Source of the DNA: Lachnospiraceae bacterium
GTDB lineage: Bacteria; Bacillota; Clostridia; Lachnospirales; Lachnospiraceae
DNA length: 32,161 nt
Assembly (NCBI GenBank): GCA_017428265.1
Contig: JAFRRD010000034.1
Location: forward strand, 1 to 32,161
Direction: 5' to 3'
Below the pieces are notes generated by a model, which worked only from the letters and a program-made list of their open reading frames with translations, was not told the DNA's origin and made no database searches. The position numbers and the translations under genes are program-made. Below, in pieces: positions 1-32,161 of this stretch; position 1 is the first letter of the stretch, and every line of letters begins with the position of its first letter.

Positions 1-1956
1 AACTCGAGGTCGAGAGCTACCAGTACATCAAGGACGGCGAAGTGGTCGCGGAATCCACCGCCACCTTCGATCCCGACACGCTGAAGCTGGTCACGCCGGT
101 GGAAGAAGTCGTGATCGGTGCGGAATTCACCAACCCGTACAAACCCGAACCTACCGAATACCAGCCGAAGGTCACCAAGGTCATCGCCATCGACTACGGC
201 CCGATCGTCCGCGAGAAGATCTTCAACTTCGAACTGACGCTGCTGGAGCAGGTCGACGCGGCCGGCGATCCGATCGAGGACGGCGCCATCATTCCGGAAG
301 GCGGCGACAAGACCACGCTGACCATCCCGGCGGGCGGCACCACCGACATCGCCCTGTTCGGCAACATCCGCTTCGACAAGGCGGGTACCTACACCTTCAA
401 GATCGTTGAGACCGCTGAGGATGAAGAAGGTATCACCTACGACGCGGCCGAGTGGACGCTGATCGTCGTGATCCGCGACACCGACAACGAACTCGAGGTC
501 GAGAGCTACCAGTACATCAAGGACGGCGAAGTGGTCGCGGAATCCACCGCCACCTTCGATCCCGACACGCTGAAGCTGGTCACGCCGGTGGAAGAAGTCG
601 TGATCGGTGCGGAATTCACCAACCCTTACAAGCCCGAACCTACCGAATACCAGCCGAGAGTCACCAAGGTCGTGACCATCGACTACGGTCCGCTGGTGAG
701 AGAGAAGATCTTTAACTTCGAACTCACGCTGGTCGACCAGGTCGACGCGGCCGGCGATGCGATGGAAGAAGGCGTGATCATTGCGGAAGGTGGCGACAAG
801 CTGACCCTGACCATCCCGGCCGGCGAAGTCACCAACACCGCCCTGTTCGAGGCCCTGCAGTTCGTCAAGGCCGGCACCTTCACCTTCCAGATCAATGAGA
901 CCGAAGAAGATGAAGAAGGCATCACCTACGACCTGGGCGTGTGGACGCTGATCCTCGTGATCCGCGACACCGACCATGAACTGGAAGTCGAAAGCTACCA
1001 GTACATCAAGGACGGCGAAGTGGTCGAAGAATCCTACGCGGTCTTCGATGAAGAGACGCTGAAGCTTGTGGAGCCGGTAGCCGACACCGTGATCGGTGCG
1101 GAATTCACCAACCCTTACAAGCCTGAACCTACTAATTACCAGCCGAAGGTCACCAAGGTCATCACCATTGACTACGGCCCGATCGTCCGCGAGAAGATCT
1201 TCAACTTCGAACTGACCCTGCTTGAGCAGGTCGACGCGGCCGGCGATCCGATCGAGGACGGCGCCATCATTCCTGAGGGCGGCGACCACGCCACCGTGAT
1301 CATCCCGGCGGGCGGCACCACCGACATCGCCCTGTTCGGCAACATCCGCTTCGACAAGGCGGGCACCTACACCTTCAAGATCGTGGAAACGGCTGAAGAT
1401 GAGGAAGGCATCACCTACGACGCGGCCGAGTGGACGCTGATCATCGTGATCCGCGACACCGACAACGAACTGGAAGTCGAAAGCTACCAGTACATCAAGG
1501 ACGGCGAGATCGTTGCCGAGTCCGAGGCGGTCTTCGACGAAGAGACGCTGAAGCTTGTGGAGCCGGTGGAAGACACTGTCATCGGTGCCGAGTTCATCAA
1601 CCCTTACAAGCCTGAACCGACCAACTACCAGCCGAAGGTCACCAAGGTCATCGAGCTTGGCTACGGCCCGACCGTCGCGGAGAAGATCTTCAACTTCGAA
1701 CTGACGCTCCTGACCCAGGTCGACGCGGCCGGCAACGAGATCGAGGGCGGCGCCATCATTCCTGAGGGCGGCGACCACACCACGCTGACCATCCCGGCCG
1801 GCGAGGTCACCGACATCGCCCTGTTCGGCGACATCGAGTTCGTCAAGGCGGGCACCTACACCTTCCAGATCGTGGAGACCGCTGAAAATGAGGAAGGCAT
1901 CACCTACGACGCGGCCGAATGGACGCTGACCGTGGTGATCCGCGACACCGATCCGG
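1..1956 (+). repeat. 489-bp tandem coding repeats (four units)
   Basis: The same sequence phase (Glu-Leu-x-Val-Glu-Ser-Tyr) recurs at 1, 490, 979, 1468 and 1957, an exact 489-bp (163-codon) period. The stretch after position 1 recurs identically at 490 for over 130 bp, and parts of the 180-410 block recur at 1169-1399 with only a few changes. Units after 1957 encode the same fold but have drifted. The pattern suggests recent expansion or homogenisation by recombination. Confidence 0.95.
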
Positions 1957-3725
1957 AACTGGTCGTCGAAAGCTACGCCTACGAGAAGGACGGCGAAGTG
2001 GTCGACCACTCCGAAGCCACCTTCGACGAAGAGACCGGCAAGGTCGTGGACGAAGTGGCCGACACCGTGATCGGCGCCGAGTTCATCAACCCGTACAAGC
2101 CTGCCCCGACCGAGTACCCCGCCAAGGTCATGAAGACCGTCATCGGCGAACCGACCGTGGCCGACAAGTACTTCCACTTCATCATGGAAGCTTCCGACGA
2201 GAACCCGGCGGGCGCCAGCCTGACGAGCTCCGACGAAGCCCTGGCCGTGGAGATCAAGGTCCCTGCCGGCACCACCGGTGCGGGCGTGGAAGCCTTCTTC
2301 GAGGCCGTGACCTTCGACCGGGCCGGCACGTTCGTCTTCACCATCACCGAGCTTCTGGAGGATGAAGAAGGCGTGACCTACGACGGCACCGTCTGGACGC
2401 TGACCGTGGTCGTGACCGACACCGACGGCATCCTGGAGATCTCCGACACGCAGTACGAGGCGGAAGACAAGGCGCCGAGCCTGGAGCTGGCGTTCTTCGA
2501 GAACCCTTACGCCCCGAGCCCGATCAACGCATACGCTCACGTCACCAAGACCCTGAGCGGCCAGACGCCTTCCGAAGACACGACCTTCGAGTTCGTGCTC
2601 ACCGCGGCGACCCTGGTCCCGGGCGGCAGCTTCATGGGCGATGAAGAGATCATGGTCGGCGACAACTGGACCAAGACCATCGTGGGCGCCGGCACGGTAG
2701 ACTTTGACACCATCAAGTACGTCAAGGCCGGCACTTACACCTACACCCTGACCGAGACCGACACTCACGCCAACGGCTGGACCTACAGCGCGGTCGTGTG
2801 GACGTTCACCGTCACGGTCACCGATACCGACGGCTTCCTGGCCTGCGAGACTCTGTACACCGCGGGCGAAGAGACCGGCACCACGGCCGAGTTCATCAAC
2901 TACTACGAGCCGAACCCGGTCGAGTGGAATCCGGAAGTCCAGAAAGTCCTGTCCGAGGACAGCGACCTGACCAGAGCCGACGCGACCTTCCGCTTCCTGC
3001 TGAAGTTCGTGGAAGCCGACGTGGAAGGCGGCTGCAGCCTGACGGCGGACGACTCCATCCTGGTCGAGACGCTCCTGCCTGCGGGCGAGTTCGAGAGCGA
3101 ACCCGTTGCCTTCGATAAGATCACCTTCACGAAGGCCGGCCTGTACACCTTCGAGATCACCGAGATCGACGACGAAGCCCTGGGCTTCACCTACGACACC
3201 ACGCCGAAGACCCTGAAGGTCAAGGTCATTGACGTCAGCGGCGACCTGACGGTCAACTCCGTCACCGTGGACGGCGGCGAAGCCGACATCGACGGCACGA
3301 AGGTCGTGGTCATCGTCGAGAACGAGTACGAAGAGTTCCGGACCGAGGTCAGCGGCATCAAGACCTGGATCGGCGACGAATTCGAAGAGCATGTACGTCC
3401 TGTCTCCATCACGATCCGCCTGTATGCGGACGGCGTGGAGATCGCGCACAAGGTCGTCACGAAGGAAGACAACTGGACCTACACCTTCGGCGATCTGCTG
3501 AAGTACAACACGGACGGAACGCTGATCAGCTACACGATCACCGAAGACCGGGTGCTGGGCTACATCACCGAGTACAGCGGCTACAGCGTGATCAACAGAC
3601 GCATTCCGGACACCGGCGATACTTCGATCCTGCCTTGGGCCATCGCCATGGGCGGCAGCGTTGCTGCTCTGGGCGGCGTGCTCCTGGTCACCAAGAAGAA
3701 ACGCAAAGAGGACGAAGAAGAGTAA
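3..3725 (+). CDS. Sortase-anchored repeat adhesin with pilin-type isopeptide domains (5' partial)
   Basis: The reading frame is open to the first base of the window, so the start lies upstream; 1,240 residues are visible. Seven complete domains follow a partial one. Each has a Lys in a VTK-type strand, F.F.L and YTF.I.E strands, and ends in a GAEF(T/I)NPY-like strand. This is the layout of Spy0128/FctA-type pilin domains, where Lys and Asn form an isopeptide bond assisted by the Glu after the YTF strand. The first four complete domains are almost identical; the next three are diverged. A CnaB-type domain follows (GIKTW near the start, W.Y.F, YTITED). The end has a sortase signal IPDTGD, a hydrophobic segment and a KKKRK tail. 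It should be covalently anchored to the cell wall as a stalk-like adhesin. Its ligand cannot be read from the sequence. A Rho-independent terminator follows. Confidence 0.9.
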   Translation, partial: LEVESYQYIKDGEVVAESTATFDPDTLKLVTPVEEVVIGAEFTNPYKPEPTEYQPKVTKVIAIDYGPIVREKIFNFELTLLEQVDAAGDPIEDGAIIPEGGDKTTLTIPAGGTTDIALFGNIRFDKAGTYTFKIVETAEDEEGITYDAAEWTLIVVIRDTDNELEVESYQYIKDGEVVAESTATFDPDTLKLVTPVEEVVIGAEFTNPYKPEPTEYQPRVTKVVTIDYGPLVREKIFNFELTLVDQVDAAGDAMEEGVIIAEGGDKLTLTIPAGEVTNTALFEALQFVKAGTFTFQINETEEDEEGITYDLGVWTLILVIRDTDHELEVESYQYIKDGEVVEESYAVFDEETLKLVEPVADTVIGAEFTNPYKPEPTNYQPKVTKVITIDYGPIVREKIFNFELTLLEQVDAAGDPIEDGAIIPEGGDHATVIIPAGGTTDIALFGNIRFDKAGTYTFKIVETAEDEEGITYDAAEWTLIIVIRDTDNELEVESYQYIKDGEIVAESEAVFDEETLKLVEPVEDTVIGAEFINPYKPEPTNYQPKVTKVIELGYGPTVAEKIFNFELTLLTQVDAAGNEIEGGAIIPEGGDHTTLTIPAGEVTDIALFGDIEFVKAGTYTFQIVETAENEEGITYDAAEWTLTVVIRDTDPELVVESYAYEKDGEVVDHSEATFDEETGKVVDEVADTVIGAEFINPYKPAPTEYPAKVMKTVIGEPTVADKYFHFIMEASDENPAGASLTSSDEALAVEIKVPAGTTGAGVEAFFEAVTFDRAGTFVFTITELLEDEEGVTYDGTVWTLTVVVTDTDGILEISDTQYEAEDKAPSLELAFFENPYAPSPINAYAHVTKTLSGQTPSEDTTFEFVLTAATLVPGGSFMGDEEIMVGDNWTKTIVGAGTVDFDTIKYVKAGTYTYTLTETDTHANGWTYSAVVWTFTVTVTDTDGFLACETLYTAGEETGTTAEFINYYEPNPVEWNPEVQKVLSEDSDLTRADATFRFLLKFVEADVEGGCSLTADDSILVETLLPAGEFESEPVAFDKITFTKAGLYTFEITEIDDEALGFTYDTTPKTLKVKVIDVSGDLTVNSVTVDGGEADIDGTKVVVIVENEYEEFRTEVSGIKTWIGDEFEEHVRPVSITIRLYADGVEIAHKVVTKEDNWTYTFGDLLKYNTDGTLISYTITEDRVLGYITEYSGYSVINRRIPDTGDTSILPWAIAMGGSVAALGGVLLVTKKKRKEDEEE

Positions 3726-3745
3726 TTCTTCCCCTCGGAACGGCT

Positions 3746-3770
3746 CCCCGTGATCCATCGGGTCACGGGG
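3746..3770 (+). terminator. GC-rich hairpin after the adhesin gene
   Basis: CCCCGTGA (3746-3753) pairs with TCACGGGG (3763-3770). No T-tract follows directly. It probably protects the 3' end or assists the stronger terminator 17 bp downstream. Confidence 0.5.
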
Positions 3771-3786
3771 ACTGAGAAAAACAGCA

Positions 3787-3827
3787 GCCGCCTGAGATCT
3801 TAACGGTCTCAGGCGGCTTTTCTTTTG
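3787..3827 (+). terminator. Rho-independent terminator of the adhesin gene
   Basis: An 11-bp perfect stem, GCCGCCTGAGA (3787-3797) with TCTCAGGCGGC (3807-3817), is followed by TTTTCTTTT. Confidence 0.92.
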
Positions 3828-4129
3828 CGTTTAAGGCCCCTCACGCGCCTCCAGACGGGTTTTAACGCTTTCAGCGTGAAAATATGCGGGGAAATGAGTC
3901 CGGAGGCGTACAGGGGGGTTTGAGTCGACGGCGGCTGTTTTTTGGGGGTACCGAAGGTCGGTTCAACAGGCGCCGGAGACCGCCTTTCTTTATGGTCCCG
4001 GACCCGGAGGCCGGTTCTCCTCATGCCGGAGGCGGTCTGCCCGCTCCCGGCCGTGGCCGCGGGAAACCGGGACACAGGGCGTGTTAGGAAATCGGCGCGA
4101 ATGAAATGAAACTATTTTTTGCAATATCT
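3828..4129. other. Intergenic stretch with no supported gene
   Basis: About 300 bp between the adhesin terminator and the next promoter. Short open frames exist on both strands, but none has a ribosome site or recognisable protein. The only structure seen is a small ACGCT/AGCGT hairpin near 3865. Base composition turns AT-rich after about 4100. Confidence 0.6.
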
Positions 4130-4158
4130 TTGACAAATTAAGTATAAAGCGGTATAAT
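4130..4158 (+). promoter_or_regulatory. Consensus sigma-A promoter for the secreted protein gene
   Basis: TTGACA (4130-4135), a 17-bp spacer, then TATAAT (4153-4158): a perfect match to the vegetative consensus. It lies 65 bp before the start codon, with the ribosome site AGGAGGG at 4209-4215. Confidence 0.9.
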
Positions 4159-4222
4159 CAAATCAAGAAATGACAGTTGATATTTTTTAATACCGGCTGG
4201 CGGAAAATAGGAGGGATGTAAC

Positions 4223-5650
4223 ATGAAAAAATTATTATCACTTGTACTGACCTTCACGCTTTTGTTATCGGTCTGCAGCGTGGCAGCACAGGAAGGCAGC
4301 GGGGAAGATCTCCCGGTGATCAAAAAACCTGTAGAGATCACGGTGACTGACGATCTGGGCGAACCGCTTCCCGGCGTATCCGTACAGCTGACGGATGAAG
4401 ACGACAACGTGCTGGAGGCCTGGCAGTCCGACGGCAGCAAACTGAAACTGTATCTGGAAGAAGGCCAGTATAAGGTCGATGGCATAGAAGTGCCGGAAGG
4501 GTACTTGCTGGAGGATCCGCTGGATGTTGCGGTGGAACTGACGGAAGATGAGCAGAATGTGTTTGTCGGGCAATGTGAATACGATCATATTCATAACACG
4601 GATTTCTGCACTGATCCCAGCCACGTCGGCTTTGAATTATACTTTATCAACGGACAGATCGCATACTGCTTCAATCACTGCCTGGCCAATCCGAACAGAA
4701 GCAGTGAATATATTATGCAGATAGCGTGTCCTGATTTTCTTTGGGATCATGCCCTGAACAAGAAAGTGGATCCGGAAAAAGACATAGAACAGCAGAAGCA
4801 GGATCTGTACGATCATGTGCTTGGCATTATCTATCATTCAAAGGATCTTGCCAATTATGGCCTGAATGAGGCTCAGAGCCGCTGGCTGACCTATATGGCC
4901 ATCAAGAGCTACACGGACTGTGAGCATCCCGCATTCAAGAACTATTACGATGATGGTACAAGCACGTATGACAGAGTAAACCATGTCTTCAAACCGGGCG
5001 GGACCGTCTGGGGCTCTGTTGTCCATCATGCGGCAGCAGACCATAAGAATGTACCGGGTTATAATGCGGTAGAAGCGCTCTCGAACTACAAAAATGCCTA
5101 TGATCATCTGCGTGAATGCACTACTCATCCGAACTATGACCTTTACATTTATTATCCTACCAACTGGGACGCTCAAGGCGGCGGCTTCCAGTGCCTGATC
5201 ACGGGCCAGCCTGTTACCACCAGGAGAGCTGCCTACTCCGTCCGGGAAGCCACCTCCGTGAAGGTCTTCTGTGAGTGGAACGACCAGAACGACAAGAACC
5301 ACAAACGTCCCAGTGTTGAGGCTTTCGCCGCCGCCCTGGAACTGTTTGCGGACGGCAGCAACGTCACCGACCTCTACCGGAGCGGCCTGACCGTGGAAGA
5401 CCGCGGCGGCACCTACGTCATCAGCTTCTCCTCCATCCCCAAACGCAATGACGCAAAGCAGGAGATCAGCTACGTCGTCCGCGCCTCCGCCTTCGGCTAC
5501 CAGGCCAGCATCGACCTGGCTTCCAACGGCGACACCATCGTCTTCACCTACACCGGCTTCGGCTTCATCCCGATCGATCACGGCATCATCAAGCCCATCA
5601 AGCCCATCAAACCCGTCAGACCCGCCCCCCGCTTCACCATCGGCTTCTGA
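4223..5650 (+). CDS. Secreted surface protein: SpaA-like, thioester-domain-like and CnaB-type regions
   Basis: 475 residues. A signal peptide covers residues 1-22 (MKK, hydrophobic core, AAQ). Residues 33-105 resemble a SpaA/prealbumin-like domain. Residues 130-340 look like a Gram-positive thioester domain: NGQIAYC with Cys149, then SRWLTYMAI, and a YIYYP...FQCLI end. In thioester adhesins the second motif is usually TQxAI, whose Gln bonds to the Cys; here that position is Tyr224, so the bond may be lost. Residues 350-450 form a CnaB-like domain (KRPS, LFADG, ISFSSIPK, ISYVV). The protein ends in a Lys/Pro/Ile-rich tail with no LPxTG motif or membrane anchor, so attachment is unclear. Codon use is AT-rich up to about 5190 and GC-rich afterwards. 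The start is supported by AGGAGGG 7 nt upstream. Confidence 0.8.
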   Translation: MKKLLSLVLTFTLLLSVCSVAAQEGSGEDLPVIKKPVEITVTDDLGEPLPGVSVQLTDEDDNVLEAWQSDGSKLKLYLEEGQYKVDGIEVPEGYLLEDPLDVAVELTEDEQNVFVGQCEYDHIHNTDFCTDPSHVGFELYFINGQIAYCFNHCLANPNRSSEYIMQIACPDFLWDHALNKKVDPEKDIEQQKQDLYDHVLGIIYHSKDLANYGLNEAQSRWLTYMAIKSYTDCEHPAFKNYYDDGTSTYDRVNHVFKPGGTVWGSVVHHAAADHKNVPGYNAVEALSNYKNAYDHLRECTTHPNYDLYIYYPTNWDAQGGGFQCLITGQPVTTRRAAYSVREATSVKVFCEWNDQNDKNHKRPSVEAFAAALELFADGSNVTDLYRSGLTVEDRGGTYVISFSSIPKRNDAKQEISYVVRASAFGYQASIDLASNGDTIVFTYTGFGFIPIDHGIIKPIKPIKPVRPAPRFTIGF

Positions 5651-5681
5651 CCTCCCCCTCACCACCCAACCAACCACCTCT

Positions 5682-5707
5682 CCCGGCCTCCCCAGGCCGG
5701 GATTTTT
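5682..5707 (+). terminator. Rho-independent terminator
   Basis: CCCGGCCT (5682-5689) and AGGCCGGG (5694-5701) form an 8-bp stem with a CCCC loop, followed by ATTTTT. It ends the transcript of the secreted protein gene. Confidence 0.9.
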
Positions 5708-5734
5708 CTGACAGGGGGACGGTTCCTTTGTCAG
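5703..5734 (+). repeat. 32-nt dispersed repeat, copy 1
   Basis: A 32-nt sequence, TTTTT then CTGACA...TGTCAG with a GGGGGACGGTTCC core, whose exact reverse complement occurs at 29978-30009. A partial second copy (CTGACAGGGG) follows directly at about 5739. The terminal CTGACA/TGTCAG arms make it a weak hairpin. It resembles REP-like dispersed elements seen in Clostridia, but no transposase is linked to it here. Confidence 0.85.
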
Positions 5735-5813
5735 CTTTTCTGACAGGGGTGATTCTCGGTCCCCCGAATAAAACCTGCTTTGCGCCGGCCATTGCCTGCC
5801 GCCGCTTCACTAA

Positions 5814-5848
5814 AAAACTCTCAGCCGGAAATGACTGAGAGTTTTTTT
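5814..5848 (-). terminator. Bidirectional terminator for the SlyD-fusion gene
   Basis: AAAACTCTCAG (5814-5824) pairs with CTGAGAGTTTT (5835-5845), with an A-run on the left and a T-run on the right. It lies 27 bp past the stop codon of the minus-strand gene at 5875 and could also stop plus-strand readthrough. Confidence 0.85.
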
Positions 5849-5874
5849 GATGACCTGCCGGTTTGCCGTGCCGG

Positions 5875-6828
5875 TCAGTCCGGATCGCAGACATCCACCA
5901 GTTCGATGGTGAAGTTGAGCTCTTTGCCGGCCATGCGGTGATTCGCGTCGAAGGTGACGGTGCCGCCGTCTTTTGCGATGACGCGGACAGGAATGGGCTG
6001 TCCGTAAATGTTCTGCAGGTAGACTTCATCGCCCACGGCCAGGCCTTCGGAACCGGCCACGCGTGCGGTCTCCACCGTGAAGACGGCGTCGGGATCCGCC
6101 TCGCCGTATGCTTCGGAGGGCATCAGATGGACCTGGACGGTCTCGCCGATCTCCATGTCCGCGACGGCAGCGTCGAAGCCGGGGATCATCATGCCGGCGC
6201 CGCAGATGAATTCCAGCGGTTCCCCGCGGTCGTAGGACGAATCGAACACGGTCCCGTCATTGAACGTCCCGCGGTAGTGCGTGACGCATTTCCGTCCGAC
6301 GTTTTTCCCGGTCAGCACCGGCCGGCAGCCCGCGCAGCCGCCGCATCCGGACCCGCAGTCGCTTCCGCAGCCTTCGCCGCCGTCCGCGCCGCAGCCGCAT
6401 CCGCAGCCTTCGCCGTCCGCCTCAGCCGCGTCGCGCTCCGCGCCGTCATGCTCTCCGCAGCCGTGCTCCCCGCAGGCGTGCGCTTCCCCATGATGTTCAT
6501 GATGGTCGCAGTTCGCCCCCGTATTCACCAGTTCCCCGCGCAGATACGCCGCGACCGCGTCGTCCGCGTTCCCGGCCGCTCCGGCGCACAGTTCGATCCC
6601 GGCCTCCTCCAGCGCCGCCTGCGCGCCGCCGCCGATCCCGCCGCAGATCAGCACGTCGATCTGCTTCCCGGCCAGCAGTCCGGCCAGCGCGCTGTGCCCG
6701 CTGCCTTCCGCGCTCACGATCCCGGAAGAGACGACCTTTCCGTCTTCCACTTCATACACCTTAAACTGCGCACAGTGTCCGAAATGCTGGAACACCGCGC
6801 CGTTTTCATAAGTTACTGCGATCTTCAT
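5875..6828 (-). CDS. NifX-like domain + Cys/His-rich linker + SlyD-type FKBP prolyl isomerase fusion
   Basis: 317 residues. Residues 1-105 match the dinitrogenase iron-molybdenum cofactor family (NifX/NifB C-terminal type): MKIAVTYENG, FGHC, ICGGIGGGA, and a second Cys in IELC. Residues 107-169 are a linker dense in Cys and His (CDHHEHH, CGEHGCGEH, GCGCGCG, CGGCAGC), a likely metal-binding segment. Residues 178-317 are an FKBP domain of the SlyD kind (FDSSYDRGEP, MMIPGFDAAV, GEADP, FDANHRMAGKELNF). SlyD proteins are metallochaperone prolyl isomerases, normally with a His/Cys-rich C-terminal tail. Here the metal-rich segment instead joins two domains. The start has a GGGAG-type ribosome site. 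A role in metal-cluster handling is inferred. Confidence 0.88.
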   Translation of the reverse strand: MKIAVTYENGAVFQHFGHCAQFKVYEVEDGKVVSSGIVSAEGSGHSALAGLLAGKQIDVLICGGIGGGAQAALEEAGIELCAGAAGNADDAVAAYLRGELVNTGANCDHHEHHGEAHACGEHGCGEHDGAERDAAEADGEGCGCGCGADGGEGCGSDCGSGCGGCAGCRPVLTGKNVGRKCVTHYRGTFNDGTVFDSSYDRGEPLEFICGAGMMIPGFDAAVADMEIGETVQVHLMPSEAYGEADPDAVFTVETARVAGSEGLAVGDEVYLQNIYGQPIPVRVIAKDGGTVTFDANHRMAGKELNFTIELVDVCDPD

Positions 6829-6976
6829 AAAAATCTCCCGTCTGCAGCGGACGCTTTCCGCCCCCGCCGTGTTTTACGGCATTGCCGTATTCCCGGCCCC
6901 GCCGTGTCTCTGGCCTCGCGATATTCCCGGCCTTTCCGTATTCCCGGCCCCGCCGCGGCAGGACCGGCAAAAAGCA

Positions 6977-7004
6977 TTATACCAGAAAGAGAGAAGAAGG
7001 CAAC
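6977..7004 (-). promoter_or_regulatory. Promoter for the NifX-SlyD fusion gene
   Basis: On the minus strand, TTGCCT (7004-6999), a 16-bp spacer and TATAAT (6982-6977), about 150 bp upstream of the start codon. The leader between carries short direct repeats of ATTCCCGGCCCCGCCG. Confidence 0.65.
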
Positions 7005-7014
7005 CCTTTCCGCC

Positions 7015-9105
7015 TCATCCCCGCGCTTCCCAGACCACTGCCTGATACGGCTTCAGCCTGACCGCTCCGCCGCCTGTTTCCGCCCCTCCGCAGTTGTCCA
7101 GCAGCACCCGGGCTCCGCCGACCCATTCGGGAAGCGTGAACCGCACCGGACGTTTCGTGAAATTGCCGGCGATGAACAGCCGGTCGCCCGCGTATTCGCG
7201 GCTGTAGGCGGCCACCTTCCGGTCGCCGGGCGCGAACTCTTTCATTTCCCCGTAAATGGCGGCGTCACAGGTCTTCTTGATCTCCAGCAGTTTCTGATAA
7301 TACCGGTACACGGACCGTTCCGCCCGCAGATCCTTCTCCGCGTTGATCTCCGGATAGACCGGATTCACGCACTGCCACGGCTCGTGCCCCCGGTTGAACC
7401 CCGCGTTGACGCTGCCGTCCCACTGCATGGGCACCCGGGCGTGGTCGCGCGCGCCGTACCGGATGAAGCGGAAAGCCAGCTTTTTCGGCATATGGTAAGA
7501 GGTCATGAGATCGTACACGAAATGGCTCACCGGATCCTTCAGCTCGTCCATGCTGCGGAAATCGCAGTTCGTCATGCCGAGCTCCTGGCCCATGTAGATG
7601 AACGGGATCCCGAAACCGAGGTACGTGACCGTGGCCAGCATCGTGGCCGCCTCATAACGATAGTGCTTCGTGTCGATGCCGAAACGGTTCACGCAGCGCG
7701 GATTGTCGTGGTTCTCCAGCACCAGCGTGTTCCAGCCTTCCCCGAAACTGGCGGTCTGCGGCCCGAAGAGCCCTTTTTTGAACTGCAGCAGGTCGAATTT
7801 CTTCCTGAAAAACTTCATGCCGCCGATGTTGTCGGAATCCAGGTGGCCGAAATTGAAGATCGTATCCAGCTCGCGGTTTTCCGCCCGCACATATTCCCGC
7901 GCGTTCTCCGGCGACGGATGAAAGGATTCGCCGACCGTATAGCAGTCGTAGCGGGAGAGCACCTCCCGGTTCAGCTCCTGCAGATATTCATGCATGTGCG
8001 GACCGTCCACGAAGTACTGCGCGCCTTTCTGGAAGGTCTTCTTCGCCGTGTCGTCGCGCAGCGGATGGACTTTCGAGGACATATTGAAGACATCGAAGCG
8101 GAAGCCGTCCACGCCTTTTTCCAGCCAGAAATCCAGGATGCCGGCGATCTCCCGCCGCACTTTCGGGTTATCCCAGTTCAGGTCCGCCTGCTCCACGCAG
8201 AACAGGTGCAGATAAAACTCGTCGCTGTCCCCGATGCGCTCCCAGGCACTGCCCGTAAACGTGGAGGCCCAGTTGGTGGGCGGCAGCAGTTTCCCGCCTT
8301 TTTTCCGCCCTTTGCGGATGATGTAATAATCCCGGTAAGGCGAATTCGGCGAGCTCAGCGCGGCTTTGAACCACGGGTGTTCCGTGGATGTGTGATTGAC
8401 CACCATGTCCATGATCACCTTCAGCCCGCGGCGGTGGCATTCGTCCAGCAGCCGCTCAAAATCCGCCATGGTGCCGAATTTTTCGTCGATGGCGCGGTAA
8501 TCGCTGATGTCGTACCCGTAATCCCTGTCCGGCGACCGGTACAGCGGCGAGAACCAGATGGCGGTGACGCCCAGGTCCCGGACATAGTCCAGCCTGGAGA
8601 TGATCCCTTCGATGTCGCCCCAGCCGTCGTTGTTCGCGTCCATGAAACTGAACGGATAGATCTGATAGACTGCGGCGTTTTTGTACCAGTCGGTCTTCAC
8701 GACACGTCCTCCTCTTTCAGCGGTCACTTCCGCCTGCATCTTATCGCACCACCGGTCCCATTTTTCGCGGTATTCCTCCTCGGGGACGATCCGGGCAAGC
8801 AGATCGGCCGGAGAGCGGACGCCCCGTCGGCGGCACTCCGCAACGCACCGTCGGTACATTTCCCAGTCCAGCTCGTCCGGGTCCGGGACCAGCGGGACCG
8901 CCTTGAGCCCGGCCCTTAGCGCGGCTGCCGCGCGGGTATGCCCGTCCGTCATGACCGGCACGCCGTCCAGGATCTTCACGGGGATGGGGTCGAACGCGGA
9001 AAGATCGGCCGGAGAGAACCAGCTTTCCGCTTCCCGCAGCTTCTTTTCGGAAACGTAAAACTGGGACGGCTGCAGATCGGCCAGTTTCAGTTCTCGGATA
9101 TCCAT
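7015..9105 (-). CDS. ParB-like domain fused to GH13 alpha-glucosidase
   Basis: 696 residues from the ATG at 9105 (MDIRELK), which has GAGGAGG 6 nt upstream; an in-frame ATG at 9156 lacks this. Residues 1-125 form a ParB/sulfiredoxin-fold-like domain (LQPSQFYVSEKKL, PVMTDGHTRAAAAL, then DELDWEMYRRCVAECRRRGV), which in other Clostridia I recall as a separate small protein. Residues 136-696 form a full GH13 alpha-amylase-family enzyme of the oligo-1,6-glucosidase/alpha-glucosidase kind: DMVVNHTS, GFRFDVFN (nucleophile Asp338), VGESF (acid Glu393), ENHDNPR (Asp467). It should hydrolyse alpha-glucosidic bonds in short maltodextrins or isomalto-oligosaccharides in the cytoplasm (no signal peptide). 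The junction contains a strong ribosome site and a GTG start, so a separate GH13 product is possible. Confidence 0.88.
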   Translation of the reverse strand: MDIRELKLADLQPSQFYVSEKKLREAESWFSPADLSAFDPIPVKILDGVPVMTDGHTRAAAALRAGLKAVPLVPDPDELDWEMYRRCVAECRRRGVRSPADLLARIVPEEEYREKWDRWCDKMQAEVTAERGGRVVKTDWYKNAAVYQIYPFSFMDANNDGWGDIEGIISRLDYVRDLGVTAIWFSPLYRSPDRDYGYDISDYRAIDEKFGTMADFERLLDECHRRGLKVIMDMVVNHTSTEHPWFKAALSSPNSPYRDYYIIRKGRKKGGKLLPPTNWASTFTGSAWERIGDSDEFYLHLFCVEQADLNWDNPKVRREIAGILDFWLEKGVDGFRFDVFNMSSKVHPLRDDTAKKTFQKGAQYFVDGPHMHEYLQELNREVLSRYDCYTVGESFHPSPENAREYVRAENRELDTIFNFGHLDSDNIGGMKFFRKKFDLLQFKKGLFGPQTASFGEGWNTLVLENHDNPRCVNRFGIDTKHYRYEAATMLATVTYLGFGIPFIYMGQELGMTNCDFRSMDELKDPVSHFVYDLMTSYHMPKKLAFRFIRYGARDHARVPMQWDGSVNAGFNRGHEPWQCVNPVYPEINAEKDLRAERSVYRYYQKLLEIKKTCDAAIYGEMKEFAPGDRKVAAYSREYAGDRLFIAGNFTKRPVRFTLPEWVGGARVLLDNCGGAETGGGAVRLKPYQAVVWEARG
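8698..8715 (-). promoter_or_regulatory. Internal ribosome site and GTG start at the ParB/GH13 junction
   Basis: On the minus strand AGAGGAGG (8715-8708) is followed after 7 nt by GTG AAG (8700-8695), in frame, exactly where the GH13 domain begins (VKTDWYKN). Two TGA triplets in other frames lie just upstream. This looks like a former intergenic junction of two coupled genes that became one frame, and may still initiate. Confidence 0.75.
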
Positions 9106-9211
9106 GGGCGCCTCCTCGGGTGCGTTTGACGCTGTGATAACATGATCCGCCGGCATTGCATGACGGCGCGGATCCTCTGGCGTACCATGACTCCACGGAT
9201 CCTCCGGCTTT

Positions 9212-9652
9212 TCACAGGGAACGGTAAAAATCCACCGCTCCCGCGATCTCCTTCGCGGTCGGATGCCCCTTGGCGATGCCGCCGATCAGCCGGAGCGGCC
9301 CCACCGTATCGAATCCCGGGCAGTGATAAACACCGATCTCCCGGCAGCCCTTTCCGGCCGCAGCCCGCCGGATCCCCTTCAGAAAGCCGCCGGCCGGCGC
9401 GCCGTGGGTATAGAGATAAAACACCTCCCTGTTTTCAGGCAGATGTGCTTCGGCAAAGGCAATGAGGGGCTTCGCAAAAGAACTGAAATAGATGCCGGAA
9501 GCCAGCCCGATCCGCTCAAAGGCGGAAAGGTCCGCGTCCGGCTGTTCTGTCACGTCGATCAGGCATACGGAAGGATCCGCTGCCGCGATCGCGTCCAGCA
9601 GTTTTTTGGTGTTGCCGTGGTGCCGGGAGAAGTAGACGATGGCGGTTTTCAT
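9212..9652 (-). CDS. Flavodoxin-family protein
   Basis: 146 residues, the usual short-chain flavodoxin length. The N-terminus MKTAIVYFSRHHGNTKK is the FMN phosphate-binding loop. YLYTHGAPAGG resembles the second flavin-contacting loop. Predicted to bind FMN and carry electrons in the cytoplasm; the partner is unknown. The start is supported by GGAGG upstream. A TATAAT at 9703-9698 on the minus strand may be its -10 box, but no convincing -35 was found. It lies 106 bp before the ParB-GH13 gene on the same strand; no terminator was seen between them, so cotranscription is possible. Confidence 0.85.
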   Translation of the reverse strand: MKTAIVYFSRHHGNTKKLLDAIAAADPSVCLIDVTEQPDADLSAFERIGLASGIYFSSFAKPLIAFAEAHLPENREVFYLYTHGAPAGGFLKGIRRAAAGKGCREIGVYHCPGFDTVGPLRLIGGIAKGHPTAKEIAGAVDFYRSL

Positions 9653-9846
9653 CAGGACCTCCGCATTTCCGGGGCAAGCGACAGGGGGACTGAAATTATT
9701 ATATCACAAAAAAACCGGCGGGAAGCATTTGGCCGTAAAAACCTTCGGCTTCCGCACCGGCATCTCCGGGGATCCTGTCCCTGTTTTCCTTCCGCCATCA
9801 TGCCTGATCCGGTCTCGGATCCCTGGTGGCAGCAGACGACCATTCC

Positions 9847-10635
9847 TTATCCCAGCGCCACGTCCAGCGCCATCATCAGGCTGAAGCCGACGGCGAAGAA
9901 TATGACGCCGATGTTGGAATGCCCGCCGGACGACATCTCCGGGATCAGTTCCTCCACGACCACGTACAGCATGGCGCCGGCCGCGAAGGAGAGAAGATAG
10001 GGCATCGCGGGGACCACCAGACCCGCAATCAGGACCGTCAGCCCGCCGAAGACCGGTTCCACCGCCCCGGACAGCACGCCCAGCCGGAACGACTTCCTCC
10101 TGTTCTTTCCCTCCGCAAACAGCGGCATGGAGATGATCGCGCCTTCCGGGAAGTTCTGGATCGCGATGCCGAGCGCCAGCGCAAACGCACCGCCGGCGGT
10201 GATGTGGGCCGAGCCGGACAGCAGTCCCGCACAGACCACGCCGACCGCCATCCCTTCCGGGATGTTGTGCAGGGTCACGGCGAGGACCATCATGACGGTC
10301 CGGTCCAGGCGGCTTTTCAGCCCCTCCGTCTGATCCGCCTGGTCGATGCGCCGGTGCAGGTGCGGGATCATGTGGTCCAGCAGCAGGAGGAACAGGATGC
10401 CCAGCCAGAAGCCGATGAAGGCGGGCAGGAACGCCAGGCGACCGCGGTCCGCCGCCTGCTCGATCGCCGGGACGATCAGGCTCCAGATGGACGCCGCCAC
10501 CATCACGCCCGCGGCAAAACCGGTCAGCGCGCGCTGCACGCCGGCCTGCAGGTCCTTTTTCAGAAAAAATACGCAGGCGGCGCCCGCCGCCGTGCCCGCA
10601 AAGGGGATGAGCAGTCCCCAGATGACTGTTTTCAT
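9847..10635 (-). CDS. ZIP-family divalent metal transporter
   Basis: 262 residues with about eight hydrophobic segments. The two metal-site helices are clear: HNIPEGMAVG and QNFPEGAIIS, as in ZupT-type ZIP permeases, and a VVEELIPE motif occurs near the end. The HLHRRID segment between early helices is the usual His-containing loop. Expected to import zinc, iron or related cations across the inner membrane. Its start ATGA overlaps the stop of the upstream HMA gene by 4 nt, so translation should be coupled. The operon promoter is at 11055-11083. Confidence 0.9.
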   Translation of the reverse strand: MKTVIWGLLIPFAGTAAGAACVFFLKKDLQAGVQRALTGFAAGVMVAASIWSLIVPAIEQAADRGRLAFLPAFIGFWLGILFLLLLDHMIPHLHRRIDQADQTEGLKSRLDRTVMMVLAVTLHNIPEGMAVGVVCAGLLSGSAHITAGGAFALALGIAIQNFPEGAIISMPLFAEGKNRRKSFRLGVLSGAVEPVFGGLTVLIAGLVVPAMPYLLSFAAGAMLYVVVEELIPEMSSGGHSNIGVIFFAVGFSLMMALDVALG

Positions 10636-10886
10636 TTCCGTCCGAACAAGCCTTTCTTTTCATAAGGCGCCGATTCCGCGCCCAGACAGCGGTACCCCGT
10701 GGCATTGACGGCGGCAGTCAGGGCCTCCGTATCCACGGGCGCTTCCGTCAGGAGCGAGGCCTCTTTTTTCGCCCGGGAGGCGGAGACCTTTCTGGCGGAA
10801 GGCACCGCTTTCCGGATCGCGTCGCAGACGTGCGCTTCGCACATGCCGCACATCATGCCGTCGATCTTCAGCGTCGTTCTGATCAT
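10632..10886 (-). CDS. Small HMA-domain metal-binding protein
   Basis: 84 residues from the ATG at 10886 (MIRTTLKIDGMMCGMCEAHV); longer starts add a tail unlike the family. The GMMCGMCEAHV motif is the MxCxxC-type metal site of heavy-metal-associated domains, with the usual beta-alpha-beta-beta-alpha-beta length. The C-terminus is Lys/Arg-rich. It overlaps the ZIP transporter gene by 4 nt. A metallochaperone or metal-sensing partner of that transporter is inferred. Confidence 0.85.
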   Translation of the reverse strand: MIRTTLKIDGMMCGMCEAHVCDAIRKAVPSARKVSASRAKKEASLLTEAPVDTEALTAAVNATGYRCLGAESAPYEKKGLFGRK

Positions 10887-10962
10887 GTTTCTGTCCCTGC
10901 TTTCTGTTGATATCCGCAGCCGCGGCAAGGACCGCCGGGCCGGCGTGTGTTCCCGGGCAAAG

Positions 10963-11017
10963 CGGCAGGAGCCGCCCCGGGCATTCCGAGTTGTTTCACC
11001 GTGCCGTGCTCCTGCCG
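10963..11017 (-). promoter_or_regulatory. Structured 5' leader of the HMA-ZIP operon
   Basis: Perfect 10-bp arms CGGCAGGAGC (10963-10972) and GCTCCTGCCG (11008-11017) lie in the untranslated leader. The inner arm can also form a shorter local hairpin (GCGGC-AGGA-GCCGC), so two folds exclude each other. It could be a regulatory leader; no known riboswitch class was recognised. Confidence 0.4.
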
Positions 11018-11029
11018 GACCCGTCTGCG

Positions 11030-11047
11030 GGTTAGCGAATGCTAACC
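11030..11047 (-). promoter_or_regulatory. Palindromic operator at the HMA-ZIP transcription start
   Basis: GGTTAGC (11030-11036), GAAT, GCTAACC (11041-11047): 7-bp perfect arms placed just downstream of the -10 box, over the expected start point. The GGTTAG/CTAACC half-sites resemble DtxR-family operators, though the spacing is wider. A metal-responsive repressor site is inferred. Confidence 0.65.
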
Positions 11048-11054
11048 TTGTGCC

Positions 11055-11083
11055 AGTATAACTGTCCGCCCCTGAAAATTCAA
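11055..11083 (-). promoter_or_regulatory. Promoter of the HMA-ZIP operon
   Basis: On the minus strand TTGAAT (11083-11078), a 17-bp spacer and TATACT (11060-11055). The operator follows directly. Confidence 0.75.
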
Positions 11084-11095
11084 GTGTTTTTCAGC

Positions 11096-11119
11096 AAAAA
11101 ACTGCCCCGGACGGGGCAG
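11096..11119 (-). terminator. Terminator of the membrane-protein gene
   Basis: CTGCCCC/GGGGCAG with a 4-nt loop (11102-11119). On the minus strand it is followed by six Ts. It ends the gene at 11154 just before the HMA-ZIP promoter. Confidence 0.88.
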
Positions 11120-11153
11120 CTTTTGACGGTTCGCACCTGAACAGAAGAGGAGT

Positions 11154-12035
11154 TCAACCTTCCATCCAGGCCTCAAAATAGATCCGCGTGCCTTCTTTGA
11201 CGCTCAGATCGGCGCCGGTGTTCCCGATCATATAGCCGATCAGCTGGACCGGGATCGCGGGATTCTTCAGCTTGAGTTCCCGCTTCCGCGAGCGCGCCAT
11301 TTCGGCGATCACTCCGCGCAGGTCCGCTTCGCCGTACGCCGCCCGGTAAAGCTCCGCGTCCTTATTGCGCCGCCGCAGGCAGCAGGCATTGTGCGCTTTC
11401 TGCAGCAGGACGGAGATCAGGCAGGTCGCGGGCAGGATCACCAGCGCCGACACCCAGAGCGGGACGCGCGTGGCGAAGCCGTAGAAATCGTTCCAGCCGC
11501 CGTTGGCCTCGCCGATGACGACCACCATCACGACGTAGACCGCCGCGTAGATCAGCACCGGGATTATCGCCAGCCCGGCCTCCCGTTTCCGGATCAGATG
11601 GCTGTTGATGAAGCAGCAGTACGTAACGATGGACACCACGGGGCAGACCCCGTGCAGGAAAAAGCGCGAGCCGCTGAAGATCAGCCGGAATCCCTTGACC
11701 GGAGCCAGGATGCAGAGCGACACCAGAAACGTCAGCGCGACCGCCGTCACCGTGACGTGCATCATCACCACCACCCAGTCCGGCAGATGATAATTGCCCG
11801 TCCGGAGCCCGTCGATCGTATACGGCAGGCAGAGCATCATGGACAGCCCCGCGATGATGTTCGAATTGACCGTGAACATGCAGAACGTGCGGATCCCCAT
11901 ATGGTCGAAGTTTTCGTCGTACAGCGTCACCAGGTTCATGGTCACGCCGATGATGACGCAGACGGCCACGACGGCCGCACCGATCATCGCGAACAGGCAC
12001 TGCATCCGGTTGCTGCGGATCGCCGGATCTTTCAT
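11154..12035 (-). CDS. Polytopic membrane protein of unknown function (Pr6Pr-like)
   Basis: 293 residues. About six hydrophobic segments occupy residues 12-215, followed by a charged cytoplasmic-looking C-terminal domain of about 80 residues rich in Arg and Lys. The pattern FCMFTVNSNI in the second segment and the helix layout recall Pr6Pr/FAR-17a-type membrane proteins, but I cannot assign a reaction. The start has AGGAGGTG upstream. It has its own promoter (12077-12105) and terminator, so it is a single-gene unit. Confidence 0.75.
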   Translation of the reverse strand: MKDPAIRSNRMQCLFAMIGAAVVAVCVIIGVTMNLVTLYDENFDHMGIRTFCMFTVNSNIIAGLSMMLCLPYTIDGLRTGNYHLPDWVVVMMHVTVTAVALTFLVSLCILAPVKGFRLIFSGSRFFLHGVCPVVSIVTYCCFINSHLIRKREAGLAIIPVLIYAAVYVVMVVVIGEANGGWNDFYGFATRVPLWVSALVILPATCLISVLLQKAHNACCLRRRNKDAELYRAAYGEADLRGVIAEMARSRKRELKLKNPAIPVQLIGYMIGNTGADLSVKEGTRIYFEAWMEG

Positions 12036-12076
12036 GAGACACCTCCTTGAAAAGCGGGAGAGCAGATTCGAAAAAC

Positions 12077-12105
12077 ATTATATCATCTGCCGGGAAAAGA
12101 TGCAA
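12077..12105 (-). promoter_or_regulatory. Promoter of the membrane-protein gene
   Basis: On the minus strand TTGCAT (12105-12100), a 17-bp spacer and TATAAT (12082-12077), 42 bp before the start codon. Confidence 0.8.
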
Positions 12106-12150
12106 ATGCCGCGGCGCGGCGGCGATCCTTCCCTGCGGCCGGAATTGCGC

Positions 12151-12179
12151 TTGCGGCCATCCCCCTCAGGGTGTATAAT
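12151..12179 (+). promoter_or_regulatory. Promoter of the metallophosphoesterase gene
   Basis: TTGCGG (12151-12156), a 17-bp spacer and TATAAT (12174-12179). It is divergent from the membrane-protein promoter, with the start codon 29 bp downstream. Confidence 0.75.
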
Positions 12180-12208
12180 CAAACCCGCTGAGAGGTGGTA
12201 TCCCTGAC

Positions 12209-12868
12209 ATGAAGATCCTTGCTGTATCCGATGAAGAATGTCCCGCGCTGTGGGATTTTTACACGCCCGGCCGGCTGGACGGTTATGACCTGATCCTGTC
12301 CTGCGGGGATCTCAAGCCCGCGTACCTGCGGTTTCTGGTCACCATGAGCCATGCCCGGCTCCTGTACGTCCACGGCAACCATGACGTCCGCTATGCGCAG
12401 GATCCGCCGGAAGGCTGCGACGAGATCGACGGGAAGCTCGTGACCTATAACGGCGTCCGGATCCTCGGACTCGGCGGCTGCCTCCGGTATCACGAAGGGC
12501 CGCACCAGTACACGGAAGCCGAAATGGCGCGCCGCATCCGGCGGCTCCGCCGCGACCTCAGAAAAACGGGCGGGGCGGACATCGTGATCGCGCATACGGC
12601 CCCGAGAGGGATCGGGGACCTGGAGGACCCGGCCCACCGGGGATTCCGGGCGTTCCTCGACCTGATCGACGAGTACCAGCCGGCGCTTTTTCTTCACGGG
12701 CACATCCATCAGCGCTATGAGCATGACCTGCCGCGGGAATCCCGCCGCGGAAATACCCGGATCATCAACGTTTCCGAGCGGTATGAGCTCGAGTATGCGG
12801 CGCCGTCCGACAGAAACGCGGACATCGTCCGGATCACGAAGGTCCGCAGCCCGTCCGAGATCATCTGA
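12209..12868 (+). CDS. Calcineurin-like metallophosphoesterase
   Basis: 219 residues. Metal-site motifs appear in order: VSDEE (the usual DxH has Glu in place of His), SCGDL, HGNHD, IAHT, and HGHIH. It should be a cytoplasmic phosphoesterase with two metals; the substrate is unknown. The start is preceded by GAGAGGTGG. Its last 8 nt overlap the 3' end of the convergent GNAT-AlkD gene, so the two messages are antisense at their ends. Confidence 0.85.
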   Translation: MKILAVSDEECPALWDFYTPGRLDGYDLILSCGDLKPAYLRFLVTMSHARLLYVHGNHDVRYAQDPPEGCDEIDGKLVTYNGVRILGLGGCLRYHEGPHQYTEAEMARRIRRLRRDLRKTGGADIVIAHTAPRGIGDLEDPAHRGFRAFLDLIDEYQPALFLHGHIHQRYEHDLPRESRRGNTRIINVSERYELEYAAPSDRNADIVRITKVRSPSEII

Positions 12869-14030
12869 GGCTCTTGAGATATTCCTTATGCGCGTCGGTG
12901 ACGCGATAACTTTCCAGGGCCTTCTGAATGGCCTTTTTATGTACCCAATCGTCCAGCCGGCGCTGTTCCAGGTACGGAACGGTCTTTTCATACTGCTTCG
13001 CGAGCGCCGTGGCAAAATACCAGGCGATCATCATCTTCAGGTAATAATCGTCCCCTTTTTTATTCGCGGCGAGCTCCGGGTATTCCTCCCGGAAATCCTC
13101 GTCCAGAAACTCGTTCATCAGCATGCGGATCCCGAAGCGCGCCGTGTAAACGTGCTCCGATGCGATCCATTTTTTGATGTAAGGCAGAAGTTCCCGGCGG
13201 TTTTTCCGGAAGGCTTTCGGCGTCGCCTGATCCGATACCGGCCAGCAGTCGACGTAGGGCAGGAAGGCTTCCACGGCCTGAACGCACGCGTCAAAATCCC
13301 GGATCATCGCGATCACGAAGAAATGGATCAGGTTTTCTTCGTAGTACCGGTGAGGCAGCGCGTTCAGGAACGCGTCCCGCTCAGGGCTTGCGAAGATCTC
13401 TTTGGCGATGCGCCGCATCTCGGGCGTCCGGACGCCCAGGATGGTCTCCGGCGGGATGTTCGGGACCAGTCTGGCCTGGAACTGCCGGTAAGCCTCGTCT
13501 TTCACCTCCATGAGGCGGCCATACAAAGTCACTGCCGGCCATGAGTCTTTGCACAGCTCCATGTAGACCGAGCCCGGCTCTTCGCCGCCGGAGAGGAGAT
13601 GCTTCGGAAAGGCTTTCTGCTGAAATCCCAGTTTTTTGTATAAGGCGACGGCTTTCCGATTCTCCGGATCCGGATCCACCCAGACCGTTTCCGCGCCGTT
13701 GCGGAACGCTTCTCCAATCGCACGCGACAGTCCAATCGCGGCAATGCCCCGCCCCCGCGCGGAGCGGAACAGCTTGATGTCCAGCGCGGCGCTCCGATGA
13801 GCTGCGTCGATCTCATAGAACGATTCTCCGCAGTATTCCCCGTCTTCGAAGATCGAAAAATGGTTCAGAGCAGGCCTGCGGGATACGATCCGCCGGAACC
13901 AGTCCTGCATCTGCCCAGCTGTTTGGCTCAGTCCGTCCGGGAACCCGACGAACTTCATGACGTCCCCGTCGGCCCACAGCCGCTGAACATCGGCGAGATC
14001 TGCCGCGGTCGTTTCTCTGACTTCGATCAC
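12861..14030 (-). CDS. GNAT acetyltransferase + AlkD-like DNA alkylation repair fusion
   Basis: 389 residues from GTG at 14030, which has GGAGG 6 nt upstream; longer frames run back through the preceding gene. Residues 1-165 form a GNAT domain (VIEVRETTAADL start; acetyl-CoA loop RSARGRGIAAIGL; NRKAVALYKKLGF). Residues 175-389 are an AlkD-like HEAT-repeat domain (YRQFQARLVPNI, ILGVRTPEMRRIAKEIF, VDCWPVSD, MIAWYFATAL). AlkD-type proteins remove bulky cationic alkylated bases. The visible WPVSD segment may correspond to the Trp/Asp region of the AlkD pocket. No stop or ribosome site was seen between the domains, so it is read as one protein. The upstream small gene ends 1 nt before this start, so the two are coupled. 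Confidence 0.82.
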   Translation of the reverse strand: MIEVRETTAADLADVQRLWADGDVMKFVGFPDGLSQTAGQMQDWFRRIVSRRPALNHFSIFEDGEYCGESFYEIDAAHRSAALDIKLFRSARGRGIAAIGLSRAIGEAFRNGAETVWVDPDPENRKAVALYKKLGFQQKAFPKHLLSGGEEPGSVYMELCKDSWPAVTLYGRLMEVKDEAYRQFQARLVPNIPPETILGVRTPEMRRIAKEIFASPERDAFLNALPHRYYEENLIHFFVIAMIRDFDACVQAVEAFLPYVDCWPVSDQATPKAFRKNRRELLPYIKKWIASEHVYTARFGIRMLMNEFLDEDFREEYPELAANKKGDDYYLKMMIAWYFATALAKQYEKTVPYLEQRRLDDWVHKKAIQKALESYRVTDAHKEYLKSLR

Positions 14031-14031
14031 T

Positions 14032-14286
14032 TTATGCCTCCGCTGCCGTTTCTTTGCCGGCCGTTTCCGCTTCCTTTGCCGCTGCCAGGTCCAGGCCGGA
14101 ACCGGGGATGGCGATCTCATACCGGTCCTTCTTCTCCCCTTCTTTGGCCGGCGTCTTCCGGACTCCCCACAGCAGGCTGCGGATCTCCAGAGTGCCTGTT
14201 CCTTCATCCTTCTTCACGCGGTACGGGATCACTGACACCGCGAAGGCGCCGAGGGCGGCGCGGCCGATGGCTTTTCTGAGTTTCAT
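14032..14286 (-). CDS. Small conserved-looking protein of unknown function
   Basis: 84 residues from the ATG at 14286, with AGGAGG 7 nt upstream. The N-terminus is basic with a short hydrophobic stretch (KAIGRAALGAFAVSVIPY), then a charged middle (RSLLWGVRKTPAKEGEKKDRYEIAIPG) and an Ala/Glu-rich tail. I do not recognise the family. Its stop is 1 nt before the GTG of the GNAT-AlkD gene, indicating one operon. Confidence 0.6.
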   Translation of the reverse strand: MKLRKAIGRAALGAFAVSVIPYRVKKDEGTGTLEIRSLLWGVRKTPAKEGEKKDRYEIAIPGSGLDLAAAKEAETAGKETAAEA

Positions 14287-14469
14287 GGGTGTCCTCCTTT
14301 TTTCAGCGGCGGCAAAATTCTTTTGCGTGCCATTTTCCTCCATCATACAACAACCGGCGGTTTTATTCAATCACGGCAGATCCGCTGCCGGCAGGAATGA
14401 GGGGGGCGGTCCGGATCTCCGGAGACCGGCGCGGGAAAAGGGGACTGAAATACGGTTTCCGCTGAAATG

Positions 14470-14513
14470 AAAAAACAGGCAGACCGCAGGATCCGCGGAT
14501 ATGCCTGTTTTTT
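14470..14513 (-). terminator. Original terminator of the split tRNA-Ser gene
   Basis: AAAAAACAGGC (14470-14480) pairs perfectly with GCCTGTTTTTT (14503-14513), with a secondary CCGC/GCGG helix inside. It lies just downstream of the displaced tRNA-Ser 3' half, where the terminator of the uninterrupted gene would be. Confidence 0.8.
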
Positions 14514-14514
14514 G

Positions 14515-14573
14515 TTGAGCGCAGCGGGAGGGATTCGAACCCCCGTGCGGTTGCCCGCAAACTGATTTCGAGT
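14515..14573 (-). repeat. attL: displaced 3' half of tRNA-Ser, 59-bp copy
   Basis: 59 bp identical to 29285-29343. It contains the last 54 nt of tRNA-Ser(CGA) (14520-14573, from anticodon loop to 3' end) and 5 nt of downstream flank. After the core TGATTTCGAGT (14563-14573) the sequence changes to element DNA, so the tRNA 5' half is missing here. Confidence 0.92.
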
Positions 14574-14744
14574 TTTACGCGCGTTTGGCTTATTCCGGTT
14601 GGCTCAGGCTGATCCGGGTCACTTCGTCCATGACGAAAATGGCGTCATTACTGGATTTTTGAACAATCTGACCCAAGATGACCTCAAAATGATTCGTGCC
14701 GGCCTGAAATCATAAGGATCGGATTTTTATCAATAATAGGCTTT

Positions 14745-14776
14745 TTCTTGCAAAAATGCAAGAACAAATGCAAGAA
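14745..14776. promoter_or_regulatory. Putative integrase/Xis arm sites, left end
   Basis: TTCTTGCA (14745-14752) and two inverted copies TGCAAGAA (14757-14764, 14769-14776), each 12 bp apart. The same octamer recurs near the integrase and close to the right end of the element, which is the expected placing of arm-type recombinase sites. Confidence 0.6.
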
Positions 14777-14842
14777 AATTACCTGTCTTTGGCACATTGG
14801 AAAGGCTCCTCCTTCGGACAAAAAATGTGAAGGAGCATCTCC

Positions 14843-15454
14843 ATGAAAATCGACCTAAATGAACTGAAGTCTTACCCGAACATTATGAGTAAAGAACAGC
14901 TCTGTAAGGCCTGCCATATCAGCAAGCGCACCGCGCTCTTTTTGCTGGAGAACGGTTTGATCCCGCATATTGATACCGGCAAGAGGACGCGCTGTTATAT
15001 CATCCGCAAAGCCGACGTGATCGCTTTTGCCAGGAAGCAGAACTCGGAGTCATTCAGGAAAGAGCAGCCGCAACAGCCCGCAGCACCGGAACCGGTTCAG
15101 GAGGTCATCAGTTCTGTCCGAATTAAAACACAGATGCCGAAAGATTCGGAAGTTATCCGCAGATTTTACAAGAGTAAAATGTCCGCTTACCCTGACGTCA
15201 TGAGTACGGCACAGGTGACGGAGTTCACCGGTTATAACCGCCACACCGTCGGCAGGTGGATCAGTACCGGAAAACTGCGGCCGCTCAGAGTAGGACACAA
15301 GCATATGATCCCCAAGGTCTACTTGCTCGACTTTATGATGTCGGACGGTTTCAGTAAAATCGTCCGAAAGACAAGCGAGCACAAGATGCTGCTGTGGGAA
15401 CTGGTCAAGAAAAAGGGTGATAAATCCGGCCCGCAGAAAGGAGGCCGGGAATGA
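14843..15454 (+). CDS. DNA-binding protein with two excisionase-type HTH domains
   Basis: 203 residues. Two similar winged-HTH (MerR/excisionase-like) domains: residues 10-65 (YPNIMSKEQLCKACHISKRT...IIRKADVIAFARK) and residues 112-170 (YPDVMSTAQVTEFTGYNRHT...IPKVYLLDFM), joined by a Pro/Gln-rich linker. The parallel wording of the two halves suggests an internal duplication. A start at 14843 is supported by GAAGGAG. It lies next to attL and shares an ATGA overlap with the next gene. Likely a recombination directionality factor or element regulator. Confidence 0.75.
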   Translation: MKIDLNELKSYPNIMSKEQLCKACHISKRTALFLLENGLIPHIDTGKRTRCYIIRKADVIAFARKQNSESFRKEQPQQPAAPEPVQEVISSVRIKTQMPKDSEVIRRFYKSKMSAYPDVMSTAQVTEFTGYNRHTVGRWISTGKLRPLRVGHKHMIPKVYLLDFMMSDGFSKIVRKTSEHKMLLWELVKKKGDKSGPQKGGRE

Positions 15455-15741
15455 CCGTCAGACTGGATGCGTATGATCTAAGGGCGGTGATCAACGGTCT
15501 GTTTCAGACCAGGACTGCCTTGGGGAAAGAGCGGCAGGGCAAAATCGAAGCGCTCGTTCTGAGGCTTATTGATACCTGTGAACAGCTAAAACCTGGCCGG
15601 CGGGCTAAGATCCGCCTGGAACCCGGTGAAGCCAGACTGATCCTGCTGTGCCTGAACGAGTGGAGGAACCGGTTTATAGCGGCAGGAAAGGCGGCGGCTG
15701 CAAACGGGATCGGGGAAGTGATGGTAAGGTTTGACAGGTAG
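15451..15741 (+). CDS. Small element protein of unknown function
   Basis: 96 residues, predicted largely helical (LDAYDLRAVINGLFQTRTALG, ARLILLCLNEWRNRF). GGAGG lies upstream, and its ATG overlaps the previous stop by 4 nt, so it is translationally coupled to the two-HTH protein. No family was recognised. Confidence 0.65.
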   Translation: MTVRLDAYDLRAVINGLFQTRTALGKERQGKIEALVLRLIDTCEQLKPGRRAKIRLEPGEARLILLCLNEWRNRFIAAGKAAAANGIGEVMVRFDR

Positions 15742-15763
15742 AATAATGGGTAATTTCAACTCA

Positions 15764-15819
15764 CAACCCTTTAAAAAAGTACAAAACAGCTGCCCGCAAC
15801 CCTTTAAAAAAGTACAAAA
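15764..15819 (+). repeat. 23-bp direct repeat pair
   Basis: CAACCCTTTAAAAAAGTAC followed by AAAA occurs at 15764-15786 and 15797-15819, 33 bp apart, just after the small-protein gene and at the border of the cargo region. It could be a regulator site or the scar of an insertion. Confidence 0.8.
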
Positions 15820-15870
15820 GCAAGGTTGACACAGTGTAATGTTGCATCCTTGCACCCTTGAATCAAGAAT

Positions 15871-15892
15871 GGGGCCGCAGCAATGCGGCCCC
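15871..15892 (+). terminator. Terminator-like hairpin
   Basis: GGGGCCGCA (15871-15879) pairs with TGCGGCCCC (15884-15892) around a GCAA tetraloop; a pyrimidine-rich TCCTCTCGTTT follows. It separates the convergent small-protein and AAA-nuclease genes. Confidence 0.6.
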
Positions 15893-15989
15893 TCCTCTCG
15901 TTTCAAAACCTTATTGAGATTTAAACTAATTTCGGCAGTTATATAATTTAGCCGAATTTTGTTGAAGTATTTGCATCAGGAGGTCCATC

Positions 15990-17858
15990 TCAGATCTGCC
16001 CACTCTTTACTACCACCTGTTTCCCCGAGAATGCAATGCCGTATGTTACGATCTGACTGACTCCGCGTTCGGAAAGTTCTGTTGCATACTGTTTCTTCTC
16101 TATCTGTGAAAGTGCTTCCTCTGCCAAATTGGAGAGTGATGTATCACTGGCTTCCCGCGCAGCCTTAAACTCCATTAAAATACCGGGAAGCTTAAGATCT
16201 TTCGGCTCAAGCTGCAGATCAAATCGGCCGTCGCCGGCTTCTCTGTTTGATCGGATGAAATACCGTGAAGAAAGACTGGCAACCAATCCCAAAATCATAC
16301 CATGATAAAAACCTTCTGCTGCTCCGTCAAAACTGGAGATGCAGCTGATCATGTACTTCCTGAGAGCTTGCTGCAGACGGTCACCGTCGCTGCGGTAGAT
16401 CGCTTTTTCAATTTCCGGAATAACTGTTCCTGCCGGCTGCTGCCGAAGCCAGCCTAAGATTTCCGTGTTGTATACTCTGCGAACCTCCGTATTGGGAAGC
16501 TTCAGCTCCGCAAATGTCCCGAATTCCGTTTCCTTCGGAAGCCCCACCGTCGTCAGATACCCTGCCAGAAGCAGGAAACTGAAGATCGTATCCGCTCCGT
16601 CAGCAATTCGGGGATAAATCACTTCCATATCGAGAGCAGCATGGATCTCTTCACCCTGCATCACTGACTGAAGATTGTCTGCGATTTCCGGCGTCAGGCC
16701 GCGCATAAGTTCATGAATGATCTCATTGTCGCTGGTGTTTGCCCAATACGCCTTTGCCTGTCCGCCATTGGAAAAGTAATTCGTGACCGACCACGGATTA
16801 TAGACCGATGTGTTGCCAAACAGATATCCGTCATACCAAAGACGGACTTCCTCCATCCGGTCTGCTTTCCCGTAGTATGAGGCCATAGCCCGAACCTCTT
16901 CCTCAGTAAAGCCGAAAAACTGACTGTACTTTTCGTCCAAAACCGTGTTAACTGTCGGATTGTTCAAGCCACTGAAGAGGTTTTCTTTCGAGACTCGCAT
17001 GATTCCGGTAAGGACACCAAAAGCAAGATCAGGATTGTCTTTCAAGCCTCCGGACAGGAAATTCCGCATGAAAGAGATAACATCCTGATAAAAACCTTTG
17101 GCGTATCCCTGCTGAATCGGCGTATCGTATTCATCAATCAGGATCACCACTTTAGATTGATGATACGTTGCCAGAAGACGTACCAGGTTGAGAAGCGCCC
17201 GGCTGTATTCCACGTCACTTAAAAGGCCCTGCTCCATACGGCGGAGGTAATCCCGGTCATCCTGATCAAGAACATCATTCATGCCAAGTTCAGAATGCCT
17301 CTTGTATTCATCTTTCAGCAGAAGGCGGATTGCCTCCAGGCAGCTACCCCAGTCATCGTATTTCACATCCTTGAATGTGAGCATGATCACGGGATATGCC
17401 CCCTGGAACTGACGGTACTTTTCACCGCACTGCCATATCTTCTTGTCCCGGAAGAACTGGGCTGTATCCGAATCCGTTATTTCAAAGAACGTCTTCAGCA
17501 TATTTAATGCCAATGTCTTTCCAAAACGGCGGGGACGGGTAAACAGAGTGACCATGTTGCGGTCATCGATCAGCTCCTTGATCAGAAGTGTTTTGTCCAC
17601 ATAATAGCAGTCACCGGCAACTTCGACGAAAGAGGTATTTCCGACTGCAATCGGGAGCAGATTCCTTTCCTCTTCTGTGACTGGTGGCATATTTATTCCG
17701 GGTCGAAAAGCCAGTACGGAAGATTCCGGAATGTTCCAATTCCGTCCAACTTTAACCGCCCCTTTTAGTTTGCCTTCCTGACACAGTCCCGAGACTCTTC
17801 GGGATGTCATATGAAGTATTTTGGCTGCAGCAGCCGTGCTGATAAGCTTTTCTGCCAT
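15990..17858 (-). CDS. HTH + AAA-ATPase-like + PD-(D/E)XK nuclease protein
   Basis: 622 residues. Residues 1-52 form an excisionase-like HTH (STAAAAKILHMTSRRVSGLCQEG, then KVGRNWNIPESS). Residues 60-400 match the AAA-ATPase-like family common in gut bacteria: FVEVAGDCYYVDKT, phosphate loop TRPRRFGKTL, Walker B VVILIDEYDTP, VLTGIMRVSKEN. The C-terminal part ends in a nuclease core, GDGRFDLQL then ILMEFKAA (D...ExK). The family usually starts at the ATPase; the added HTH is notable. Six repeated 9-bp sites overlap its promoter, suggesting that the HTH regulates its own gene. Function is unproven; a defence or element-stability role is inferred. GGAGG lies 9 nt before the ATG. Confidence 0.85.
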   Translation of the reverse strand: MAEKLISTAAAAKILHMTSRRVSGLCQEGKLKGAVKVGRNWNIPESSVLAFRPGINMPPVTEEERNLLPIAVGNTSFVEVAGDCYYVDKTLLIKELIDDRNMVTLFTRPRRFGKTLALNMLKTFFEITDSDTAQFFRDKKIWQCGEKYRQFQGAYPVIMLTFKDVKYDDWGSCLEAIRLLLKDEYKRHSELGMNDVLDQDDRDYLRRMEQGLLSDVEYSRALLNLVRLLATYHQSKVVILIDEYDTPIQQGYAKGFYQDVISFMRNFLSGGLKDNPDLAFGVLTGIMRVSKENLFSGLNNPTVNTVLDEKYSQFFGFTEEEVRAMASYYGKADRMEEVRLWYDGYLFGNTSVYNPWSVTNYFSNGGQAKAYWANTSDNEIIHELMRGLTPEIADNLQSVMQGEEIHAALDMEVIYPRIADGADTIFSFLLLAGYLTTVGLPKETEFGTFAELKLPNTEVRRVYNTEILGWLRQQPAGTVIPEIEKAIYRSDGDRLQQALRKYMISCISSFDGAAEGFYHGMILGLVASLSSRYFIRSNREAGDGRFDLQLEPKDLKLPGILMEFKAAREASDTSLSNLAEEALSQIEKKQYATELSERGVSQIVTYGIAFSGKQVVVKSGQI

Positions 17859-17873
17859 TGTTCAATACCTCCG

Positions 17874-17975
17874 ATCGGAAATAATATACCATCTATCGGA
17901 AATCCCGTCAAGAATTTCCGATAGATTTCCGATAAAGCAAAAAATATTTCCGATGGCCGCTGTGTGATTTCCGAT
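17874..17975. repeat. Six phased copies of ATTTCCGAT at the AAA-nuclease promoter
   Basis: Exact 9-mers start at 17874 and 17895 (as ATCGGAAAT) and at 17914, 17925, 17946 and 17967 (as ATTTCCGAT). Spacings of 21, 19, 11, 21 and 21 bp keep them on about the same face of the helix. Copy 1 sits between the -10 box and the ribosome site, copy 2 between -35 and -10, and the rest lie upstream. Likely a cooperative operator array. Confidence 0.9.
17883..17911 (-). promoter_or_regulatory. Promoter of the HTH-AAA-nuclease gene
   Basis: On the minus strand TTGACG (17911-17906), a 17-bp spacer and TATATT (17888-17883). One repeat copy fills the spacer and another abuts the -10 box, so bound protein should block polymerase. 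Confidence 0.75.
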
Positions 17976-18084
17976 AGGAATGGGCCTTATAGTAAGAACA
18001 AGCCACTCTGTCTCCTCAGAAGCAGCGGTCAGGGAAGATTCTATCTAAAGGGACACTATATATTTTTGTAGTTTTGCTGCTTTA

Positions 18085-18972
18085 CTACTCTATCGAAGAT
18101 ATGACTTCTTTCAGTGTGCGAATATCATTTGGATCATTTATGATATGCATTTTTCTATGGCAGTTCGGACAGAGGGCTACACAGTTATTTACAGAATCCA
18201 TCCCGCCTTTTGAAAGCCAATTTATATGGTGACATTCCAGATATGGTTCCCCATACGGATCGTTAAACGGGGCTTTTTTGCCACATAATTGACAAAATCC
18301 TGCTGCTCTCTTTTTAACATACGCCGCAATAGTCGGATTTCGATGGTATACTGTTGTATTCACCGCACTGGCGGTAGCTCGTGTACTTTTCTTTTCTGCC
18401 GCCTTCTTTAAGCTACTTAATGATTTTGAAGATTCTTTATGAACTGCAAACAAAAAATCTTTTTCCAGATCTTTAGCGTCAGGCGGAGTCACATTCTGAA
18501 ACGTTCCAGGATTCTTTTGATTAACAAGCCACTTTAAGCGATCCCATTGCTCTGGTTTCAGATATGTAATCGAACCTCTTTTACTGATGGCAATAAAACT
18601 TTTAAATTCATCAATGTGAACAGGCCTTGAGAACATTTTTAGTTGATGAATGTCAGCCATCCACCAGCCGAGATCCTGCTCAGGCACAGAAGCGATTATA
18701 CCGTAGCCAAGAAGACATCCACTATACTGTTTATAAAGTGCCTTTTGTTGAGCAATGAACGCCTGAAAAGCAATTCCGTAATTAGCTGGAATGTGGGAAG
18801 TTGCCATACCAAGGTTATGTCTTGCCTCCTTCGCGCACATAAATACTATAACATCGCCTGGGCTGGCATTTTGGGGAACAGACCAGGCTACTTGTCCGTT
18901 TTCGAAGCCCTTCAGCAAGATATCGATATTAGTACCATCTCCCTTATCATAAAGGGTTTTGACCTCCGACAA
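18085..18972 (-). CDS. HNH endonuclease with PUA/EVE-like N-terminal domain
   Basis: 295 residues. The C-terminal HNH nuclease is clear (residues 225-285): CQLCGKK, LECHHINWLSKGG, NNCVALCPNCHRKMH, giving a four-Cys zinc knuckle around the HHI/N/H catalytic core. The N-terminal half (VAWSVPQNASPGDVIVFMCAK, YGIIASVPE, LKWLVNQ) resembles PUA/EVE-like modules that read modified bases in type IV restriction enzymes; this part is inferred. The start is uncertain: TTG at 18972 is the only usual initiation codon between the upstream in-frame stop and the conserved region, and it has no clear ribosome site. It lies beside the AAA-nuclease gene on the same strand, consistent with a small defence module. 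Confidence 0.75.
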   Translation of the reverse strand: MSEVKTLYDKGDGTNIDILLKGFENGQVAWSVPQNASPGDVIVFMCAKEARHNLGMATSHIPANYGIAFQAFIAQQKALYKQYSGCLLGYGIIASVPEQDLGWWMADIHQLKMFSRPVHIDEFKSFIAISKRGSITYLKPEQWDRLKWLVNQKNPGTFQNVTPPDAKDLEKDFLFAVHKESSKSLSSLKKAAEKKSTRATASAVNTTVYHRNPTIAAYVKKRAAGFCQLCGKKAPFNDPYGEPYLECHHINWLSKGGMDSVNNCVALCPNCHRKMHIINDPNDIRTLKEVISSIE

Positions 18973-19055
18973 TTCGCAAGAATTATTGAAATTAACAATG
19001 ACAATCCCGGCTTTTTATCATGCGCAAATTGCCGTCCTGATTTTACGTATCTCAC

Positions 19056-19083
19056 TTGCAGAATTTCCAAAGCAGAGTATAAT
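19056..19083 (+). promoter_or_regulatory. Promoter of the creatininase-C69 operon
   Basis: TTGCAG (19056-19061), a 16-bp spacer and TATAAT (19078-19083). Its position rules out the in-frame ATG at 19085 as the start and supports 19115. Confidence 0.7.
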
Positions 19084-19114
19084 AATGGCTGAGTTTAGAC
19101 TGGAGGTGGATAAA

Positions 19115-19900
19115 ATGTTTCTTGAAAAAATGAATTATCTGGACGTCGAAAAATATCTGAAAACCCGCGATACGGTTGTAATCCCGGTTGGCAGCATCGA
19201 AAACCATGGAAAGCACATGCCCCTCGGCACGGATACGATGATACCACATCGCATTGCAGAGCTGTATTCAGCCATGTCCGACACAGTGATCGCGCCAACT
19301 GTGAACTATGGTGCGACAGCGGATATCGTCGGCTTCCCCGGAACGATTTCGCTGGGCGTGGAGGGACTTCGCGCCCTGCTGGAGCGCATTTGCGATCAGC
19401 TCTATGATTATGGTTTCCGTCATTTTATTATTCTGAACGGTCACGGTGGAAACAGCAAATCCATCACGGAGGTTGGCCATCATCTGTATGCAAAGGGCGC
19501 GATTCTTGCTAACCTGAACTGGTGGTTGATTGCCGGAGAGCTTCGTCCGGAATGGAAGGGCGGCCATGGCGGCGGCGAAGAGACCGCTGCAGTGATGGGT
19601 ATTGACCCGGCATTGATCCATACGGAATACCTTGAAGAGGGCGAAGGCATCCGCAACGACGTTTCCAACGAACTCCCCAGCGCCAGCTGGATGGACGTCA
19701 ACTTCAAGGGGGGTAGCGTTACGATTCCCAGGCCGATTCGCTCCATTACGGACAATGGCTGGCTGACGCATGGCATGTCTATCGATCCGCCAACGAAGGC
19801 AACGCAGGCATGGGGCGTGGAAATGCTCAATACGATGGCAGAATACATGCGCGATTTTACCGTTGCGTTTGATAAGGTTGCGCTTTCAAAGATCAAATGA
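19115..19900 (+). CDS. Creatininase-family amidohydrolase
   Basis: 261 residues from the ATG at 19115, with GGAGGTGGA just upstream. Metal-site motifs of the creatinine amidohydrolase/MftE family are present: PVGSIENHGKHMPLGTD, NGHGGNS and KGGHGGGEETA. These enzymes use two metals to open cyclic amides or hydrolyse short amide bonds. The exact substrate cannot be told. It lies 11 bp before the C69 dipeptidase gene, in one operon, so a joint role in breaking down a small peptide or cyclic amide is plausible. The cargo differs in style from the flanking chromosomal genes. Confidence 0.85.
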   Translation: MFLEKMNYLDVEKYLKTRDTVVIPVGSIENHGKHMPLGTDTMIPHRIAELYSAMSDTVIAPTVNYGATADIVGFPGTISLGVEGLRALLERICDQLYDYGFRHFIILNGHGGNSKSITEVGHHLYAKGAILANLNWWLIAGELRPEWKGGHGGGEETAAVMGIDPALIHTEYLEEGEGIRNDVSNELPSASWMDVNFKGGSVTIPRPIRSITDNGWLTHGMSIDPPTKATQAWGVEMLNTMAEYMRDFTVAFDKVALSKIK

Positions 19901-19911
19901 GGAGATTCGCA

Positions 19912-21624
19912 ATGCTTCAGGATAAAATGATGAACTGTATGACTGTGATTGTGGGCAAAGCTGTGTCCGCAAGCGGGCGCGTGCTCGTCGCACACAACGA
20001 GGATGATCCGGGTCATGTGATTGTCCGGCACGCAATCGTGCCCGCAGCGGATCATGCGTCGGGCGAACTGATACCGGCAGAGAAAGGGCTGGCACGCATT
20101 CCGCAGGTTCCGCATACGCTCGGCTATTACTGGGTGGAATATGTCGAGGATGAGGGCGGCGTTACCGCTGCGGATGCTTATCTGAACGAGTGTGGCGTTG
20201 TTATCACATCAAATTCGATGGGTTGGTCCAAGGAAGACGATGACGACCCGAACGTCGTTAAGGACGGCGGGATTGGCTATGTGCTGCGCCGTGCGCTGGC
20301 GGAACGCGCACATACGGCGCGCGAGGGTGCGCATGTGCTGATGGCGCTGATTGACGAATGGGGCTACGCTCCTTCCGGCCGCGCCTATACCATTGCCGAT
20401 AAGAATGAGGCGTTCATGTTCCAGCTTGTCCGCGGGCGGCATTATGTCGGTGCGCGCGTACCGGATGATGCGGTGGTCGTCATGCCCAATCATTATACCT
20501 TCCATACGCTCAGCGATTGCCCGGAAATGTTCTATTCGAAGGATATTGTGCGCTATGCCGTCGAAAAGGGCTGGTATGTGCCCAAAACGACGGATTATTC
20601 CGACTTTGATTTTGCCGAGGCGTATCAGGGTGAAAAGACCTGGAGGCATGCGGGGAATTTGCTGCGCCAGAAGCATGGGCAGCGCATTGTGCTCGGTCGA
20701 GATTGGGATATTGAAAGGGAAGGCACGCCATTCTGCGTGTATCCGCATAAGCCGATAGATATCGAAACGCTTGCCCGGGTGATGAGTTGTCACTACGAGG
20801 GCACGCAGGATGACGTTGACCGCTTTGGTCCAGGACGTTCACCGCACAATTCTCCGACCGCGCGCCGCATTTGCACTGGAACGACGCTGGAAAGCGATCT
20901 TTGGGAATTTGCGGATGAACCGTGGCAGACCTGCGTATACACGGCGTTTGGCCGCCCGTGCCAGGTACCGTATCTGCCGATACATCCGTTGATGGGGCTG
21001 CCCGAGAGCATAAAGGCCGATGGGAGCGGCGCGGAGCTGATGGCGCATCATCTTGAGCGTCAGCCCGGCGCGACCTGTGCAAACGACAGCACCTTTGATC
21101 GCTTCCGCAGGCTGTGCGGCGCGGAAGAAATGCTGCACAGCGATGTGTTTGACGGCGTGCAGCCGCTGCTGCGCGAAATTTTCGCCGAGGCGCGCAGGGA
21201 GAGCGTCGAGGCGCTGAAGCTGAAGGATGCGGCGGTGCGGGACGAAGCCTTCTTGCAGGCGGCGCTTGCGAAGCTGGAAGCGTATGCGAAACGGAAATTC
21301 AATATGGTTGAAGTCGTAAGCGCTTCAGAAATGCGTCTGAGCACTGAAGCGGCGGCGATTTCGGTGGAATTTGCGATGGAGGGAATTCCACAGGAAGATA
21401 CGCTGCGCTTTGGTGTGGAGTTTACGCATGTTATCGATGCGTTTGCACCGGCATGCGGCGGCTCGTTGCGCCGCGAGGGCAAAAACCACTGGGTTGCGGA
21501 ATTTGAATTCGAGCCGATGAAGAAGGTTTTGCCCTGTCCAGGTCGCCACACATTCTTTCTTGGCGGCAGGCTTGAAGGCGGCCCCGCTTTTGCAGGACGC
21601 ATCGTCGCCGAGGTGAAGGCATAA
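19912..21624 (+). CDS. C69-family dipeptidase
   Basis: 570 residues from the ATG at 19912, with AGGAG 7 nt upstream. The N-terminus MMNCMTVIVGKAVSASG then VLVAHNEDD is the N-terminal-nucleophile start of peptidase family C69 (PepD-like); Cys9 would become the catalytic N-terminus after removal of a short propeptide. SNSMGWSKED and the GPGRSPHNSPTARRI segment are family-like, and the length is slightly above the usual 470-550. There is no signal peptide, so it is probably cytoplasmic. Cotranscribed with the creatininase gene. Confidence 0.85.
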   Translation: MLQDKMMNCMTVIVGKAVSASGRVLVAHNEDDPGHVIVRHAIVPAADHASGELIPAEKGLARIPQVPHTLGYYWVEYVEDEGGVTAADAYLNECGVVITSNSMGWSKEDDDDPNVVKDGGIGYVLRRALAERAHTAREGAHVLMALIDEWGYAPSGRAYTIADKNEAFMFQLVRGRHYVGARVPDDAVVVMPNHYTFHTLSDCPEMFYSKDIVRYAVEKGWYVPKTTDYSDFDFAEAYQGEKTWRHAGNLLRQKHGQRIVLGRDWDIEREGTPFCVYPHKPIDIETLARVMSCHYEGTQDDVDRFGPGRSPHNSPTARRICTGTTLESDLWEFADEPWQTCVYTAFGRPCQVPYLPIHPLMGLPESIKADGSGAELMAHHLERQPGATCANDSTFDRFRRLCGAEEMLHSDVFDGVQPLLREIFAEARRESVEALKLKDAAVRDEAFLQAALAKLEAYAKRKFNMVEVVSASEMRLSTEAAAISVEFAMEGIPQEDTLRFGVEFTHVIDAFAPACGGSLRREGKNHWVAEFEFEPMKKVLPCPGRHTFFLGGRLEGGPAFAGRIVAEVKA

Positions 21625-21674
21625 CGCGAATTTGGACGCAACCTTTGTTGCAATGCCTGGTACATAGGTGGGGC

Positions 21675-21701
21675 ACTTTCAGGGAGAGAAGTACTGAAAG
21701 T
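21675..21701 (+). other. Hairpin after the dipeptidase gene
   Basis: ACTTTCAG (21675-21682) and CTGAAAGT (21694-21701) form a perfect 8-bp stem; no T-tract follows. A smaller GCAAC/GTTGC hairpin lies 20 bp upstream. Possibly a weak terminator or a transposon-end remnant. Confidence 0.4.
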
Positions 21702-21709
21702 TCAGCAGT

Positions 21710-22215
<506 letters not shown>

Positions 22216-22385
22216 TTATTACAGCACTATAGTCGGAAGAAGCGGTAGAAACTCGCCAAAACTGATTCTCAACTGTAATAGGGCTTAATTTCGCCCCGAA
22301 ATGGTACCATTTCCAGGCAAATCAAGTCCTTTTTTTGTTTGCTAAAGAGGCAAATTAAAAATCGAACAAATTTTCGATTTTTCTC

Positions 22386-22413
22386 TTGCATTTCTCTTCA
22401 GAGTGTGTATAAT
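22386..22413 (+). promoter_or_regulatory. Promoter of the leader RNA / helicase-mobilization operon
   Basis: TTGCAT (22386-22391), a 16-bp spacer and TATAAT (22408-22413); read as CTTGCA the spacer is 17 bp. It is the only good promoter seen upstream of the helicase gene, 1 kb away. Confidence 0.7.
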
Positions 22414-22419
22414 AGGTTT

Positions 22420-22590
22420 CGGGACGAGTTCCCGACACTACAACCGAATACTGCAATCGACTTTTAATCGAGCGAGCGGAGCAGGATCCGAAAGGACTGA
22501 AAAACTACCAAGCACCGTAGAAGTCGAATGACAGAACGTGGCAGAGCAAACCTGCCGACTCTTCATTCGATCTCTACGGTGCTTTTTTTA
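22420..22590 (+). ncRNA. Terminated structured RNA, about 170 nt
   Basis: From the expected start near 22420 to a strong terminator there is no plausible gene. Visible helices are TCGGGA/TCCCGA near the 5' end, TCGA/TCGA around a short loop, GCGGA/TCCG, and the three-tier terminator stem. No known family was recognised. It could be an attenuated leader or a small control RNA for the downstream replication gene. Confidence 0.6.
22511..22589 (+). terminator. Long three-tier terminator in the leader
   Basis: AGCACCGTAGA (22511-22521) pairs with TCTACGGTGCT (22573-22583), TCGAATGA (22524-22531) with TCATTCGA (22563-22570), and GGCAG with CTGCC inside, followed by TTTTTTT. Readthrough of this terminator must be controlled for the operon to be expressed from the upstream promoter. 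Confidence 0.9.
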
Positions 22591-22609
22591 TCGGGGTATT
22601 CGGTACGTT

Positions 22610-22630
22610 GAGCTCTTTGACAACTGAACA
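22610..22630 (+). promoter_or_regulatory. boxA-like motif 1
   Basis: GAGCTCTTTGACAACTGAA just after the long terminator resembles the boxA antitermination element (TGCTCTTTRACA). The related CACCTTGACAACTGAATA occurs in both downstream repeat modules at 22790 and 23251. Confidence 0.45.
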
Positions 22631-22709
22631 GCCATGATGCTCAAACATCTTTTGCCTAGGAGGAGGTGACTTAAGAAAAGAAAGATTTTGAAAAAAACCG
22701 CCGGAAGCG

Positions 22710-22911
22710 CATATTTTGCCTCTTCCCATGCTCCAGCACTTGAGGGGACAAAACAGAAGCCACGGTTCCTCTCAGCACCTTGACAACTGAATAACTGGCT
22801 GCAGCCGAAGATACGACATCGCCATGACGCGGTTTTACCGCCGAGCAATGCAACGCCGGAGAGATCCTCGGGCAGGGAACCAAGCTGCAGGCAGTGCAAA
22901 AAGAATCTAAT
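22710..22911 (+). repeat. Structured RNA-like module, copy A
   Basis: About 200 nt, repeated imperfectly at 23183-23378, 461 bp downstream. Conserved blocks include GCACTTG...GGGGACAAA, CACCTTGACAACTGAATA, GCAGCCGAAGATACGACAT, GACGCGG...CCGCCGAGC and GAGCTGCAGGCAG-like sequence. Loops vary while stems keep pairing (GCGG/CCGC with different loops), as expected of a conserved RNA rather than a protein. Confidence 0.75.
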
Positions 22912-22989
22912 TTTTAGGCCATGGCTCAGAGTTCATACGGGTACGTACGGGTATTATTTTCTGAAACCCGCAACAGACCGTCAATTTTT

Positions 22990-23010
22990 GGCCTTTTTCG
23001 AGGCCTATTT
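22990..23010 (+). terminator. Weak terminator-like hairpin between the modules
   Basis: GGCCT (22990-22994) and AGGCC (23001-23005), followed by TATTTT. Short, moderate strength. Confidence 0.4.
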
Positions 23011-23025
23011 TATGGAGGGGTATCT

Positions 23026-23040
23026 ATGATGGTCACTTAA
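23026..23040 (+). other. Minimal ORF (MMVT) with a strong ribosome site
   Basis: GGAGGGG, 5 nt, then ATG ATG GTC ACT TAA. The same CACTTAAGAAAA-type ending occurs at about 22670 after AGGAGG. It may be a leader or minigene rather than a protein gene. Confidence 0.35.
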
Positions 23041-23087
23041 GAAAAAAAGTTTTTTCAAAAATCCTGATTTCTCTTTACTTTTGGGGC

Positions 23088-23119
23088 CTTCTCACTGGCT
23101 ACCAGTTGAGAGGACTTTT
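23088..23119 (+). terminator. Terminator-like hairpin before module B
   Basis: TCTCACTGG (23090-23098) pairs with CCAGTTGAGA (23102-23111) with one bulged T, extended by CC/GG, then GGACTTTT. It is placed before module B much as the long terminator is placed before module A. Confidence 0.5.
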
Positions 23120-23149
23120 CATGAGCCGATGAAGAAAGGAGGATGAGCC

Positions 23150-23164
23150 ATGAAAAAAACTTAG
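23150..23164 (+). other. Minimal ORF (MKKT) with a strong ribosome site
   Basis: AAAGGAGG (23135-23142), 7 nt, then ATG AAA AAA ACT TAG. The ribosome site is ideal for a four-codon frame. It ends in ACTTAGAAAA, like the other leader minigene. Confidence 0.4.
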
Positions 23165-23182
23165 AAAAATCTGGGGGAACAT

Positions 23183-23378
23183 GCATAATTTGGCCTTTCT
23201 CGTGCTCTAGCACTTGGGGGGACAAATGCAGAGCTGCCCCTCTCGGCACCTTGACAACTGAATAGCTGGATGCAGCCGAAGATACGACATTGCCAGGACG
23301 CGGATGGCGGACCGCCGAGCGATGCGACGCCGGGGTGAGACTCCCGGGCAGGGAACGGAGCTGCAGGCAGCGCAAAAC
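23183..23378 (+). repeat. Structured RNA-like module, copy B
   Basis: Second copy of the 22710-22911 module. The loop between GCGG and CCGC differs from copy A, the CCGGG/CCCGG helix replaces the bulged CCGAG/CTCGG helix of copy A, and GTGC-TCTA-GCAC replaces TGC-TCCA-GCA. These paired changes support RNA structure. It ends 47 nt before the helicase start codon. Confidence 0.75.
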
Positions 23379-23424
23379 AAGAAAGGAGGAAACTACAAAA
23401 TGAAAACACAGAAGGAGAAACACA

Positions 23425-24621
23425 ATGCCATTCACAGAACTTGAAACAATGGACGCCAGTGACGTCTACTACGACACTACCCCGGAGCCGCCTGCGCTGA
23501 TCAGCGGGATCCTGCCATGCGGACTGACGACGCTCGCCGGGGATTCCAAAATCGGAAAAAGCTGGCTCATCCTCTGGCTTTGCCTGCAGATTGCCAAAGG
23601 AGAACCAATCTGGGGCATTCCGGTTGAGAAACGCACCGTCATCTATCTGGCTCTGGAGGATAGCCGATGGCGTCTCAAAAAACGGATGCACCTGCTGACT
23701 GAGGATCCGCCGGACAATCTGGTCATAAGTTTCAGCTGCGGCATGATCGGACAGGAACTGGAGGATCAGATCCGGGCTGAACTGAAGAAGTATCCGAACA
23801 CGGCGATCATCTTCATCGATACCCTGCAGATGATCCGTGACAATGCCGCCGGAGGCGGCAATGCCTACGCAAAAGACTACAAAGATCTGACGTCTCTGAA
23901 AAAGCTGGCGGACGAAAAACAAATCGGGATCTTTTTGGTTCATCACACAAGAAAAGGACCTGCTAGTGACAATCCGTTCGATGATATGAGTGGAACGAAA
24001 GCGCTGCAAGGCGCAGCCGACACGAACTGGAGTCTTCGGAAGGACACCCGCTTCGGGAACATGGCAACCCTGAGCATTACCGGCCGGGATGTAGAGGAAA
24101 AGCAGCTGCGGCTGAAGAAAAACGGTGTCGTCTGGGAGTGCGAAGAGACGCTGGACAGTGTAGGCATCTGGAGAAGCCGGATCCCGGAATGGATCTTCAA
24201 AGTTCCGGAACTGGTTCTTGACCGGGGACACTTTATCGGTACGATCTCAGAACTGCTCGAAAAGCTGGAAATAACGGATCTGAAGCCCAATGTGGCCAGC
24301 AAAGAACTGGCTGAATTTGCCAATGACGTCCTGGCTCCGCTGGATATGGAAATCATAAGCCACCGGTATTCCTATGCGCGAAAATACATGATCCGGATCA
24401 AAAACGGCTATGACGCACATGACGAAAATGACGCAAAAAAGCGCAGGGAAAAGCTCGCGGCAATGCGCGGGGACACCGTCAGTTCTGCTTCGGAAACAGC
24501 AGAGAATGATAGCGACGCTCTGCTGTCTGAAACAGCGTCATCGCCGTCATTACCGTCACTGGCAGAGGATAAAGGATTCAAGGAGATCGGGCTTGATGAT
24601 GACATTCCATTTGACATCTGA
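23425..24621 (+). CDS. RepA-type RecA-fold helicase
   Basis: 398 residues. RecA-like ATPase of the RepA/AAA_25 family: Walker A AGDSKIGKSW (about residue 40), VIYLALEDS, Walker B AIIFIDTLQ (about 130), VHHTRKG, and SGTKALQGAADTNW. Such proteins are hexameric replicative helicases or loaders of plasmids and mobilizable elements. The C-terminal 60 residues are acidic and Ser-rich. It is first in the mobilization operon, behind the long structured leader, with AAGGAG before the ATG. No separate primase or Rep initiator was recognised nearby. Confidence 0.85.
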   Translation: MPFTELETMDASDVYYDTTPEPPALISGILPCGLTTLAGDSKIGKSWLILWLCLQIAKGEPIWGIPVEKRTVIYLALEDSRWRLKKRMHLLTEDPPDNLVISFSCGMIGQELEDQIRAELKKYPNTAIIFIDTLQMIRDNAAGGGNAYAKDYKDLTSLKKLADEKQIGIFLVHHTRKGPASDNPFDDMSGTKALQGAADTNWSLRKDTRFGNMATLSITGRDVEEKQLRLKKNGVVWECEETLDSVGIWRSRIPEWIFKVPELVLDRGHFIGTISELLEKLEITDLKPNVASKELAEFANDVLAPLDMEIISHRYSYARKYMIRIKNGYDAHDENDAKKRREKLAAMRGDTVSSASETAENDSDALLSETASSPSLPSLAEDKGFKEIGLDDDIPFDI

Positions 24622-24659
24622 GACCGTGGCTACACACCGCCTACAAATCCGTAAGGATA

Positions 24660-24760
24660 GCGAACATGGGGTTTGTAAAGCCATCCGGCTTCCAAACCAC
24701 CCCGTCCTTTAGGACGCAAGGGGACATCCCCCTGGTACCCCGTCCGCGCAAGCGGGCATC
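24660..24760 (+). other. Candidate origin of transfer (oriT)
   Basis: A non-coding stretch just before mobC with several inverted repeats: GGGGTTTG (24668-24675) with CAAACCACCCC (24693-24703) plus an inner GCC/GGC helix; CGTCCT-TT-AGGACG (24703-24716); GGGGA-CA-TCCCC (24720-24731); CCGC-GCAA-GCGG. This placing and structure are typical of oriT upstream of mobC/mobA. The nick site cannot be assigned by eye. Confidence 0.5.
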
Positions 24761-24794
24761 AACCATACCACCTCAAAAAGAAAGGAGAAAAGGA

Positions 24795-25148
24795 ATGACA
24801 ATGAGGAAACGTAACCAAGAGATCAATGTTCGGGTCTATCCAACCGAGAAGTTGCTTCTCGCCAGGAAGGCCAAAAGATGCGGCATGAACCTGTCCGAGT
24901 ATCTGCGGACGGTCGGCAAAGGTGTGACGGTGCATGAAGCACCGAAAGAAGAACTGAAGGAGGCATACCTGATCGTAACCAAGATCCGGGATTTTTATGA
25001 AGGCGATCCGGACCCGTACTCGGCCAGGCTTTGCCAGGCAATGAACCGCGTCAGCGATCTGCTGATGACGGTCTACTACGGAAAGGAGGAAAACGATGGC
25101 AGTAACGAAGATCTGGGCGATCCACGACAGTCTGAGCCGTGTGACTGA
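24795..25148 (+). CDS. mobC: MobC-like relaxosome accessory protein
   Basis: 117 residues from the ATG at 24795, which has GAAAGGAG upstream. The N-terminal ribbon-helix-helix (INVRVYPTEKLLLARKAKRCG, MNLSEYLRTVG) is typical of MobC/relaxosome proteins that bind oriT. Its 3' end overlaps the relaxase start by 53 nt in another frame, so the two are coupled. Confidence 0.75.
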   Translation: MTMRKRNQEINVRVYPTEKLLLARKAKRCGMNLSEYLRTVGKGVTVHEAPKEELKEAYLIVTKIRDFYEGDPDPYSARLCQAMNRVSDLLMTVYYGKEENDGSNEDLGDPRQSEPCD

Positions 25149-26532
25149 CTACTGCAGCAATCCGGAAAAGACCCGGATGACCGATCTGGAGCAGGTCCTG
25201 ATGTATGCGAGCGATGCCGAGAAAACGAGGGAGGTCGGCGAGGAATCCTTCGCGGTGACAGGCATCAACTGCAAGGCGGAAACGGCGGCGCAGGAAATGG
25301 CTGCCGTGCAGCAGCGTTTCGGAAAAGAAGGCGGGAACGTCGCCTATCACGCTTACCAGTCCTTCAAGCCCGGCGAGGTCACGGCAGAACGCTGCCACCG
25401 GATCGGCGTGGAACTGGCCCGCCGCTTATGGGGCAACGAGTATCAGGTGCTGGTGGCGACCCATTTCAACACCGGGACCTATCACAACCACTTCGTGATT
25501 AACGCAGTGAACATGTGGACCGGGAGAAAGCTGGAGGCAAAGTTCGGCGTCTACTACCGGATGCGGGAGGCTTCGGATCAGATTTGCCGGGAATGCGGTC
25601 TGTCCGTTGTGGAGGATCCGCAGCCGCACAAGACGCCGCGCGCCATCTACTTTGCCGAGAAAAATGGTGAGCCGACGAACTGGAACCTGATGAGGGAAGT
25701 TCTGGACGAAGGTCTGTCCATTGCCAGCAACTACAGCGAGCTGCGGCAGATCCTGAAAAAGAAGGGCTACTTTCTGGATTACGACCCGAGGCACAAGTAT
25801 GTGACCATCCGATCCCTGAATGCCAAAAAGCCCGTCCGTACCCACCGTTTAGGCGACGAATACACAAAGGAAGCGATGGCGGAGCGTATGGAGCAGAACG
25901 AGGACGTCCCGGAAGCGCGGAGGGCATTCTACGCGCTCACAGAGCACAATGCATACTGGTATCGTCGGGAGCATGAGCCGAAGCCGGAGTATTTCCGCTT
26001 CCGAGCTTTCTACCGGGAAGCGCTTCGGGCTACTACTATCGAACTGGTGTTCCGCTGTCTGGCCATCATCCTCGGTTTTGCACCGATCGAGAAGGAAGTA
26101 TACCGCAAACCGCTCTCTCCCGAGTGCCGCGAAGCCTGCCGCAGGCTGGACCGCTACACGGCAGAAATTACGCTGAGCAGTCAGGAAAAGTTCCAGGATC
26201 GGGCAGATGTGGAACGCTTTATCAGCACCACTGAAACCGAGATCTCCGAGCTGACGCAGGCACGCGAGAAGGTCCGCAATCAGCAGAAAAGCTGCAAGGA
26301 TCCGACGCATATGACGGAGCTGAGGATCCAGTGTACTCATCTGACGCAGGGGCTGGTGCAGCTGCGGAAACGCAGAAAAACCGCCAAGTGGATTTTGGAG
26401 GACTATGCCAAAGCCCGCGAGCTGATCGGGTGCGAGTACAGGAGCCGGGTACTGAATGATCCGTATCTGACGGACAAAGAAAAACAGACCCTGCGAGGCG
26501 AGGCAGTTCCGCAAAAAGACTATGAACGATGA
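25096..26532 (+). CDS. mobA: MobA/VirD2-type relaxase
   Basis: 478 residues. The N-terminal relaxase domain carries MAVTKIW, the candidate nicking Tyr in VTDYCSNPEKT, and the metal motif THFNTGTYHNHFVIN (H...HxH). The C-terminal half is charged and helical (coiled-coil-like around ISTTETEISELTQAREKVRNQ). It should nick oriT and lead the transferred strand. GAAAGGAGG lies upstream. Without T4SS genes in the element, it implies mobilization by a helper. Confidence 0.88.
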   Translation: MAVTKIWAIHDSLSRVTDYCSNPEKTRMTDLEQVLMYASDAEKTREVGEESFAVTGINCKAETAAQEMAAVQQRFGKEGGNVAYHAYQSFKPGEVTAERCHRIGVELARRLWGNEYQVLVATHFNTGTYHNHFVINAVNMWTGRKLEAKFGVYYRMREASDQICRECGLSVVEDPQPHKTPRAIYFAEKNGEPTNWNLMREVLDEGLSIASNYSELRQILKKKGYFLDYDPRHKYVTIRSLNAKKPVRTHRLGDEYTKEAMAERMEQNEDVPEARRAFYALTEHNAYWYRREHEPKPEYFRFRAFYREALRATTIELVFRCLAIILGFAPIEKEVYRKPLSPECREACRRLDRYTAEITLSSQEKFQDRADVERFISTTETEISELTQAREKVRNQQKSCKDPTHMTELRIQCTHLTQGLVQLRKRRKTAKWILEDYAKARELIGCEYRSRVLNDPYLTDKEKQTLRGEAVPQKDYER

Positions 26533-26543
26533 AAGGAGCAACA

Positions 26544-27485
26544 ATGAAAGAAAGAACCAAGATCGATCTGGGATTCACCGCGTACGACGAAATGTTCATG
26601 ACGGACGCGGAGCGGGCTCAGATCCGGAAACCTGTCGTGGAGGAGATCCCGATCAAAGATCTGCATCCGTTTCGGAATCACCCGTTTCTGGTCAAGGCGG
26701 ACGAAGAAATGGAACGCTTAAAGCAGAGCATCGCCCAGTCTGGCGTTCTGGTGCCGGCGCTGGCCAGAAAACGAAAAGAAGGCGGCTATGAGCTGATCAG
26801 CGGGCATCGCCGCATGGCTGCCTGCAGGGAACTCGGACTGAAAACCCTGCCGGTCATCATCCAGGATCTGACGGATGAAGAAGCTATCGTCACGATGGTG
26901 GACGCCAATCTGCAGCGGGAACACATCCTGCCTTCGGAGAAAGCCTTTGCCTACAAGATGAAGATGGATGCGTTAAGTCATCAGGGTGCAAGGACAGATC
27001 TGTCTTCGTCGCATGTTGCGACAAAGTCAGACACCGCAGCCGAAATCGGGCGGGCAAGCGGTGACAGCCGCGATCAGGTCTACCGCTACATCCGGCTGAC
27101 GAATCTGATCCCGGAATTGCTGAAACTGGTCGATGAAAACAAGATTGCTCTTACTCCGGCCGTCGAGCTTTCCTACTTAACATCGGACGAGCAGCGGGCA
27201 CTGCTTGAAATGATAGAGTATGAAGGCGCGACTCCCTCGCTGTCTCAGGCTCAGCGTCTCCACCGCATGAGTCAGGAAGCGCGGGTAAGCGAAGAAGACA
27301 TCCTCGCTGTACTGACTGAAGTTAAGAGCAATCAAAAGGAAATGATACGGGTGCCGGTTGATGATGTACGGAAGTTTTTCCGTCCGGACACCTCCATTAA
27401 ACAGATGTCCGAAACGATTGTCAAGGCTGTGGAGTTTTACACCCGGCATCTGGAGCGCAAGCGGGCTGACCGCGATGAACGGTAA
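26544..27485 (+). CDS. ParB/Spo0J-family partition protein
   Basis: 313 residues from the ATG at 26544, with AAAGGAG 6 nt upstream; an ATG at 26529 overlapping the relaxase stop would add five residues. The ParB N-terminal domain is clear (IPIKDLHPFRNHPF, GVLVPALARK, YELISGHRRMAACRELG, VDANLQRE), then the HTH part (SGDSRDQVYRYIRLTNL). No ParA was found in the window, so it may act as a lone regulator or stabiliser of the element. No canonical parS was seen. Confidence 0.85.
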   Translation: MKERTKIDLGFTAYDEMFMTDAERAQIRKPVVEEIPIKDLHPFRNHPFLVKADEEMERLKQSIAQSGVLVPALARKRKEGGYELISGHRRMAACRELGLKTLPVIIQDLTDEEAIVTMVDANLQREHILPSEKAFAYKMKMDALSHQGARTDLSSSHVATKSDTAAEIGRASGDSRDQVYRYIRLTNLIPELLKLVDENKIALTPAVELSYLTSDEQRALLEMIEYEGATPSLSQAQRLHRMSQEARVSEEDILAVLTEVKSNQKEMIRVPVDDVRKFFRPDTSIKQMSETIVKAVEFYTRHLERKRADRDER

Positions 27486-27504
27486 GGAAGGAGGGAAAAA
27501 CGAG

Positions 27505-27735
27505 ATGACAAAAGCAGAACTCGCGGAACTGTACAAAGTGATGTTCCCGGATTACCCGGACATCGTAACGGTCCCGCAGATCCAGTCCATGCTGGGCATC
27601 AGCCGCCATGCGGTCTACGACCTGATCACGGACGGCTGGATCCCGGCGCTGAAGATCGGGAACGCCTACCGCGTCCCGAAAATCAACGTGATCAACTACA
27701 CGCTTGCTCCACGTAACACGAAGAAGCAGGCATAA
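27505..27735 (+). CDS. xis: Excisionase-like HTH protein
   Basis: 76 residues from the ATG at 27505, with GGAGGG upstream. An excisionase-type winged HTH: VTVPQIQSMLGISRHAVYDLITDGWIPALKIGNAYRVPKINVINYT (given here as a region, residues 21-66). Its place directly before the integrase fits a recombination directionality factor. Confidence 0.8.
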   Translation: MTKAELAELYKVMFPDYPDIVTVPQIQSMLGISRHAVYDLITDGWIPALKIGNAYRVPKINVINYTLAPRNTKKQA

Positions 27736-27773
27736 AGGCAACTAAAGGTTCGATTCGAACCCCTGTGGCACAC

Positions 27774-27802
27774 TGGACAGAGATTTTCCGGATGGCTATA
27801 CT
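27774..27802 (+). promoter_or_regulatory. Promoter of the integrase gene
   Basis: TGGACA (27774-27779), a 17-bp spacer and TATACT (27797-27802). The near-palindrome GGTTCGATTCGAACC at about 27748 lies just upstream and could be a regulator site. It allows int to be expressed apart from the mobilization operon. Confidence 0.7.
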
Positions 27803-27861
27803 TTTGTACAGTCCGAAGGAGGTGTCTGTCCGGTGCTGTCACCCGGAAAGGAGGAAAAGAA

Positions 27862-29070
27862 ATGACAGCAGGACACCTGCAAATCAAAAATGGATACTAT
27901 TATGCCGTGCTGACCTATACCACCGCAGACGGCAAAAGAAAACAGCCGTGGATACCGCTTGACATCCCGGCCACCGGCAAAAAAACAAGTAAGAAAATGG
28001 CAGAGGCAGCGCTTACCAAGGCACGGATGGAATTCCGTCCGCCGTCCAAAGACGCTGCCGGCGGAATGGAACCGGATATGCTGTTTTCGGATTTCATGGA
28101 AGCTTGGCTGGAAGTCATCAAGAGCACGGTGGAGCAAACGACGTTTACCTCCTACGTGCAGATGGTACGGGGAAAGATCATCCCGTATTTCCGCAAGACG
28201 GGAATCACCCTGGAGCGGCTTCAGGCAAGGCACATCCAGAACTTCTATCTGCATGAGCTGAAAACGGTCTCGGCCAACACCGTGATCCATGAACACGCCA
28301 ATATCCACCGTGCGCTGGAGTATGCGATGAAGATGGAACTGATTCCCGGAAATCCCGCCGACAGAGTGGAGCGGCCTAAGAAAGAACGTTATGTGGCGGA
28401 TTACTACAAGACGGAGGAACTGGAACAGCTTTTCGAGGCGACCAAGAACCATCCGCTTTCCCTGCTGATCCAGATGGCCGCTTTCTACGGCCTGCGGCGC
28501 AGCGAGGTGCTTGGACTCAAGTGGGATGCAATCGACTTCGAACGGAACACGATCGTCATCCGGCATACGATCACGGAAGCGAAGGAAGGCGGGAAGCGGA
28601 TCCTGATAGCGAAAGACAGCGCCAAGACCAAATCGTCGCTACGCTCATTGCCTCTGGTGGCCGTATTTAAGTCAAAACTGCTTGAGCGGAAAGAGCAGCA
28701 GAAGGTGAACATGAAGGTCTGCGGCAACAGCTACAACAAGGAATACAAGGGCTATGTCTTTGTGGATCCGATGGGGAATCTGTTCACGCCGCAGATGGTC
28801 ACGGAAAACTTCTCGTCCATCCTGAAGCAGAACGGGCTGCGGCACATCCGCTTCCACGATCTTCGGCACAGCTGCGCTTCGCTGCTGCTGGCCAATGAGG
28901 TCCCGATGAAGCAGATCCAGGAATGGCTCGGTCACAGCGACATCAGTACCACGGCGAACATCTACAGTCACCTGGATTACAAGTCCAAGATCGCGTCGGC
29001 AAACGTGATGGATAATGCTCTGGCGATGCCGGAAACGGTCGAAAAGGAGTGGGTGATTCGGGAAGGATGA
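27862..29070 (+). CDS. int: Tyrosine integrase
   Basis: 402 residues. Order: an N-terminal AP2-like arm-binding domain (YYYAVLTYTTADGKRKQPW), a core-binding SAM-like domain (FSDFMEAWLEVIKSTVEQTTF), then the catalytic domain with Arg in FYGLRRSEVLGL, Lys in SAKTKSSLRSLP, HDLRHSCAS, WLGHSD and Tyr in TANIYSHLDY. All five key residues are present, so it should be active. AAAGGAGG lies upstream. It is the last gene before the right end and tRNA-Ser, the usual place for an integrase that uses a tRNA site. Confidence 0.93.
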   Translation: MTAGHLQIKNGYYYAVLTYTTADGKRKQPWIPLDIPATGKKTSKKMAEAALTKARMEFRPPSKDAAGGMEPDMLFSDFMEAWLEVIKSTVEQTTFTSYVQMVRGKIIPYFRKTGITLERLQARHIQNFYLHELKTVSANTVIHEHANIHRALEYAMKMELIPGNPADRVERPKKERYVADYYKTEELEQLFEATKNHPLSLLIQMAAFYGLRRSEVLGLKWDAIDFERNTIVIRHTITEAKEGGKRILIAKDSAKTKSSLRSLPLVAVFKSKLLERKEQQKVNMKVCGNSYNKEYKGYVFVDPMGNLFTPQMVTENFSSILKQNGLRHIRFHDLRHSCASLLLANEVPMKQIQEWLGHSDISTTANIYSHLDYKSKIASANVMDNALAMPETVEKEWVIREG

Positions 29071-29079
29071 GGCTCAGAG

Positions 29080-29153
29080 TTCTTGCATTTTCGGATGCGG
29101 AAGTGCGAAATATGGGATTATAGCTGAATATTCGAAGGATCGAATTTCTTGCA
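29080..29153 (+). promoter_or_regulatory. Putative integrase arm sites downstream of int
   Basis: TTCTTGCA followed by TTTT at 29080-29087 and again at 29146-29153, the same octamer as at the left end. Confidence 0.55.
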
Positions 29154-29187
29154 TTTTGGGAATGACCGCTTTACGGAGACCGGAAAA

Positions 29188-29239
29188 TGTCGTCTTTCGG
29201 CGCTGAATTCCTAATAAAATTAAGCGCCGAAAGAGGACA
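29188..29239 (-). terminator. Large hairpin downstream of tRNA-Ser
   Basis: TCTTTCGGCGCT (29193-29204) pairs perfectly with AGCGCCGAAAGA (29223-29234); TGTC/GACA extend it across one mismatch. On the minus strand ACATTTTCC follows, a weak T-tract. Probably the element-borne terminator for the intact tRNA-Ser, or for int on the other strand. A second hairpin (GTAGGCA/TGCCTAC, about 29247-29280) lies between it and the tRNA. Confidence 0.55.
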
Positions 29240-29289
29240 AAAAAAGTAGGCAAAACGTCGAAAACCGTTGTCCTGCCTACATATTTGAG

Positions 29290-29375
29290 CGCAGCGGGAG
29301 GGATTCGAACCCCCGTGCGGTTGCCCGCAAACTGATTTCGAGTCAGCCCCGTTATGACCACTTCGATACCGCTGC
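29290..29375 (-). tRNA. tRNA-Ser (CGA), intact
   Basis: 86 nt without CCA. The acceptor GCAGCGG pairs with CCGCTGC, the discriminator base is G, the anticodon loop CTCGAAA gives CGA (reads UCG), and the long variable arm (GCGGGCAACCGC) is typical of Ser. It lies inside the element, between int and the right-hand core. Its 3' 54 nt equal attL and its 5' 43 nt equal the fragment at 29551-29593. Confidence 0.93.
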
Positions 29376-29445
29376 TTGTATGTTAATGCGTTAGTTTTCC
29401 GGCTTTCTGCCTGAGCTCGAATTATTTTTACTGCTCTGCAAAAAA

Positions 29446-29466
29446 TGCAAGAACTTTACGCAAGAA
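29446..29466 (-). promoter_or_regulatory. Putative integrase arm sites near the right end
   Basis: TGCAAGAA (29446-29453) and the near copy CGCAAGAA (29459-29466), inverted relative to those beside int. They lie between the intact tRNA and the right core, marking this stretch as element DNA. Confidence 0.5.
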
Positions 29467-29550
29467 CTATTAAATTTTCAATGATTCGAGCCGTCGAAAA
29501 ACCTTGATATTTCAACGGTTTTCGGCGGACGAAACGGCCTGGGGCCGGAA

Positions 29551-29593
29551 TGATTTCGAGTCAGCCCCGTTATGACCACTTCGATACCGCTGC
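29551..29593 (-). pseudogene. attR: 5' half of the split host tRNA-Ser gene
   Basis: 43 nt identical to the 5' part of tRNA-Ser, starting with the core TGATTTCGAGT (29551-29561). To its left the sequence is unrelated to a tRNA 3' half, so this copy cannot make a tRNA. Together with attL it accounts for exactly one 86-nt gene. Confidence 0.9.
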
Positions 29594-29664
29594 CTGGCGG
29601 CCGTCTCTTTCCGAAGACGGCCTCATCTATGAGATCGGGAGGTTCTCAGTACCTTCCCGTTATA

Positions 29665-29692
29665 AAAGGAACAGCTTCCGCTGTTCCTTTTA
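29665..29692 (-). terminator. Terminator of the tRNA-Pro/tRNA-Glu operon
   Basis: AAAAGGAACAGC and GCTGTTCCTTTT form a perfect 12-bp inverted repeat with a TTCC loop, 2 bp past tRNA-Glu. Confidence 0.9.
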
Positions 29693-29694
29693 AG

Positions 29695-29766
29695 CAGTCC
29701 GTAGGGGAATCGAACCCCTGTTTCCGCCGTGAGAGGGCGGCGTCTTAACCGCTTGACCAACGGACC
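29695..29766 (-). tRNA. tRNA-Glu (CTC)
   Basis: 72 nt. Acceptor GGTCCGT/ACGGACT, D-arm TTGGTCAAGCGGTTAAGAC, anticodon stem CCGCC/GGCGG with loop CTCTCAC (anticodon CTC), T-arm GGGGTTCGATTCCCC. No CCA encoded. Confidence 0.93.
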
Positions 29767-29771
29767 AGGTA

Positions 29772-29845
29772 TCGAGGCGACAAGATTTGAACTTGCGACC
29801 TCTGCGTCCCGAACGCAGCGCTCTACCAAGCTGAGCCACGCCTCG
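29772..29845 (-). tRNA. tRNA-Pro (CGG)
   Basis: 74 nt. Acceptor CGAGGCG/CGCCTCG, anticodon stem CTGCG/CGCAG with loop TTCGGGA (anticodon CGG), T-arm with GTTCAAATC. First gene of a two-tRNA operon with tRNA-Glu, 5 bp apart. Confidence 0.93.
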
Positions 29846-29856
29846 TTGCCTTGAAG

Positions 29857-29885
29857 AGTATATATGGAAAAGACGGTTTTGTCAA
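29857..29885 (-). promoter_or_regulatory. Promoter of the tRNA-Pro/tRNA-Glu operon
   Basis: On the minus strand TTGACA (29885-29880), a 17-bp spacer and TATACT (29862-29857), 11 bp before tRNA-Pro. Confidence 0.9.
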
Positions 29886-29977
29886 CCGCTTTTTGAAAAA
29901 ATAATTGCGGAGAAAGCCGGAAAGGAACGGCCTGCCCGCGCCTGGAAGGGCAGGGGAGCGTCTCCCGGCCGGAAAAC

Positions 29978-30009
29978 CTGACAAAGGAACCGTCCCCCTG
30001 TCAGAAAAA
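29978..30009 (-). repeat. 32-nt dispersed repeat, copy 2 (inverted)
   Basis: Exact reverse complement of 5703-5734. Located between the tRNA operon and the azlC promoter. Confidence 0.85.
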
Positions 30010-30014
30010 GGGCC

Positions 30015-30043
30015 TTGCCAATCCGGGGGAAAGATGGTATATC
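30015..30043 (+). promoter_or_regulatory. Promoter of azlCD
   Basis: TTGCCA (30015-30020), a 17-bp spacer and TATATC (30038-30043), 37 bp before the azlC start. Confidence 0.6.
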
Positions 30044-30080
30044 CGAGTGTATCGGCCGAACGGGGCCGGAAGGAGTGAGG

Positions 30081-30794
30081 ATGGAGAAGCCCGGAAGCAG
30101 GATGAGATTGTTTGCGCAGGGGGTGAGGGACGGGATCCCGATCGCCCTGGGGTATTTTGCCGTGGCTTTTTCACTGGGGATCGCGGCGCGTAATGCGGGG
30201 CTCATGCCGATGGAAGGGTTTCTGGCCAGTTTTCTGTGCAGCGCGTCGGCGGGAGAGCATGCGCTGTTCACGCTGATCGCGGCGGGGGCGGGCTATATGG
30301 AGACGGCGCTCGTCTCGCTGGTCACCAACGCGCGGTATTTTCTGATGAGCTGCGCGCTCAGCCAGAAATTCGCGCCGGAAACGCCGCTGCTGCACCGGGT
30401 GCTGATCGGGACGAAGGTGACGGACGAGCTGTTCGGACTGAACATCGCGCGGCCGAGGACCGTGCAGCCGGCTTATTCGTACGGGGCGATGCTGCTGCCC
30501 GTGCTGTTCTGGGCGGCGGGGACCGCGAGCGGGATCCGGATGGGGACGCTGCTCAGTCCGCGGATCGTCAGCGCACTGAGCGTGGCGCTGTACGGCATGT
30601 TCCTGGCGGTGATCATTCCGCCTGCCCGGAAAAGCGCCCCCATCGCCGTCTGTGTGGCTGCAGGATTCCTGTTCAGTCTGGCCGCGCAGGCCGTTCCGCT
30701 GATCGCGGGCCTTTCCGAAGGGACCCGGACGATCCTGCTCACGGTCGGGATTGCTTCCGCGGCAGCCCTTCTGTTCCCGGTGAAGGAGGCGTAA
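30081..30794 (+). CDS. azlC: AzlC-family branched-chain amino acid exporter subunit
   Basis: 237 residues from the ATG at 30081, with AAGGAG 5 nt upstream; an earlier ATG at 30015 lies in the promoter. The AzlC signature is clear: GVRDGIPIALGYFAVAFSLGI, TLIAAGAGYMETALVSLVTNARYFLMS, KVTDELFGL. About seven or eight membrane segments. With AzlD it forms an exporter of branched-chain amino acids or related compounds. The azlD start follows after 1 nt. Confidence 0.9.
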   Translation: MEKPGSRMRLFAQGVRDGIPIALGYFAVAFSLGIAARNAGLMPMEGFLASFLCSASAGEHALFTLIAAGAGYMETALVSLVTNARYFLMSCALSQKFAPETPLLHRVLIGTKVTDELFGLNIARPRTVQPAYSYGAMLLPVLFWAAGTASGIRMGTLLSPRIVSALSVALYGMFLAVIIPPARKSAPIAVCVAAGFLFSLAAQAVPLIAGLSEGTRTILLTVGIASAAALLFPVKEA

Positions 30795-30795
30795 G

Positions 30796-31101
30796 ATGGA
30801 GCACAGTAAGATCGTCTACATCCTGGTCGCCTTCTCCGTGATCTGCCTGATCCGCGTTCTGCCGCTCACACTGATCCGCCGGCCGATCCGCAGCCGCTTC
30901 CTCCGCTCGTTCCTGTACTACGTTCCGTACGTGACCCTGGCCGTCATGACATTCCCTGCCATTCTCCGCGCGACGAACAGCCCGCTGGCCGGCGCGGCAG
31001 CCCTGGTCGCCGGCATCCTGGCCGCTCTGTGGAAGGGAAATCTGATGCTGGTGGCCGGCATCTGCTGCACCGTCGTCCTGGTGCTGGAGAGTTTTTTGTA
31101 A
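30796..31101 (+). CDS. azlD: AzlD-family branched-chain amino acid exporter subunit
   Basis: 101 residues with four hydrophobic segments; the pattern FSVICLIRVLPLTLIRRPI and LYYVPYVTLAVMTFPAIL is typical of AzlD. GGAGG lies at the azlC end and the start codon is 1 nt after the azlC stop, so it is tightly coupled. The small partner of AzlC. Confidence 0.9.
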   Translation: MEHSKIVYILVAFSVICLIRVLPLTLIRRPIRSRFLRSFLYYVPYVTLAVMTFPAILRATNSPLAGAAALVAGILAALWKGNLMLVAGICCTVVLVLESFL

Positions 31102-31170
31102 AAGGACCTGAAGACCGCCGGACCGGCGCGGAAGGAAGACGGACCCGTGGAAAGGGGTCCGTTCCATGAA

Positions 31171-31200
31171 AAAAACGACATGCCGGAACATGTCGTTTTT
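31171..31200 (-). terminator. Terminator of tRNA-Leu, bidirectional with azlCD
   Basis: AAAAACGACATG (31171-31182) and CATGTCGTTTTT (31189-31200), a 12-bp perfect stem with T-runs both ways. It lies 6 bp past tRNA-Leu and also downstream of azlD. A GGACCC/GGGTCC hairpin at 31139-31162 precedes it on the azlD side. Confidence 0.9.
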
Positions 31201-31206
31201 CATATC

Positions 31207-31288
31207 TGCGGTCTGAGGGACTCGAACCCTTACATCTTTCGATACAGGAACCTAAATCCTGCGCGTCTGCCAGTTTCGCCAAGACCGC
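31207..31288 (-). tRNA. tRNA-Leu (TAG)
   Basis: 82 nt. Acceptor GCGGTCT/AGACCGC, discriminator A, anticodon loop TTTAGGT (anticodon TAG), variable arm TGTATCGAAAGATGTA typical of class II Leu, T-arm GGGTTCGAGTCCC. Confidence 0.93.
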
Positions 31289-31297
31289 GGAAAAAGC

Positions 31298-31325
31298 AAA
31301 AGCGCCTTGATGGCAAGGCGCTTTT
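31298..31325 (-). terminator. Terminator-like hairpin between tRNA-Arg and tRNA-Leu
   Basis: AAAAGCGCCTTG (31298-31309) pairs with CAAGGCGCTTTT (31314-31325). On the minus strand it follows tRNA-Arg by 1 nt and ends 9 nt before tRNA-Leu, leaving no room for a separate tRNA-Leu promoter. Confidence 0.85.
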
Positions 31326-31326
31326 C

Positions 31327-31400
31327 TGTGCGTTAGAGGATTCGAACCCCCGACCTTTTGGTCCGTAGCCAAACGCTCTATCCAGCTGAGCTAAACGCAC
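31327..31400 (-). tRNA. tRNA-Arg (ACG)
   Basis: 74 nt. Acceptor GTGCGTT/AACGCAC, anticodon stem TTTGG/CCAAA with loop CTACGGA (anticodon ACG), T-arm GGGGGTTCGAATCCTC. No CCA encoded. Confidence 0.93.
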
Positions 31401-31424
31401 CCGCTCCCAAAAGGGGCAAAGCGT

Positions 31425-31453
31425 ATATTACCGCGGCAAAGCGGGATTGTCAA
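31425..31453 (-). promoter_or_regulatory. Promoter of the tRNA-Arg/tRNA-Leu unit
   Basis: On the minus strand TTGACA (31453-31448), a 17-bp spacer and TAATAT (31430-31425), 24 bp before tRNA-Arg. Confidence 0.88.
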
Positions 31454-31623
31454 GAGGTTTGCGAGAGATTTTTGTAATTTTTTTCGGAAAAACGGCAAGG
31501 TGCGGATGAGCGGTCGGGGGGAAACGGGCGGTAAAGGAACAGCCCCTTGCGGCCGCCCCGTGCGGCAGCAGCCGGTGAGGGCCGCGGCTGTTTGCAGGGG
31601 CTGCGGAAACAGGCATTTTTTGC

Positions 31624-31652
31624 GTGACAGGGGGACGGAGGTGTGCTATACT
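31624..31652 (+). promoter_or_regulatory. Promoter of the Mrp/NBP35 gene
   Basis: GTGACA (31624-31629), a 17-bp spacer and TATACT (31647-31652). TGACAGGGGGACGG inside it is shared with the 32-nt dispersed repeat. Confidence 0.65.
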
Positions 31653-31692
31653 GTTCTGCGGATTTTTCTACAATTATGAATGGAGGCTTGCA

Positions 31693-32161
31693 ATGGCCAG
31701 AGAATGCGATAATACGAGCTGCAGCAGAGAGAGCTGCGAGGGATGCCCGTCCGCGGGCGGAAATGCGGATCTGTCGGCGCCGATGAACAAGGACAGCCAC
31801 ATCAAAAAGGTGATCGGCATCGTCAGCGGCAAGGGCGGCGTGGGGAAATCCTCCGTGACGGCCCTGCTGGCGGTAGCGCTCCGCCGGATGGGATACAGCG
31901 TCGGGATCCTGGACGCGGACGTGACCGGTCCGTCCATTCCGCACCTGTTCGGTGTGCGGGAGCAGCTGGGCGCCGTGGGAGAGGAGATCGTGCCGGCGCA
32001 GACCGTGACCGGGATCGGGATCGTCTCCGTGAACCTGGTGCTGCAGGATACCACCGCCCCCGTGATCTGGCGCGGCCCGATCCTGGGCGGCGTCATCAGA
32101 CAGTTCTGGAGCGACGTGCTCTGGGGCGACCTGGACTACCTGCTGGTGGACATGCCCCCCG
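31693..32161 (+). CDS. mrp: Mrp/NBP35-family iron-sulfur cluster carrier ATPase (3' partial)
   Basis: 156 codons are visible; the gene runs off the window. An N-terminal Cys cluster (CDNTSC...SCEGC) precedes the deviant Walker A GKGGVGKSS of the MinD/Mrp class, then GILDADVTGPSIPHLFG and the start of the switch region YLLVDMPP. These match Mrp/NBP35 proteins, which carry Fe-S clusters and use ATP in the cytoplasm. GGAGG lies 6 nt before the ATG. The N-terminal four-Cys segment is a likely cluster site. Confidence 0.9.
   Translation, partial: MARECDNTSCSRESCEGCPSAGGNADLSAPMNKDSHIKKVIGIVSGKGGVGKSSVTALLAVALRRMGYSVGILDADVTGPSIPHLFGVREQLGAVGEEIVPAQTVTGIGIVSVNLVLQDTTAPVIWRGPILGGVIRQFWSDVLWGDLDYLLVDMPP

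Follow-up and report, generated by a model that had tools for sequence, protein, structure and literature searches.

What reads the six identical nine-base sites that lie over the promoter of a predicted ATPase-nuclease gene in this Lachnospiraceae contig, and to what effect? The window, by which we mean the whole stretch of 32,161 nucleotides that was analysed, contains six exact copies of ATTTCCGAT between 17874 and 17975. They start at 17874 (-), 17895 (-), 17914 (+), 17925 (+), 17946 (+) and 17967 (+), in start-to-start steps of 21, 19, 11, 21 and 21 bp with two copies inverted, just as the initial annotation had described them. As the gene lies on the minus strand, it is the promoter-proximal pair that counts as 'inverted', and the remaining four copies are found upstream in the opposite orientation. 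Read along the gene strand, the order is four sites, TTGACG, a 17-base spacer (GGATTTCCGATAGATGG, 17905-17889) holding the fifth site, TATATT, the sixth site, GGAGG and ATG. The previously proposed promoter, TTGACG-17-TATATT with one copy in its spacer and another abutting the -10 box, is thus seen on the gene strand as well; it is a consensus match with a predicted start. The features referred to throughout are as follows.

17967 to 17975, plus strand: putative operator copy 1, the outermost, ATTTCCGAT (sequence match)
17946 to 17954, plus strand: putative operator copy 2 (sequence match)
17925 to 17933, plus strand: putative operator copy 3 (sequence match)
17914 to 17922, plus strand: putative operator copy 4, directly upstream of the -35 box (sequence match)
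17906 to 17911, minus strand: predicted -35 box, TTGACG (from sequence)
17895 to 17903, minus strand: putative operator copy 5, within the 17-bp promoter spacer (from sequence; the spacer site recurs in homologues)
17883 to 17888, minus strand: predicted -10 box, TATATT (from sequence)
17874 to 17882, minus strand: putative operator copy 6, adjoining the -10 box, where transcription is expected to start (from sequence)
17868 to 17872, minus strand: ribosome-binding site, GGAGG (from sequence)
17858, minus strand: start codon ATG of the window gene (from sequence)
15990 to 17858, minus strand: gene for a 622-residue protein with HTH, AAA-ATPase_like and PDDEXK_9 parts (open reading frame and domain matches)
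17706 to 17843, minus strand: HTH_17-like domain, residues 6-51, the proposed reader of the array (24.7 bits, below cut-off; family model and relatives)
16974 to 17642, minus strand: AAA-ATPase_like domain PF09820, residues 73-295 (144.1 bits, cut-off 26.1)
16005 to 16319, minus strand: PDDEXK_9 nuclease domain PF08011, residues 514-618 (69.5 bits, cut-off 25.5)

No exact copy of ATTTCCGAT occurs elsewhere in the window. When the window was shuffled 200 times with dinucleotides preserved, no 9-mer exceeded three copies per 110 bp (the maximum was two copies in 198 shuffles and three in 2), compared with the six real ones. Across the full window, 15 matches with up to one mismatch were counted against 11.0 expected, which is no over-representation. 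What is unusual about ATTTCCGAT here is its clustering, not its overall number. An RNA element was also considered and was rejected, as Rfam gave no match at gathering threshold between 15000 and 19000.

The product of the window gene is the sole PF09820 match in its own genome, which is 95% complete. Residues D547, E563 and K565 of the PDDEXK_9 domain are invariant in 16 of 16 aligned proteins, their catalytic role being assigned by analogy, and the RPRRFGK variant of Walker A (R108-K114) and the DEYD Walker B (D242-D245) are invariant in the alignment too. Motifs of both types are described for the DUF1703 family in the accessible text of PMC1913061. The HTH that the initial annotation had placed at the start of the product is a weak match to HTH_17 (PF12728) in the window protein itself, at 24.7 bits against a cut-off of 27; among relatives, L037 passes at 33.0 bits and L042 lies under at 17.1. 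The HTH of a further relative, L041, matches HTH_59 instead, again under the cut-off (21.2 bits, 27). An HTH model made from 60 loci matches 66 of 68 HTH-bearing loci, most of which were its training set and do not form an independent control. Solved structures gave weak matches only (best ClpX, E 0.085), and a search with six exact peptide patterns, which reach close relatives only, returned no viral relatives. No PADLOC family and no NCBIfam model matched the window protein, and a defence label was rejected on those grounds. According to the accessible part of a review, PF09820 is among the domains of RADAR RdrA, PARIS1 and Old-tin (PMC10952713).

As to its surroundings, an HNH endonuclease gene (18085-18972) lies upstream on the same strand; among PADLOC models it matches one for a type IV restriction enzyme best (E 1.1e-23), and only over residues 205-281. 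The region 14843-29070 resembles a mobilisable integrative element near a tRNA-Ser (29289-29375), with genes for a tyrosine integrase (27862-29070), a relaxase (weak, under cut-offs) and NikA-like, ParB-like and AAA_25 proteins, and a recombinase fragment lies at 21710-22096. At the start of the window, 42-3725 encodes a large protein built of near-identical repeats; it closes with IPDTGD, a hydrophobic stretch and KKKRK, and is by reading probably a surface protein.

We consider it probable that the array is a self-operator read by the HTH that the gene encodes. In this mechanism the N-terminal MerR/excisionase-like HTH of the ATPase-nuclease would bind ATTTCCGAT, and RNA polymerase would be kept off by the copy within the promoter spacer and by that at the start point. 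The upstream copies, phased on the same DNA face, would increase occupancy cooperatively, the contact being made probably by the AAA body at two-turn spacing and by neighbouring HTHs at one turn, and the ATPase-nuclease would keep its own level low.

Of 299 family genomes, 118 contain a relative at E<=1e-30, whether HTH-bearing or not. These relatives were supplemented by 34 loci from named genomes, and three further genome sets of 392, 391 and 397 genomes, partly overlapping, were searched. The nearest relative (L036, 95% identical) comes from a Lachnospiraceae MAG from water-buffalo rumen. The array and open reading frame are common to the window (15980-17990) and L036, and likewise to L006 and L130, in genomes whose surroundings otherwise differ.

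The initial annotation had called for a search for arrays at homologues with and without the HTH, and had named HTH-bearing homologues lacking an array as evidence against self-repression. For each promoter, the spacer motif was sought nearby and the outcome compared with 100 shuffles of the flanks (floor p 0.01). Recurrence of the spacer motif at p<=0.05 was seen for 25 of 63 HTH-bearing homologues, a set that still includes L064 (without HTH by the model), versus 1 of 59 HTH-less ones, and the floor was reached in 17/63 and 0/59, respectively. These sets are 63 of 68 HTH-bearing loci, with L031, L076 and L009, L140 and L145 (whose promoters repeat others) left out, and 59 of 60 HTH-less loci, one identical promoter having been dropped. 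Outside the window's clade, 15 of 52 HTH-bearing loci showed recurrence at p<=0.05. The mean predicted promoter score is lower for HTH-less loci (9.83) than for HTH-bearing ones (11.14); among promoters scoring at least 10, recurrence was found in 23 of 55 versus 0 of 28. On the other side, 38 of the 63 HTH-bearing promoters individually missed p<=0.05, and in one subclade (L033, L034, L042, L079 and L080) an array was looked for and none was seen (p 1.0, 1.0, 1.0, 0.149 and 1.0). HTH-bearing homologues lacking a detectable array do exist, then, and this part of the result runs against the earlier expectation; yet at least one exact recurrence is present in 42/63 of them versus 22/59 of the HTH-less loci. 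In a later-fetched set (12 of 13 loci; L210, with only 60 upstream bases, was dropped), 2 of 12 reached p<=0.05 and 9 of 12 had at least one recurrence. An earlier, motif-blind repeat count (at most 3 of 60 shuffles) had marked 20 of 47 HTH-bearing versus 4 of 60 HTH-less loci; it was less sharp and was replaced by the spacer test. Automatic rules had assigned its 47 HTH-bearing and 61 HTH-less loci, one of the latter being too short, with loci of broken, distant or unplaced starts omitted, and two HTH-less loci, L067 and L106, also stood out in it.

Loss or absence of the HTH can also be viewed against the tree of protein bodies. Among 80 bodies, the HTH-less ones within or beside the HTH-bearing clade are L170-L172, L173 (at a contig edge), L146, L031 and L174. 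The first three are loci met above under other handles (L082, L083 and L084 appear in the tree as L172, L170 and L171), and although their bodies fall within the HTH-bearing clade, no significant recurrence was found at L082, L083 or L084 (p 1.0, 1.0 and 0.198, respectively). A separate HTH gene beside the HTH-less homologues was considered and rejected, as none was found in 65 loci with the model that matches 66/68 HTH-bearing loci. At L031, in genome G150, the model finds no HTH, and two ATTTCCGAAAT-like sites lie upstream; the other copy in that genome, L073, carries CTTCCGAA sites.

The sites differ between lineages, which allowed us to ask whether their sequence follows the HTH. The spacer motif of the window's clade is ATTTCCGA. 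Other lineages have TTCCGAA, TTTCGCTCGAA, TTGCGAAA, TTGCCGCAA, ATTTCGC or TTCCCA at a similar spacer position. The covariation rows numbered 60, then 53 after redundancy removal, with L015, L031, L064, L076 and duplicates out and five spacers placed by hand. In a Mantel test on the 53 non-redundant loci, spacer distance correlated with HTH distance at r=0.312 and with body distance at 0.271 (0/2000 permutations each). With the body held fixed the partial r for the HTH was 0.198 (1/2000 permutations as high), and with the HTH held fixed that for the body was 0.118 (68/2000); the far spacer bases 13-17 gave 0.07 against HTH distance (67/2000). Without the window's clade the partial values were 0.188 for the HTH (21/2000) and 0.168 for the body (32/2000), and because these are close the Mantel test is not decisive alone. 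The HTH and the promoter are adjacent DNA, and shared descent accounts for part of the covariation. The best residue-base pair joins residue 21, in the recognition helix, with spacer base 5. Across 469 pairs at 50-85% HTH identity, sequence identity is highest at the promoter boxes, for which the method selects; within the spacer it peaks at bases 4, 6 and 10 and is about 0.3 at bases 13-17. In the 12 later-fetched loci, taking the spacer from the locus whose HTH is nearest gave the right base at 105 of 144 positions, versus 66.3 ± 6.7 for random loci and 75.0 ± 5.5 for permuted neighbours, with 0/20000 as high in both.

One locus, L041, separates the two parts of the protein. In the tree its body falls among relatives of the window protein (closest L038, 79%). 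Its HTH differs from that of the window and is nearest to those of L070 and L025, at 53%. Its array consists of AACAGCCG in place of ATTTCCGA, with five sites at no more than one mismatch, including one in the spacer. L041 is, as judged from these alignments, a natural swap in which a window-like AAA body is combined with another HTH and another array. Since the sequence of the array tracks the HTH of the encoded protein, the window gene very probably controls itself.

Close relatives indicate that the sites are kept while the DNA between them changes. In four close-relative pairs, 13 of 173 bases had changed within sites versus 73 of 267 between sites, a class that still contains the promoter boxes and the ribosome site (Fisher 1.4e-7). 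Pair by pair, the counts were 0/42 versus 17/73, 4/44 versus 24/84, 2/38 versus 18/56 and 7/49 versus 14/54, the last pair (L038/L039) being weak alone. Spacing was counted over 42 loci, with motif cores picked after viewing the promoters, loci without a clear motif absent and close relatives included, which makes the counts non-independent: 45 of 62 same-facing neighbours lie 20-22 bp apart and 16 of 62 lie 10-12 bp apart. Within the 60-bp limit the individual spacings were 21 bp (36 cases), 20 (5), 22 (4), 10 (8), 11 (4), 12 (4) and 14 (1), while 13 of 45 opposite-facing pairs fell at 18-20 bp and 19 at 30-32 bp. The later-fetched set gave seven same-facing spacings, of 11, 21, 21, 22, 22, 26 and 35 bp. 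Two turns seem too wide for direct HTH contacts of the BldC kind, and we therefore infer the AAA body as the bridge.

The cooperative self-repression that had been suggested for this gene is supported in part. That the encoded HTH binds the array has good support from the covariation, the L041 swap and the comparison with HTH-less homologues. Repression and cooperativity are likely, the former because it fits the positions of the sites and the latter from their helical spacing. Release upon engagement of the ATPase/nuclease part, which the initial annotation added to this scheme, is conjectural.

The same sites could serve movement of the gene more than its expression. The array would then be the cis end of a mobile unit, bound by the HTH-AAA-nuclease in order to move the gene, with promoter control secondary. 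Nine close pairs of loci were compared, eight of them inspected base by base. In 7 of 9 the main shared block runs from within or just past the array (-64 to -204) to at most 13 bp from the stop codon, taking in the open reading frame together with all or most of the array. Sharing limited to this unit holds at 97-99% identity, for L035 (on a Butyrivibrio plasmid) with L143 and for L023 with L133. The array and open reading frame thus seem, from these alignments, to travel as a unit, and certain genomes contain many first-look candidates for the protein (59 each in G029 and G051; 4 scored). Against a role for the array in that movement, inspection of the eight pairs by eye revealed neither terminal repeats, inverted ones included, nor a target duplication, nor a further array on the 3' side. 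Two pairs share DNA past the unit, L010/L012 for 190 bp past the stop codon and in further pieces, and L007/L009 upstream to -632. Beyond the main block, some pairs share short pieces of 48-213 bp, located further upstream or at different offsets. The positions of the sites are, moreover, fixed relative to the promoter. We regard this account as unlikely.

An HTH that binds its own promoter might equally activate it. Upstream sites would recruit polymerase and the promoter sites would set a ceiling, as in a feed-forward switch of the C-protein type. Four of the six sites do lie upstream of the -35 box in one orientation, and RdfS, an HTH_17 relative, is an activator at some promoters, as the accessible text of PMC11963761 has it. 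Blocking, however, is what one expects of a site within a 17-bp spacer and of another over the start point, and classical MerR activators have spacers of 19-20 bp (PMC5859096, in the part available). Self-activation is in our view quite unlikely.

If another, trans-acting host regulator read the sites and controlled the window gene among others, the sites should also be found elsewhere. The pattern ATTTCCGA-N11-15-ATTTCCGA occurs at 22 places in 20 of the 299 family genomes. Those matches that form a promoter array all lie at homologues, with six sites in the window's own genome, G245 and G298 and three in G140 and G246. The own genome has no second ATTTCCGA site pair, and matches away from homologues lie, by eye, mostly in coding sequence, except at L148, L150 and L165. 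By reading of the open reading frames, the pair at L165:1501-1529 precedes a MATE-like transporter gene beside a TetR-like gene, that at L150:1501-1528 lies at the start of an HTH-like frame, and L148:1501-1548 is a degenerate 20-bp tandem repeat with the motif between two sporulation-type genes. A trans-regulator with a regulon was rejected on the missing second pair and on the mostly coding matches. The non-coding or possibly non-coding sites at these three loci would speak for such a regulator, as would another protein with two HTH_17 stretches encoded by the mobile element in the window (14843-15454). The motif varies among homologues and tracks the encoded HTH, however, and the restriction of significant spacer recurrence to 1 of 59 HTH-less homologues is also contrary to it; a trans-acting reader is very unlikely. 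That the array is a chance or recently expanded functionless tandem repeat has next to no probability, for while the degenerate repeat at L148 and the short repeats often found near promoters might be cited in its favour, it is already contradicted by sites that invert at the promoter, are helically phased and are kept across divergent relatives while their linkers change.

We return to self-control by the encoded HTH and to what it may imply for the family. Two or three HTH-bearing copies coexist in each of five genomes (G423, G234, G100, G293 and G169; nine pairs), their spacers matching at 2 to 7 of 12 bases versus a mean of 4.98 over all locus pairs. Co-resident copies differ, and this difference alone does not show insulation. 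The gene that follows the L036 copy (L036:2340-3521) is of the Fic family (PF02661), with a C-terminal tail that looks winged-helix-like by eye and has no model match. The promoter of this Fic gene is laid out in the same way, its sites being TCGTCCA and the spacer containing one. Among Fic loci, the spacer motif recurred at p<=0.05 in 14 of 29 usable (of 31), with several different motifs. As a tentative extension, one possibility among others, array and gene might form a self-insulated mobile module of one gene, whose HTH and operator co-diversify so that copies coexist like incompatibility groups. The AAA body would couple HTHs two turns apart and the array would sense whether the ATPase-nuclease is oligomeric or engaged, while the Fic genes would have arrived at the same layout by convergence. 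Together with the Fic promoters of similar build, the unit-like transfer hints at a broader class of single-gene modules that regulate themselves. The relatives are widespread, at 118/299 family genomes, while the role of the family is left open in the accessible accounts (PMC1913061, PMC6387759). A readable operator would show when the gene is silent, would give a direct assay for the state of the ATPase-nuclease that releases it, and would supply natural HTH-operator pairs of many specificities.

How does this arrangement compare with known systems? The DUF1703 family (PF09820 with PF08011) has the same AAA-ATPase and PD-(D/E)XK parts as the window protein; an N-terminal HTH and gene regulation are absent from the parts of its description available to us (PMC1913061, PMC6387759), and a search of the open-access PMC literature found no description of regulation in this family. 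The individual parts are of known kinds, and their combination, a fused ATPase-nuclease with a phased self-operator and co-diversifying specificity, was not found described in that literature. The following likenesses are drawn from the accessible portions of the papers cited. BldC of Streptomyces, a MerR-like winged HTH, binds 9-bp direct repeats, AT-rich plus C-G, head to tail and one turn apart (PMC5859096). The window system resembles it in HTH type, in such sites as direct repeats, in variable copy number, in sites lying over promoters, in cooperativity (inferred for the window) and in helical-turn phasing, with 61/62 same-facing neighbours in the 42 loci at 10-12 or 20-22 bp. BldC is, however, a lone HTH of 68 residues that controls a regulon, whereas the window HTH is fused to an ATPase-nuclease and arrays of its type were found only at the own gene. 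BldC oligomerises by HTH contacts at one-turn spacing. Contiguous one-turn repeats are not the main spacing of the window family, which mostly uses two turns (45/62), and its sites, unlike those of BldC, also invert at the promoter. Members of the HTH_17 group, which the window HTH resembles, include RdfS and phage Xis; these oligomerise on DNA, and RdfS negatively autoregulates its promoter as proposed here. The main role of these proteins is excision of an integrative element, unlike our proposal, and the RdfS account, as far as available, found no consensus motif and mentions no enzyme domain, both of which the window system has (PMC11963761). A similar regulatory logic is that of M.EcoRII, M.SsoII and Ecl18kI, enzymes that repress transcription of their own genes by means of an N-terminal HTH and an operator over the promoter; C proteins in turn form incompatibility groups based on their operators (PMC3874152). 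Enzymes of the M.EcoRII type are methyltransferases, whereas in the window the nuclease polypeptide itself bears the HTH, facing up to six phased sites. As in those self-repressing HTH-fused enzymes, the putative operator of the window gene overlaps its own predicted promoter, through its spacer site and its start-point site.
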